This document shows positions 1 through 47,587 of a DNA stretch of 47,587 nucleotides, one piece after another. Source of the DNA: Actinotalea ferrariae (GTDB lineage: Bacteria; Actinomycetota; Actinomycetes; Actinomycetales; Cellulomonadaceae); NCBI RefSeq assembly GCF_019733465.1, contig NZ_JACVQL010000021.1:1-47587 (forward strand). Reading direction: 5' to 3'. How positions within the stretch are numbered: the stretch's first letter is position 1; the number at the start of each line of letters is the position of its first letter. The position numbers were made by a program, and so were the translations under genes. The notes under the pieces were generated by a model, which did no database searches, was not told the DNA's origin, and saw only the letters and a program-made list of their open reading frames with translations.

Positions 1-1418
1 TGGCAGGACTGGGCGAACGCGGCCGGGTTCTGCGCCGCCTGACCGAAGCCACCGGACCACGTCCAGCCACCGAAGGACCAGATCACCTTCAGGTCCGGGT
101 GCAGCCGCTTGAGCTCACGCAGCTGGTTGAAGTTGCCCCGCAACGGCTGGTCCCACGTGTCCGCCACACCGTCCACGCTCTGCTCGGCCGTGAACGCCTT
201 CTCGTAGTCCGCGAACGCATCCCCGATCGTGCACCGACCGTTCTGCACGTTCCCGAACGCATACATGATGTGCGTCAGCTCATCCGCCGACCCCGACGTC
301 TCGATGTTCTTCACCTGGTAGTTCCGCGCATAGGTCGCCCACTGCGCGTAGTAGCCGACGACGTACTCACCGGGCTCCGCGGGCTCGCCCGGGTCCGTGG
401 GGTCGGTCGGGTCGGTGGGATCCGTCGGGTCGGTCGGGTCCGTCGGACCTGCGGCGCACGGACCGAGGTCCTTCCACACGCCCGAGCCGCCCGTGCTCGG
501 GGCCTCGCCCTGCGTCCACCACCGGGCCTCCCAGTCGTGCCCCGCGTACGAGGCGCGCATGCCGCCCGTGTAGGTGGAGCCGGCCGCCCACGCGACCGCC
601 GTGCACGCGCCCGGCTCTGTCGGGTCGGTCGGGTCGGTCGGGTCGGTCGGGTCGGTCGGGTCCGTGGGGTCCGTCGGGTCCGTGGGACCCGTCGGGTCGG
701 CGGCGCACGGACCGAGGTCCTTCCACACGCCCGAGCCGCCGGTGCTCGGCGCCTCGCCCTGCGTCCACCACCGGGCCTCCCAGTCGCGCCCCGCGTACGA
801 GGCGCGCTGGCCGCCCGTGTAGACCGTCGACGGCGCGTACGGCGCGGCGACGCACGCACCGGGCTCCGTCGGGTCGGGGTCGGTCGGGCCCGGGTCGACG
901 ACGCCGCCCACGTTGATGTCCACGCAGTTGTAGAAGGCCATCGCCGTGTTCGAGACGTTCCACCGTGCCAGCACGGTGTGCCTGCCCGCGGGCAGGTCGG
1001 TCAGGGTGTGCGTGACCGTCGACGGCGGCTGCTGCCCGTTCTGGTCGAACGTCCGGTGCAGCACCCCGTCGACGAAGTACTCCCACGTGCTCGTGTTGTG
1101 GGCCGCGGTCAGGTTCCAGCGGAAGTCCACCGTGCTGCCCACGTTCGTGACCGGCCACGGCTTGCTCGCGTCGTTGAGGACCTGGAACGCGGCCTGGCCG
1201 CCGTTGCACTGCGTCGAGCCCTTGGGCGCCTCGACGCTCTGCGGCTCGTACGTGATCTGCCCGCAGTCGAAGGACGTCGTGCGCTTGGCGCAGTGGTCCT
1301 GCCTGCTCGGCGGTGAGGTGACCCACCCGTGGGCCTCGGCACTCGGGGCTGTGCTGATCGGGACGGCCAGCGCTGCCACGAGCGCGACAGCCAGTGCTGC
1401 CGCGCGGAATCGCTTCAT
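1..1418 (-). CDS. Secreted AA10 LPMO - CBM5/12 x2 - GH18 chitinase (partial, C-terminus beyond window)
   Basis: Multimodular secreted chitin-degrading enzyme; 472 codons are visible and the gene runs off the left edge. The ATG at 1418 is preceded by AGGAGA about 12 nt away. Residues 1-29 form a Sec signal ending in AEA; the mature protein starts with His30 (HGWVTSPP), the N-terminal copper ligand of AA10 lytic polysaccharide monooxygenases, and His107 (TAAHNTS) completes the histidine brace. After the AA10 domain (to about residue 170) come two nearly identical CBM5/12 chitin-binding modules (WEARWWTQGEAPS) joined by TDP-repeat linkers, then a GH18 domain (GYYAQWATYARNYQ, FGGWTWSGG). The catalytic DxxDxDxE lies outside the window. 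The same AA10-CBM5-GH18 order is known from Jonesia denitrificans; the oxidase would open crystalline chitin for the hydrolase. Divergent from the chitinase at 1741, with a probable ROK operator between. Confidence 0.93.
   Translation of the reverse strand, partial: MKRFRAAALAVALVAALAVPISTAPSAEAHGWVTSPPSRQDHCAKRTTSFDCGQITYEPQSVEAPKGSTQCNGGQAAFQVLNDASKPWPVTNVGSTVDFRWNLTAAHNTSTWEYFVDGVLHRTFDQNGQQPPSTVTHTLTDLPAGRHTVLARWNVSNTAMAFYNCVDINVGGVVDPGPTDPDPTEPGACVAAPYAPSTVYTGGQRASYAGRDWEARWWTQGEAPSTGGSGVWKDLGPCAADPTGPTDPTDPTDPTDPTDPTDPTDPTEPGACTAVAWAAGSTYTGGMRASYAGHDWEARWWTQGEAPSTGGSGVWKDLGPCAAGPTDPTDPTDPTDPTDPTDPGEPAEPGEYVVGYYAQWATYARNYQVKNIETSGSADELTHIMYAFGNVQNGRCTIGDAFADYEKAFTAEQSVDGVADTWDQPLRGNFNQLRELKRLHPDLKVIWSFGGWTWSGGFGQAAQNPAAFAQSC
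400..880 (-). repeat. Duplicated CBM5/12 modules and TDP-repeat linkers within the chitinase gene
   Basis: Bases about 461-570 and 701-810 are close to identical and encode the two chitin-binding modules. Each is flanked by short tandem repeats of GTCGGTCGG/GTCGGGTCC type that encode Thr-Asp-Pro linkers (roughly 402-450 and 617-690). The near identity points to recent internal duplication or gene conversion. The linker repeats are a likely site of copy-number change. Confidence 0.85.
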
Positions 1419-1566
1419 CGGGATTCTCGCTCTCCTGCTCGGTGTCGTGCGGTCGTCGCGCAGGCGGTCCGACCGTCGGACCCGCACGCTGCGCGGAGCG
1501 GCGTTCACCGTCCCTCCGGCATCGCCTTCGGCACCCCCGCGACCGACGTCGGGCGCGGCGAATGTG

Positions 1567-1584
1567 TATAGAAGCTTTCCTAAC
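1567..1584. promoter_or_regulatory. Probable ROK-repressor operator between divergent chitinase genes
   Basis: On the minus strand the sequence reads TTAGGAAAGCTTCTATAC. It matches 13 of 18 positions of TTAGTAGACCTTCCTTAC at the promoter of the ROK regulator (9925-9942), and both are preceded by a T-rich stretch ending TTG. TTAG-plus-spaced-half-site operators are typical of ROK/NagC-type repressors. The 322-bp gap (1419-1740) holds this motif roughly midway (about 150 bp from each start codon) and a possible minus-strand -10 (TATACA). Nothing else was recognised in the gap. Binding is inferred. Confidence 0.5.
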
Positions 1585-1740
1585 AAAAACGTCACCGGCG
1601 CGACACCCGGATGACCGCAGGAACGCAGAGGGAAACCCCGTAGCGGATTTCCCGTACCGGGCGCCATGCGCCACGTGCCTATGGTGAAGGAGTCCGAACA
1701 AATTCCGGCGCGACGCCGGCCGAAGAGCAACGAGGCCTTC

Positions 1741-3465
1741 ATGAGACCCCTGCCCCCTCCCCTGCCGCCCTCGCCCGGCGCCCGCCTCCGGCGCGGCACG
1801 GCCCCGACGGCGGCCGCTGCCGCGGCCGTGCTCGGCGTCACGCTCCTGGCGACGCCGGCCTCCTCCGCACCGGTCGTGTCCGCGAAGCCCGCACCGGCCG
1901 TGGCCGGCCCCTCCGACATCAACGGGTACCGGAGCGTCGGGTACTACATGGCCGACGCGCCCGTGACCCGCGACTTCCACATCGCCGACCTCGTGACCTC
2001 GGGGGCGATCGAGGACCTCACGCACCTCAACTACGCCTTCGGCAACGTCACGACGGACCTGGTCTGCGACATCGCCGACGTCCCGGGCGAGGGCGACCCG
2101 CACAACGACTTCCTCCGGAGCGTCAGCGCGAAGGACTCCGTCGACGGCGTCGCCGACCAGCCGGGGCAGGCTCTGGCCGGCAACTTCAACCAGCTGCGCA
2201 AGCTCAAGGAGCTCAGCCCGGACACCAAGGTGCTCGTGTCCCTCGGCGGCTGGACCTGGTCGGACAACTTCTCCGAGGCCGCCTCGACGCCCGAGGGCCG
2301 CACCGCCCTGGTCGACTCGTGCCTCGACCTCTACATCGACGGCGACCTGCCCGAGCTCGAGGGTCGGGGCGGCGCCGGAGCCGCCGCGGGGCTCTTCGAC
2401 GGCATCGACATCGACTGGGAGTGGCCCGTCACGGGCGGCGAGACGGCCAACGCCCGGCCGGAGGACAAGGAGAACTTCCTCCTGCTCATGGAGGAGTTCC
2501 GCGCCGAGCTGGACGCGCGTGGCGCGGCCGACGGGGAGGACTACCTGCTCACGGCGTTCGCGCCGGCCGGCGGCTGGAACGCCGGCGAGGGCGGCTGGCT
2601 CGACCCGCGCCTGTTCGCCGTCGTCGACTTCCTCAACGTCCAGGGCTACGACTTCCACGGCGGGTGGGTGCCGAACCAGACGGGCCACCAGGGCAACCTG
2701 CACCCCGACGGTGACCACAACTGGGGCCTGGGCCTCGACGGCGCGATGGGCATGTACGTGGCCGCGGGTGCCGCACCCGAGCAGCTCAACGCCGGCCTCG
2801 CCGCGTACGGCCACGGGTGGTTCGGGGTCGAGGACGGCTCGCAGGCGTGGCAGCCGGCGGCCGGCTACGTCGGCACCAGCACGTACGCCCAGCTGCGGAG
2901 CCTCGGGAAGGCGTACTTCGACGCCGAGCTCGGCGCCTCCTGGCGCTACGACGGCGACCAGTGGTGGAGCTACGACGACCCCGCGTCCGTGACGGCGAAG
3001 GCCGAGTGGCTCGCGGTCGAGGGCTACGGCGGTGCCATGTGGTGGGACCTCTCGGGCGACTACCGCAACGAGCTCGGCGACGCGCTCGGCAGCACGCTGC
3101 GCCTGGCGACCCCCGGACCGCAGGTCGACGAGAGCTGCGCGGCGCCCTGGTACGCGTCGGGCGTCTACACGGGCGGCGACGTCGTCGCCCACGAGGGCGT
3201 CGAGTACCGGGCGATGTGGTGGACGCGGGCGCAGACGCCCAGCGACCAGCCGTGGGGCCCCTGGAAGCCGGTCGGCCCGTGCGGCACGGTGCCCGCGGCG
3301 GACCCGGTCGACTGCGGCGACGCGTGGTCCCGCGAGACCGTCTACACGGGCGGACAGGTGGTCTCACGCGCAGGCGTGAACCACACGGCCCAGTGGTGGA
3401 CCCGCGGCGAGCTGCCCGGCTCCGCCGTGCACGGCGCCTGGGATGCCGGGGTCCCGTGCGTCTGA
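1741..3465 (+). CDS. Secreted GH18 chitinase with two C-terminal CBM5/12 modules
   Basis: Endo- or exo-acting chitinase of glycoside hydrolase family 18, 574 aa. Start chosen at ATG 1741 (GAGG about 9 nt upstream), which gives a good signal peptide (basic RLRRG, Ala/Val-rich core, cleavage near PASSAPV); upstream in-frame ATGs at 1666 and 1681 would place a charged stretch before it. The catalytic signature DGIDIDWEWP begins at residue 220, with Glu227 the general acid. LVSLGGWTW and the C-terminal barrel strand GGAMWWDLSGD are also present. Two CBM5/12 chitin-binding modules end the protein (YTGGDVVAHEG..WWTRAQTP and YTGGQVVSRAG..WWTRGELP). Divergent from the LPMO-chitinase and convergent with the GlcNAc operon, with a strong terminator between. 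It would release chitobiose/GlcNAc for the neighbouring transporter. Confidence 0.93.
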   Translation: MRPLPPPLPPSPGARLRRGTAPTAAAAAAVLGVTLLATPASSAPVVSAKPAPAVAGPSDINGYRSVGYYMADAPVTRDFHIADLVTSGAIEDLTHLNYAFGNVTTDLVCDIADVPGEGDPHNDFLRSVSAKDSVDGVADQPGQALAGNFNQLRKLKELSPDTKVLVSLGGWTWSDNFSEAASTPEGRTALVDSCLDLYIDGDLPELEGRGGAGAAAGLFDGIDIDWEWPVTGGETANARPEDKENFLLLMEEFRAELDARGAADGEDYLLTAFAPAGGWNAGEGGWLDPRLFAVVDFLNVQGYDFHGGWVPNQTGHQGNLHPDGDHNWGLGLDGAMGMYVAAGAAPEQLNAGLAAYGHGWFGVEDGSQAWQPAAGYVGTSTYAQLRSLGKAYFDAELGASWRYDGDQWWSYDDPASVTAKAEWLAVEGYGGAMWWDLSGDYRNELGDALGSTLRLATPGPQVDESCAAPWYASGVYTGGDVVAHEGVEYRAMWWTRAQTPSDQPWGPWKPVGPCGTVPAADPVDCGDAWSRETVYTGGQVVSRAGVNHTAQWWTRGELPGSAVHGAWDAGVPCV

Positions 3466-3472
3466 CCTGACC

Positions 3473-3520
3473 GACGACGGAGCCCGGCGCACCTCCCCCG
3501 GTGCGCCGGGCTCCGTCGTC
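3473..3520. terminator. Bidirectional rho-independent-type hairpin
   Basis: A perfect 21-bp GC-rich inverted repeat (arms 3473-3493 and 3500-3520) with a 6-nt loop. It lies between the convergent ends of the GH18 chitinase and nagB, without a marked U-tract, as is common in actinobacteria. Confidence 0.85.
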
Positions 3521-3550
3521 CGTGCGGCGTCGTCAGCACGCGCGCAGCGG

Positions 3551-4336
3551 TCAGACGTGCTGCCAGGCGGGCTTGCTGGCCCAGGTCTCCCGGTAGTAGT
3601 CCGCGAGCTGCAGGCGGCTGGCGGCCGCCTCGTCGACGAGGACCGTGACGTGCGGGTGGTGCTGCAGGACCGTCGCGGGCCACAGCGCGCTCACCGGCCC
3701 CTCGACGAGCTGGTGCACCGCCTCGGCCTTGCCCCGCCCGGTGGCGAGGAGGATGAGGTGGCGGGCGTCGAGGATGGTCCGCAGCCCCTGCGTGAGGACG
3801 AGTCGCGGCACGGCCTCGACGTCGCCGTCGAAGAAGCGCGCGTTGTCCCGACGGGTCTGGGCGGTGAGCGTCTTGACCCGGGTCCGGGACCCGAGGGACG
3901 AGCCGGGCTCGTTGAAGGCGATGTGCCCGTCCGTGCCGACGCCGAGCAGCTGCACGTCGACCCCGCCGGACTCGACGATCGCGGCCTCGTAGCGCGCGCA
4001 CGCGGCGACGAGGTCGTCGGCGGTCCCGTCCGGCCCCTGCACGGCATTCGGTGCGAAGTCGACGTGCTGCTCGAGCTCGCGCTCGATGACGCGGCGGTAG
4101 CGCTCGGGATGCTCCTCCGGCAGGCCGACGTACTCGTCGAGCAGGAAGGCCCGCGCCTCGCGGAACGACAGCGTCCCCGCGGCGCAGCGCGCCGCGAGCT
4201 CGCGGTAGACCAGGAGGGGTGACGAGCCGGTCGCGAGGCCGAGGACGGCGCGCGGGTTGCGCTGCAGCACCCGCTCGACCGCCTCGGCGGCGATCTCGGC
4301 GAGGCGCTCCGGGGATGCGTCGATGACGACTTCCAT
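3551..4336 (-). CDS. nagB: Glucosamine-6-phosphate deaminase
   Basis: Cytosolic enzyme converting glucosamine-6-phosphate to fructose-6-phosphate and ammonia, the last step of GlcNAc catabolism. The 261-aa length is normal for the NagB family. Visible motifs are LGLATGSSP near the N-terminus, LDEYVGL and LGVGTDGHIAFNEPGSS around the catalytic region, and KTLTAQTRRDNARFF. The ATG at 4336 overlaps the TGA of the ROK kinase gene by one base (TGATG), so translation is probably coupled. It is the last gene of the operon that begins with the ROK regulator at 9919. A nagA deacetylase is not seen in the window and must lie elsewhere. Confidence 0.95.
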   Translation of the reverse strand: MEVVIDASPERLAEIAAEAVERVLQRNPRAVLGLATGSSPLLVYRELAARCAAGTLSFREARAFLLDEYVGLPEEHPERYRRVIERELEQHVDFAPNAVQGPDGTADDLVAACARYEAAIVESGGVDVQLLGVGTDGHIAFNEPGSSLGSRTRVKTLTAQTRRDNARFFDGDVEAVPRLVLTQGLRTILDARHLILLATGRGKAEAVHQLVEGPVSALWPATVLQHHPHVTVLVDEAAASRLQLADYYRETWASKPAWQHV

Positions 4337-5313
4337 CAGCTGGCCACCTTCACGGTCGAGGGGTCGGTGTGCGCCATCCGTGCGGAGAGCGCCGCGCCGA
4401 GCGGCGCGAGCTGGCTGCCGCGAGGCGCGAGCAGCAGCCGGTCCGCGATGCGCAGGCTCGTCAGGAACGCGGACCCGACGGCCTGCCGCCGCAGCGCGGC
4501 CACGACGGCGGCCTGGAGCGGCGCACCGACCTCGGCCACACCACCGCCGAGCACCACGTGCGCGACGTCGCAGGTCAGCACGAGCGTACGCACACCCGCG
4601 GCGACGGCGTCGGCGTACTCGTCCCGCACCCGGACGGCGGCCGCGTCCCCGGCCTCGGCCGCCTCGAAGAGCTCGGCCGGCGCAGGCCTGCCCCAGCGGC
4701 TGGGCCACGCGGCGTCGAGCGCCGAGCCGGACGCGTACAGCTCGAGGCACCCGTGCTGGCCGCACGCGCAGCGCGCGCCGTCGGCGACGTACGGGATGTG
4801 CCCGACCTCGCCCGCGATGCCGAGGTGCCCGCGCCGGAGCCGACCGTCCAGGATCAGCCCCGCGGCCACGCCCGTGCCGAGCGCGAGGAACGCGAGGTCG
4901 CCCGTGAGCCGCAGCACCTGCGCGGCACCGAGGGCAGCGACGTTGAGGTCGTTCTCGACCCAGACCGGACGCCGGCCCATGCGGTTGCCCAGCAGGTCGC
5001 CGAGCGCGACCGGGACCCCGTCGATGCCGAGGTTCACCGCGTGCGAGACGGCGCCCGTGGTCGAGTCGACCATGCCCGGCACGCCCGCACCGACGACGTC
5101 GAGGTCGGCGGGGGTCAGGCCGGCAGCGGCGCACAGCCGCTCCGTCGCCTCCGCGGCGGAGTCCACGACGCCCTCGACACCCCGGCGGGTCGGCACACGC
5201 AGCGCGGACCGCGGCATGGCGTCGGCGTCGACCAGCACAGCGCTGATCTTCGTCCCGCCGATGTCGAGGCCAACCGACCAGCCGCGCCCGGGCTGGTCGG
5301 CCGCCGCCGTCAA
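4336..5313 (-). CDS. ROK-family sugar kinase (probable N-acetylglucosamine or glucosamine kinase)
   Basis: ATP-dependent sugar kinase, 325 aa with the chosen TTG start, which overlaps the permease stop (TTGA) in the manner of this operon. The N-terminal phosphate-binding loop VGLDIGGTKISAVLVD, the sugar-binding ENDLNVAALGA and the ROK zinc motif CACGQHGCLE are all present; there is no HTH domain, so it is a kinase and not a regulator. Its place between a GlcNAc-type ABC transporter and nagB suggests that it phosphorylates imported GlcNAc or glucosamine. The ROK fold alone does not separate these from glucokinase. Confidence 0.85.
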   Translation of the reverse strand: MTAAADQPGRGWSVGLDIGGTKISAVLVDADAMPRSALRVPTRRGVEGVVDSAAEATERLCAAAGLTPADLDVVGAGVPGMVDSTTGAVSHAVNLGIDGVPVALGDLLGNRMGRRPVWVENDLNVAALGAAQVLRLTGDLAFLALGTGVAAGLILDGRLRRGHLGIAGEVGHIPYVADGARCACGQHGCLELYASGSALDAAWPSRWGRPAPAELFEAAEAGDAAAVRVRDEYADAVAAGVRTLVLTCDVAHVVLGGGVAEVGAPLQAAVVAALRRQAVGSAFLTSLRIADRLLLAPRGSQLAPLGAALSARMAHTDPSTVKVAS

Positions 5314-6266
5314 CCCTTCACCGCCCCGGCCACCAGCCCGCTCGTCATGCGGTGCTGGACGAAGAGGAAGAAGACGATCACCGGGACGGCGATCATGGTG
5401 GCGCCCGCCATGACGACGCCCCAGTCCGTCGCGCGGTTCGCCTCGACGAGCCCCTGGAGCCACAGCGGGAGCGTGCGCTTCGACGGGTCCGTCATGACGA
5501 CGAGCGCGAGCGTGTACTCGTTCCACGCCTGGAGGAACCCGTAGACGCCGGAGGCGACGAGGCCGGGGGCGAGCAGCGGGAACGTGATGCGGAAGAACGC
5601 GCCGGTGCGGGACAGGCCGTCCACCATCCCGGCCTCCTCGAGCTCGATCGGGATGCCCGTCACGAAGCCGCGCAGCATCCAGATCGTGAACGGGACGATG
5701 GCGGCGACGTAGACGAGCGTCAGGCCGAGCACGTGGTTGACCAGGCCCCAGCTGTCGAGCATCTGGTACTGCGAGATGAACAGGCCCTCGGCAGGGATCA
5801 TCTGCACGACGAGCACCGCGACGATGAAGGACTTGCGACCGCGGAACCGGAACCGGCTGACGGCGAGCGCGGCGAGGAACGCGAAGAGGATCGCGGCGAC
5901 GAGCGTGATGCCCGTGACGACGATGGACACCCGGAACGACGCCGCGAAGGTGGGGTCGGAGAAGACCGCGCGGAAGTTCGCGAGCGTGCCGTCGACCGGG
6001 AAGAACGTGGGCGTCGGTGTCCGGAGCCGGTTCGTCGGCAGGAACGAGCTGCTGATCATCCAGTAGATCGGGAAGACCCAGACCAGGGCGATGACCACGG
6101 CGAGCAGCCCGAGGAGATGGCGGGCCACCGACCCCCTGCCGCCGGGCCGACGCTGCAGGGCGGCGGCCGCGGGGGCCGTACCCGGGGCGGGGAGCTCGGC
6201 CGGCTGAGGTGCGCCGGCCGGGCGGGTCGCGGGGCCGCCGTTCATCGGAGCCGTCGGTGCGCTCAC
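5310..6266 (-). CDS. ABC sugar transporter permease, MalG type
   Basis: Inner-membrane permease of a CUT1 carbohydrate ABC importer, 318 aa. The GTG start at 6266 overlaps the upstream permease stop (GTGA) and has an AGGAGGAAC ribosome site. Six predicted membrane spans follow a Pro/Ala-rich cytosolic N-terminus of about 50 residues. The EAA loop that docks the ATPase is visible (ELEEAGMVDGLSRTGAFFRI). No ATPase gene lies in the operon, as in other actinobacterial CUT1 systems that share a multitasking MsiK-type ATPase. The substrate is probably chitobiose/GlcNAc oligomers, inferred from nagB, the sugar kinase and the chitinases. Confidence 0.9.
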   Translation of the reverse strand: MSAPTAPMNGGPATRPAGAPQPAELPAPGTAPAAAALQRRPGGRGSVARHLLGLLAVVIALVWVFPIYWMISSSFLPTNRLRTPTPTFFPVDGTLANFRAVFSDPTFAASFRVSIVVTGITLVAAILFAFLAALAVSRFRFRGRKSFIVAVLVVQMIPAEGLFISQYQMLDSWGLVNHVLGLTLVYVAAIVPFTIWMLRGFVTGIPIELEEAGMVDGLSRTGAFFRITFPLLAPGLVASGVYGFLQAWNEYTLALVVMTDPSKRTLPLWLQGLVEANRATDWGVVMAGATMIAVPVIVFFLFVQHRMTSGLVAGAVKG

Positions 6267-7249
6267 AGTTCCTCCTCGCGCAGCATGCGGCGGATGTAGA
6301 AGGCGGTCAGGGCCAGCGTCAGGACGAGCATGATCGTGGCCATCGCCCCGGCCATGGAGAACTCCTTGGCCAGCGAGTAGATGTAGGTCCCGAGCAGGTG
6401 CGTCTCGCGCGTCGGTGCGCCCGCCCGCTGGAGCACGTAGATCTGCGTGAACACGCGCAGGTCCCAGATGATCTGCAGCAGCGCGACGACGAAGAGCACG
6501 GGCCGGACCATCGGGATGACGACGAGCCAGAACCGCTTCCACTCGCTCGCGCCGTCGAGCTGCGCCGCCTCGAGCGTCTCGCCCGGGACCTGCAGGAGGC
6601 CGGCGTAGACGGTGAAGACGACGAACGGGACGCTCATCCACACGACGATCACGGTGGCGACGCCGTAGAAGGACAGCGGCTCGATGAGCCACGAGTGGTA
6701 GCGCATGCCGCTCATGCCGAACGGCTCGGCGAGCAGCCAGTTGATGACGCCGTACTGGGAGTCGAAGAGCCACTGCCACACGGTCATCGTCGCGAGCACG
6801 GGCGTGCCCCACGCGAGGAGCATCGCGACCTGCAGCGTGATCCGCGCCGCACGGCCCACGCGGGACATGAGCACGGCGAGCGCCATGCCGATCGCCATCG
6901 TGAGGGCGGCGTTAGCGAGGCAGAACGCGACGGACCGCGCGATGACGGTCCACACGTAGCCGTCCGTGAGGAGCGCCACGTAGTTGTCGATCCCGACCCA
7001 CTCGGCCGCTCGGCCGAACTGCTGGGCGAGGCCGTACTCCTGGAAGGAGCGGATCAGCTGCACCACGAGCGGGTACCCGAGGCCGACGGCGATCGGGAGC
7101 GTGGCCGGGAGGAGCAGCGCGTACCCGCCGAGGCGAGGAACTCGTGACCGGCGGACCGGGGTCGTGCGGGGTGGTACGGCGGGGGCGGGCGCCACGGACA
7201 TCGACGGCGGAGCCGCGGCGACCGGACGGCCGGTGGACTGGCCGGGCAT
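6263..7249 (-). CDS. ABC sugar transporter permease, MalF type
   Basis: First permease of the CUT1 importer, 328 aa, with six membrane spans and an EAA loop (ETLEAAQLDGASEWKRFWLV). The ATG at 7249 is preferred over the TTG at 7261 because GGAG stands 6 nt before the ATG. It overlaps the second permease by 4 bases. It follows the binding-protein gene after a long hairpin that probably lowers permease output relative to the binding protein. The same substrate inference applies as for its partner. Confidence 0.9.
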   Translation of the reverse strand: MPGQSTGRPVAAAPPSMSVAPAPAVPPRTTPVRRSRVPRLGGYALLLPATLPIAVGLGYPLVVQLIRSFQEYGLAQQFGRAAEWVGIDNYVALLTDGYVWTVIARSVAFCLANAALTMAIGMALAVLMSRVGRAARITLQVAMLLAWGTPVLATMTVWQWLFDSQYGVINWLLAEPFGMSGMRYHSWLIEPLSFYGVATVIVVWMSVPFVVFTVYAGLLQVPGETLEAAQLDGASEWKRFWLVVIPMVRPVLFVVALLQIIWDLRVFTQIYVLQRAGAPTRETHLLGTYIYSLAKEFSMAGAMATIMLVLTLALTAFYIRRMLREEEL

Positions 7250-7268
7250 GGGTTGCTCCAAGGTAGTC

Positions 7269-7330
7269 GGGCGCCGAGAGCGGGCAGGTGGTGGTCCGTC
7301 GGAGGAGCGACGGGCCCGCTCTCGGCGCCC
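7269..7330 (-). promoter_or_regulatory. Intercistronic stem-loop between binding protein and permease genes
   Basis: A perfect 17-bp inverted repeat (7269-7285 and 7314-7330) separated by 28 nt, placed directly after the binding-protein stop codon. In malE-malF-like operons such hairpins protect the upstream mRNA or partly terminate, which keeps the binding protein in excess. The function here is inferred. Confidence 0.7.
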
Positions 7331-7337
7331 AGCGGGG

Positions 7338-8681
7338 TCAGTTGAGCGTGTCGGCGATCAACTGGTCGGTCGTCGCGGCCGCGTCCGCGATGTCGGCACC
7401 GCTGGCGACCTGCTGGAAGAAGTCCTCCAGGAGGCGCTCGCCCTCGACGTCGGCCCACCTCTCGGCCGGCGGCGTGAGCTTGGCGTCGAGCGCGGCGGCG
7501 AGGGCTGCCTGGGCGTAGACGTCGTCACCGAGCGCGCTGGCGAGGTCCGTGTTGGCCGGGATGAGCCCGTTCTGCGCGAGCATCGTCTGGTAGTCGTCGC
7601 TGAAGATGATCCGCAGCAGCTCCTGGGCCAGCTCCTGGTTCTCCGACATGGTCGGGATGGCGATGTTCGAGCCGCCCGCGAAGACCGTCGCCGGGGTACC
7701 CGCCTCCATGCCGGGGAGCGGGAAGATGCCCGTCTTGGACTCGTTGCAGGCCTGCTGCTCCGCGCGCAGCGCGTTGGCGGCGTCGGACGTGTCGTCCGCG
7801 GCGACGCCCTTGTTGCACTCGGGCAGGTCGATGCTCCACCGCGCCCACGTCGGCGCCGAGAACATCGCGGCCTCGCCGTTGTTGAACGGCACCCACGGCT
7901 CGTTCGAGTCCGCGTCACGCGGGGCGTTGGTGCCCTCGGTGAAGAGGCGCTGGATCTCGGTGAGGCCCTCCTGCGACTCGGGGCTGCTCAGCGCGCCGGC
8001 CCACTGGTCGCCCTCCTGGACGGCGAGCTCGCCGCCGTGCTCCCAGATCCAGGGCAGGCCGTTGTACCAGTCCTGCCCCGGGAACCAGAAGCCGGAGAAG
8101 TTCGCGACCCCGTTGGGGTTCGCCTGCTGGAGGGTGATCGCCGCCTGGGTGAACTCCTCGAGCGTGGTGGGCACCTCGACGCCCGCCGCGGCGAAGACGT
8201 CCTTGTTGTAGAAGACGGCTCGCGCACCCGAGTAGTACGGCAGCGCGAACACCTGGTCGCCCACGGAGCCGGCCTCGACGAAGCCCTGGAGGAGCGTCTC
8301 GCCACCGAGCTCGGCGTAGAGCTCGGTGAGGTCGGCGAAGGCACCCGCGTTGGTGAAGGTCGGGGCCTGCGTGTTGCCGATCTCGACCACGTCGGGCGTC
8401 TGCTCGGCCGACGTCAGCGCCGTCTGGAGGCGCGGCACGAGGCCGTTCCAGTCCTGCTCCTCGATGACGAGCGTCGCGCCGGTCTCGGCCGCGAACGTGT
8501 CGATGAGGTACTGGCGCAGCTCGTCGTTGGTGTCACCGCCGTTGAGCCAGAGCGTGATCTCGGTGTCCGCGTCCGCGGTGGCGGGGGCGTCGTCGCCCGG
8601 CTCCTCCGCGGTGCCGTTGCTGCACGCCGTCAGGGCGAGAGCCCCGATCGCGAGGACCGCTGCCTTTCGTACAATTCGCAT
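7338..8681 (-). CDS. ABC transporter sugar-binding lipoprotein
   Basis: Extracellular solute-binding protein of family 1, 447 aa, anchored to the membrane by a lipobox (LALTACSNG). The ATG at 8681 has GGGAGAGGG upstream. The mature part shows the family order: EITLWLNGGDTNDELRQYL at the start, PDVVEIGNTQAPTFTNAGAFADL, ALPYYSGARAVFYNKDVF in the hinge region and FAGGSNIAIPTMSENQELA near the C-terminus. It captures the substrate for the two downstream permeases. Position in a ROK-nagB operon beside chitinase genes suggests GlcNAc or chitobiose, analogous to DasA or NgcE of Streptomyces. It is 80 bp downstream of the regulator gene, probably on the same transcript. Confidence 0.9.
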   Translation of the reverse strand: MRIVRKAAVLAIGALALTACSNGTAEEPGDDAPATADADTEITLWLNGGDTNDELRQYLIDTFAAETGATLVIEEQDWNGLVPRLQTALTSAEQTPDVVEIGNTQAPTFTNAGAFADLTELYAELGGETLLQGFVEAGSVGDQVFALPYYSGARAVFYNKDVFAAAGVEVPTTLEEFTQAAITLQQANPNGVANFSGFWFPGQDWYNGLPWIWEHGGELAVQEGDQWAGALSSPESQEGLTEIQRLFTEGTNAPRDADSNEPWVPFNNGEAAMFSAPTWARWSIDLPECNKGVAADDTSDAANALRAEQQACNESKTGIFPLPGMEAGTPATVFAGGSNIAIPTMSENQELAQELLRIIFSDDYQTMLAQNGLIPANTDLASALGDDVYAQAALAAALDAKLTPPAERWADVEGERLLEDFFQQVASGADIADAAATTDQLIADTLN

Positions 8682-8761
8682 GGGGGTTCCCTCTCCCAGT
8701 CGCGGCGGTGCCTGGCAGCACCGCTGTGTGGTGTGTGTCCTGTTCGGTCGGCTCGGCGACA

Positions 8762-9919
8762 TCAGCTGAAACCGAGCTGACCGGACAGCACGAGGACGGC
8801 GGCTCCCAGCAGGGTTCCGTCCTCGCCGAGTTGCGTCATCCGCAGCTGGACGCCGCTGCTGATGACCGGGATGGTCCGCTCCTCGATCGTGTCCAGCGCG
8901 GCGTCGCGCAGCGGACCGTCGAGGAGCTCTGGGGGGCCGCTGAGGATCACCTCGGAGAGGTTCAGCGCACTGACAACCGGCGCGAGGGCGATGCCCAGGC
9001 GCCGACCGACCGACGCCAGGGCGGCGTCGGAGGCTTGGGGGTCGAGCCCTGCGACCCGGCGCCGGAGCGCGGGCACCGAGAGCACGGTCTCGAGGCAGCC
9101 GCGGCGGCCGCACGCGCAGGCCTCGGCCTGCCCGAGCGGGGCGCTCGCCACGTCGTCGCGGTCGTCGATCACGGTGACGTGACCGAGCTCGCCGGCCGCG
9201 AAGGCGCGGCCCTGGACCAGGGCGCCGTCGAGGACGATGCCGGCACCCACACCCTGGCCGACCGTGAGGGCGAGCACGCCCTTGACGGACGCGCCGCCGT
9301 ACGTCAGCTCGCCGAGCACGGCGGCGTTGGCGTCGTTCGCGACGTGGACGGGCAGGGCGACGGCGTCGGCCACCGTCCGGGCCAGCGGCACGTCGTACCA
9401 GCCGCGGTTGGGCGCCTGGACGACGGTGCCCCGGGGGTCCACGACGCCCGGGGAGCCGATGCCCACGCCGAGCAGCGGGCGGTCCGCACGTGCGACGAGG
9501 TCGCGGGTGAGGTCGACGACCGCGTCCACGGCGTCCGCGCCGGTCACGCCGTCGACGCCGACGGAGGTCCGTGCGAGCCGCTCCCCCGTGAGGTCGAGCA
9601 CGGCCCCGTGGATCCGCGCGTCGTCCGTCAGGTCGAGGGCGACGATCTGGAACGCCTCGGTGCGGAAGCGGAGCCTCGTCGCGGGCTTGCCGACGCGTCC
9701 CTCCGGCTGGGCGCTGAGCTCGGCCACGAGCTCCTCCGCCATGAGCGAGTTGACGAGGTCCGAGACGGTGACGCGCGTGAGCCCCGTCGACCGGGCGAGC
9801 TCGGCACGCGAGGTCGGGCCGGAGTGGAACAGGTGCTGGAGCAGCATCGCCCGGTTGTGCGCACGGCCGTCCTCAGGGAGGACCTTGCTCGTAGGTCGAA
9901 GCGTGCGCGCCGTCGTCAC
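8762..9919 (-). CDS. ROK-family transcriptional repressor of the GlcNAc/chitin genes
   Basis: Sugar-responsive regulator of the NagC/Mlc/XylR branch of ROK, 385 aa. The N-terminal winged helix-turn-helix (TSRAELARSTGLTRVTVSDLVNSL, residues about 35-60) is followed by the sugar-binding ROK domain with the zinc motif CACGRRGCLETV. The GTG start at 9919 lies 7 nt after a TANNNT -10 box, so the message is probably leaderless. It heads the transporter/kinase/nagB operon. The operator-like motif over its own promoter recurs between the chitinases, so autoregulation plus control of chitinase is the simplest reading; the effector is probably GlcNAc or its phosphate. Confidence 0.88.
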   Translation of the reverse strand: MTTARTLRPTSKVLPEDGRAHNRAMLLQHLFHSGPTSRAELARSTGLTRVTVSDLVNSLMAEELVAELSAQPEGRVGKPATRLRFRTEAFQIVALDLTDDARIHGAVLDLTGERLARTSVGVDGVTGADAVDAVVDLTRDLVARADRPLLGVGIGSPGVVDPRGTVVQAPNRGWYDVPLARTVADAVALPVHVANDANAAVLGELTYGGASVKGVLALTVGQGVGAGIVLDGALVQGRAFAAGELGHVTVIDDRDDVASAPLGQAEACACGRRGCLETVLSVPALRRRVAGLDPQASDAALASVGRRLGIALAPVVSALNLSEVILSGPPELLDGPLRDAALDTIEERTIPVISSGVQLRMTQLGEDGTLLGAAVLVLSGQLGFS

Positions 9920-9956
9920 GTTTGTTAGTAGACCTTCCTTACAGATCCGGTGTCAA
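9920..9956 (-). promoter_or_regulatory. Promoter of the ROK-transporter-nagB operon with overlapping operator
   Basis: Read on the minus strand: -35 TTGACA (9956-9951), 18-bp spacer, -10 TCTACT (9932-9927), then 7 nt to the GTG start, which fits a leaderless transcript. The operator-like TTAGTAGACCTTCCTTAC (plus strand 9925-9942) covers the -10 and part of the spacer, ideal for repression. The same motif in variant form lies at 1567-1584. Confidence 0.65.
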
Positions 9957-10032
9957 GGGTCACATTCGCGTCCGGGCGACTTCGTGGCAGGACGGCGCGT
10001 GCCCGCCGACGCGGCCGCTGCCACACTCGAGC

Positions 10033-11109
10033 ATGGGCACGCGGACCGCATGGGTGCTGCACGTCGACCTCGACCAGTTCGTCGCGGCGGTCGAGCTCCT
10101 CCGGCGGCCCGAGCTGGCCGGTCGACCCGTCGTCGTCGGCGGTCGCGGGGACCCGACCGAGCGCGCGGTGGTCTCCACCGCCTCCTACGAGGCCCGCGCC
10201 TTCGGCGTCCGGTCGGGCATGCCGCTGAAGATCGCCGCGCGCAAGCTGCCCGACGCCGTCTTCCTCCCGGTCGACGCGCACGCGTACGAGGCGGCGTCGG
10301 AGGAGGTGATGACGGCGCTGCGCACCCTCGGCGCCGTGGTCGAGGTGCTCGGCTGGGACGAGGCGTTCCTCGGTGCGGAGACCGACGACCCGGAGGGGCT
10401 CGCGCGGCGGGCCCAGGAGGTGGTCCTCGACGCGACCCGGTTGCACTGCTCCGTCGGGATCGGCGACACCAAGGTCCGCGCGAAGATCGCGACGGGCTTC
10501 GGCAAGCCCGCCGGCGTCTTCCGGCTCACCGCCGAGAACTGGTTCGACGTCATGGGTGACCGCGCCACGATCGAGCTCTGGGGCGTGGGCACCAAGGTCT
10601 CGCGCCGGCTCGCCGGGCTCGGCGTCCGCACGGTGCGCGAGCTCGCCGAGGCGCCGGTCGAGACGCTCGTGGCGGAGTTCGGCCCGCGCATGGGCGTCTG
10701 GTACCGCGACCTCGGGCAGGGCCTGGGGCCGACGACGGTCGACGACAGCCCGTGGGTGCCGCGCGGCCACAGCCGCGAGACGACTTTCCAGCAGAACCTC
10801 ACGAGCCGCGACGAGGTGCGCGCGGCCGTCGACGTCCTGACGCGTCAGGTCCTCGAGGACGTCGCGGCGGACGGCCGCGCCGTCCTCCGCATCGGCCTCA
10901 AGGTGCGGTACGCGCCGTTCATCACCAAGGTCATGAGCCGCAAGCTGCCGGGGCCGACGCGCGAGGGCGACGTCGTCGTCGCTGCGGCCCTGGCGCTCGC
11001 CGACGAGCTCGAGGACCGTGAGGTCCGGCTCCTGGGCGTGCGGGCGGAGATGGTCATGCCCGACGAGGCCGACCGCGGCGAGCGCACGCCCGTGCGCGGG
11101 CGCATCTGA
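10033..11109 (+). CDS. dinB: DNA polymerase IV (Y-family translesion polymerase)
   Basis: Error-prone translesion DNA polymerase, 358 aa from the ATG at 10033, where homology begins (VLHVDLDQFVAAVE). Catalytic metal ligands are visible as HVDLDQF (first Asp) and LGWDEAFLG (the usual SxDE site, with Trp in place of Ser/Ile). The palm/fingers motif STASYEARAFGVRSGMPL and the thumb helix-hairpin-helix ELWGVGTKVSRRLAGLGV follow, then the little-finger domain. It lies divergent from the ROK operon with no functional tie to it. No C-terminal clamp-binding motif was recognised with certainty. Confidence 0.93.
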   Translation: MGTRTAWVLHVDLDQFVAAVELLRRPELAGRPVVVGGRGDPTERAVVSTASYEARAFGVRSGMPLKIAARKLPDAVFLPVDAHAYEAASEEVMTALRTLGAVVEVLGWDEAFLGAETDDPEGLARRAQEVVLDATRLHCSVGIGDTKVRAKIATGFGKPAGVFRLTAENWFDVMGDRATIELWGVGTKVSRRLAGLGVRTVRELAEAPVETLVAEFGPRMGVWYRDLGQGLGPTTVDDSPWVPRGHSRETTFQQNLTSRDEVRAAVDVLTRQVLEDVAADGRAVLRIGLKVRYAPFITKVMSRKLPGPTREGDVVVAAALALADELEDREVRLLGVRAEMVMPDEADRGERTPVRGRI

Positions 11110-11172
11110 GCCTGCGGCGACGGCGCCGCCACCGCGGCTGCGGGCATCCCCGCGCGCGCGAGGCGGCGTCGG

Positions 11173-11880
11173 TCACCGCTCGGCGGCGACGAGCCCCGCG
11201 ACGACCGGCCCGGCGACCGCGACGTACATGAGGCCGAGGAACACGGTGTGCGTCGCGCAGAACCCCAGCAGGGCGGTCCACTGCCGGTCGACGACGACGT
11301 GCCGGTGCACCCTGCGCACCAGCGCGCCCGGATGGGCCACGTCCCAGCTGTTGAGGCGCAGGTAGCGCCCGAGGTACATCCCGAGCGAGACGAGCAGCAG
11401 CAGGACGAGGACGAGCACCTGGCCGTCGCTCTGCTCGAGCCCCTCCGCGTGGTCGCCGTGCCGCAGCAGCGCAAACGAGAGGTGCGCGGTGAAGACGTTC
11501 AGCACGGTCGTCAGGACCCCCGCCATGGCGAGTGCGATCACGAGCGCGATGTCGAACCACATCGGCACCCCGTCGCCGTCGACGCGGTGGCTCAGGTTGA
11601 GCTCCGTGATCAGGTACCCGGCGTTGGGGAGCAGGAGGAGCCAGACGATCGTGGTGACCGCCGCGACGACGAGCACGGACCACCGCGGCGCACCGGCCAC
11701 GACGAGCACCACCGACACCAGCAGGCCGAGCAGCAGCACGAGGAGCGGCAGCGCGCAGAGGACGAGGTTGAGCACCATCGGCCGGTAGAGCCGCGTCCCG
11801 TACACGCGTGCCCGGGCCAGGACGAGGAGCGCCGCGAACACGTCCATGCCCACGACACCGGTGACCAGGCTGGTGAGCAT
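11173..11880 (-). CDS. DUF1361 integral membrane protein
   Basis: Polytopic membrane protein of about 235 aa with 6-7 predicted spans. The DUF1361 signature segments are visible: WLLLLPNAGYLITEL after the third hydrophobic segment and LGRYLRLNSWDV near the C-terminus. The ATG at 11880 has GGGAG about 7 nt upstream. The function of the family is unknown. It converges with dinB across a 63-bp gap and shows no operon partner. Confidence 0.85.
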   Translation of the reverse strand: MLTSLVTGVVGMDVFAALLVLARARVYGTRLYRPMVLNLVLCALPLLVLLLGLLVSVVLVVAGAPRWSVLVVAAVTTIVWLLLLPNAGYLITELNLSHRVDGDGVPMWFDIALVIALAMAGVLTTVLNVFTAHLSFALLRHGDHAEGLEQSDGQVLVLVLLLLVSLGMYLGRYLRLNSWDVAHPGALVRRVHRHVVVDRQWTALLGFCATHTVFLGLMYVAVAGPVVAGLVAAER

Positions 11881-11931
11881 GCCGGGCTCCCGTCGTCCGC
11901 GCCTGTGATCGACCGCACCCAGGTCTAGCCC

Positions 11932-12066
11932 ATGGCGGCGTCGTCGCACCACGGCCGCCGCGTCGACGGCGTCACGACGCACCTGCAGCACGTCGACGAC
12001 CAGCTCGACGTCCGCGACCGCGCAGCGGCCGTGGGCGAGGGCTACCGCCGCGGGCTCCTGCGGTAG
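11932..12066 (+). CDS. Possible 44-aa hydrophilic protein
   Basis: A short ATG-TAG frame reading MAASSHHGRRVDGVTTHLQH at its start, rich in His, Arg and Asp, with no membrane segment. No convincing ribosome site or homology was recognised. It fills the gap between the DUF1361 gene and the convergent lipoprotein gene. It may be chance coding in high-GC DNA. Confidence 0.25.
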   Translation: MAASSHHGRRVDGVTTHLQHVDDQLDVRDRAAAVGEGYRRGLLR

Positions 12067-12127
12067 TCGGTGGGCCGCGCGTCCGACGCACGTCGCCGGG
12101 GTTCTGCGGCGGATCCCGCGGGCGCGA

Positions 12128-12943
12128 TCAGTCGACCGGCGTGGCCGGTACGACCTCGTCCGGGTAGCACGGTCCGTCGTTCACGCTCATGCCGTACTCC
12201 ACGGCCCCGTCCCCGGGTGTCTCGACGACCAAGGTGCGCACCCCTGATGTGTCGCCCACGGCTCCGAGCTCGGCGCGCTCCTCCGAGGTCACGTACCAGA
12301 TGCTGACCATCTTCCACGCGCCGTCAGCAGTGCGCCGATGCGCCTTGTACGAGTACGTGTCGGCCCCGGGCGATGCGCCGTCGCGCCACGTCAGCACGAG
12401 ACGGTCCGCCGACACCAGCGCGGTCACGTCCTGCGGACGGATCGCAGCGCAGTGCTCAGCGACCGTCAGCGCCGGTGACACCCACCCCTCCGGTGCCGGG
12501 ATGGCCGGCACCGCGTCGTCCTCGACTGCACCTGCCCTGACCGGATCGCCCTCGACGACACCGTCGGAGCCGCAGTCGAGGACCAGCCGAAGCCGGTACT
12601 CGGGCGAGCCGGCCGGCGGGTCGGGGTCGACGAACCGGGCGGCGGACCCGCCCGGCAGCTCCACCTCGGCCAGGAGCTCCCACGATCCGGCAGCGGGCCG
12701 GCGGTACAACCGTCCGCGGAAGTCGTCATCCAGGTACCCCGGGCCCCACGTGAGCTCGACGGCACCGTCGACCGCCACTGCGGCGAGGTCGACCGGCTCG
12801 TCCGCGAAGTCGGAGCACACGTCCTCCCACGCCAGCTCGTCCTCCGGCTCGAACGCACGTGGCCCGGCCACACACCCGGCCGACATCGCGGCGACGACGA
12901 CCGCCGCACCTGCGCGCACGCAGACCTGAGCGACACGACCCAC
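12128..12943 (-). CDS. Hypothetical lipoprotein with two fibronectin-III-like repeats
   Basis: Predicted cell-surface lipoprotein, 271 aa from the GTG at 12943. That start gives a clean lipoprotein signal (VAQVCVRAGAAVVVAAMSAGC) and has a G-rich ribosome site; the longer frame from 13033 would put 30 charged residues before it. The mature part has two beta-rich segments resembling fibronectin type III (VDGAVELTWGPGYLDDDFRG.. and ADRLVLTWRDGASPGADTYS..), each with conserved Trp and Tyr, plus several scattered cysteines. No enzyme motif was seen. Not in an operon; it lies just outside the integrated element. Confidence 0.7.
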   Translation of the reverse strand: MGRVAQVCVRAGAAVVVAAMSAGCVAGPRAFEPEDELAWEDVCSDFADEPVDLAAVAVDGAVELTWGPGYLDDDFRGRLYRRPAAGSWELLAEVELPGGSAARFVDPDPPAGSPEYRLRLVLDCGSDGVVEGDPVRAGAVEDDAVPAIPAPEGWVSPALTVAEHCAAIRPQDVTALVSADRLVLTWRDGASPGADTYSYKAHRRTADGAWKMVSIWYVTSEERAELGAVGDTSGVRTLVVETPGDGAVEYGMSVNDGPCYPDEVVPATPVD

Positions 12944-13168
12944 CGCCGCCCCCTCTCGCGCGCACCTCGGCTCGTCGTGCCGGACGCTACCGGCGCGCGT
13001 CGCCAGGCTGCGACGAAACCTAGACAAGGCCACTCCAACGGTCTAGCGGTCACACCCGTGCGCGCGGCGCTCGGCGGGCAGCGGTCACCGAGCTCATGAC
13101 GCGCGTTTCGCCGCGGCCGCGGGGCGACGCCGTGCCGGGACCGTCGGCATCGGCTCCTCGCAGGAAAC

Positions 13169-13204
13169 GACGAAGGCCCGGACCATCAGGTCCGGGCCTT
13201 CGTC
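13169..13204 (-). terminator. Terminator hairpin of the tRNA-Met gene
   Basis: A 16-bp perfect stem with a 4-nt loop, 6 bp beyond the 3' end of the tRNA sequence. This is where the terminator of the original minus-strand tRNA gene would lie. Confidence 0.8.
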
Positions 13205-13210
13205 ACTGTG

Positions 13211-13254
13211 TAGCGGGGGCAGGATTTGAACCTGCGACCTCTGGGTTATGAGCC
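13211..13254. other. attL core of the integrative element
   Basis: The 44-bp segment that still matches tRNA-Met, bordered on the right by the integrase gene. Tyrosine recombinases of this kind cross over within the anticodon-to-3' end of tRNA genes, leaving this identical segment at both ends. No second copy is found in the window, so the right end is beyond 47587 or has decayed. Confidence 0.6.
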
Positions 13255-13282
13255 GAGCGCACTAGCATCCACGGGTCCCGCT
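13211..13282 (-). tRNA. tRNA-Met(CAT): intact 3' part, degenerate 5' half (element attachment site)
   Basis: On the minus strand, 13254 to 13211 reads as the 3' part of a tRNA-Met: anticodon loop CTCATAA, 3' anticodon stem CCCAG, variable loop AGGTC, T-arm GCAGG-TTCAAAT-CCTGC, acceptor strand CCCCGCT and discriminator A; CCA is not encoded. The CCC in the anticodon stem resembles initiator tRNA. Upstream, the sequence loses the expected GGG of the stem, T8, A14 and GG of the D-loop; only a rough AGCGGGA acceptor match remains at 13276-13282. It is therefore probably a displaced 3' fragment at the left junction of an integrated element, not a working tRNA. The restored gene should lie at the far end. 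Confidence 0.6.
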
Positions 13283-13294
13283 GACTAGCCTCGT

Positions 13295-13310
13295 TGCACA
13301 TGAATGTGCA
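13295..13310. repeat. Inverted repeat next to attL, possible recombinase or excisionase site
   Basis: TGCACAT-GA-ATGTGCA, a perfect 7-bp inverted repeat lying between the tRNA fragment and the integrase gene. Such positions hold arm-type Int or Xis sites, or an operator for int. The function is inferred. Confidence 0.4.
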
Positions 13311-13408
13311 GGTCAGGGCCGCTTTCGCGTTCGCTTCGGTATGCCGACGTCCGCCGGTGACCGTGCACGTTCGCGTACATGCTGCGTACACAGAGGCGGG
13401 GAGAGCCG

Positions 13409-14524
13409 ATGGGCTGGGTGGCGATGCGTCCGGCGTCCGACGGTCGTCCGCGGTACATGGCGATGTACCGGGATCTGCACGGGCGTACTCGCTCCGCTGG
13501 GACGTTCGCCAGGGAGCGCGATGCCCTGCGTGCGGCGCAGCGGCAGGATGACCAGCTTGCCGAAGGCAAGTGGCTGGATCCGGTCGCGGGCAAGGTGACG
13601 TTCGGCGAGTACGCCGTGGAGATCTGGCTTCCGTCCAGGCATCTGGAGGTCAGCACCCGTGCCGGCTACTCCTCCTACCTGCGCAATCACTTCGTGCCGT
13701 TCTTCGGTGCAATGACGCTGGCGCGCATCATGCCCTCGACCGTCCAGGACTGGGTGACTCGAGCCGTCGACCAGGGCTTGTCGCCTCGCTCGATCGCCAA
13801 GTACCACGTGATGCTGCATTCGGTCTTCGCGCGTGCGGTCCGTGACCGGCTCATCGCCTTCAACCCCTGTGAGGACACCGAGCTGCCGAAGGTCGTGACG
13901 AAGAAGGCAAGGACGCTGACGCCCGAGGAGTTCGCCGGCGTGCTCGCCGAGATCCCCGACCGCTTCAAGCCGCTCGTCATGACGGCGATCGAGACCGGCC
14001 TGCGGTGGGGCGAGCTTGTCGCGCTCCGGCCGCGGCACGTCGACTTCCTCCGCCGCACGATCACCGTCGAGGAGACGATCGTCGAGGTGTCGCGGAAGGA
14101 CTCACCGACGGGCGAACGGATGATCGTCAAGCCCTACCCGAAGGACGACGAGCCCCGGACGCTCCGCGTCTCTCGGGCACTCCTCGACGTCCTGGCTGCC
14201 CGGATCGCCGAACTGGGCCTAGCGAGGGACGACCTGCTGTTCCCGTCGCGCGAGATGGCCGGTGGCCAACCTCTTTCGCGCGCCACGTTCAACACGCGCC
14301 ACTGGAGACCGGCCATCCAGCGCTCGGGTGTCGAGTTCGACCTGCGCATGCACGACCTTCGCCATGCGCACGCCTCGTGGCTCCTGGCCGGGGGGGCCGA
14401 TCTCAAGACGGTCATGGAGCGCATGGGGCACTCCCAGATCATGACGACGCAGCGGTACCTGCACACGCTTCCCGAGGCGCAGGACGAGGCGCTAGCCGCC
14501 TTCGAGAGGATCCGGAAGCGGTAG
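13409..14524 (+). CDS. int: Tyrosine recombinase/integrase
   Basis: Site-specific recombinase, 371 aa; the ATG at 13409 has GGGGAG 5 nt upstream. An N-terminal arm-binding region (residues 1-50) is followed by the SAM-like core-binding domain (TFGEYAVEIWLPSRHLEVST) and the catalytic domain. Catalytic residues are visible: Arg in ETGLRWGELVAL, HxxR in MHDLRHAHASWL, His in MGHSQ and the nucleophile Tyr in TTQRYLHT. The family includes many actinophage and ICE integrases that use tRNA genes. It reads away from the tRNA fragment 150 bp to its left. No excisionase gene was recognised beside it. Confidence 0.93.
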   Translation: MGWVAMRPASDGRPRYMAMYRDLHGRTRSAGTFARERDALRAAQRQDDQLAEGKWLDPVAGKVTFGEYAVEIWLPSRHLEVSTRAGYSSYLRNHFVPFFGAMTLARIMPSTVQDWVTRAVDQGLSPRSIAKYHVMLHSVFARAVRDRLIAFNPCEDTELPKVVTKKARTLTPEEFAGVLAEIPDRFKPLVMTAIETGLRWGELVALRPRHVDFLRRTITVEETIVEVSRKDSPTGERMIVKPYPKDDEPRTLRVSRALLDVLAARIAELGLARDDLLFPSREMAGGQPLSRATFNTRHWRPAIQRSGVEFDLRMHDLRHAHASWLLAGGADLKTVMERMGHSQIMTTQRYLHTLPEAQDEALAAFERIRKR

Positions 14525-14578
14525 CCCGCGTCACGGCGGACACGTCGGTGACCGAATGCCGACGTCCACCACGACGCT

Positions 14579-14595
14579 CTTCACGGATCCTTCAT
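14579..14595 (+). promoter_or_regulatory. Two-component response-regulator box (CTTCAC-N5-CTTCAT)
   Basis: Direct half-sites 11 bp apart, 87 bp upstream of the SHOCT gene start. A one-mismatch version of the box found at four other places in the element. An OmpR-type dimer binding such 11-bp repeats is known; binding here is inferred. Confidence 0.5.
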
Positions 14596-14681
14596 CGGAC
14601 CGCGATCGCTGATGGAGGGCGAACGGCCGACCCTGGGCACTCGAGGCCGCGGAGAGCGAGCCCATCGGACGAGGAGAAGCC

Positions 14682-14909
14682 ATGTCATGGTGCCTGAACG
14701 GCGGCGGCTGGCTGATGGTCGGTGCGACGGCCCTGGTGGTGCTCACGGCAGTGTGGGCAGTGACCCGCCTGTTCCCGACGTCAGTCGTTGCTGACCCCGC
14801 CGGCATCCTCGACGCGCGCCTTGCCCGCGGGGAGGTCGACGTGGACACCTACCGTCGACTCCGCGCCGAGCTGGCCGGGACAGCGTCGAGTGTGGAGGCA
14901 CACCGATGA
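14682..14909 (+). CDS. Small membrane protein with C-terminal SHOCT domain
   Basis: 75-aa protein with one membrane span (residues about 10-29, LMVGATALVVLTAVWAV) and a cytosolic SHOCT domain (DPAGILDARLARGEVDVDTYRRLRAEL). SHOCT modules are short oligomerisation domains at the ends of small membrane proteins, common beside copper genes in actinobacteria. A good ribosome site (GAGGAG) precedes the ATG. It is preceded by the response-regulator box at 14579 and converges with the sensor kinase gene. The precise role is unknown. Confidence 0.75.
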   Translation: MSWCLNGGGWLMVGATALVVLTAVWAVTRLFPTSVVADPAGILDARLARGEVDVDTYRRLRAELAGTASSVEAHR

Positions 14910-14967
14910 CGCCGCACAGGAACGCAATGACGGCGGGCCGCTCAGCGGACGCCCGACCGACCCGTGC

Positions 14968-16098
14968 TCAGCTAGCGGTAGCGGGCAGGACCACAGTGAA
15001 GGTCGCACCGTGTCCGAGACCCCTGCTGCCCGCTGCGATCGTGCCGCCGTGCGCCTCGACCAGCGCCTTGCTGATCGCCAGCCCGATCCCTGAACCACCG
15101 TGGGCACGGTCACGCGCCGTGTCGGCGCGGTAGAACCTCTCGAAGATGTGCGGCAGGTGCTCGGCCGCGATGCCTTCCCCCGTGTCGGTGACGGTGACGC
15201 GCACGAAGCACGAGCCCGCGGGCGCCGCGGCGAGGAAGACTTCGCCACCCGCCGGCGTGTGGCGTATGGCGTTGGCGACGAGGTTGTCCAGAACCTGTGC
15301 GAGCCGCGTGCGGTCGACGGAGACCCGCACAGTGGGAGCGCCGGTCGCGACGCGCAGCTCGACGCCCGACGTGGAGGCGCGCTCACGGGCGGCCGATGCC
15401 GCAGCTTGGAGGAGCTCGCCAGCGGCAACGTCCTCGATGTCGAGAGTGAGGTCGCCCGCCTCGGCGTGTGTGACCTCCGCGAGGTCCTGGGCCAGTCGGG
15501 TCAAGCGGTTGGCCTGATCGCGGAGTATCGCGATGGTGGCCGAGTTCAAGGGTTCTACCCCGTCCTCGACCGCCTCGAGGTAGCCGCTGAGGGTCGCGAC
15601 GGGGGTACGTACCTCGTGGGCAACGTCGGCGAGCAACCGCCCGCGCAAGCGGTCGGCCTCCTGGAGGCGGGCAGCCATCGCGTTGAACGACTCGGCGAGT
15701 TCCTCGAACTCGGTCCCCAGCCCGGTGCTGGGCACCCGTGAGTCGTAGCGGCCCGCACCGAGGCGCGTCGCCGCGGAGGACACCGCGGACAGCGACCGTG
15801 CGATCCGTCGGGTCAGGAACACGCTGACAAGTACTGATGCCACCGCAGCCGCCCCCAGGGCAAGCGACAGGGCGACGGTGCTGGCGTCGCGAAAGGCCCG
15901 TTCCGCGTGCAGGACGGCGCTGTCCGTGTCGCCTAGTCCCGCGGCGACCATGTGCTCGTGGAACAAGCCCGGGCCGACCGATGCGGCCACGAGCCACGCC
16001 GTGATCGCAGCGGTGAGCAGCACGATGACGATGGCGGCGAACAGACGGGTCGCCAAGCCCCATCGAACCGTGCCAGGGGCGCCCGTCGCCGTGGTCAC
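14968..16098 (-). CDS. Membrane sensor histidine kinase, probably copper-responsive
   Basis: 376-aa sensor kinase. TM1 (about 18-40) and TM2 (about 75-97) enclose a short extracytoplasmic loop of some 35 residues with FHEHM and other potential metal ligands. A HAMP domain follows, then the H-box (DVAHEVRTPVATLSGY), N-box (LDNLVANAIRHTP) and G-boxes (DTGEGI, GSGIGLAISKALVEAHGG). The GTG start overlaps the stop of the response regulator gene (GTGA), so the pair is translationally coupled. The small His/Met-bearing sensor loop and the surrounding copper genes suggest periplasmic copper sensing (CopS/CusS-like); the signal is inferred. Confidence 0.88.
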   Translation of the reverse strand: MTTATGAPGTVRWGLATRLFAAIVIVLLTAAITAWLVAASVGPGLFHEHMVAAGLGDTDSAVLHAERAFRDASTVALSLALGAAAVASVLVSVFLTRRIARSLSAVSSAATRLGAGRYDSRVPSTGLGTEFEELAESFNAMAARLQEADRLRGRLLADVAHEVRTPVATLSGYLEAVEDGVEPLNSATIAILRDQANRLTRLAQDLAEVTHAEAGDLTLDIEDVAAGELLQAAASAARERASTSGVELRVATGAPTVRVSVDRTRLAQVLDNLVANAIRHTPAGGEVFLAAAPAGSCFVRVTVTDTGEGIAAEHLPHIFERFYRADTARDRAHGGSGIGLAISKALVEAHGGTIAAGSRGLGHGATFTVVLPATAS

Positions 16099-16832
16099 GA
16101 CCCTGTGCCGATCCGATAGCCGACGCCACGGACCGTGCGGACGAACCGCTGGGCCTCTGCGCTGTCACCGAGCTTCTGGCGCACATGGAGCACGTGCACG
16201 TCGACGAGGTGCTCGTCGCCGACCCAGTTCAGGCCCCAGACGGTGTCGATCAGCGCGCGCCGAGAGAAGACGCGCGCCGGCTTTGCTGCGAGTGCTGACA
16301 GGACATCGAACTCGGTGCGCGTCAGCGGGATCGCTTCGCCGTCGAGCCAGACCTCGCGCCCGTCCACGTCGATGCGCAGAGCGCCGACCTCGAACACCGC
16401 AGGCGCCTCGCCGGGGAGCTGGTCCGCGGGAGCCGCTCGGCGAGGGCGACGCAGGAGCACCTGGATACGAGCCATGAGCTCTCGGGGGCTGAACGGCTTC
16501 GTCATGTAGTCGTCCGCCCCGACCGACAGACCGATCAGCGTGTCCACTTCCTCAGCCCGCGCGGTCAGCATGATCACGTAGCAGTCGGAGAACGTGCGCA
16601 GCTGACGGCACACCTCGACCCCGTCCAGTCCGGGAAGACCGAGGTCAAGGACGACGACGTCGGGGTCCACCTCGCGCAGCACGGCGACGGCCTGGGCGCC
16701 GTCGTGGGTCACGGTGACCTCGAACCCGTCGCGTTCGAGGTACCCGGCCACCAACCGGGCCAGGGCCCGCTCGTCGTCGACGACGACCGCGCGCCGCGAC
16801 GACGGCAGGGTGGGGTCTGGGGAGCTGGTCAC
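16095..16832 (-). CDS. OmpR-family response regulator (CopR-like)
   Basis: 245-aa DNA-binding response regulator. The receiver domain has the acidic pair (VVVDDERALARLVAGYL), the phospho-acceptor Asp in DVVVLDLGLPGLDG and the conserved Lys in DDYMTKPFSPRELM. The C-terminal winged helix is of OmpR/PhoB type (LTRTEFDVLSALAAKPARVFSRRALID.. to RTVRGVGYRIG). GTG 16832 is the only reasonable start. It is divergent from the thiol-redox operon; the intergenic box at 16871 suggests that it controls both directions. The five boxes in the element share spacing and half-site with the TGAAG-based direct repeat reported for CopR of Corynebacterium glutamicum (recalled from the literature), which supports a copper role. 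Confidence 0.88.
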   Translation of the reverse strand: MTSSPDPTLPSSRRAVVVDDERALARLVAGYLERDGFEVTVTHDGAQAVAVLREVDPDVVVLDLGLPGLDGVEVCRQLRTFSDCYVIMLTARAEEVDTLIGLSVGADDYMTKPFSPRELMARIQVLLRRPRRAAPADQLPGEAPAVFEVGALRIDVDGREVWLDGEAIPLTRTEFDVLSALAAKPARVFSRRALIDTVWGLNWVGDEHLVDVHVLHVRQKLGDSAEAQRFVRTVRGVGYRIGTGS

Positions 16833-16870
16833 GGACCCATTGTGTGCTGGCTCCGAGTACCGGTGGGGAC

Positions 16871-16887
16871 CTTCATCGAACCTTGAT
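16871..16887 (+). promoter_or_regulatory. Response-regulator box in the divergent promoter (CTTCAT-N5-CTTGAT)
   Basis: Lies between the regulator gene (start 16832, minus) and the redox operon (start 16965, plus). The first half-site is perfect and the second has one change. It is suited to autoregulation and to activation of the redox operon. Confidence 0.55.
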
Positions 16888-16964
16888 CCAAGGGCGACCG
16901 GCCCTTCGGTGCTGCGCGTCGACGCTCTACACGTCCGAACCCGCGCAAGCCTGCAGGAGAACCC

Positions 16965-17258
16965 GTGTCCCCCTCCGATCCCGTCGACCCGCCGGTCGTC
17001 ACCGTCGTCCACGCCCCGGCGTGCCACTTCTGCCACGACGCCGAGGAGGCACTGGCTGCCCTGACGCAGGAGTACTCGCTGGTGATCCGCCGTGTCGGTA
17101 TCGAGACGATGGAGGGCAGGGCGCTCGTGGCCGAGCACGGCCCGCCGATGAATCCGCTGGTGCTGGTGGACGGTCAGTTCTTCTCCGCTGGGCGGCTGCC
17201 GCGCAAGAAGCTGGCCAAGGTCCTGCAGGGCCGGCACGCCGTCGCGGTCGGCGCCTGA
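16965..17258 (+). CDS. Glutaredoxin/thioredoxin-like protein with CHFC motif
   Basis: 97-aa cytosolic redox protein. The thioredoxin-fold first strand (VVTVVHAPACHFCHDAEEAL) carries the redox pair Cys-His-Phe-Cys; the cis-Pro region appears as MNPLVLVDGQFFSAG and the C-terminus ends RKKLAKVL, as in glutaredoxin-like DUF836/NrdH-size proteins. The GTG start has AGGAG 6 nt upstream. It is first in an operon with a CcdA-like membrane protein (1 bp gap), a redoxin and a Cys-rich peptide. It probably passes electrons to the membrane carrier; the partner is inferred from position. Confidence 0.8.
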   Translation: MSPSDPVDPPVVTVVHAPACHFCHDAEEALAALTQEYSLVIRRVGIETMEGRALVAEHGPPMNPLVLVDGQFFSAGRLPRKKLAKVLQGRHAVAVGA

Positions 17259-17259
17259 G

Positions 17260-18249
17260 ATGGGCAGCGAGCTGCTGACGACCGGCAGCATCCTGGCGGC
17301 GTTCTTCGCCGGCGGGGTGGCCCTGTTCGCCCCGTGCTGCATCGTGTTCCTCGCGCCGTCCTACTTGGCCGGTGCGGTCAAGAACGCCCGCTGGCGACTG
17401 CTGCCGCTGACGTTCGTCTTCGCCGCGGGCCTGGCGGTGGTGCTGGTGCCGATCACGCTGGGGATGAGCTTGCTCGCCGGCGCTATCGCCCGATACCACG
17501 CGCCGCTGTACTGGGCCGGCGGGCTGCTGATGATCGCGCTCGCAGCACTGGCCCTGTCGGGTCGGATGTGGTCGCTGCCGTCGTTCCTGCGCGCCCCGGA
17601 CACCACCCGTGGTGACACGGCGAGCTTCTTCTCCCTCGGTGTGTTCTCCGGCATCGCGTCGTCGTGCTGTGCACCGGTCCTGGCCGGGGTGATGACCCTG
17701 TCGGTCCTCTCAGGATCGCCGATCGGGGGCCTGGCCCTGGGTCTGGCGTACGTCTTCGGGATGGTCTTCCCGCTGTTCGTCATGGCTCTCGTCTGGGACA
17801 AGGCCCGGCTGGGCGAACGCAAGCTCCTCCAGGCCAAGACCGTCCGGCTGCACCTGGCGGGCCGCACCCTGGTCACCAACACCCTGAACATCGCGGTCGC
17901 GGTCGGTTTCGCCGTGATGGGCGTGTTCGTCATCGCCCTTGCCGGCAGCGAGGACATGACGGGCGGGTCGGCGTTCCAGGATGCCACCAGCCGCACGCTG
18001 ACCGACGTGTTCGGCGCCGTCCAGGAGTTCCTGTCTCCGGTGCCCGAGCCCCTCCAGGCGTTGGCGCTGCTCGCGGTCGCCGCCGGCTTCATCTGGGTGA
18101 CCCTCGCCGACCGCCGCCGCTCAGCGCGCCCGTTGAGCACCGCACCGGCCTCCTCCATCGAGGACTGCGCCGCCGCGGCCGGCGACGACGATGCCGCGCC
18201 CGTCCCGTCCTGCCACGCCGCCCCGACCTCGGAAGAAGTGACCCGATGA
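17260..18249 (+). CDS. CcdA/DsbD-like thiol transporter with paired cysteines
   Basis: 329-aa membrane protein with about six to seven spans in the CcdA (DsbD-beta) arrangement. Instead of the usual single cysteines, both key helices carry Cys-Cys: GGVALFAPCCIVFLAPSYL and IASSCCAPVLAGVM. The cytosolic C-terminal tail (about 290-329) has further Cys/His (IEDCAAAAG, SCHAA). CcdA proteins carry reducing power from cytosolic thioredoxin to extracytoplasmic partners; here the candidates are the CHFC protein upstream and the redoxin downstream (ATGA overlap). The doubled cysteines could also bind soft metals. It differs clearly from the classical CcdA at 45641. Confidence 0.82.
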   Translation: MGSELLTTGSILAAFFAGGVALFAPCCIVFLAPSYLAGAVKNARWRLLPLTFVFAAGLAVVLVPITLGMSLLAGAIARYHAPLYWAGGLLMIALAALALSGRMWSLPSFLRAPDTTRGDTASFFSLGVFSGIASSCCAPVLAGVMTLSVLSGSPIGGLALGLAYVFGMVFPLFVMALVWDKARLGERKLLQAKTVRLHLAGRTLVTNTLNIAVAVGFAVMGVFVIALAGSEDMTGGSAFQDATSRTLTDVFGAVQEFLSPVPEPLQALALLAVAAGFIWVTLADRRRSARPLSTAPASSIEDCAAAAGDDDAAPVPSCHAAPTSEEVTR

Positions 18250-18872
18250 CCTCCGGAACCGCTACCCGCCGCCTCGCCGAACGTCAGCAGGCTCTGCTGG
18301 AGGTCCAGGCCGCACAGGCAGAACAGACCCGGCGCCGCCAGCGCATCAGCCGGGGCGCCTGGGGCATCGGCCTGCTGATCGTCGCCGCCGCGGTCGCGTT
18401 CGGGTTGGCCACCTCGCGACCGACCACGTCCAGCGACGTGCGGGCCGCGCCGGACTTCACGCTCCCCGCCTCGGACGGCTCGACCGTGTCCTTGACCGAC
18501 TACCGCGGTGAGCCGGTCGTCCTGTACTTCAATGAGGGCGCCGGGTGCGACAGCTGCCTGCTGCAGATGGCCGAGATCGAGAAGGACCCCGCGTTCGCCG
18601 AGGCCGGCATCGCCGTGCTACCGATCGTGATGAACACCTCTGAGCAGATCAACGCGGACCGCGAACGCCTCGGGGTCCAGGCGCCGTTCCTGCTCGACGA
18701 CGGGACCGTGTCCGCCGCCTACGACACCCTCGGCAAGGGCATGCACGAAGGCCTCCCAGGCCACGGGTTCGTCCTGATCGACGCCGACGGGAACCAGTTG
18801 TGGCACGGCAACTACCCGTCCATGTGGCTCGCCCCGTCCGACCTGCTCAAGGAGGTCTCGAGCCGACTCTGA
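18246..18872 (+). CDS. Membrane-anchored redoxin (AhpC/TSA-TlpA-like)
   Basis: 208-aa protein with a cytosolic N-terminus (about 1-35), one membrane anchor (AWGIGLLIVAAAVAFGLA) and an outward-facing thioredoxin fold (APDFTLPASDGSTVSLTDYRGEPVVLYF). The active site is GAGCDSCLLQM (CxxC). Its start overlaps the CcdA-like gene (ATGA). It would receive electrons from that transporter and reduce disulfides, peroxides or metal-bound thiols outside the membrane. The substrate cannot be told from sequence. The anchor marks it as an extracytoplasmic enzyme, unlike cytosolic peroxiredoxins. Confidence 0.85.
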   Translation: MTSGTATRRLAERQQALLEVQAAQAEQTRRRQRISRGAWGIGLLIVAAAVAFGLATSRPTTSSDVRAAPDFTLPASDGSTVSLTDYRGEPVVLYFNEGAGCDSCLLQMAEIEKDPAFAEAGIAVLPIVMNTSEQINADRERLGVQAPFLLDDGTVSAAYDTLGKGMHEGLPGHGFVLIDADGNQLWHGNYPSMWLAPSDLLKEVSSRL

Positions 18873-18923
18873 CCACCACCTCTTCAGATCCGAGCACGTC
18901 ACGACATCACGAAGGAGGGCCCG

Positions 18924-19055
18924 ATGGGCTGCTGCCAGGACACCACCACGGCGATCACCACGACCGAGAGCACCGAGACGACGGCCGGCGACGGCTGCTG
19001 CGGCGGCGGCGCTCAGGGCACGGACACCTGCTGCGCGACCAGCACCCCTGCCTGA
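18924..19055 (+). CDS. 43-aa peptide with three Cys-Cys pairs, candidate metal-binding peptide
   Basis: Short gene with a very strong ribosome site (AAGGAGGGCCCG before ATG). The product starts MGCCQDTTT and has Cys pairs at residues 3-4, 25-26 (GDGCCGGG) and 36-37 (DTCCATS), separated by Thr/Glu- and Gly-rich stretches; there is no membrane segment or signal. Six cysteines in 43 residues within a copper operon suggest a metallothionein-like chelator, comparable in size to mycobacterial MymT but with no clear sequence likeness. It lies between the redoxin and a DUF305 lipoprotein, probably on one transcript. It is too short for most gene finders. Confidence 0.65.
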   Translation: MGCCQDTTTAITTTESTETTAGDGCCGGGAQGTDTCCATSTPA

Positions 19056-19090
19056 CCGACCCGAACACCGATCCTGGGAAGGAACCAACC

Positions 19091-19717
19091 TTGACAACCA
19101 CGACACGCCGGCGCCTCGCCGCAACGACCGCAGTGCTGGCTTTGGCAGCCACTTTGACGGCCTGCTCCAACGCCGATGAGCCAGCGAGCGAATCTCCCGC
19201 TGCACAGGAGTCCGCGAGCAGCGAGGAAACCGGGGAGGCGACCGAGCACAACGCTGCGGATGTGGAGTTCGCCCAGATGATGATCGTCCACCACCAGGGG
19301 GCGCTCGAGATGGCCGAACTGGCGGTCGAGCGGGCATCAGCCGACGAGGTGCGCACGCTGGCCGAGCGGATCGCTGCAGCGCAGGGCCCGGAGATCGAGC
19401 TCATGTCCAGCTGGCTGGTGACCTGGGACGAGGAGCTGGCCGCCGACGCCGAGCACGGCGGCATGGACCACGGTGGGATGGACATGGACGGCATGGACCA
19501 GGGGGAGGCCATGGCTGCCCTCTCCGAGCTCGAAGGGGTCGAGTTCGACCGCAAGTTCCTCGAGCTCATGGTGGCCCACCACCGCGGCGCCACCGAGATG
19601 GCTCAGACCCAGCTCGCCGAGGGCGCAGATCCGGACGCTCTGGCACTCGCCCGGTCGATCAGGGACGACCAGAACGCGGAGATCACTGAGATGGAGAACC
19701 TGCTCCGCAACCTGTGA
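19091..19717 (+). CDS. DUF305 lipoprotein, probable extracytoplasmic copper-binding protein
   Basis: 208-aa lipoprotein (lipobox LTACSN) whose mature part carries the DUF305 four-helix bundle in two halves, each with a His-rich metal site: FAQMMIVHHQGALEMAELA and FLELMVAHHRGATEMAQTQ. Between them lies a Met/His-rich loop (GGMDHGGMDMDGMDQ) typical of copper handling. The TTG start has AAGGAA 8 nt upstream and gives the signal sequence at once. It is last in the redox operon; a strong terminator follows. DUF305 proteins such as CopM bind Cu outside the membrane. Confidence 0.85.
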   Translation: MTTTTRRRLAATTAVLALAATLTACSNADEPASESPAAQESASSEETGEATEHNAADVEFAQMMIVHHQGALEMAELAVERASADEVRTLAERIAAAQGPEIELMSSWLVTWDEELAADAEHGGMDHGGMDMDGMDQGEAMAALSELEGVEFDRKFLELMVAHHRGATEMAQTQLAEGADPDALALARSIRDDQNAEITEMENLLRNL

Positions 19718-19734
19718 AGAGCCCGCGTCGACCG

Positions 19735-19771
19735 CAGGAGGCCGCCCGACCACGAGAGGGGCGGCCTCCTG
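19735..19771 (+). terminator. Terminator of the redox/DUF305 operon
   Basis: 13-bp GC-rich inverted repeat (19735-19747 and 19759-19771) 18 bp after the DUF305 stop codon. Confidence 0.75.
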
Positions 19772-19831
19772 CCGTACGCGTCGGACGCCGGCGATGCAGC
19801 GACGGAGTCGGCTCGGACGTATCGTCGCCCC

Positions 19832-20224
19832 GTGTCCAGCCCGCGCCCGATCGGTAACGACCTCCCCGGGCTCACCGCGTGCAGCCTGTGCGCTGGGGAA
19901 ACGCTGGGCGAGCGCGACACCGAGGCGGGTGGCCAGCTGCAGCGGCTGGAGCGCCTCGACGACTCCGGCGTCGCGCGCTTGACGACGGTGGAGTGCCTCG
20001 ACGAGTGCGAGCGCGGCGACGTCGTGGTCGCTCGTCCGACCGGTGCCAACCGCCGTGCCGGCGCACGACCGGTGTGGTTCGAGCGCCTCGCCGGGGACGA
20101 GGCGACCGACGAACTCGCGGACTGGCTGCGCTCCGGCGGCCCGGGCGCCACGGAGCTGCCCGACGGGCTCGCCGACAACGTCATCAAGCGTTCCGGCACG
20201 GCGTCCGAGGGCCCTGCGGCGTAG
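19832..20224 (+). CDS. Thioredoxin-like [2Fe-2S] ferredoxin-type protein
   Basis: 130-aa cytosolic protein with four cysteines placed like thioredoxin-fold [2Fe-2S] ferredoxins: LTACSLCAGETLG near residue 20 and VECLDECERGDVVVARP near residue 58. The GTG start lies 6 nt after a TATCGT -10-like box and lacks a ribosome site, so it is probably a leaderless mRNA. It stands alone between two terminator or regulatory regions. It could carry electrons, or the cysteines could bind metal directly; the partner is not visible. Confidence 0.7.
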   Translation: MSSPRPIGNDLPGLTACSLCAGETLGERDTEAGGQLQRLERLDDSGVARLTTVECLDECERGDVVVARPTGANRRAGARPVWFERLAGDEATDELADWLRSGGPGATELPDGLADNVIKRSGTASEGPAA

Positions 20225-20296
20225 CCGTCAGCACCAAGGGGCCAGGTCCGGCCGTGTCCGCCCTGCGCACGACTCGTCGTCCGGAGCCGTGCGCAC

Positions 20297-20313
20297 CTTC
20301 ATCGAACCTTCAT
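20297..20313 (+). promoter_or_regulatory. Response-regulator box upstream of the copper storage protein (CTTCAT-N5-CTTCAT)
   Basis: Perfect copy, CTTCATCGAACCTTCAT, 112 bp before the GTG start at 20425 and oriented toward it. Identical over all 17 bases to the box at 24140. Confidence 0.65.
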
Positions 20314-20424
20314 GGCCATTCGTGCCCGCTCACCGTGCGAACACCCAGGCCTCTCCTTAGCGTCGAAGTGGTCCCGCGGCGCGCGCGATCACGCGCCCGG
20401 TCCTTGCAACCGAGGAGGAACGAC

Positions 20425-20826
20425 GTGAAGACCACGGAGATGCTCGAGACCTACCCCGCCACGATCAACCTCGACCGACAGCTGCTCGCCCGCGTCATCG
20501 AGACCCTCGTCGCCTGCTCACAGGCGTGCACCGCGTGCGCCGACGCGTGCCTGAGCGAGGAGATGGTCGCGGACCTGCGCAAGTGCATCCGGTCCAACCT
20601 CGACTGCGCCGACAGCTGCACGGCTACGGCGCGGATCCTGTCCCGCCACACCGGCTACGACGCCAACATCACGCGGGCGCACCTCGAGGCCTGCATCGCC
20701 GCGTGCCGGGCCTGCGGTGACGAGTGCGAGCAGCACGCGAGCATGCACGAGCACTGCCGTGTCTGCGCCGAGGCGTGCCGCGACTGCGAGGCCGCCTGCG
20801 GCGAGCTGCTCGCGGCCATCGGCTGA
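20425..20826 (+). CDS. Csp-type four-helix-bundle copper storage protein
   Basis: 133-aa protein of the DUF326/Csp family: a four-helix bundle lined with cysteines that stores Cu(I). About 16-17 Cys occur, mostly as CxxxC and CxxC repeats along helices (LVACSQACTACADACLS, CIRSNLDCADSC, LEACIAACRACGDEC, HCRVCAEACRDCEAAC). There is no signal peptide, so it resembles cytosolic Csp3. The GTG start has GAGGAGG 7 nt upstream. The perfect response-regulator box in its 200-bp upstream region suggests copper induction; the membrane DUF305 gene follows after 96 bp. Confidence 0.9.
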   Translation: MKTTEMLETYPATINLDRQLLARVIETLVACSQACTACADACLSEEMVADLRKCIRSNLDCADSCTATARILSRHTGYDANITRAHLEACIAACRACGDECEQHASMHEHCRVCAEACRDCEAACGELLAAIG

Positions 20827-20922
20827 GCGCGCCCACGCGGTCCCGGTGGGCAGCCCGCCCGCAGCACCGCGTGAGCCGTCCGGCACCCCAGCAGGCACGG
20901 AGCAAGACGAGGAGACGCAGCG

Positions 20923-21564
20923 ATGTCCATGCAGCGCGAGCACGACCACGAGCCGAAGAGGGAGCACGACGGCGGTGACGACACCGGCTACGGCGGCGAG
21001 CACCATGGCGGTCAGCAGGGCCATCAGATGAAGGGCATGTACCTGCGGTTCGCCGCCATGATCCTCACGGCCATGGTGGTCATGTACTTCGTGATGTTCG
21101 TCGGCTCCTGGGAGCTCGACCACGTCCGGTTCAGCCAGAGCCGCGTCTTCATGGCGGTCACCATGGGCGGCACCATGGGGCTGATCATGCTCGCCTGGAT
21201 GCTGAACATGTACAAGAACGCCAGGGCGAACATCGCCGTCGTCGCCGTCAGCCTGCTGCTCCTCGCCGGGGGCGTCGTGCTCGACCGCAGTCAGGCCACG
21301 GTCGGCGACACCGCATTCATGCGCGCGATGATCCCCCACCACTCCCTGGCGATCACACGCTCCGAGCAGGCGCAGATCGACGACGTCCGGGTGTGCGAGC
21401 TCGCCGTCGAGATCATCAAGGCCCAGCAGCGTGAGATCGCCGAGATGGACTGGCTCATCCAGGACATCGAGCGCAACGGCATCGCCACGTCGGCGGCTGA
21501 TGCCGACGAGCGTGCGGTCCCGGACTTCGAGGGCACCGCGCTGCGCTCGTGCCCGACGTCCTAA
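20923..21564 (+). CDS. DUF305 membrane protein with His-rich N-terminus
   Basis: 213-aa protein. A His/Asp/Gly-rich cytosolic start (HDHEPKREHDGG, GGEHHGGQQGHQMKG) precedes three membrane spans between about residues 40 and 120. A C-terminal DUF305-like half-bundle follows with AFMRAMIPHHSLAITRSEQAQ and EIIKAQQREIAEMDWLI. The ATG is preceded by GAGGAGA. The anchor differs from the lipoprotein DUF305 at 19091 and the single-span one at 44284. It probably holds metal at the membrane face for transport or sequestration; the direction is unknown. Confidence 0.82.
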   Translation: MSMQREHDHEPKREHDGGDDTGYGGEHHGGQQGHQMKGMYLRFAAMILTAMVVMYFVMFVGSWELDHVRFSQSRVFMAVTMGGTMGLIMLAWMLNMYKNARANIAVVAVSLLLLAGGVVLDRSQATVGDTAFMRAMIPHHSLAITRSEQAQIDDVRVCELAVEIIKAQQREIAEMDWLIQDIERNGIATSAADADERAVPDFEGTALRSCPTS

Positions 21565-21634
21565 CCCAACCCGCCCGGCGTCGAGGCGTTGCACGCGAGG
21601 AATATGCGCCATGGATGGACGGTCCGGCAGTCAG

Positions 21635-21650
21635 ATACCCCCTGGGGTAT
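21635..21650. promoter_or_regulatory. CsoR-type operator 1
   Basis: ATACCCCCTGGGGTAT, a near-perfect palindrome of the ATACCCC-N-GGGGTAT class bound by copper repressors of the CsoR family. It lies upstream of the short leader ORF at 21681. Confidence 0.75.
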
Positions 21651-21680
21651 CACCGGGTGACCGGTCGGAGGAGAAGAGCC

Positions 21681-21791
21681 ATGAGCAACGCGCACCAGGG
21701 CCACCCGGTCCACTACCCGCGACCATCGCCCCTCGAGCCGTACCGGAATACCCCGCCGGGGTATACGCTTGACCGTGGTGATACCCCCTAG
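21681..21791 (+). CDS. 36-aa leader ORF resembling the start of the CopB gene
   Basis: ATG frame with GAGGAGAAG upstream, starting MSNAHQGHPVHY; the downstream ATPase starts MSNAHHGHDAGE, and the bases around both ATGs are nearly the same. The frame runs through CsoR box 2 and stops inside box 3. It may be a relic of a 5' duplication that copied promoter and start, or a working His-containing leader peptide. No homologue was recognised. Confidence 0.4.
   Translation: MSNAHQGHPVHYPRPSPLEPYRNTPPGYTLDRGDTP
21748..21764. promoter_or_regulatory. CsoR-type operator 2
   Basis: ATACCCCGCCGGGGTAT, a perfect palindrome around the central base, 109 bp before the CopB start. Confidence 0.8.
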
Positions 21792-21797
21792 GGGTAC
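21781..21797. promoter_or_regulatory. CsoR-type operator 3
   Basis: ATACCCCCTAGGGGTAC, a CsoR-like palindrome 60 bp before the CopB start. A TTGACC at 21769-21774 could be the -35 element partly covered by boxes 2 and 3. No csoR gene is present in the window, so the repressor must be encoded elsewhere. Confidence 0.75.
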
Positions 21798-21856
21798 GCA
21801 GGACCACGGGGGCTCGCCAAGGGCGCACCTCCCCCGACGGCCGAGGAGAGACGATC

Positions 21857-24124
21857 ATGAGCAACGCGCACCACGGTCACGACGCCGGTGAGGACGTGCG
21901 GCCGACGACGGATCGCTCGCTCGGTCACGGGACCGGCCACGACGAGGCCGCACCCGCGCATGACCGACACGGTGGGCACGACGCCGACCAGATGGCCCAC
22001 GAGGGGCACCGTCCCGGTGGGCACCACGCCGCCCACGGCACCACCCCGGAAGGTGACCACGGTGCGCACGGGGGGCACGACGGCCACGGGGGCCACGGGG
22101 GCCACGGCGACCATGTCGCCATGTTCCGTCGCATGTTCTGGATCACGCTGTTCCTGGCGGTACCGACCGTCTTGCTCAGCGGGATGTTCGCCGACCTGCT
22201 CGGCTACTCGCTGCCTGACCTCCCCGGCCTCGCATGGGTCGCCCCGATCCTCGGCACGGTCATCTATCTCTGGGGCGGGCGCCCGTTCCTCACCGGAGCG
22301 GTCGCCGAGGTCCGCGGCCGCAAGCCGGGGATGATGCTTCTGATCGGGATGGCGATCACCGTCGCATTCGTCGCCTCCTGGGGCGCCACGCTGGGTCTGC
22401 TGTCGCATGAGCTCGACTTCTGGTGGGAGCTGGCGCTCCTGGTCGCCATCATGCTGCTCGGCCACTGGCTCGAGATGCGCTCCCTGGCGCAGACGTCCTC
22501 CGCGTTGGACTCGCTCGCCGCGTTGCTTCCGGACGAGGCCGAGAAGGTCGACGGCGACACGGTCGTCGTCGTCCCGCCGTCCGCGCTCGGTCTGGGTGAC
22601 GTGGTGATCGTGCGCCCGGGGGGCCGGGTCCCGGCCGACGGCGAGGTCGTCGACGGCGCCGCCGACGTCGACGAGTCGATGATCACCGGTGAGTCACGAC
22701 CGGTCCCGCGCACGGTCGGCGACCGCGTCGTCGCCGGAACCGTGTCGACCGACAGCGCACTACGCGTGAGGGTTGACGCCATCGGCGACTCCACCGTGCT
22801 GGCCGGCATCCAGCGCCTGGTCGCCGAGGCGCAGTCGTCCACCACACGCGCGCAGCTTCTCGCCGACCGCGCCGCCGGCTGGCTCTTCTGGTTCGCCGTC
22901 GTCGCGGCCGTCATCACCGTGACCGCCTGGAGCGTCATCGGCACGCCCGACTTCGCCATCGTCCGCGCCATCACCGTCCTGGTCATCGCCTGCCCCCACG
23001 CCCTCGGGCTCGCGATCCCGCTCGTGGTCTCGATCTCGACCGAACGGGCCGCCCGCGCGGGCGTCCTGGTCAAGGACCGGGCCGCGCTGGAAAGGATGCG
23101 CGTCGTCGACACGGTCCTGTTCGACAAGACCGGCACGCTCACCAAGGGCGAACCAGCCCTGCACGACGTCGCCACCACCGGGCTCCCCGAGGACGAGCTC
23201 CTGACCCTCGCCGCCGCCGCCGAGGCGGACAGCGAGCACCCCCTGGCGCGCGCCATCACCGCCGCCGCGGAACGCCGCGGGCTGAGCGTGCCGCGCGCGC
23301 AGGATTTCCAGGCCTCGACAGCGGTCGGGGTCTCCGCCACCATCGACGGGCGCCGCGTCGCCGTCGGCGGACCGAACCTCCTGGCCGAGCACGGGCTGAC
23401 TCCCCTGCCCGACGCCCAGCCCTGGTCCGATCGCGGCCAGATCGTCCTGCACGTACTGGTCGACGGGCAGGTCGCCGGCGCCTTCGGGCTCGCCGACGAG
23501 GTCCGCCAGAAGTCCCGGGAGGCAGTCGACGCCCTCCACGCACTCGCGATCCACGTCGTGATGATCACCGGCGACGCGGAGCCCGTGGCCAAGGCCGTCG
23601 GTGCAGAGCTCGGCATCGACCAGGTCTTCGCGGGGGTGCGCCCCGAGGACAAGAGCAGCACGGTGGCTTCCCTGCAGGGAGCGGGTCGGACCGTGGCGAT
23701 GGTCGGCGACGGCGTCAACGACGCCCCCGCTCTCGCCCAGGCCGACGTCGGCATCGCCATCGGCGCCGGCACCGACGTGGCGATCGCCTCGGCCGGAGTC
23801 ATCCTCGCCTCCGACGACCCACGATCCGTGCTGTCCGTCATCCGGCTCTCCCGCGAGGGCTACCGCAAGATGAAGCAGAACCTCTGGTGGGCGGCCGGCT
23901 ACAACATCGCCGCCGTCCCCCTCGCGGCCGGCGTCCTGGCACCGATCGGGTTCGTCCTGCCGATGGAGGTCGGCGCGATCCTCATGTCGCTGTCCACGAT
24001 CGTCGTGGCCGCCAATGCCCAGCTCCTGCGCCGCCTCGACCTGACCCCGCAGGGCTCGACCGCCTCGGCGCACAGCGCACCGCGCGTCCAGCCGAGTCCC
24101 CTGATCGGCACGCCGGCCGCCTGA
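21857..24124 (+). CDS. copB: CopB-type (P1B-3) copper-exporting P-type ATPase
   Basis: 755-aa heavy-metal ATPase. The N-terminal 85 residues are a His-rich metal-binding tail (HDRHGGHDADQ, GGHHAAHG, HDGHGGHGGHGGHGD) in place of HMA domains. The transmembrane metal motif is CPHALG, the CopB/P1B-3 signature. TGES (actuator), DKTGTLTKGEP (phosphorylation), SEHPLARAI (nucleotide HP motif) and GDGVNDAPALAQADVGIAIG (hinge) are all intact. The length is normal. It is probably repressed by CsoR through three upstream boxes. It exports copper from the cytosol, feeding the extracytoplasmic DUF305 and CopC proteins encoded nearby. Confidence 0.94.
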   Translation: MSNAHHGHDAGEDVRPTTDRSLGHGTGHDEAAPAHDRHGGHDADQMAHEGHRPGGHHAAHGTTPEGDHGAHGGHDGHGGHGGHGDHVAMFRRMFWITLFLAVPTVLLSGMFADLLGYSLPDLPGLAWVAPILGTVIYLWGGRPFLTGAVAEVRGRKPGMMLLIGMAITVAFVASWGATLGLLSHELDFWWELALLVAIMLLGHWLEMRSLAQTSSALDSLAALLPDEAEKVDGDTVVVVPPSALGLGDVVIVRPGGRVPADGEVVDGAADVDESMITGESRPVPRTVGDRVVAGTVSTDSALRVRVDAIGDSTVLAGIQRLVAEAQSSTTRAQLLADRAAGWLFWFAVVAAVITVTAWSVIGTPDFAIVRAITVLVIACPHALGLAIPLVVSISTERAARAGVLVKDRAALERMRVVDTVLFDKTGTLTKGEPALHDVATTGLPEDELLTLAAAAEADSEHPLARAITAAAERRGLSVPRAQDFQASTAVGVSATIDGRRVAVGGPNLLAEHGLTPLPDAQPWSDRGQIVLHVLVDGQVAGAFGLADEVRQKSREAVDALHALAIHVVMITGDAEPVAKAVGAELGIDQVFAGVRPEDKSSTVASLQGAGRTVAMVGDGVNDAPALAQADVGIAIGAGTDVAIASAGVILASDDPRSVLSVIRLSREGYRKMKQNLWWAAGYNIAAVPLAAGVLAPIGFVLPMEVGAILMSLSTIVVAANAQLLRRLDLTPQGSTASAHSAPRVQPSPLIGTPAA

Positions 24125-24139
24125 CCCACGTGTGCCCAT

Positions 24140-24156
24140 CTTCATCGAACCTTCAT
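24140..24156 (+). promoter_or_regulatory. Response-regulator box upstream of a 26-aa ORF (CTTCAT-N5-CTTCAT)
   Basis: Identical over 17 bases to the box at 20297 and also followed by GGCC. It is 39 bp before the ATG at 24195, just after copB. If the second half-site overlaps a -35 region, transcription would start close to the small ORF. Confidence 0.6.
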
Positions 24157-24194
24157 GGCCGAAAGGCCGTAGGTCGGCACGATCGAGGTACGCC

Positions 24195-24275
24195 ATGGCG
24201 ACCTTGGAGGGCAGCGTGCCCTTCAGCACGACCGAGGGCAGCCCGACGTGCCTGACAACCCTCAAGCTGACCTAG
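24195..24275 (+). CDS. Possible 26-aa protein directly behind a regulator box
   Basis: ATG frame preceded by CGAGG at a good distance, reading MATLEGSVPFSTTEGSPTCL at its start, with one Cys and many Thr/Ser. No homology was recognised. A perfect response-regulator box ends 38 bp upstream and no other plus-strand gene follows, so the box either serves this ORF, a small RNA, or nothing. Confidence 0.4.
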   Translation: MATLEGSVPFSTTEGSPTCLTTLKLT

Positions 24276-24336
24276 CATGGCCCGTCTTGGCGGCGTGACT
24301 CGCCGGCCCATCGACGCGGCGCTCGGGTGTGTTCCG

Positions 24337-25113
24337 TCAGCCGACGCGGATGAACGTGGGGTTCGACTGCCAGATCTCACGAATCTGGATGGTCTTGCCG
24401 GGAACCGGGGCGTCGATCTGCGTGTTGCCCCCCGCATAAATCGAGATGTGCCCCGGGGTCCAGATGAGGTCTCCGGGCTGCGCCTGCTCGAAGGGCACCA
24501 CCGTGCCCGCGTCTCGCTGAGCGCCTGACGTACGCGGCAGCGCGATGCCCACCTGCGCGTACACGTACGAGGTGAAGCCTGAGCAGTCGAAGCCGTCCGG
24601 CGTCGTGCCTCCCCAGAGGTAAGGCACCCCGACGTAGCGCGAAGCGATCTCGACGATCGCGTTGCCGTTCGCGCTTGCGGGCGCCGGTGCTCCGATCTCG
24701 GCAGGAGCCGACTCGGCCGCGGCTTCCCGGACCTGGCTCCGAGAAGGCGCAGCCTCTACCGGCGCAGGCGGTGGAGGCGGGGGCGGGTCGGCGACGACCG
24801 TGATTGCCGGGACGTCGAAGGTCCATGCGGCGTCGCTGGGAACCGAGACGACCGGGGACGTATCCAGCACGGTACGAGCGGAGGCAGTGAGAGCCCGGGT
24901 GTCGACGGTCGGCAGCTGGCCCTCGTTGTGGCTGTGCGCTGCCGACGCCGGACTCGCCAGCATCGAGACGACCAGACCGGACGACGCGGCCATGACCGCC
25001 CCGCGACGACCGCTCAGTGCTACGTGGGCGACGGCCGTCGACGCGGCGATCGACAGCGGGGTGGTCGCCGACCCCGCGGCGCGGTGGCGTGCGGCCTCAG
25101 ATCGTGCAGGCAT
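24337..25113 (-). CDS. Secreted NlpC/P60 peptidoglycan hydrolase under riboswitch control
   Basis: 258-aa exported cell-wall endopeptidase. The ATG at 25113 has GGAGAGG 6 nt upstream. An N-terminal signal/anchor region (about residues 30-52, AAGSATTPLSIAASTAVAHV to ASPASAAHS) is followed by a Pro-rich linker and a C-terminal NlpC/P60 (C40) domain (IVEIASRYVGVPYLWGG) with the nucleophile in DGFDCSGFTSYVY and the His in TPGHISIYAGG. Its long 5' leader contains a c-di-AMP riboswitch (25130-25304), usual for actinobacterial rpf and NlpC/P60 genes, and further upstream a response-regulator box points toward it. It probably remodels the wall during metal or envelope stress. Confidence 0.9.
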   Translation of the reverse strand: MPARSEAARHRAAGSATTPLSIAASTAVAHVALSGRRGAVMAASSGLVVSMLASPASAAHSHNEGQLPTVDTRALTASARTVLDTSPVVSVPSDAAWTFDVPAITVVADPPPPPPPAPVEAAPSRSQVREAAAESAPAEIGAPAPASANGNAIVEIASRYVGVPYLWGGTTPDGFDCSGFTSYVYAQVGIALPRTSGAQRDAGTVVPFEQAQPGDLIWTPGHISIYAGGNTQIDAPVPGKTIQIREIWQSNPTFIRVG

Positions 25114-25129
25114 GGACAGCCTCTCCGAT

Positions 25130-25304
25130 CGCCTGTGAAGTGAGCTGTCGGGTTCGGGCTGGAGCAGCCCGGTCGGCCGTAGTGCACCGACTTCACCCCA
25201 AGGGCACCGCAAAGGTGCCCGTACACGTGGGTCCCCCACTCCTGCCATGTGAATCGGGGAGCGCGCCCTCGACGGTGGCAGGACTCGGCGTCCGCCTTGA
25301 GCGG
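25130..25304 (-). promoter_or_regulatory. ydaO/yuaA-type c-di-AMP riboswitch
   Basis: The minus-strand leader shows the conserved blocks of the ydaO class in order: CCGAGTCCTGCC, then GGCAGGAGTGGGGGACCCA, then CTTGGGGTGAAG, CCGACCGGG and finally GACAGCTCACTTCACAGGCG, 17 nt before the start codon of an NlpC/P60 gene, its classic partner. High c-di-AMP usually lowers expression. A covariance-model search was not possible here, but block order and spacing are convincing. Confidence 0.88.
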
Positions 25305-25382
25305 CGCCGAACGAGCGTCCGGCGCTCGCCGATAATAGGGGGCTCCACCGAGGCATGTCACGAATCGATCACGACGCAGGCC

Positions 25383-25399
25383 ATGAAGTTTCGATGAAG
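25383..25399 (-). promoter_or_regulatory. Response-regulator box upstream of the riboswitch (CTTCAT-N5-CTTCAT, minus strand)
   Basis: On the minus strand it reads CTTCATCGAAACTTCATGG, one base different from the boxes at 20297 and 24140, pointing toward the riboswitch and NlpC/P60 gene. It lies about 80 bp upstream of the riboswitch, a promoter-like distance. The 390-bp gap 25114-25504 is thus explained by this box, the riboswitch and the hydrolase promoter. Confidence 0.6.
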
Positions 25400-25504
25400 A
25401 CCGTCGTCCCGGGACACACGGTGGCCTCCTGATGTAGCGACACCCCGCGGTTGCGGGTCGATCGCGTCTTCCTGCGGACCAGCTGCGGTCAGTACGGTCG
25501 ACAG

Positions 25505-26812
25505 GTGGCGAACGAGGCCCGTCCGCGGCCGCACGGCACCGCTTCCCGACCGAGCGCACCCATGGGGCGGGTGGTGGCTGTGTCTCTGGCCGCGGGTGTG
25601 GTCGCCGCCGCCATGCTTGTCGTGGCGCCGTTCGTCCCGCCCACCGAGGCCGCGATCACGGGCGCCCTCTTGTGCGGGTTGGCGCTGGGCTGGGCGCTGC
25701 TAGCTGTTCTCTCGGCGCGGTTCACCGACCAAGCCCTGCGCTGGGCGATGGTCCCTGCCCTGTTCATGGGGGTCAGCGGTCTTCTGCTGCTGATCGTCGG
25801 CTGGCCGGTGCTCGAGCCGTTGGCCTGGGTGTGGCCTCCGGTCATGCTGGCCCTGGTCGTGTCGATGTTCGTTCGCACCCGTCGGGACGTTCGCAGCCGC
25901 AGCGGACGGTGGCTGCTGTACCCGGTGCTCACCGTGCTGGCACTGGCCTCGGTCGGTGGCGCGTACCAGACCGTGCAGGCCGCGGTGGACGCGTCACGTC
26001 CGATGCCTGGCCGGCTGATCGACGTCGGCAACCACCGCCTGCACCTGAGCTGCACCGGTTCCGGGGGCCCGACCGTCGTCCTCGAACCTGGTGCCGGCAT
26101 GGTTTCTGCCCAGCTGGAGCTGGTCGCGCCCGCCGTCTCTGAGCAGACCCGGGTCTGCGTCTACGACCGCGCGGGACGTGGGTGGAGCGAAGCCGCGAGG
26201 ACCCGCCAGGACGCCCACCAGATCTCGGCAGACCTGCACACCCTCCTCGAGGAAGGTGGCGTCCCCGGACCGTATGTGCTCGCCGGACACTCCTTCGGCG
26301 GCCTGTACGCGCTGGCCTTCGCCGCCCGCTACCCCGACGACGTGGCCGGGATGGTGCTGGTCGACACCACACCCCCGGCCTCCGGACCCCAGTCGAGCGC
26401 CACGCACGCGAGCGAGGAGGGCTCCTCCGACCTCGGGGACAGGCTCGCCACGCTGGTGTCCGTCTCCGCTCGACTGGGCGTCACCCGCCTGCTCGACCAG
26501 CCCACCCCGGACAGCGTGCGCAGCACGATTGAGGAGTACGGCCAAGGCGGCGCCTCGGCACAGGAGGCGGCCGCCCTGCGCGACCTCGCCGACAAGCCGC
26601 TGGTCGTCCTGACGGCCGCGGTCGGTCAGGACCCGGCCGACGCCGCCGCACACGAGGATCTCGCCAGGTTGTCCAGCAACAGCGTGCACCGCGTCGTCGA
26701 GGGCACCGACCACGGCGGGATGATCACCGACGCGACCGGTGCGGCCGCGACCAGCCGCGCCGTCCTGGACGTCGTCACCTCATTGCGGACCGGGCAGCCC
26801 CTGGCGGAGTGA
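25505..26812 (+). CDS. Membrane-anchored alpha/beta hydrolase
   Basis: 435-aa protein with about four to five N-terminal membrane spans (residues 20-155) and a C-terminal alpha/beta hydrolase domain: HLSCTGSGGPTVVLEPG, oxyanion and nucleophile motif LAGHSFGGLYAL (Ser), acid in MVLVDTTPP and catalytic His in GTDHGGMI. The GTG at 25505 is 6 nt after a TACGGT box, suggesting a leaderless mRNA; the upstream frame has no better start. The substrate is unknown. Similar fused membrane/hydrolase proteins occur in actinobacteria without assigned function. It is divergent from the NlpC/P60 gene and followed by a hairpin. Confidence 0.82.
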   Translation: MANEARPRPHGTASRPSAPMGRVVAVSLAAGVVAAAMLVVAPFVPPTEAAITGALLCGLALGWALLAVLSARFTDQALRWAMVPALFMGVSGLLLLIVGWPVLEPLAWVWPPVMLALVVSMFVRTRRDVRSRSGRWLLYPVLTVLALASVGGAYQTVQAAVDASRPMPGRLIDVGNHRLHLSCTGSGGPTVVLEPGAGMVSAQLELVAPAVSEQTRVCVYDRAGRGWSEAARTRQDAHQISADLHTLLEEGGVPGPYVLAGHSFGGLYALAFAARYPDDVAGMVLVDTTPPASGPQSSATHASEEGSSDLGDRLATLVSVSARLGVTRLLDQPTPDSVRSTIEEYGQGGASAQEAAALRDLADKPLVVLTAAVGQDPADAAAHEDLARLSSNSVHRVVEGTDHGGMITDATGAAATSRAVLDVVTSLRTGQPLAE

Positions 26813-26897
26813 CCTGGCTGGCGCACGAGTGGAGCTGCGGGTCCTCCCGGGCGACCAACGGCACCTGGCGAACCGGGCGCCCGGCCTCATCATGGGA

Positions 26898-26921
26898 CGG
26901 CAAGGCGACCCTTCCTTGCCG
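26898..26921 (+). terminator. Hairpin after the hydrolase gene
   Basis: 8-bp inverted repeat CGGCAAGG/CCTTGCCG with an 8-nt loop in the 138-bp gap before the CmtR-type gene. Confidence 0.45.
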
Positions 26922-26950
26922 GGCTGTGCCGCCGATGGCAGCATCGCATT

Positions 26951-27349
26951 ATGGCGATAACACAGACACCCGACGATGCGCCTGTCTCGCGCAGGGGGCT
27001 AACGACGGCGGCGTGCCTGTTCCACGGCTTTTCCGACGCCTCACGCCTGGAGATCCTGCGTCACCTCGCCCTGGGCGAGCACCGGGTGGTGGATTTGACC
27101 GCACACCTGCAGCTGGCCCAGTCCACCGTCTCCAAGCACCTGGCGTGCCTACGCGACTGCGGGTTAGTGACCTCGCGGGCCGAGGGTCGGGCGTCGGTGT
27201 TCTCCCTGACCCAACCCGACGCGCTCATGAACCTTCTGGCGGCGGCTGAGCGTCTGCTCGGTCTGACCGGTGACGCCGTCGCGCTGTGCCCGGTGTACGG
27301 CGTCGAAGGTGCCGCGACCGTCGCCCACGATGGGGGGGCCGCGGGATGA
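26951..27349 (+). CDS. cmtR: CmtR-type ArsR-family cadmium/lead sensor repressor
   Basis: 132-aa winged-helix repressor. The recognition helix region STVSKHLACLRDCGLVTSRAEG holds the Cys-x3-Cys pair of mycobacterial CmtR (Cys57 and Cys61), and a third Cys near the C-terminus (AVALCPVYG) matches Cys102 of that protein. CmtR senses Cd(II)/Pb(II) and releases DNA. The stop overlaps the next ATG (ATGA), but that following cation-transporter gene is broken, so the sensor has lost its usual target. It could still regulate itself and the methyltransferase downstream. Confidence 0.82.
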   Translation: MAITQTPDDAPVSRRGLTTAACLFHGFSDASRLEILRHLALGEHRVVDLTAHLQLAQSTVSKHLACLRDCGLVTSRAEGRASVFSLTQPDALMNLLAAAERLLGLTGDAVALCPVYGVEGAATVAHDGGAAG

Positions 27350-27453
27350 CCGCCGCCGGGCTGAACGCGCCGGAGGTCGAGGGACTGACCGCAGCGGGCT
27401 CCACCTAGCGCAGTTCACTGTCGCCTACAACGTCGTCGCGATCACCGCCAACA
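27346..27453 (+). pseudogene. Broken cation-transporter gene (N-terminal remnant)
   Basis: Starts with ATG in the stop of cmtR (MTAAGLNAPEVEGLTAAGST, then stop). A shift of one frame continues as LHLAQFTVAYNVV, the first segment of small CDF-like cation transporters that commonly follow cmtR. After that the homology ends. A frameshift plus a large deletion have destroyed it. Confidence 0.6.
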
Positions 27454-27468
27454 ATGAGAGGGATGACG

Positions 27469-28104
27469 ATGACCGGTGAGGTCAGCGCCGTCGTGGCGCT
27501 CGTTCTGTACGCGCTCGGCCTGGTCGTCACCTTCGGTGTGCGGACCTGGGCGCACCACCGAACCACCGGCAGCTCGGGGTTCCGCGGCCTGTCCGGCCGG
27601 CCCGGCTCGGCGCCCTGGTGGGGCGGTGTCCTGTTCGCCGCCGCCCTGCTGCTGGCCACGATCGGTCTCGTCCTGGCCACCACCGGCACCCTGCCGACGG
27701 CGGCCGTCCCGGCCGCTGCGCGGTGGGTCGGCATGGCCGCGGCAATCTCCGGGTTTGTCGGGGTCGTGCTCGCGCAGAGCGGGATGGGCACGTCCTGGCG
27801 CATCGGGGTGGACCCGGCCGAGCGCACCACCCTGGTCACCAGTGGAGCGTTCGCGATCGCCCGGAACCCGATCTTCACCGCGATGTGTGTGGCCCTCGCG
27901 GGCCTCGTCTTCATGGTCCCGACCGTGCTGACCGTCACGGGGCTCGTCTGCCTGGTGGTGGCCGTCCAGCTGCAAGTCCGCGTCGTCGAGGAGCCGTACC
28001 TGCTGGCCACCCACGGGGAGAAGTACGCGGGCTACGCGGCGCGGGTGGGCCGGTTCGTGCCCGGCGTGGGCCGGCTGCGCGCGACGAACCCGATGGTGCG
28101 CTAA
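27469..28104 (+). CDS. Isoprenylcysteine carboxyl methyltransferase-family membrane protein
   Basis: 211-aa polytopic membrane protein of the ICMT/PEMT-like methyltransferase group. About five spans; the C-terminal SAM-binding region has VTSGAFAIARNPIFTAMC and VVEEPYLLATHGEKYAGYAARVGRFVPG, both diagnostic. Of three close ATGs (27454, 27463, 27469) the last is best spaced from AGAGGG. Such genes are often found beside cadmium/zinc efflux genes, but the substrate is unknown. It lies between two fragments of CDF-type transporter genes. Confidence 0.83.
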   Translation: MTGEVSAVVALVLYALGLVVTFGVRTWAHHRTTGSSGFRGLSGRPGSAPWWGGVLFAAALLLATIGLVLATTGTLPTAAVPAAARWVGMAAAISGFVGVVLAQSGMGTSWRIGVDPAERTTLVTSGAFAIARNPIFTAMCVALAGLVFMVPTVLTVTGLVCLVVAVQLQVRVVEEPYLLATHGEKYAGYAARVGRFVPGVGRLRATNPMVR

Positions 28105-28106
28105 AG

Positions 28107-28200
28107 ATGTCCGGGTGCCCGGCGCTGCTGGCCGACGCCGGGCACATGCTCACCGACGCCACCGGTGTCGCGAATCGCGTTGATCGCCTCTGTCCTCGCG
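28107..28200 (+). pseudogene. CDF transporter fragment
   Basis: Reads CPALLADAGHMLTDATGV, the TM2 metal-site segment (HxxxD) of cation diffusion facilitators, then changes frame to IALIASVLAAR, which continues the same protein family. The rest is absent. It belongs to a different CDF subtype from the fragment at 27346. Confidence 0.6.
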
Positions 28201-28263
28201 GCGCGCCGGCCACTCTGTCCTCGCGGCGCGCCGGCCACTCTGTCCTCGCGGCGCGCCGGCCAC
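28189..28263 (+). repeat. Three perfect 25-bp tandem repeats
   Basis: Units at 28189-28213, 28214-28238 and 28239-28263 are identical, each with TCTGTCCTCGCGG at its start and the palindrome GGCGCGCC in the middle. The array begins inside the decayed CDF fragment. A 25-bp unit shifts frame each time, so it is not protein coding. It may be slippage in a dead gene or an array of binding sites upstream of the Nramp gene. Confidence 0.9.
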
Positions 28264-28350
28264 GAAAGCCTGCACGTATGGGCTGCAGCGTCGCCGCGGC
28301 GCAGGAGGCGCCGCTAGATTCGGCTGACGGGTACGGGCGAAGGGGGCGTC

Positions 28351-29637
28351 GTGCGCCAGGTTCCCTCGATGGCCGCGCGGGCGGTTGCGGCGGATCAGCC
28401 GCCGCGACGCTGGCGTAGCACCTGGGTGCTGCTCGGTCCGGCGTTCGTGGCCGCGGTCGCCTACGTCGATCCCGGCAACTTCGCCACCAACTTCGCCGGC
28501 GGCGGCAGGTACGGGTACCGCCTGCTGTGGGTCATCGTCGCAGCGAACTTGATGGCGATGCTGATCCAGTCCCTGACCGCCAAGCTCGGCCTGGCGACCG
28601 GCAAGGACCTGGCCTCGCTGTGCCGGGCGCACCTGCCACGGCCGGTCACCTGGGGGCTATGGGTCCAAGCAGAGGCGGTCGCGATCGCCACCGACCTGGC
28701 CGAGGTCGTCGGCGGCGCCGTCGCCCTCCACCTGCTGTTCGGCGTGCCCCTGCCGATCGGTGGCCTGATCACTGCGGTCGTCGCATTCGGGCTGCTGACC
28801 GCGCAGACGCGCGGCTACCGGCCGTTCGAGGCGGTCATCACCGGGCTGCTCGCCGTCATCGCGCTCGGCTTCGCCTACACCCTGCTGGTCTCAGGGCTCG
28901 AACCGGGTGCCCTGGCGCGCGGGCTGGTGCCCGGGTTCGCCGACACTGAAAGCGTCCTGCTGGCCACCGGCATCCTCGGCGCGACCGTCATGCCGCACGT
29001 GATCTACGTGCACTCCGCGCTCACGCCCGGCAGGTACCGGTCGACGATCGGCTCGCCATCCGCAACCGGTGCGCCCGTCTCCACCAAAGCGCTGCGGCGG
29101 GTTCTGCGGGCGCAGCGCCTGGACGTGCTGCTCGCAATGGGTGGCGCCGGGCTGATCAACGCAACGATGCTCATCGTCGCCGCCCAGATGTTCGCCGGCG
29201 ACTCCGTCGCGGGCACACTCGAGGGCGCGCACGCAAGCCTGGCCACTGCAGCCGGCTCCGGTGCGGCCCTGGCATTTGCCCTCGCACTGCTGGCGTCCGG
29301 GTTCGCGGCGTCCTCAGTCGGCACGTTCGCCGGCCAGGTAGTCATGGCCGGCTTCCTGCAACGTCAGATCCCGCTGTGGCTGCGCCGCACCCTGACGCTC
29401 GCGCCCGCACTCCTCGTCCTCGGCGCCGGCGCGGACCCGACCATCGCCCTGGTGTGGTCCCAGGTGGTCCTGAGCTTCGGCATCCCGTTCGCGCTGATCC
29501 CGCTGGTCATCTTCACCGCCCGGCGGTCCCTGATGGGCGACCTCGTCAACCGCACGGCGACGACCGTCACCGCCTCAGCGGTCGCGACACTGATCGTCGC
29601 CCTCAACGCGTTCTTGCTCTGGGACCTGGCTACCTGA
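28351..29637 (+). CDS. Nramp-family divalent metal transporter
   Basis: 428-aa membrane protein with about 11 spans. Nramp signatures are present: DPGNFATNFAGG in TM1 (metal-binding DPGN) and ATVMPHVIYVHSALTPG in TM6 (MPH). These proteins import Mn(II), Fe(II) or Cd(II) with protons; manganese is the usual bacterial substrate. The GTG start has GAAGGGGG just upstream. It is the only obvious metal importer in the island; manganese uptake could offset oxidative stress or displaced metals. The regulator is not visible, although a TAGATT -10-like box lies about 35 bp upstream. Confidence 0.9.
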   Translation: MRQVPSMAARAVAADQPPRRWRSTWVLLGPAFVAAVAYVDPGNFATNFAGGGRYGYRLLWVIVAANLMAMLIQSLTAKLGLATGKDLASLCRAHLPRPVTWGLWVQAEAVAIATDLAEVVGGAVALHLLFGVPLPIGGLITAVVAFGLLTAQTRGYRPFEAVITGLLAVIALGFAYTLLVSGLEPGALARGLVPGFADTESVLLATGILGATVMPHVIYVHSALTPGRYRSTIGSPSATGAPVSTKALRRVLRAQRLDVLLAMGGAGLINATMLIVAAQMFAGDSVAGTLEGAHASLATAAGSGAALAFALALLASGFAASSVGTFAGQVVMAGFLQRQIPLWLRRTLTLAPALLVLGAGADPTIALVWSQVVLSFGIPFALIPLVIFTARRSLMGDLVNRTATTVTASAVATLIVALNAFLLWDLAT

Positions 29638-30077
29638 GCTGTCCCGCAAGCGCCTTGCCTACGGCTTCATCCGGGTGCTGTCCCTCCCCCGAAGTGACTG
29701 TTCCCTAGGGGAGCCCTGCGACCGCGCCATCGAACAGCTCGTTCTCGGGTCGCGACCGGCGACCAGCCCTCTGGTTCTCTCATCTTGGCAAGGCGCCGGC
29801 TGCTGGCGCTCCGCGGCCCGGCCGGCACGGCATGCTTCGTCGCTGGAGCGTTCACAGACGGTCGGTCGTCGACGATCCGGACACCTACTAGCCTCGCGCA
29901 GTGCGCGGCCCGGCCTTTCGACCAGCCGACGACCCCTCGCGAAGCGCTCGAAGGCGGGGCGAGCGTTTCTGTGCCCCGTCGTTCCCGCCGGCCGGGTATC
30001 GTCATCCGGATCGACGGGGCTCTGTTGGGCCCGCAGGGCCGAGGAAGCGGAGCTTGATCGGGAGGGTGACGTCGACA
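29638..30077. other. 440-bp stretch without a recognised gene
   Basis: All frames are short or shadow-like and no RNA or protein family was recognised. A TATCGT at 29997-30002 could be a -10 element for the downstream small membrane genes. The left part (29650-29700) has the look of a lost coding end but cannot be assigned. Confidence 0.4.
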
Positions 30078-30413
30078 ATGCAACAGGCCCTCGAGATTCT
30101 CGGCGCCCTGACCCCGAGCGTGGGAGTCGGCCTGATCTTCTGGCTCGCGATGCGCAAGATCATTCATGCGGACCGCAACGAGCGGGCAGCCCAGGCGGCG
30201 CTCGATCGGTACCACCAGGCCGGCCCCGGTCACGAGCCCGACGCGGGTCGTCGAGCCAGCGTCTATGGCGAGAGACGGCAACCGGACGGGACGCGGGACA
30301 TCGACATGCGCGCAGGTAGTGCCGCGGCACCCACCGCTCAAGTGTCGGCGTCGCCTGCGCGGTCCGGCTCCACGTTGTCCGACGGTCACGCGTCAGAGGG
30401 ATCCGATGACTGA
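30078..30413 (+). CDS. Small single-span membrane protein
   Basis: 111 aa from the ATG at 30078 (an in-frame GTG at 30066 is possible). A membrane span lies near residues 10-27 (LTPSVGVGLIFWLAMRKI), followed by a charged helix (HADRNERAAQAALDRYHQ) and a disordered Ser/Ala/Gly-rich tail. No family was recognised. Its end overlaps the next small ORF by 8 bases, so the two are probably translated together. Confidence 0.55.
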   Translation: MQQALEILGALTPSVGVGLIFWLAMRKIIHADRNERAAQAALDRYHQAGPGHEPDAGRRASVYGERRQPDGTRDIDMRAGSAAAPTAQVSASPARSGSTLSDGHASEGSDD

Positions 30414-30516
30414 ACCAGGAAAGAGGCCCTCCCGGCTCGGCTTGGTGCTGCCGCTGGTCGCATTCGGCGTGATCATCGCGGGCTACGTGGTCTCTCTCGT
30501 GATCGAGCTGAGTTAG
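30406..30516 (+). CDS. 36-aa membrane peptide
   Basis: ATG with AGAGGG 5 nt upstream, overlapping the previous gene. The product is a basic start (MTEPGKRPSRLG) and one membrane span (LVLPLVAFGVIIAGYVVSLV). Its function is unknown. The small size, good ribosome site and overlap favour a real gene over chance. Confidence 0.5.
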   Translation: MTEPGKRPSRLGLVLPLVAFGVIIAGYVVSLVIELS

Positions 30517-30708
30517 CCGAGGTGCTCCCGATTGGCGGGGCCAGGGTAGACGGTCCCGCCCTCTCGAGGTGGCACGCTCCGGTCATCGGGGAACGTGTGG
30601 GCAATAGCACTGCCTGGTCGCTCATCCTCACGTCGAGCGGTTCCCAGCCGATCTGGTCGATGGCTCGCGGTGACTGTGGAGCCGTCCAACGAGAGATGCG
30701 GCCACGAT

Positions 30709-31224
30709 GTGACTGAGCAGCGCGTTTTCGCCAGCAAGCCGAAGATCGGCGCTCGGACCGGCGCGGCCACGGCGCCTGCCGAGCCGTCGAGCGCCGACGG
30801 CGCGCCAGCCCGACGAAGCAGGAAGCTGGTCGTCCTCCTGGTGATCGTCGCACTCCTAGGTTCGGGGGCCGGCTACTGGTTCCTCATCGGTCCTGGAGCC
30901 AGCGCCGAGCAGGGCGCGGCGCAGGAGCCTCCGGCGCCGGAGCCCGGCGTCGTGCAGGAGCTCGAGCCGATCAGCCTCAACCTCGCCGGCGGTCGGTACC
31001 TCATGATCAGCCTAGGTCTACAGCTCACGGCGGAGGTCGAGGACGAGATTGACCCGTCCATCGCCCTGGACCGGACGATCACGCTGTTCTCTGGGCGCAC
31101 GATCGAGGATGTCAGCAGCGCTGAGGGCCGGACAGCGCTGAAGGCAGAGCTTGCAGCCGCGCTCAAGGAGGGCTATGACGGCGAGGTCATCGACGTCTTC
31201 TTCACCACGTTCGTGACGCAGTAG
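30709..31224 (+). CDS. fliL: FliL-like flagellar basal-body-associated protein
   Basis: 171-aa protein with a cytosolic tail, one membrane span (KLVVLLVIVALLGSGAGYWFLIG) and the FliL extracytoplasmic domain: LEPISLNLAGGRYLMISLGLQL and the C-terminal VIDVFFTTFVTQ. FliL surrounds flagellar stators. No other flagellar gene is visible, so it is an orphan here, possibly captured from the chromosome together with the M23 peptidase gene, which it faces (21-bp gap). The GTG at 30709 fits the domain but has only a weak ribosome site. Confidence 0.78.
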   Translation: MTEQRVFASKPKIGARTGAATAPAEPSSADGAPARRSRKLVVLLVIVALLGSGAGYWFLIGPGASAEQGAAQEPPAPEPGVVQELEPISLNLAGGRYLMISLGLQLTAEVEDEIDPSIALDRTITLFSGRTIEDVSSAEGRTALKAELAAALKEGYDGEVIDVFFTTFVTQ

Positions 31225-31245
31225 CGCACGAACCCTGGCCGTGCA

Positions 31246-32592
31246 CTAGTTCAGCATCGGCTCGGGATCCGTCGTCGCGCCGTTGAGATAGGTCTCGAAG
31301 TGCAGGTGGCAGGCACCGGACAACCCGGTGTTGCCTGCGTATCCGATCAGCTGGCCCTGCTGGACGGACTGCCCGCCGCTGACGGCGAAGCTGGTCATGT
31401 GGTTGTAGCTCGTCATGAGCGACGATCCGTTCCAGTAGCCGTGGTTGATCATCACCTGGTTGCCGAAGCCGCTGCGTGACTTCGCCCACTCGACCGTGCC
31501 GGACGCTGCGGCGTACAGCGGGGTGCCGCAGTAGGCCCGCAGGTCCAGGCCGGCATGCAGGCGCCAGTACTTGAGCACGGGATGGAACCGCATTCCGTAC
31601 TTGGAGGTCCGCACCCACGGTGTGAACGACGTGGGATTCGCGAACGGCCGGCTCCCGGTTGCCGACGGCGGCGGAGCCGGAGCCGGAGCAGCTCCTCCTC
31701 CGTTCTGGCGAGCCGCCGCGGCGGCCGCCTCCTGCTGGCGTCGCGCCTCCTCCTGAGCCTGGATGATCGCCGCCAGCTCCGCCTCGAGCGCAGCCTGTTG
31801 GGCTTCGAGCTCCACCTGTCGGGCCAACTGCGTCGCCTTCTGGCTCTCGATCGACGCCGCCTTCTGCGCCTGCTCGTCGCGCATCAGCTCCAGCGCAGCC
31901 TTCTTCGCCTCTGCGTCCGCCCGGGCCACCTCAGCGGCGACCACGTTGGCGTCCGCCTCGGCCTTCAGTGCTGCGACCTCCTCTCGCACCGCTCCGAGCC
32001 GGACCTCGCGGTTTCGATTAACGCCATTGAGCTGTTCCAGGTCACGCAGGGCCTGTGTCTGGGTACGCAAGGCGGTCTCTGCCAGAGCAGACTGCCGGAC
32101 GAAGTCGTCGGTGCTCTCCGCGTCGAGCGCGGCGGACAACGCCGACTCGGCCATGTCTCCCTTGTACGCGTCGCGTGCCATCTGACCGACGGCCGCGCGG
32201 ATGTCGTCGGCGCGCTCCGTGTCGGCCTGGACCTGCGCAGTGATGCTCCGCTCTTCCGCCTCTGCGGCGACCAGGCGCTGTGCGATGATCTCGGCCTCAC
32301 GCTGAAGCCGCATGAGCTGCTCCTCGGCCGTGACCAGCTCGGCTTCAGCGGCCGGGATCGCGGCATCCAGGGCCTGAAGCTCGGCGTATGCCTGAACCAG
32401 CGCCGTGTCGGTGTGAGCGAGCTCCTCCTCGAGCGTGGACATCGCCTCGTCCACGGCTTCCTGACGCGACTCGTTCTCGGCGCGACGGTCGTCGTGCTCG
32501 CCCGCCTGCGCCGGGGCCGACGGGACACCGGCCATGAGCACCGAACCGACGGCGAGCGCGCTCAGTCCGGCGCGAAGTCGAGTGACCTTCAT
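31246..32592 (-). CDS. Secreted coiled-coil M23 metallopeptidase
   Basis: 448-aa exported peptidoglycan endopeptidase. A signal peptide (ending PAQAGEH) is followed by two long coiled-coil stretches (about 35-140 and 185-280, Ala/Glu/Gln-rich heptads), a Pro-rich hinge and a LytM/M23 domain with zinc motifs YGMRFHPVLKYWRLHAGLDL (HxxxxxxxD region) and GACHLHFE. This layout matches EnvC/RipA-like or NlpD-like hydrolases of actinobacteria. The ATG at 32592 is part of a segment duplicated in decayed form at 34195-34445. It probably cuts cross-links for growth or for insertion of envelope complexes. Confidence 0.88.
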   Translation of the reverse strand: MKVTRLRAGLSALAVGSVLMAGVPSAPAQAGEHDDRRAENESRQEAVDEAMSTLEEELAHTDTALVQAYAELQALDAAIPAAEAELVTAEEQLMRLQREAEIIAQRLVAAEAEERSITAQVQADTERADDIRAAVGQMARDAYKGDMAESALSAALDAESTDDFVRQSALAETALRTQTQALRDLEQLNGVNRNREVRLGAVREEVAALKAEADANVVAAEVARADAEAKKAALELMRDEQAQKAASIESQKATQLARQVELEAQQAALEAELAAIIQAQEEARRQQEAAAAAARQNGGGAAPAPAPPPSATGSRPFANPTSFTPWVRTSKYGMRFHPVLKYWRLHAGLDLRAYCGTPLYAAASGTVEWAKSRSGFGNQVMINHGYWNGSSLMTSYNHMTSFAVSGGQSVQQGQLIGYAGNTGLSGACHLHFETYLNGATTDPEPMLN

Positions 32593-32859
32593 GTGAGTAC
32601 TTTCACCGCTGACCGGCAGTGGCGCCGTGAGGCGTTGCGGCGCGGCGCCGATCGGCGCAGCGAGGTGCCCGATGTGTGGCGCTTCGTCCCGGCGGAAGTC
32701 AAGGACCGCGCCAGCGACGCCGAGCTGGTCGCGTACAACGCGACGCTCGCACGCAGGTCAAGGCTCACCGGCGCGCCCAAGCTCCGTCGACGCACGGGGC
32801 GCCTCGAAGTCGAGGGCCACTCGGTGGAGCCGTCGAGCGAGCGAGGGACTACCAGGTGA
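32593..32859 (+). pseudogene. Remnant of a CtaG/CopD C-terminal tail
   Basis: GTG frame of 88 codons. Residues about 48-60 (ASDAELVAYNATLARR) match the end of the CopD-CtaG fusion (VDLAAYNAMLVRLAQ) and of CtaG at 39568 (DAELEEYNAYLARLNG). The same neighbour relation (tail, then convergent CDF gene) is seen at 37375/37380. It is probably the leftover 3' end of a lost ctaG gene from module duplication; whether it is still expressed is unclear. Confidence 0.45.
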
Positions 32860-33763
32860 GGTCGGAGCACTCGTGCTGCTGCTGGGCCGTCTCGACCTGC
32901 AGCGTGGCGTGGGCGATGCCGAACCGGTCGCGCAACACCTCCCGGGCGCCGGTAAGGACCGTGGTGTGGTCCGCTCCAGTGTTCGCGACGAGGTGGGCGG
33001 TGGCGACGTTCATCCCGGAGGTCAGCACCCACAGGTGCAGGTCGTGGATGGCGCTGACACCCGGCACGGTGCCCAGCTCCCCGCTGACCGCCTCCGGGTC
33101 GATTCCCGCCGGGGCGTGCTGACCGAGCACCCCGATCACCTGCCGGCCCAGCGCGATGGCCCGCACGATGACGAAGAGGGCGATGGCCAGGGCGACAACG
33201 AGGTCCCAGATCGACCGCCCGGTAAGGATGATCAGCCCCCCCGCAACCATCACTCCGACCGATCCAGCGGCGTCCGCGACCACCTCGAAGTAGGCGCCGC
33301 GGACGTTCAGGCTGTCCTTGGAACCGCTGCGGAGCAGCAGCATGGAGATGACGTTGATCACCAACCCGACGAAGCCGACCACGAGCATGACACCTGAGGG
33401 CAGCGACGCGTCCTCGCCGATCCGGCCGATGGCCTCGACGACCACGTACACCCCGACCCCGAGCATGATGAGCACGGTCAGGCCGGACGCGAAGACCTCC
33501 GCGCGGTAGGAACCGTAGGTCCGTCGTCCTGAGCGGTCGGGGCGGGTGGCGATCCGGGTGGCGAGCAGGCTGGCGCCCAGCGCCACTACGTCGGCCGCCA
33601 TGTGCCCGGCGTCGGATACCAGGGCGAGGGAGCCGGAGATCAGGCCCGCTGCCAGCTCGACAACGAAGAACGCGGCGGTGAGGGCGAACGCGCCGGCAAG
33701 GCGGCGGCGGTAGCGTCCGCCAGCGTGCTCCCCGACGGGGCCGTGACTGTGCCCGGCGCCCAT
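32849..33763 (-). CDS. CDF-family cation efflux protein, copy 1
   Basis: 304-aa exporter with a short His-containing start (MGAGHSHGPVGEH), six spans and a C-terminal metal-regulated domain (IHDLHLWVLTSGMNVATAHLV). TM2 has the CDF site SDAGHMAADV, but the TM5 motif reads AYFEVVADAAGS, so Glu replaces the usual His of HxxxD. It exports Zn(II)/Cd(II)/Co(II) or a related ion by proton antiport. The ATG overlaps the stop of the ArsR gene (TGATG). Near-identical to copy 2 at 37380; the two differ at scattered positions, showing an old enough duplication. Confidence 0.9.
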   Translation of the reverse strand: MGAGHSHGPVGEHAGGRYRRRLAGAFALTAAFFVVELAAGLISGSLALVSDAGHMAADVVALGASLLATRIATRPDRSGRRTYGSYRAEVFASGLTVLIMLGVGVYVVVEAIGRIGEDASLPSGVMLVVGFVGLVINVISMLLLRSGSKDSLNVRGAYFEVVADAAGSVGVMVAGGLIILTGRSIWDLVVALAIALFVIVRAIALGRQVIGVLGQHAPAGIDPEAVSGELGTVPGVSAIHDLHLWVLTSGMNVATAHLVANTGADHTTVLTGAREVLRDRFGIAHATLQVETAQQQHECSDLTW

Positions 33764-34140
33764 CAGCGGCTCACCTCATGACCGGTGTGCGCTCGACACA
33801 CGTCCAGGAGCATCCGCACGTGGGCGTCCGCCAGCCTGTAGTAGACCCGGCGGCCCTCGCGCCGGTTGTCCACCACTGCGGAGGCCCGAAGGAGCCGCAT
33901 CGTCTGGGACACCGATGCCTCGGGGACCTGCACCGCAGCGGAGATGTCGCACACGCACAGCTCGCCAGCCTCAAGCAGCGCGTAGAGGATCTTGGTCCGC
34001 CGTACGTCGCCAAGGAGCCGGAACAGGGCCGCCAGCGCGCCCGCCTCGCCGTCGTCGGGGACCCTGTCGCGGACCAGGGCGATCCGCTGCGACTCAGGAT
34101 CAGCGCCGACACAGCCGTCCAGCGGCAGAACCTGGCTCAT
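33763..34140 (-). CDS. ArsR/SmtB-family metal-responsive repressor
   Basis: 125-aa winged-helix repressor. The alpha3 metal site GELCVCDISAAV (CxC) is followed by the recognition helix VPEASVSQTMRLLRASAVVDNRREG, the wing RRVYYRLADAHV and C-terminal CRAHTGHE. Further Cys (DGCVGAD) near the N-terminus may complete a CadC-like site. Its promoter has a TATGAT -10 and a partial palindrome ATCTG-N10-CAGAT just upstream. It is co-transcribed with the CDF exporter through a TGATG overlap and should de-repress it on metal excess. Confidence 0.87.
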   Translation of the reverse strand: MSQVLPLDGCVGADPESQRIALVRDRVPDDGEAGALAALFRLLGDVRRTKILYALLEAGELCVCDISAAVQVPEASVSQTMRLLRASAVVDNRREGRRVYYRLADAHVRMLLDVCRAHTGHEVSR

Positions 34141-34144
34141 CTCA

Positions 34145-34190
34145 TCTCCTCATCTGCGTGGATCTTCAGATAACGTGATCATAGCGCGCC
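34145..34190 (-). promoter_or_regulatory. Promoter/operator of the arsR-CDF module, duplicated at 38446-38486
   Basis: On the minus strand: -10-like TATGAT, then ATCTGAAGATCCACGCAGAT, with inverted ends ATCTG/CAGAT, then GATGAGGAG before the ATG. The second copy keeps the palindrome, but the -10 has become TAGGGT, so that promoter is probably weaker. Confidence 0.55.
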
Positions 34191-34194
34191 TTCC

Positions 34195-34445
34195 TGGCGC
34201 GACTCGTTCTCGCTGCGGCGGTCGTCGCACTCATCGGCATGAGCCGACTCGAGAGGCGCACCCGCCATGAGCACCGAACCGACGAGCGCGCTCACCCCGC
34301 GCGAAGTCGAGCCACCTTCATGCGAGTGCTTTCACCGCTCACCGACCGTCGTGGCGTCAGGTCGAACGGCGCGGCGCGGCGCGGCGCGGATCACGATGCG
34401 ACGGCGCCCCCGTGTGCCGCTTCGCGCCCGGTGATTTCGGACCTG
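34195..34445 (-). pseudogene. Decayed duplicate of the M23 peptidase 5' end and upstream DNA
   Basis: Aligns with 32462-32700. On the minus strand it begins MKVARLRAG then stops; one frame over it continues SALVGSVLMAGAPLESAHAD and DDRRSENESRQE, matching the signal peptide and first helix of the M23 protein (VGSVLMAGVPSAP, DDRRAENESRQE). It ends 5 bp from the arsR promoter. This scar shows that the segment was copied and then eroded. Confidence 0.75.
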
Positions 34446-34592
34446 CCTTGAGGCGTTGACATCGGCCTAGCCGCGGACGGTGCCGACTCGGGGTCGGTGC
34501 AACGCCGGGCGTCGGGCAGGATGGTCGGAAGCCCGCTCTGGACTTCAAGCGCCGGACGGGCACCAGCAGACGACAAAGGAGGGTCCGATCCC

Positions 34593-35270
34593 ATGGCCGC
34601 GACAGCCGAGCCGCAACCACCGCCCCACGCCCGGGCGGCAATGCGCCTCGCCCGCGCTGGCGCAGTAGTGGTTGCCACGCTGCTGCTGCTGCTGGGCTGG
34701 ACCCCGCGCCAGGCCGTCGCCCACGACGCCCTGGTGAGCACCGAGCCCGGTGACGGGACGACGGTCGAGGAACCTGAGGCCGTAGTGCTGACGTTCGCCG
34801 CCGACCAGCTCGCCGTGGGCGCCGTCGTCGCGGTGACCGGCCCTGACGGGCAGGAGTGGGGCGACGGCGCGACGACGGTGTCCGGCGTCACCGTGACCCA
34901 GCCGCTTCGCGATGGCCTCCTGGCCGGGGACTTCCAGGTCGCGTGGCGCTCCGTGTCCGGTGACGGACACCCTGTCGAAGGGACGTTCGGCTTCACCGTT
35001 GAGGCGGCGCCTGAAAGCCCGAGGGCGCCGGAGCCGTCACCGAGCGAGCCGGCGACGTCGCCTTCGCCGGCAGCTGCGGCGGCGCCGGAGCAGCCCGGCT
35101 CCAGCGCCGGGGTGCCGGGACCGGATCGGGGTGAGCCCGAGGACAGGGGCGGTAGCAGCATCGGTGCGCCGACGGCTGTGGGGCTTGCCATCGCCGCCGC
35201 GATCGTGGCGGTCGGGGGCGCCGTCTTCCTGCGGCGGCGCAGCGGCGGTGAGCGGCGCACTGAGCCGTGA
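34593..35270 (+). CDS. copC: CopC-domain extracytoplasmic copper-binding protein
   Basis: 225-aa exported protein. The signal peptide ends AVAH, so the mature chain starts with His (HDALVSTEPGDG), the N-terminal Cu(II) ligand of CopC. The beta-barrel domain ends with WRSVSGDGHPVEGTFGFTV, which holds the conserved Asp and His. A Pro/Ser/Ala-rich linker and a C-terminal membrane anchor (PTAVGLAIAAAIVAVGGAVFL) follow. The ATG at 34593 has AAGGAGG 10 nt upstream. The stop overlaps the CopD-CtaG start (GTGA), so copper is probably handed to that protein. A weak TTGACA lies at 34456. Confidence 0.9.
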   Translation: MAATAEPQPPPHARAAMRLARAGAVVVATLLLLLGWTPRQAVAHDALVSTEPGDGTTVEEPEAVVLTFAADQLAVGAVVAVTGPDGQEWGDGATTVSGVTVTQPLRDGLLAGDFQVAWRSVSGDGHPVEGTFGFTVEAAPESPRAPEPSPSEPATSPSPAAAAAPEQPGSSAGVPGPDRGEPEDRGGSSIGAPTAVGLAIAAAIVAVGGAVFLRRRSGGERRTEP

Positions 35271-37375
35271 GCAGGATGCTCCCGACTCGAGCCGGGGTAG
35301 CGCCCGACGCCGGCCCGGGAGAGGCACGCGCTGGGCGCCGTCGCCTCGGCGTGATGGCGGGTGCCGTGGTGGCGGTGGTCGTGGTGCTTGTCAGCGGCGG
35401 GTGGTCTGGTGCATGGCAGGGGACGGCGCTGGCCGATCCCGGTGCACTGGTCCGCTGGTCCTCGCCGATCGTCACCGTGCTGTCGGAGCTGGCGGCGGCG
35501 GTGACCGTAGGGGCGTTGCTCCTGGTGGTGGCGATCCTTCCCAGCGGATCTGCCCGGGAAGCCGTCGGGCCGAAGGCGTGGCCTGCCGCGGGGGTGGTGG
35601 CCGGGGCGGCCGCCGCCGTGTGGACGGTGCTGAGCGTCGTGGATCTGGTGCTGACGTACGCCAGGATCACCGGGACTTCGCCGCAGGGCGAAGGGTTCGG
35701 CAGCCAGCTCGCGCTGTACCTGGGGTCGGTCTCCGGTGGGCGCACCCTGCTGGGCGTCACGGTGTTGGCGGCGATCACCACGGTCCTCGCGCTGCTGATC
35801 ACTGGGCCACGGAGCGCCGTCGTCGCCGCCGTGCCTGCGTTGACGGCGTTCGCGCTGTGGTCCCAGACGGGGCACGCGTCGGGTGACGGGAACCATGAGC
35901 TCGCAGTGGGCGCGATGTTCTTGCACCTGGTCGGTGCTGCGCTGTGGATCGGGGGGCTCGCGGCGATCACGCTCGTGTCCCATCATCTCGGCGGCGCCCT
36001 ACGCACCACCGTCGCACGCTGGTCGCCCGTCGCGGCGTGGTCGCTCGCCGCTGTCACCGTCTCAGGTCTGGTCAACACAACCCTTCGCACCGGCGGGCTC
36101 GAGGACCTCACGACGCCCTATGGAACGCTGGTCGTCGTCAAGGTGCTGCTGACCGGAGGTCTGGCGCTCCTCGGTCTGGTGCATCGACGGGCTGCGATCC
36201 CGCGTATTGCGCCGACCGCGTCGGGCCGAGCGCCCGCGCTGTTCTGGCGGCTCGTGGCCGTCGAGCTCGCCGTCATGGGCGCCGTCTCCGGTGTCGCTGT
36301 CGGGCTCGGAAGCACCGAACCACCCGGCGCCGTGACTGCCAGCGGTAACCTCACCCCGGCCGAGCTCATCACGGGCCATCCGATGCCGCCGCCCCCCACC
36401 GTCGAGCTTTGGCTGACGTCGTTCCGGTGGGACCTGATCATCGCGACCGGCTGCGCCAGCGCCCTGGTCGTCTACGCGCGGTGGGTGCGCCGCCTACGTG
36501 CTCGCGGGGACCGGTGGCCGTTGACCCGGACGGCGTGTGCCGTCACGGGGTTCGTGCTGCTGGGATGGGCGACCTCCGGTGGCCCGGCCGTGTACGGGCA
36601 CGTGCTGTTCAGCGCGCACATGATTCAACACATGTTCCTGATCATGGTCATTCCCATCTTCCTAGTCTTGTCGGCGCCTGTGACGCTCGCCGCACGCGCT
36701 CTTCCGGTGCGGCACGACGCCTCCTGGGGACCACGGGAGTGGCTGCTGCGACTCGTCCACTCGCGCTGGGCGCGGTTCTGGGCGCACCCCGTCGTGGCTG
36801 CGGTCAACTTCGCCGGGTCGATGGTGATCTTCTACTACACGCCGGCGTTCGAGTACGCCCTTCGGTGGCCGATCGGAACCGTGCTGATGGTGGCGCACTT
36901 CACCGTTGCCGGTTACCTGTTCGTCAACGCTCTGGTCGGCATCGACCCAGGCCCGCGACGGCCCGCGTTTGCGATCCGACTCCTGCTTCTCTTCGCGACC
37001 ATGGTGTTCCACGCGTTCTTCGGCGTCGCCCTGGTCATGCAGGAGAGCCTCCTTGTCCCTGAATGGTTCGGGATGCTGGGTCGGCCGTGGGGCCCGTCTG
37101 CGCTGGACGACCAGCGGGCCGGTGGTGCGATCGCGTGGGGCATCAGCGAGCTGCCGATGCTCGCCCTGGCCATCGGGATCGCCCTCGCGTGGAGCAAGGA
37201 CGACGAGCGCACCGCGAAGCGCCTGGACCGCGCCGCGGACCGCGGCGGCGACGTCGACCTGGCTGCCTACAACGCGATGCTCGTACGTTTGGCCCAGCGG
37301 GGCGATGCCAGCGCCCCTGGGCGCAGCGAGCGACCGGGATCCCACACGGGCTCGGCGGAGGGGCCGGGCGATTGA
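35267..37375 (+). CDS. copD: CopD-CtaG fusion, copper transport membrane protein
   Basis: 702-aa protein with about 14-16 membrane spans. The first half is CopD-like (ELAAAVTVGALLLVV, LHLVGAALWIGGLAAITLV, VSGLVNTTLRTG); the second half is the CtaG/caa3 assembly domain with metal-ligand histidines (YGHVLFSAHMIQHMFLIMV, VMVAHFTVAGYLF-like region, VFHAFFGVAL). It takes copper from CopC and moves or holds it in the membrane, perhaps for cytochrome oxidase. The C-terminal tail DLAAYNAMLVRLAQ is shared with CtaG at 38576 and with a remnant at 32593. Convergent with CDF copy 2 across 4 bp. Confidence 0.9.
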   Translation: MSRMLPTRAGVAPDAGPGEARAGRRRLGVMAGAVVAVVVVLVSGGWSGAWQGTALADPGALVRWSSPIVTVLSELAAAVTVGALLLVVAILPSGSAREAVGPKAWPAAGVVAGAAAAVWTVLSVVDLVLTYARITGTSPQGEGFGSQLALYLGSVSGGRTLLGVTVLAAITTVLALLITGPRSAVVAAVPALTAFALWSQTGHASGDGNHELAVGAMFLHLVGAALWIGGLAAITLVSHHLGGALRTTVARWSPVAAWSLAAVTVSGLVNTTLRTGGLEDLTTPYGTLVVVKVLLTGGLALLGLVHRRAAIPRIAPTASGRAPALFWRLVAVELAVMGAVSGVAVGLGSTEPPGAVTASGNLTPAELITGHPMPPPPTVELWLTSFRWDLIIATGCASALVVYARWVRRLRARGDRWPLTRTACAVTGFVLLGWATSGGPAVYGHVLFSAHMIQHMFLIMVIPIFLVLSAPVTLAARALPVRHDASWGPREWLLRLVHSRWARFWAHPVVAAVNFAGSMVIFYYTPAFEYALRWPIGTVLMVAHFTVAGYLFVNALVGIDPGPRRPAFAIRLLLLFATMVFHAFFGVALVMQESLLVPEWFGMLGRPWGPSALDDQRAGGAIAWGISELPMLALAIGIALAWSKDDERTAKRLDRAADRGGDVDLAAYNAMLVRLAQRGDASAPGRSERPGSHTGSAEGPGD

Positions 37376-37379
37376 GCGG

Positions 37380-38294
37380 CTACCAGGTGAGGTCCGAGCA
37401 CTCGTGCTGCTGCTGGGGCGTCTCCACCTGCAGCGTGGCGTGGGCGATGCCGAAGCCATCACGCAGGACATCCCGCGCGGCGGCCAGGACCGCGGCGTGA
37501 TCCGATCCGCTGCTCGCGACGAGGTGAGCGGTGGCGACGTTCATCCGGGAGGTCGGCACCCACAGGTGAAGGTCGTGGATGGCGCTCACGCCGGGCACGG
37601 CGCCCAGCTCTCGGCGGACGGCCTCCGGGTCGATACCTACGGGTGCGTGCTGGCCCAGTACCGCGACGACCTGCCGCCCCAGCGTGACGGCGCGCACGAT
37701 GACGAAGACGGCGATCGCCAGGGCGACGGCGACGTCCCAGACCGCCCGCCCGGTGGCGATGATCAGAACACCGGCGACCATGACGCCGACGGAGCCGGCA
37801 GCGTCGGCCACCACCTCGGAGTAGGCGCCCCGGACGTTGAGGCTGTCCTTGGACCCGCTGCGCAGCAGCAGCATGGAGACGAGGTTGATCACCAGGCCGG
37901 CGAGGCCGACCACGAGCATCACGCCCGAGGGCAGGGATGGGTCCTCGCCGATCCGACTGACCGCCTCGACCACCACGTACACCCCGACACCGAGCATGAT
38001 CAGTACCGTGAGGCCCGAAGCGAAGACTTCCGCGCGGTACGAGCCGTAGGTTCGTCGCCCGGTGGGGTCGGGGCGGGTGGCGATCCGGGTGGGGAGCAAG
38101 GACGCCCCCAGGGCCACGACGTCGGCGGCCATGTGCCCGGCGTCGGAGATCAGCGCGAGCGAGCCGGAGGTCAACCCTGCCGCCAGCTCGACGACGAAGA
38201 AGGTGGCGGTCAACAGGAAGGCGCCGGTCAGGCGGCGGCGGTAGCGCCCACCGGCGTACTCAGCGACGGGACCGTGCCCGTGACCAGCGCCCAT
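37380..38294 (-). CDS. CDF-family cation efflux protein, copy 2
   Basis: 304-aa paralogue of the exporter at 32849, with the same start (MGAGHGHGPV), the TM2 site SDAGHMAADV and the C-terminal domain ending QQQHECSDLTW. The TM5 motif is AYSEVVADAAGS, again with Glu instead of His; thus the change predates the duplication. Its ATG still overlaps the stop of the upstream arsR relic. With that repressor truncated and the promoter changed, it may be expressed without metal control or be repressed in trans by copy 1's ArsR. Confidence 0.9.
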   Translation of the reverse strand: MGAGHGHGPVAEYAGGRYRRRLTGAFLLTATFFVVELAAGLTSGSLALISDAGHMAADVVALGASLLPTRIATRPDPTGRRTYGSYRAEVFASGLTVLIMLGVGVYVVVEAVSRIGEDPSLPSGVMLVVGLAGLVINLVSMLLLRSGSKDSLNVRGAYSEVVADAAGSVGVMVAGVLIIATGRAVWDVAVALAIAVFVIVRAVTLGRQVVAVLGQHAPVGIDPEAVRRELGAVPGVSAIHDLHLWVPTSRMNVATAHLVASSGSDHAAVLAAARDVLRDGFGIAHATLQVETPQQQHECSDLTW

Positions 38295-38443
38295 CAGCGG
38301 CTGCCACCGAGGAGTCGGAACACCTTGGCGAGCGTCGCTGCCTCGGCGTCGTCCGGGACGCCGGCGCGGACCGGTGCCACGCGTTGGGACAGCGGATCGC
38401 CACCGACGCAGCCGTCCAACGGCAGGACCCGACCCTTGGGCAT
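38294..38443 (-). pseudogene. ArsR gene with in-frame internal deletion (copy 2)
   Basis: 49 codons from ATG 38443: the start (VLPLDGCVGGDPLSQRVAPV) and PDDAEAATLAKVFRLLG match residues 4-44 of the ArsR at 33763, then GSR and stop, joining directly to the last codons of the parent. About 76 codons holding the CxC site and helix-turn-helix are gone. Frame and overlap with the CDF gene are kept, so translation coupling may persist, but it cannot bind DNA. Confidence 0.82.
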
Positions 38444-38575
38444 CTCCTCATCTGCGCGGATCTTCAGATAACGTCACCCTAGCGCGGTGTGGTTGCCCCG
38501 GGCTCGCGACCCGATCGATGGCCTGCAGACCTATGTGGCTGTCAGGAGGGGGCGCGCAGAGTCGGAGGAGGAGCG

Positions 38576-39568
38576 GTGCAGGACGACCCGGGCGTCACGG
38601 GGCCGGTGTGGCTGCCGACCGCACCGCCGTCGCTGGAGACGATGCTGGCCCCGACGCTGCAGCCCGTGCCGGTCCTTCCGGTGTTGGCGGTGGTGCTGCT
38701 GGTGCTGTACCTGGCGGGCGCGTGCCGGCTGTGGCTGCGAGGGCGGCGCTGGTCGATCGGTGCGACCGTCTCGTTCACGGTGGGCTGTGTGGTGCTGGCG
38801 GTCGTGACAGGTGCGGGCATCGAGGGATACGGGTTGCGGCTGTTCTCGGCGTTCATGTTCCAGCAGCTGACGTTGATGATGCTCGTCCCGCCGCTGCTGG
38901 TGCTGGGGCGCCCTGGCACGTTGCTGCTGCGCGCGACCCCGCACCGGGGTGTGGGCCGGGTGGTGCTGGTCACGGCGCGGCGGGCACTGCGCAGCCGGGT
39001 CAGTCGGGTGGTGCTGCACCCGGCGGTGATGGTGCCGTTGTTCCTGCTCGCGTTCTACGGGCTGTACCTGGCCGAGCTCGCCGACCCGTTGCTGCGAACC
39101 TGGCCCGGGCACCTGACCCTGGAGGTGGGGTTCCTGGTGGCCGGGCTGCTGTTCACCGTCCCGGTGCTGTCCACCGACCCGTTGCCGATCCGGCAGACGC
39201 ATCACGGGCGGGCACTGGACCTGGTGCTGGAGATGCCCCTGCACGCGTTCTTCGGGGTGATCGTGATGATGGCTACCGTGCCGATGGTCCCGCTGTTCGC
39301 TGCCCCACCGGCTGGGTGGGAGATCGATCCCCTGCGGGACCAGCAGCTGGCCGGTGGGCTCGCCTGGTCGTACGGGGAGGCGCCGGGACTGCTGATGCTC
39401 CTGCTGATCGCCAGCAGGTGGCAGCGCAACGACACCGAGCGGTCCACCGCCCGAGACCGACGGATCGATCGTGACGGCGGCGCCGACGCCGAGCTCGAGG
39501 AGTACAACGCCTACCTCGCGCGCTTGAACGGCTCGCGGCCCTCGGGGACGCCACCTGCACAACCGTGA
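38576..39568 (+). CDS. CtaG-family copper/cytochrome oxidase assembly membrane protein
   Basis: 330-aa protein with seven to eight membrane spans, related to the C-terminal half of the CopD-CtaG fusion. Typical segments are LRLFSAFMFQQLTLMMLVPPLLVLG, GHLTLEVGFLVAGLLFTVPVL and LEMPLHAFFGVIVMM. The GTG at 38576 has GGAGGAGGAG 6 nt upstream. Two of the histidines present in the fusion's SAHMIQHM segment are replaced here by Phe and Gln, so the metal site may differ. It ends with the shared AYLARLNG tail. Convergent with lnt. It may insert copper into an oxidase maturing together with the downstream cytochrome c system. Confidence 0.85.
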   Translation: MQDDPGVTGPVWLPTAPPSLETMLAPTLQPVPVLPVLAVVLLVLYLAGACRLWLRGRRWSIGATVSFTVGCVVLAVVTGAGIEGYGLRLFSAFMFQQLTLMMLVPPLLVLGRPGTLLLRATPHRGVGRVVLVTARRALRSRVSRVVLHPAVMVPLFLLAFYGLYLAELADPLLRTWPGHLTLEVGFLVAGLLFTVPVLSTDPLPIRQTHHGRALDLVLEMPLHAFFGVIVMMATVPMVPLFAAPPAGWEIDPLRDQQLAGGLAWSYGEAPGLLMLLLIASRWQRNDTERSTARDRRIDRDGGADAELEEYNAYLARLNGSRPSGTPPAQP

Positions 39569-39578
39569 TGGTCGAGCC

Positions 39579-41528
39579 TCAAGGGACCGCGGCATCGGAC
39601 GTTGTCGACTCCGTGGTGGTGGTCTCCTCGACGATGTCCTGGCCGAGCCGGATCCCGGTGTAGGCCGCGACAGCCATCAGCACGAGGAGCCCGACGATCA
39701 GGCGCCACTCCGACCACAAGGGCTGCACGCGGGTGTCCCACACCCGGACCGGCACCGGCAGGGCCCGCAGCCGCAGCGTCGGGGCGTGGTCGTCGGCCGC
39801 GCGGAGCCGCCGCGGGAAGCGACGGCGGCTGCGGTCGCGGCCGGGTCGTCGGCCGCCTGCCAGCGCACCGCTGACGACGGCGGCCGCCGCCAGGAGGTAG
39901 GCGGCCGTCTGCGGCGTGGCCCCCAGTCGCGCCGCCGGGGTGAGTGTCGTACGCAGCGGGAGCGATGCGATCAGCTCCTGATCGGTGAACAGACCGGTCC
40001 GCGCGACGACCGTCCCGTCCGCCATGATCATGGCGCTGACGCCCACGGTGGAGACCTGGACGGTCGACCTGGCGTGCTCCACCGCCCGGAAGCGGGACAT
40101 CGCCAACTGCTGGGTCGACTCCGGGGTGCGCCCGAACGAGGCGTTGTTGGTCGGGATGACGATCAGCTCTGCCCCGTCGAGGACCCCTTCGCGGATGAGG
40201 TCACCGTAGGCGACCTCGAAGCAGATCCCGGTGGCGAGGCGCACGTCACGTCCGAGCGCGTCGATCCGCACATCGAGGACGGCCGGGCCGCCGCCGGCTG
40301 CCATGTCCGTGGCGACCCGGTCGACGAGCGGTGTGAGCTGCCGGAAGAACGAGCGGAAGGGGACGTACTCCCCGAAGGGCACCGGGTGCTGCTTGGCATA
40401 GGTATCGCCGACCCCCGAGCCGGCGGTCCAGACGATGACCTCGTTGTAGCGGACGTCTTGCCCGTTGGGGAACCGCTGGGTCCCGAGTAGCAGTGGGGCG
40501 CCAGCCGCTGCGGCGGCGCGGTCCACGGTCGAAGCCTGCGCGCGGTCGGTGCGGGGGTCGATGTCGGCGGCACTCTCCGGCCACACCACCAGGTCCAGCT
40601 GACGTCTTCCGGCGCTCACCGCGAGCCGCTCGGTACCTTCGGCGTGATTGGCCGTGACGTCACGGGCCTGATCGGCCCAGTCGGCGCCCTGCTGCGGGAC
40701 GTTGCCCTGGACCGCGCCGATCAGCAGTGAGCCGCTCTCCGGGCCGGCGCTCACAGGAAGCAGGTTCGGGGCCCCGGCCAGGAGCCCAGCGGCAACCAGC
40801 GCCCCCGTCGCGGGGGTAACCGCATGGTTGCGAAGGTGCTGCAGCCCCAGCGCCATCAGCGCCCCCGTCGCGGCGACGAACGCGGAGACCAGGACTTCCC
40901 CACCGTAGGGCGCGAGTCGCAGCAGGGGCGCCTCGGTCTGGGAGAACGCCAGGAAGCCCCACGGGAAGCCCCCGAAGGACCAGGAGCCGCGGACCTGCTC
41001 GATGGCGACCCACAGCACGGCTGCGGTGACCGACTGGGCCAGCGGGCGACCAGTGAGCCAGGCGGCCCTGCGCGCGTACGCCCACAGCGCGCCGAAGCCG
41101 GCGACGTACAGCGCCTGGAACAGGCTGAGCGCGACCCACGGCAGCACCGATCCGGTGGCCTGCAGTGCCCAGTGCACCAGCGGCAGGAAGAACGCCAGGC
41201 CCCAGACCAGGCCGATGCCTGCGGCGCGGACCGGTGACGCGCGGCGCAGCGCGAGCAGCAGGCACGCCATGCCGGCGTAGGCCAGCGGCCACCATCCGCG
41301 GTCAGGAAACGCGAGACTCGTCGCCCAGCCACTCACAGCTGCTCCGAGCAGCACCAGCCCCGGCGGCATGAGGCCGAGTGATGAGGCGCCACCGTTGCGG
41401 CGTCGCGCATTCACGCGCTCGACCGCTTGATGGGAGGAACCGGCGTGGACACCAGGATCCCCACCTGCCGCACGAGCCGGACCCAGCCGCGTGGCCGACA
41501 ACGAAGGGCGGTCGGGCACCGTGCTCAC
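39579..41528 (-). CDS. lnt: Apolipoprotein N-acyltransferase
   Basis: 649-aa membrane enzyme that adds the third acyl chain to lipoproteins. Six or more N-terminal spans (with FGGFPWGFLAFSQTE, an Lnt hallmark) precede a nitrilase-like periplasmic domain holding the Glu-Lys-Cys triad: HPVPFGEYVPFRSFF, VVWPESAADI and the nucleophile Cys in ATGICFEVAYGDL. An extra C-terminal segment of about 100 residues with a further span is longer than typical. The GTG start has GGGAGG 7 nt upstream. It is last in the cytochrome c maturation operon, 60 bp after ccsA. It could serve lipoproteins made by this element (DUF305) or be a spare copy. Confidence 0.9.
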   Translation of the reverse strand: MSTVPDRPSLSATRLGPARAAGGDPGVHAGSSHQAVERVNARRRNGGASSLGLMPPGLVLLGAAVSGWATSLAFPDRGWWPLAYAGMACLLLALRRASPVRAAGIGLVWGLAFFLPLVHWALQATGSVLPWVALSLFQALYVAGFGALWAYARRAAWLTGRPLAQSVTAAVLWVAIEQVRGSWSFGGFPWGFLAFSQTEAPLLRLAPYGGEVLVSAFVAATGALMALGLQHLRNHAVTPATGALVAAGLLAGAPNLLPVSAGPESGSLLIGAVQGNVPQQGADWADQARDVTANHAEGTERLAVSAGRRQLDLVVWPESAADIDPRTDRAQASTVDRAAAAAGAPLLLGTQRFPNGQDVRYNEVIVWTAGSGVGDTYAKQHPVPFGEYVPFRSFFRQLTPLVDRVATDMAAGGGPAVLDVRIDALGRDVRLATGICFEVAYGDLIREGVLDGAELIVIPTNNASFGRTPESTQQLAMSRFRAVEHARSTVQVSTVGVSAMIMADGTVVARTGLFTDQELIASLPLRTTLTPAARLGATPQTAAYLLAAAAVVSGALAGGRRPGRDRSRRRFPRRLRAADDHAPTLRLRALPVPVRVWDTRVQPLWSEWRLIVGLLVLMAVAAYTGIRLGQDIVEETTTTESTTSDAAVP

Positions 41529-41588
41529 CTGGCGCCTCCCGATGGGTCGTCACGCACCCTCCGGGCGCGCATCGGCGTCGGCAGGTCC

Positions 41589-42575
41589 TCAGACGCCGGC
41601 ATAGGAGTGCAGGCCCGTGATGAACAGGTTGACGCCGACGAAGTTGAAGAGGAACGCGGCGTATCCGGCCAGGGCAAGCCACGCGGCCTTCCTTCCCCGC
41701 CACCCGGCGGTGGACTGCGCGTGCAGGTAGGCGGCGTAGAGCACCCAGGTGATGAAGGCCCAGGTCTCCTTGGGGTCCCACCCCCAGTAACGGCCCCAGG
41801 AGTCCTCGGCCCAGATCGCACCAGCCAAGACGGCGAAGGTCCACACGGGGAAGGCGAACAGGTGGGCGGTGTGGGCAACGCGTTCGAGGGTGGCGCCTGC
41901 GGGCAGTCGGCCGGCGTAGCCGCGCGTCGCCTGCCCGCTGGTGTCCCGTGCGTCGGCGCGGCGGCGCAGCAGGTACAGGCCAGTTGCGGCGGCGCCGACG
42001 GTGAAGACGCCACCGGCGATGATCGCCGCCGCGACGTGGATGACCAACCAGTACGAGTTCAGCGCCGGGACCAGGTCGCCCGCGGGGGTGTAGAGGACGG
42101 TCACGGCGAGCCCCAGGCACAAGGTGACCAGAGCGAGGATCCACACGCCGAGGTCACGCACCGGCTGGCGTCGCAGGAACGCCAGGTAGGCCGCAGTAGC
42201 GGCGAGCGTGGCGGCGGCGGTGAACTCGTACATGTTGCCCCACGGCGCTCGGCCTGCAGCGAGACCCCGGGTCAGGACGCCGGCCAGGTGCAGCACGAAC
42301 GCGAGCATGGTGAGCGCAGCGGCAATCCGCTCCAGGCGTTGCGTCGCCGCGCCCTCCGTGGTGGCGCGGTCGACAACCGTCCGAGGAGGCGACGAGGCGT
42401 TGCGGCCGGTGTGAGCACCGGCGGCGACGTGCTCCATCTGGCGGACGTCGTGGGCCACGGCCGGGGAGCGCCTCGCCGCCTGGCAGGCGTAGGTGAGCAT
42501 CGCCAGGGCATAGACGGCGATGGCGCTGTAGATCAGCCGGTCGCTGAGCTCCGCCAGGAAGGTGGGGGTCGGCAC
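41589..42575 (-). CDS. ccsA: System II cytochrome c biogenesis protein CcsA (heme handling)
   Basis: 328-aa membrane protein with about eight spans. The tryptophan-rich WWD heme-binding motif is visible as DSWGRYWGWDPKETWAFITW, flanked by conserved histidines (VIHVAAAIIAGG and a C-terminal LHSY). With ResB it moves heme outward and attaches it to apocytochrome c. The region of residues 45-75 is an unusually long polar loop. The GTG start follows the resB stop by 2 bp. Confidence 0.92.
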   Translation of the reverse strand: MPTPTFLAELSDRLIYSAIAVYALAMLTYACQAARRSPAVAHDVRQMEHVAAGAHTGRNASSPPRTVVDRATTEGAATQRLERIAAALTMLAFVLHLAGVLTRGLAAGRAPWGNMYEFTAAATLAATAAYLAFLRRQPVRDLGVWILALVTLCLGLAVTVLYTPAGDLVPALNSYWLVIHVAAAIIAGGVFTVGAAATGLYLLRRRADARDTSGQATRGYAGRLPAGATLERVAHTAHLFAFPVWTFAVLAGAIWAEDSWGRYWGWDPKETWAFITWVLYAAYLHAQSTAGWRGRKAAWLALAGYAAFLFNFVGVNLFITGLHSYAGV

Positions 42576-42577
42576 GG

Positions 42578-44287
42578 TCAGTCCTCTCGGTCGTGAGGTG
42601 AAGCGTCGGTGGCGGCCGGTTCGGCGCCCGGCACGGCGGCGAGCACCGAGGAGAGTTCGTCAGGGACCGGTCCGCGACGGGTCAAGGCGTAGGTGGCGGC
42701 CTCGATCGTCGAGGCGCCGCCTTCGCGTGCGGCGGTCACGCGGATCCAGATCCGGCGCCGGCGTACGGCCAGCGACACGGTCAGGCCGAGCAGCAGAGCG
42801 ACGGCTGCCGCGAGAGCGATCTCCTTGCCCGGGTCGTGGGCGATCTGGAAGTTGGCGAACCGGGAGACGGACTCGAAGGTGAGGGTTCCCTGCCCGTCGG
42901 GCAAGGTCATCGACTCGCCCGGCACCAGAGCCCGCGCGAACGGCTGGTCCCCGCTCGTGACCTGGGTCAGGTCAGTCTTGTCGAGACGGAACACGGACTG
43001 CGGCGCGCCGTCGGCCAGGCCTAGGTCCCCGGTATACGCGGTAAGCAGGAGCTGAGGGTCGACCAGATCCGGGTAGAGCGAGCGGGGTCCGGCGGCCGGG
43101 TCGACGGAGGCGGTAGGAAGGAAGAAGCCCTCGAAGCCCAGCTGGGTCGGCTGCGCGTCCGGGACCTTGATCACCCCTTCGGAGGACAGGTTCCCGTCGA
43201 ACGGCACGAACACCACCGGGCCGGTGAAGACGGTCTGTCCGCGTCCGTCGCGGACGCTGACGACCGGTGCATAGCCGTGGCCGGTGAGGAACACCTTGGT
43301 CCCGTCGACCTGCAAGGGGTGGTTCACCGCGATCGTGTCTTCCTCCGCGACACCGCCAGGCGTACGCAACACGGTCACCTCGGCTTGGAAGTCCCTCGCG
43401 CTACCCCGTTGGGGACCGGACATCTCGAACTCGGCGGTGAAGTCCTCCAAGGTGAAGGAGAAGGGGGTCAGGCTCTCGGCGTCGGTCAGCGGTCCGGGGG
43501 TGAACTCGTCGTACTGCAGGCGGGTGTTGGTGAAGGAGGCACCCTCCACGACGATCACCCGCCCCTCGAAGCCGAACAACGAACCGATCGCCACTCCGAA
43601 GAGCAGGACCAGCAAGGACAGGTGGAACACGAGGTTGCCGACCTCGCGCAGGTATCCCTTCTCCGCTCGGACCGAGGTCTCGTCGACCACGACCCGGAAC
43701 CTCCTGGCTCGCAGGTGGGAGGCCGCCACCTCCAACACCTGAGCCGGCTCCGCCGTCACGTTCCCGCGACGGTGCTCGTCCAGGCGCGCCAGGTTGGTCG
43801 GCGCCCGCGGGGGTTCCGCGCGCGCGGACTGCCACAGGCGAGCTGCTCTGGGCAGGACGCAACCGGTCATCGACACCATGAGCAGCATGTAGATCGCGGC
43901 GAACCAGGACGAGGAGTAGACCTCGAAGAACCCCAGGCGATCCAGCCATGGACCCAGCACCGGGTTGTCTGCGAGGAACCTGGTGACGGCACCGGGGTCG
44001 AACGCAACGCCGCGTTGAGGAAGCAACGAGCCCGGCACAGCGGCCAGGGCCAGCGCGAGGAGGAGCAGCACCGCGGTCCGCATGGACGTCAACGTCCGCC
44101 ACGCCCACCGCAACCATGCCAGCAGCCCTTGACCGGTCGGACGGGACGGCATCGCCATCACCCCCGGCCGGGCCGCCTCCTCGAGACGTGCCGTCACCGC
44201 GCCGTCCTCGAGCGCGTCCCCCGTTGGCGGGGATGCCGCGGCCTCGGTCACGGCGTCACGGGCGAGGGCACCGGTTCGCTCGGTCAC
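42578..44287 (-). CDS. resB: System II cytochrome c biogenesis protein ResB
   Basis: 569-aa protein: cytosolic start, three spans near residues 65-90, 125-150 and 215-235, a large extracytoplasmic domain and a final span before a cytosolic tail. Characteristic segments are WRTLTSMRTAVLLLLALA, FFEVYSSSWFAAIYMLL, KGYLREVGNLVFHLSLL and TVFTGPVVFVPFD. It forms the heme lyase with CcsA. The GTG start overlaps the DUF305 stop (GTGA). Confidence 0.92.
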   Translation of the reverse strand: MTERTGALARDAVTEAAASPPTGDALEDGAVTARLEEAARPGVMAMPSRPTGQGLLAWLRWAWRTLTSMRTAVLLLLALALAAVPGSLLPQRGVAFDPGAVTRFLADNPVLGPWLDRLGFFEVYSSSWFAAIYMLLMVSMTGCVLPRAARLWQSARAEPPRAPTNLARLDEHRRGNVTAEPAQVLEVAASHLRARRFRVVVDETSVRAEKGYLREVGNLVFHLSLLVLLFGVAIGSLFGFEGRVIVVEGASFTNTRLQYDEFTPGPLTDAESLTPFSFTLEDFTAEFEMSGPQRGSARDFQAEVTVLRTPGGVAEEDTIAVNHPLQVDGTKVFLTGHGYAPVVSVRDGRGQTVFTGPVVFVPFDGNLSSEGVIKVPDAQPTQLGFEGFFLPTASVDPAAGPRSLYPDLVDPQLLLTAYTGDLGLADGAPQSVFRLDKTDLTQVTSGDQPFARALVPGESMTLPDGQGTLTFESVSRFANFQIAHDPGKEIALAAAVALLLGLTVSLAVRRRRIWIRVTAAREGGASTIEAATYALTRRGPVPDELSSVLAAVPGAEPAATDASPHDRED

Positions 44288-44973
44288 TGGTCCGCAGACG
44301 CGGCTTCCCGCGCGTCGAGCATGTCGCTGAGCACGGTGAGCTCGGTGGTCTGGGAGCTAACGATCGCCTGGGCCAGGCGGCGCACATCCTCGTCCCCGAC
44401 CAGGTCGAGGGCGGCCTGCGCCATGGCGACGCCGCCTTCGTGGTGCGCCACCATGAGCCGCAGGTACAGGATCTCCGCGTCGACACCACCTGCGTGGGCC
44501 AAATTTCCCAGATCCTCGTCGCTCGCCATCCCAGGCATCGCCGCGTCGGAGTCCGGCGTCGCCGTCGCTTCAGCACCGTGGTCCATGGAGCCCATGCTGG
44601 AGTCGGTCGCCCTCATCCACTGCATGCGCGCGGACCGGCTGGCCTGCGGCAGGTCCCACTGCTCCAGCCAGCCGTACATCTGCCCAGCCTGCTGCTGCTG
44701 TGTCAGCATGATGTCCAGCGCCAGGGATCGAACCTCGGGATCGTCGGTGGCGTCGCGAACCATGGTGGACATCTCCACCGCCTGGACGTGGTGCGCCTGC
44801 ATGTCGCGAGCGAACCCTGCTTCGGCGGAGTCCTCTCCAGGCCGCGAGACGGGGTCGCCCCCGTCGGTCAAGGCCGAGCCAGCGACCATGCCGGCGACCC
44901 CGACCACGGCGGCGACCAGGATCACCACCGCAACGGTCGGGATCCTGCGGGCCGCCGTCCCGTTCTCGCTCAT
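44284..44973 (-). CDS. DUF305 protein with N-terminal membrane anchor
   Basis: 229-aa protein. The ATG at 44973 (TGATG overlap with the upstream gene) gives a signal anchor (TVAVVILVAAVVGVAGMVAG). The DUF305 bundle has both metal-site halves, FARDMQAHHVQAVEMSTMV and YLRLMVAHHEGGVAMAQAAL, with a Met-rich linker (SMGSMDHG, AAMPGMAS). Third DUF305 gene in the element. Its place between DUF3105 and resB suggests metal capture or copper supply on the outer membrane face during cytochrome maturation. Confidence 0.87.
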   Translation of the reverse strand: MSENGTAARRIPTVAVVILVAAVVGVAGMVAGSALTDGGDPVSRPGEDSAEAGFARDMQAHHVQAVEMSTMVRDATDDPEVRSLALDIMLTQQQQAGQMYGWLEQWDLPQASRSARMQWMRATDSSMGSMDHGAEATATPDSDAAMPGMASDEDLGNLAHAGGVDAEILYLRLMVAHHEGGVAMAQAALDLVGDEDVRRLAQAIVSSQTTELTVLSDMLDAREAASADQ

Positions 44974-45644
44974 CAGGCGTCCACCCCACCGGTGCACGGC
45001 GCACCCGGCTCCGGGGTCTGCTCACCTTGCTGGTACTTGACCACGAACTGTTCCAGGCGCGGGTCGTCCGCATCCTCCAGCGCGAGCTGGGTCCCCCAGG
45101 CGCTGGCCACCACCGACTGCTCTGGGAGACCGTCGAAGGGGCTGAGCAGCACGTAGGCGTTGCCCTCGGCAAGATCGGTCAGCTGTTGCACCTGCTCAGC
45201 CGGCAGGTCCGAGTTGTAGGTGATCCACACGGCACCGTGCTCTAGGGAGTGCACGCCCAGCTCATTGGTGATCGGTTCGAAGTATGTGCCGCAGTTGGCC
45301 CACACGCCCGCGTGGTCGCCCCCGACGGGCGGGGTCTGCTCGTACTGCACGGGCTGCTGGACATGGCTGGCAGACAGGTCGGTGAAGGTCTGAACGCCTT
45401 CGATGTCACCGGTTGCCGCTTCGACGACCTCGGTTGCGCGTCGCTGCTCACCGACGATCACGACGGCCGTCGCGGTGACGAGCACGCCTGCGACGAGCAG
45501 GCTCGTACCGGTGATGACCGCCGTCCGGCGGCGTTCGGCCCGTCGTTGCTGCTCGCGGATCTCGGTCAGGCGGGCGGCGCGCTCGGCCGCTTCTTGCTTT
45601 CGGTTCACCATCAGGTCAGGTGCCTTCCGTTCAGGGTCGTTCAC
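44973..45644 (-). CDS. DUF3105 membrane-anchored protein
   Basis: 223 aa from a GTG that overlaps the ccdA stop (GTGA); an internal ATG at 45611 is also possible. A basic coiled start (KQEAAERAARLTEIREQQRRAERRR), one span (TAVITGTSLLVAGVLVTATAVVI) and the extracytoplasmic DUF3105 domain with VQYEQTPPVGGDHAGVWANCGTY.. and HSLEHGAVWITY. The conserved HAGVWxNCGxY and LEHG residues suggest a metal site or redox Cys. The family often sits beside DUF305 genes; its function is not established. Confidence 0.87.
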   Translation of the reverse strand: MNDPERKAPDLMVNRKQEAAERAARLTEIREQQRRAERRRTAVITGTSLLVAGVLVTATAVVIVGEQRRATEVVEAATGDIEGVQTFTDLSASHVQQPVQYEQTPPVGGDHAGVWANCGTYFEPITNELGVHSLEHGAVWITYNSDLPAEQVQQLTDLAEGNAYVLLSPFDGLPEQSVVASAWGTQLALEDADDPRLEQFVVKYQQGEQTPEPGAPCTGGVDA

Positions 45645-46390
45645 AGGACGGTGGAGTAGCCAGAGATCGTGGACTGCAGTGCGCGCATGATGTGGTCCCA
45701 CACACCCGTGGCGAGCAGGAGTCCGGTCGCGATGAGCATGACCGCACCGGCGCGTTTGATCGCCACGGTGTGCCGACGCGCCCACCCGGTCGCGGTCAGC
45801 GCGCGCCGCATTCCCAGACCCACAGCGATGAACGGCAGCCCTAGCCCGGCGGCGTAGACGGCGGCCAGCGCCGCCCCACGTCCCGCGCTGGCCTCGGTGA
45901 ACGCCAGAGTCTGCACCGTGGCGAGCGTCGGACCGAGGCATGGCGTCCAGCCCAGCCCGAACGTGACGCCCATCAACGGGGCGCCCATCAGACCCGTCTT
46001 CGGGCGCAGCCGCGGCAGCAGCTGAAGCTGCGACCGGGGGAGCCAGCCGGCGAAGACAAGACCCATGATCACGACCACGACGCCCAGGACACGCGTGAGG
46101 AGCGCCTGCGAGGACTGGAGCGTGGCCCCGAGACCACCGAAGAGCGCGCCGTAGGCGACGAACACCGCAGCGAACCCCAGGATGAAGAGTGAGGTGCCCA
46201 CCACCACCGGACGGCGGCGCGTCGGTGCTTCCTGATCGAGCAAGGGGCCACCAGCGACGTACGACACGTACCCGGGCACCACGGGAAGCACGCACGGGGA
46301 CACGAACGAGATCAGCCCGGCCAGGGCCGCGACTGCCGCCGCCGCCAACATCGGGCCGGCCGCGACGACGTCCTGAGCTGCCTCACTCAC
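45641..46390 (-). CDS. ccdA: Cytochrome c biogenesis thiol transporter CcdA
   Basis: 249-aa protein with six spans. Both redox cysteines are in the classical setting: ISFVSPCVLPVVPGYVSY and LGWTPCLGPTLATV. It carries electrons from cytosolic thioredoxin to ResA so that apocytochrome cysteines stay reduced. The GTG start overlaps the resA stop (GTGA). Differs from the paired-cysteine CcdA-like protein at 17260, so the element has two separate thiol transport routes. Confidence 0.92.
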   Translation of the reverse strand: MSEAAQDVVAAGPMLAAAAVAALAGLISFVSPCVLPVVPGYVSYVAGGPLLDQEAPTRRRPVVVGTSLFILGFAAVFVAYGALFGGLGATLQSSQALLTRVLGVVVVIMGLVFAGWLPRSQLQLLPRLRPKTGLMGAPLMGVTFGLGWTPCLGPTLATVQTLAFTEASAGRGAALAAVYAAGLGLPFIAVGLGMRRALTATGWARRHTVAIKRAGAVMLIATGLLLATGVWDHIMRALQSTISGYSTVL

Positions 46391-47061
46391 GACTGCCCCG
46401 CCGTCTGCTCGCTCAGGACCGCGTCGAGCAGGGCGGTCAGGGTCGACTCCTCGACCGCCCCCAGGACGCGGGCCGCCGGGCGACCGTCACGGTCCAGAAC
46501 GAGGGTCACCGGAACCCCCGCACCGGGAAGGTGCTCGGCCAAGCTCAGCAGGGCCTTGCCGTCGCTGTCGTCGATGCTCGGGTAGGTGATCGCGTAGGTC
46601 TCCTCGAACGCGATCGCCGCGGGCGGGTTGTCCCGTACGTTCACTCCGAGGAACCGCACACCCTCGTCGGCATACGCCGTTGAGGTGGCCGCGAGGACGG
46701 GGGCCTCCTCGCGGCACGGCCCGCACCAGGAGCCCCACACGTTGATGACCACGACATCGCCGCGCCATTCCGCGATGTCGATCGCCTCACCGCTCAGCCC
46801 GGTTCCCGACAAGCTCAACGGTTCGGCCCGGTCCTCAGGCGGGTACTCCGTCGCCGCCCTACTGACCGTTGTCGACGGGCCTTGCTCAGCCGCGACACCC
46901 TGGTTCGCCGAGAACAAGCCGGCGAGCTGCACGGCCACCAGGGCCCCGGTCACCAGGGCCAGGACGACGGCGATGATCCGCGGACGGAGCAGCAGCGGGC
47001 GCGACTGCCCCGACGCGGGCGTTACCTGCACCGGAGTGCGGGCGGGGGTCGGCTCATCCAC
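46387..47061 (-). CDS. resA: ResA/TlpA-like extracytoplasmic thioredoxin
   Basis: 224-aa protein with an N-terminal anchor (IIAVVLALVTGALVAVQLAGLF) and a thioredoxin fold: VVVINVWGSWCGPCREEAPVL holds the active CxxC, FLGVNVRDNPPAAIAF and the cis-Pro region GVPVTLVLDRDG follow. It keeps the CxxCH motif of apocytochrome c reduced for heme attachment. The GTG at 47061 overlaps the stop of the sensor gene by 8 bases; the longer frame from 47184 lies within that gene and is unlikely. Confidence 0.9.
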   Translation of the reverse strand: MDEPTPARTPVQVTPASGQSRPLLLRPRIIAVVLALVTGALVAVQLAGLFSANQGVAAEQGPSTTVSRAATEYPPEDRAEPLSLSGTGLSGEAIDIAEWRGDVVVINVWGSWCGPCREEAPVLAATSTAYADEGVRFLGVNVRDNPPAAIAFEETYAITYPSIDDSDGKALLSLAEHLPGAGVPVTLVLDRDGRPAARVLGAVEESTLTALLDAVLSEQTAGQS

Positions 47062-47530
47062 GCTGGGCGACCGCCAACGGTCCAGACGCCCCGTCAGCAA
47101 GAGCAGTGGGGACCGTCCCACCCGCGTGATGGCGATCGCTGGCCGCTGGGAGTTCCGGCTGCCCTGGCTGCGGTGGGATGTCACCTCCTGCGGCGACGCC
47201 CAGCACCTCCAGCAGCGTCGAGCCGTGCGTCGTCAGCCGGCACATGACCAACTTTCCGTGCCTGCGGGCGGTCACCAGCCCGGCTCGACGCAGGATGCGC
47301 AAATGGTGCGAGACCAGGTTGGGCGCGGCACCGACAACCCAGGCGAGATCGCACACGCACAACTCGGTTCCGAGCGCTAGCGCCGCTGCCATACGAAGCC
47401 GCACCGGGTCGGCGAGCGCCTTGGCCGTGCTCGCCATCGTCTGAGAACGGTCGACCTCAGGCAATGCCCCGCGGACCGCCTCGGCGCGCGGCACGTCCAG
47501 GCACAGCAGGTCACATCCCTCGGCCGTCAT
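47054..47530 (-). CDS. CadC-type ArsR-family metal sensor repressor
   Basis: 158-aa winged-helix repressor that leads the cytochrome c operon. The N-terminal CDLLCLD has the Cys-x3-Cys spacing of CadC (Cys7/Cys11), and alpha3 has ELCVCDLAWVV (the CadC Cys58/Cys60 pair), so a four-Cys Cd/Pb/Zn site is likely. The recognition helix is APNLVSHHLRILRRAGLV. ATG 47530 lies 6 nt after TACGAT, fitting a leaderless mRNA; the longer frame from 47581 would read through the promoter. The C-terminal 40 residues are a Pro/Ala-rich tail beyond the fold. It should release the operon when the metal is present. Confidence 0.87.
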   Translation of the reverse strand: MTAEGCDLLCLDVPRAEAVRGALPEVDRSQTMASTAKALADPVRLRMAAALALGTELCVCDLAWVVGAAPNLVSHHLRILRRAGLVTARRHGKLVMCRLTTHGSTLLEVLGVAAGGDIPPQPGQPELPAASDRHHAGGTVPTALADGASGPLAVAQRG

Positions 47531-47556
47531 GGCAACATCGTAACGAGCGTTGATAG
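47531..47556 (-). promoter_or_regulatory. Promoter/operator of the CadC-cytochrome c operon
   Basis: Minus-strand TACGAT (47542-47537) is a -10 box 6 nt before the ATG. Just upstream and overlapping is ATCAACGCTCGTTACGAT, an imperfect palindrome (ATC-AAC/GTT-GAT) of the kind bound by CadC-like repressors. No clear -35 is seen. Confidence 0.5.
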
Positions 47557-47587
47557 GGACTGCTGCAGGGCTGGTTGACACTCCATC

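Follow-up and report, generated by a model that had tools for sequence, protein, structure and literature searches.

In the accessible parts of the published work, CopRS of Corynebacterium glutamicum is described as having one operator, TGAAGATTTgaTGAAGATTT, which serves two divergent units (PMC3140484, PMC3353115), and deletion of copRS caused sensitivity to copper but not to seven other metals (PMC3353115). In Corynebacterium crenatum, cueP and copS are controlled by CopR, and copA is affected by CsoR (PMC11124244). Streptomyces CutRS has the site TAWATAAA and is linked to secretion stress (PMC12802291).

Here we describe a copper-resistance island of Actinotalea ferrariae on mobile DNA that seems to hold a control circuit of an already known type, to which some target genes are new. 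The window, meaning the whole stretch of DNA analyzed, comprises 47,587 bases (GCF_019733465.1, NZ_JACVQL010000021.1, positions 1–47,587, forward strand). It contains direct-repeat boxes that are predicted operators of the adjacent CopR-type regulator, and we consider it highly probable that they make up a multi-operator CopRS-type copper regulon. The circuit looks real because many related bacteria also have this box next to a sensor of this kind.

Regulator, sensor kinase, and boxes in the window

An OmpR-family regulator with receiver and winged helix (16098–16832, minus strand; 245 aa, GTG start; Pfam Response_reg and Trans_reg_C) is paired with a HAMP-HisKA-HATPase_c kinase (14971–16098, minus strand; Pfam). 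The regulator was classed as CopR-type from a tree and the kinase as CopS-type from a loop alignment. The tree held 113 of the 126 rows collected, after removal of fragments, duplicate entries, and most of the nearly identical regulators from Corynebacterium. As to a tentative grouping with Corynebacterium CopR apart from MtrA and other OmpR-type regulators, the regulator was nested in an 82-row clade (SH-aLRT 82; inner forks 80–88, by a quick method), and the long Corynebacterium stem in the same tree may be misplaced. Its identity with Corynebacterium-type CopR was only 52%, and it scored 154.1 bits with the NCBIfam heavy-metal CztR/SilR/CopR model TIGR01387, below the cut-off of 279.2. A plasmid search gave 27 records with the regulator, 24 of which were from Rhodococcus.

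The kinase has a short loop, GPGLFHEHM...HAERAF, flanked by two membrane helices apparent by eye. In the loop alignment, its GPGLFHEHM corresponded to GPTLFHDHM, in some cases GPTLFQDHM, of Corynebacterium-type kinases. Both parts of the pattern [GA]PxxFxxH[LMV]...HxExA[FY], which was derived in the present analysis, were present in 86 of the 101 distinct loops, with the first His of the motif kept in only 62.

When CTTCATNNNNNCTTCAT was searched on both strands of the window with up to two mismatches, exactly five matches were obtained, and these are all the CTTCAT-N5-CTTCAT boxes that the sequence-only reading had located. Box 1 (14579–14595, CTTCACGGATCCTTCAT) and box 2 (16871–16887, CTTCATCGAACCTTGAT, second half-site CTTGA) have one mismatch each, and box 3 (20297–20313, CTTCATCGAACCTTCAT) and box 4 (24140–24156) have none; all four are on the plus strand. 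Box 5 (25383–25399, CTTCATCGAAACTTCAT) matches perfectly on the minus strand. The 17-bp identity claimed for boxes 3 and 4 was confirmed. In 100 dinucleotide shuffles, the mean number of matches was 0.51 and the maximum 3, so none reached five.

In the 4.26-Mb genome (426 contigs), eight matches with at most one mismatch were found, five in the window and three on contig C80, while the reversed pattern gave none on either strand. The earlier refutation test, in which the motif would occur at random frequency, was thus run genome-wide with mismatch counts instead of a matrix, and the motif was non-random. All eight places fall on the two contigs bearing the two closest regulators, C80 being the home of the closest paralogue (76% identity). 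Allowing two mismatches gave 39 matches, whereas the reversed control gave 15. Exactly two mismatches were present in 31 of the 39; of these, C80:17187 (CTTCATCGAACCTTGAC) is the counterpart of the window box at 16871 and raises the count on C80 to four, and the rest lack such a link and were treated as background. The regulon had been placed inside the element, and this holds for the five window boxes but leaves out the three on C80 beside the paralogous regulator.

The window boxes agree with the published CopR site in its core (direct repeat, 11-bp period, CTTCA), and the likeness to the C. glutamicum box proved real against the accessible description of that site (PMC3140484, PMC3353115). 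The window boxes do not have the complete 9-bp repeat TGAAGATTT in both halves of the site. Because the ATTT extension is missing from them, we claim a CopR-type system and not an identical operator. Within one genus of 242 genomes, TGAAGATTTgaTGAAGATTT occurred with at most one mismatch in 83, and its reversed control in none. Two of these loci were read completely, and there the site is next to genes for the regulator, kinase, CopZ, CopB, DUF305, CueP, and CopO. A literature search for the box motif in several exact spellings gave no match.

We aligned 64 boxes having at least 20 bases before the box and at least 100 bases from the box start to the end of the locus. Distant genera keep the box while the flanks differ. 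A third half-site, CTTSAT, was found at +33 in 12 of the 64, and some loci of Rhodococcus, Millisia, and Dietzia have a tandem array of three half-sites. As a sign of a fixed sigma70 −10, exact TANNNT reached five of the 64 boxes at no offset, and only weak columns (A at offsets 50–51, T at 54–55) were seen downstream; for these reasons, no promoter model is claimed.

Recurrence of the box and the regulator in other genomes

Among related loci, the box was present in 25 of 49 with a regulator identity of at least 56% and in none of 30 below 56%, and the reversed control gave none in these 79 loci (Fisher P = 5e-7, relatedness ignored). The other 24 close-regulator loci lack a box at one mismatch; nine of these had a two-mismatch box no farther than 150 bp from where the regulator starts, and 15 had none there at two mismatches. 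A survey of 394 Actinomycetes genomes gave 143 exact box places, of which 26 were no more than 10 kb from a regulator orthologue (20 of 137 when the window's own genome was excluded), against an expectation of about 0.13 from a rough uniform model. The pattern by itself lacks specificity, because the other 117 exact places were away from the regulator and the reversed pattern occurred at about 66 places by hand count.

At the order level, a spacer-constrained box was found in 12 of 297 genomes, with no match for the reversed control. All 11 box-bearing genomes besides the window's own encode the regulator, the baseline being 12 of 38 same-order genomes at a stricter E-value. In three of the 11 (G754, G877, and G892), every box was more than 10 kb from any regulator. 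Four regulator-bearing genomes of Rhodococcus, Gordonia, Dietzia, and Nocardia showed a weak excess of the one-mismatch pattern (17 versus 8 reversed). The counts in the related loci, the 26 places near the regulator, and the 11 genomes bear out the earlier proposal that the boxes belong to the neighboring OmpR-type regulator.

Genes downstream of the boxes

For 61 of 81 distinct boxes, the next 450 bp downstream include the start of a copper-cluster gene that is read in the direction of the box (short loci L098–L126 left out of this count), whereas 10.3% of random positions have such a gene on the same criterion. With the strand flipped, a copper-cluster gene was still found for 47 of 82 boxes, which makes orientation a weak argument; at 60–160 bp, the counts were 40 versus 20 flipped.

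Box 1 stands 86 bp upstream of a 75-aa ORF (14682–14906, plus strand), which had been called a SHOCT protein. Such targets recur in other genera, with a box 74–180 bp upstream of this kind of gene in 14 loci including the window, so the gene kind is upheld as a target; the family name is kept only as SHOCT-like since neither Pfam (E 0.001) nor NCBIfam (E 0.01) gave a match. A tyrosine recombinase (integrase) gene (13379–14521, plus strand; Pfam Phage_integrase) adjoins the cluster.

Box 2 is in the gap separating the divergent regulator and redox operon, a kind of place that recurs in other loci. The operon begins with a glutaredoxin-like protein (16965–17255, plus strand; Pfam Glrx-like, 24.6 bits, below the cut-off of 26), which is a same-strand box target in six loci including the window. 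It is followed on the same strand by a membrane protein named CcdA/DsbD-like by resemblance (17260–18246; no Pfam family, NCBIfam DsbD-fusion weak and below cut-off) and a TlpA/AhpC-TSA-type thioredoxin-like protein (18246–18869; Pfam AhpC-TSA). The recurrence of the Grx-CcdA-TlpA target in other genera corroborates the box assigned to this operon. In the same direction lie a cysteine-rich 43-aa peptide (18924–19052, plus strand; no Pfam), for which, among the matches listed in the loci searched, only L017 had a convincing homologue, and a DUF305 protein (19091–19714, plus strand; Pfam DUF305). The latter has no box directly upstream, although 13 further loci have a DUF305 homologue as a box target.

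The Csp-type copper storage gene (20425–20823, plus strand; Pfam DUF326, NCBIfam Csp1 family below cut-off) lies downstream of box 3, as had been read, at a distance of 111 bp, and a single close relative, L017, also has Csp as a box target. Downstream of Csp is a second DUF305 protein with a membrane stretch (20923–21561, plus strand; Pfam DUF305). The next gene encodes a copper-type P1B ATPase with a His-rich N-terminus (21857–24121, plus strand; Pfam E1-E2_ATPase, NCBIfam ATPase-IB1_Cu above cut-off). Two palindromes upstream of it (21749–21763 and 21782–21796) are CsoR-like and may be CsoR sites; the ATPase is probably under CsoR instead of the CopR-type regulator. No match to CopO or CopZ was found in the window.

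Box 4 precedes a 26-aa ORF (24195–24272, plus strand) that had been listed as a target gene. This assignment was given up, and the ORF is instead read as a remnant of a lost cueP: 21 residues align with positions 118–138 of the 138-position Pfam CueP model PF21172 (E 0.0012), with 52–57% identity over 21 aa to the end of Corynebacterium-type CueP. Because the score is 19 bits against a cut-off of 27 and only the end of the model is aligned, we call it the C-terminal tail of this copper-binding protein and not a CueP protein. Its relatives among the matches listed were in Corynebacterium-type loci only. No further CueP match was found in the window, and no RNA family reached the Rfam gathering score at the ORF.

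Box 5 lies upstream of an NlpC/P60 hydrolase gene (24340–25113, minus strand; Pfam NLPC_P60), a candidate target whose leader contains a c-di-AMP riboswitch (RF00379; 25116–25269, minus strand; 65.1 bits, Rfam cut-off 38) 114 bp downstream of the box. The box is exact and correctly oriented as had been read, but the reading frame starts 267 bp from it. A promoter-like sequence, TGACAT-N17-TATTAT, follows 22 bp downstream of the box, and the NlpC paralogue on C80 has it as TGACAT-N17-TAGGAT (both by eye). The best box in 900 bp scanned at this paralogue (L010, 8901–9800) had four mismatches, and a box near NlpC in L021 has the opposite orientation. The window is alone in supporting an NlpC box. 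Of the earlier regulon reaching from thiol redox to cell wall, the redox arm recurs, whereas the wall arm comes down to one window box.

Proposed circuit, alternatives, and comparison with known systems

In the proposed circuit, the membrane kinase would sense extracytoplasmic copper via its short loop with conserved His residues and phosphorylate the CopR-type regulator. The regulator would bind as a head-to-tail dimer on a pair of CTTCA(T) half-sites spaced by 11 bp, and would activate promoters of genes mostly starting some 70–180 bp downstream. The units predicted to be controlled are the divergent promoter of the regulator itself with the Grx-CcdA-TlpA relay for thiols, the SHOCT-like protein, the Csp copper store, and the promoter formerly serving cueP; the riboswitch-controlled NlpC/P60 wall hydrolase may be a further one. 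We infer binding, phosphorylation, copper as the signal, and activation rather than repression from sequence. Copper is the best-supported signal on the grounds that the sensor loop is common to Corynebacterium-type kinases and that copper genes lie under the boxes.

The boxes might be the regulator's operators under a signal other than copper (a different metal, or stress on thiols or the envelope), or some other regulator of the cell might read them; we regard this as improbable. The regulator is of a general OmpR type with a sub-threshold TIGR01387 score, and the redox relay and NlpC hydrolase could serve envelope stress. This alternative is opposed by the loop shared with Corynebacterium-type CopS, by targets including Csp, CueP, CopO, and copper ATPases, by the presence of the regulator in all 11 box genomes, and by the copper-specific sensitivity of the C. 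glutamicum copRS deletion mutant (PMC3353115). That the boxes are chance occurrences or a shared mobile or coding repeat rather than regulatory sites can be practically dismissed. Three of them do belong to a 29-bp repeat family, but distant genera keep the box in differing flanks, and chance occurrence was ruled out by the shuffles, the genome count, the related loci, and the order-level reversed controls.

The operator reading is less secure for boxes 4 and 5, and there is a considerable chance, somewhat short of even, that both are relics, box 4 serving only the lost-cueP tail and box 5 being accidental or decaying. The 26-aa ORF matches only the last part of CueP, and neither the four-mismatch box on C80 nor the turned one in L021 sustains box 5. 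Against decay, box 4 copies box 3 perfectly, with 93% agreement over the surrounding 29 bp, and box 5 is a perfect, correctly oriented match followed by the promoter-like sequence that has a similar form at the C80 paralogue. We tentatively suggest, as one joint and rather doubtful proposal, that actinobacterial CopR regulons use half-site arrays on one 11-bp grid, in which half-site number may grade promoter strength, and that NlpC/P60 is a two-input gate, at which the CopR-type box would turn on transcription by copper and the c-di-AMP riboswitch would decide message completion. Such a gate would make wall remodeling under copper stress conditional on envelope state.

Operators of this kind are present in several families of actinobacteria, and this one genome has two copies of an entire regulon that is accompanied by its own regulator and adjoins an integrase gene. 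New putative targets before CopR-type boxes are the Csp copper store, the thiol relay across the membrane, DUF305 and SHOCT-like proteins, and perhaps the wall hydrolase controlled by c-di-AMP; in the accessible portions of the literature, no tie to CopR was found for any of them. The box motif may offer a ready means to assign copper roles to uncharacterized genes.

PmrA/PhoB-type tandem operators have head-to-tail half-sites 11 bp apart; the window boxes have the same spacing, whereas the half-site and signal differ. The name CutRS carries a link to copper. Streptomyces CutRS is an actinobacterial two-component system as in the window, and the boxes were ruled out as CutR sites because the published TAWATAAA differs from them (PMC12802291). 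The CopR/CsoR split of C. crenatum resembles the one proposed here, with CopR-type boxes on one side and CsoR-like palindromes before the ATPase on the other; the C. crenatum evidence in the accessible text is expression data with no mapped operator, and ours is sequence (PMC11124244). With C. glutamicum CopRS, the window shares an OmpR-type regulator and kinase, a short outer loop (about 30 aa in CopS), an operator between divergent regulator and effector operons, a direct-repeat operator with an 11-bp period and CTTCA core, and a CopB-type ATPase, TlpA-type protein, and CueP (tail only in the window). It differs in having five boxes plus those on C80, against a single operator in the genome according to the accessible text, and in predicted targets beyond that system, namely Csp, the SHOCT-like protein, glutaredoxin/CcdA, and perhaps NlpC (PMC3140484, PMC3353115).

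Boxes in the window and on a second copper cluster

All five CTTCAT-N5-CTTCAT direct repeats (half-sites 11 bp apart) proposed in the sequence-only reading were present in the window, at 14579 (+), 16871 (+), 20297 (+), 24140 (+), and 25383 (−) (boxes 1–5), with 0.51 expected by chance. The motif also held up in a random-frequency test over the genome (4.26 Mb, 426 contigs). At one mismatch or fewer, the pattern occurred at only eight places, namely, five in the window and three on another contig, C80 [12210 (−), 19909 (−), and 23044 (+)], and the reversed pattern used as a control occurred at none. At exactly two mismatches, 31 further places were found, compared with 15 for the reversed control at two mismatches or fewer. 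Among these two-mismatch sites, C80 17187 clearly corresponds to window 16871. The window boxes are very probably the operators of the adjacent CopR-type response regulator (OmpR family; 16098–16832, −), which is encoded with a CopS-type histidine kinase (14971–16098, −), and together constitute a multi-operator copper regulon.

C80 (loci L009 and L010) carries a second copper cluster with a paralogous regulator–kinase pair. Its regulator is the nearest paralogue of the window regulator in this genome (76% identity), and the remaining paralogues show 50% identity or less. Named by resemblance, the neighbors on C80 are the kinase, two copper-type ATPases, DUF305, NlpC/P60, CopZ-like, CDF-like, DUF6803, relaxase-like, and integrase-like proteins.

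Occurrence of the box with the regulator in other genomes

Using both regulators as queries, we fetched 79 loci from the best 80 of 228. A box with one mismatch or fewer was found in 25 of the 49 loci whose regulator showed at least 56% identity and in none of the 30 loci below 56%, and the reversed pattern was absent from all 79. Of the 24 close-regulator loci lacking a one-mismatch box, nine (8 of 20 and 1 of 4) carried one with two mismatches no more than 150 bp from where the regulator gene starts. Some loci of Rhodococcus, Millisia, and Dietzia have three tandem half-sites in 11-bp steps. In four genomes of Rhodococcus, Gordonia, Dietzia, and Nocardia, the one-mismatch pattern was hardly enriched (17 versus 8 reversed), in line with drift of the operator there.

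Exact CTTCAT-N5-CTTSAT occurred at 143 places in 105 of 394 Actinomycetes genomes. Regulator orthologues (E-value of 1e-68 or lower; 83 regulators) are encoded by 61 of the 394 genomes. Twenty-six of the 143 places (15 genomes) had one of these regulators within 10 kb, or 20 of 137 when the window's own genome is left out, against about 0.13 expected under a rough uniform model. The bare pattern is unspecific, because 117 of the 143 places were away from any regulator and the reversed pattern occurred at about 66 places (hand count). It becomes specific when the conserved spacer letters are added: CTTCATNRNANCTTSAT was found at 20 places in 12 of the 297 genomes of the order, and its reversed control in none of the 297. 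Leaving out the window's own genome, the regulator is encoded by 11 of 11 genomes with this box, compared with 12 of 38 same-order genomes in the 394-genome survey; three of the 11 (G754, G877, and G892) had no box within 10 kb of a regulator.

Genes under the boxes

Taking as the target the first gene to start on the same strand, up to 450 bp from the box, 61 of 81 distinct boxes from 65 loci had a copper-cluster gene, and no target gene was assigned to the other 20. The larger classes were SHOCT-like (15, at 74–180 bp), DUF305 (13), CopO (7), Grx (6), CopB-type (5), and regulator (5) genes, and the smaller ones were CueP (3), Csp (2), CopA (2), NlpC (1, window only), A24 peptidase (1, C80), and propeller-like (1) genes. 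Random positions in the same loci gave 10.3%, against 61 of 82 boxes (one duplicate kept). With the strand flipped, a copper-cluster gene was still found for 47 of 82, because copper clusters are dense and often divergent.

In the window, the predicted targets of boxes 1 (SHOCT-like ORF) and 2 (Grx-CcdA-TlpA) find support in other genera, where a box likewise precedes the same gene, and the predicted target of box 3 (Csp) in one close relative, L017 of an uncultured Cellulomonas. A divergent Csp adjoins a box in L049. Box 4 had been assigned to a 26-aa ORF, and the box stands. The alignment of this ORF to the CueP family covers the family's final 21 positions (19 bits, below the cut-off of 27), and the ORF also aligns with the C terminus of the CueP adjoining the CopR operator in Corynebacterium-type genomes. 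In locus L044, a box lies 96 bp ahead of the projected start of a CueP match. We read box 4 as a putative old cueP promoter. The leader of NlpC/P60 contains a c-di-AMP riboswitch (RF00379; 25116–25269, −; 65.1 bits), with box 5 a further 114 bp upstream. The same riboswitch occurs at L010 9010–9176, before the C80 NlpC paralogue, where it is retained and an equivalent of box 5 is absent, and at L021 8581–8729, where a box is oriented the opposite way.

Other features were observed in the window. A 43-aa Cys-rich peptide (18924–19052, +) with three CC pairs follows the redox genes; it has a clear homologue only in L017 among the loci searched and possibly binds metal. A 130-aa protein (19832–20221, +) with CxxC and CxxxC motifs had no match in Pfam or NCBIfam and is 57–69% conserved in copper loci L009, L015, L016, L019, and L021. 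A weak tRNA match (13211–13282, −; 29.3 bits, cut-off 29), at which ARAGORN found no tRNA, adjoins an integrase gene (13379–14521, +) and is a possible attachment-site remnant. A 25-bp unit is present in three perfect tandem copies at 28188–28263.

Comparison with known CopRS systems

The proposed likeness to the CopR box of C. glutamicum was borne out. According to the available part of PMC3140484, the operator is TGAAGATTTgaTGAAGATTT, and three-base-pair changes inside it abolish binding; its opposite strand, AAATCTTCATCAAATCTTCA, reads CTTCAT-CAAAT-CTTCA. Boxes of the form CTTCATCAAATCTTCAT are close to regulator orthologues in genomes of f11, a family also containing a Corynebacterium-type genus. 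The genus to which G380 belongs, which we infer to be Corynebacterium-type, has the published operator at one mismatch or fewer in 83 of 242 genomes, and the reversed control in none. In two loci of this genus seen in full, the operator precedes regulator, kinase, CopZ, CopB, and DUF305 genes, with CueP and CopO on the other side, as reported for C. glutamicum. Corynebacterium-type regulators show 52% identity with the window regulator. A quick tree placed them, at modest support and on a long stem, within the window regulator's 82-row clade. A short loop is common to the window kinase (GPGLFHEHM...HAERAF) and Corynebacterium-type kinases [GPTLF(H/Q)DHM...HAEQAY]. Both parts of a looser loop pattern were found in 86 of 101 distinct loops, the 15 exceptions being six from Chloroflexota/Armatimonadota, two of other kinase types, and seven from the group's own actinobacterial loci. 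Of the 101 loops, 62 retain the first His. In the accessible portion of a review (PMC3353115), the CopS loop is about 30 residues long, and a CopRS deletion mutant was sensitive to copper only among the metals tried.

Most likely, copper outside the cytoplasm would be sensed via the kinase loop, followed by phosphotransfer to the regulator, a dimer of which would occupy two half-sites 11 bp apart and bring about activation. A third half-site (CTTSAT, one mismatch or fewer) at +33 was found for 12 of 64 boxes, in several genera, with 0–3 at other offsets of 17–91; this suggests room for a second dimer, the 64 boxes not being independent. None of the window's boxes has it at one mismatch or fewer, the best having two (16871).

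Two TACCCC-N4-GGGTA palindromes (21749–21763 and 21782–21796), a form typical of CsoR operators, precede the window copper ATPase gene. A further 14-bp CsoR-like palindrome, spotted by eye, is also upstream of it (21636–21649). The gene start MSNAHxGH is duplicated at 21680–21704 and 21856–21880, 176 bp apart, and the first copy starts a 36-aa ORF overlapping the palindrome region. A CopR/CsoR split appears in the expression of C. crenatum in the available text of PMC11124244.

This kind of system is already known. Relative to published open-licence papers, in the parts available, the new elements are several operators per genome, not one, and Csp, Grx-CcdA, SHOCT-like, and perhaps NlpC as targets.
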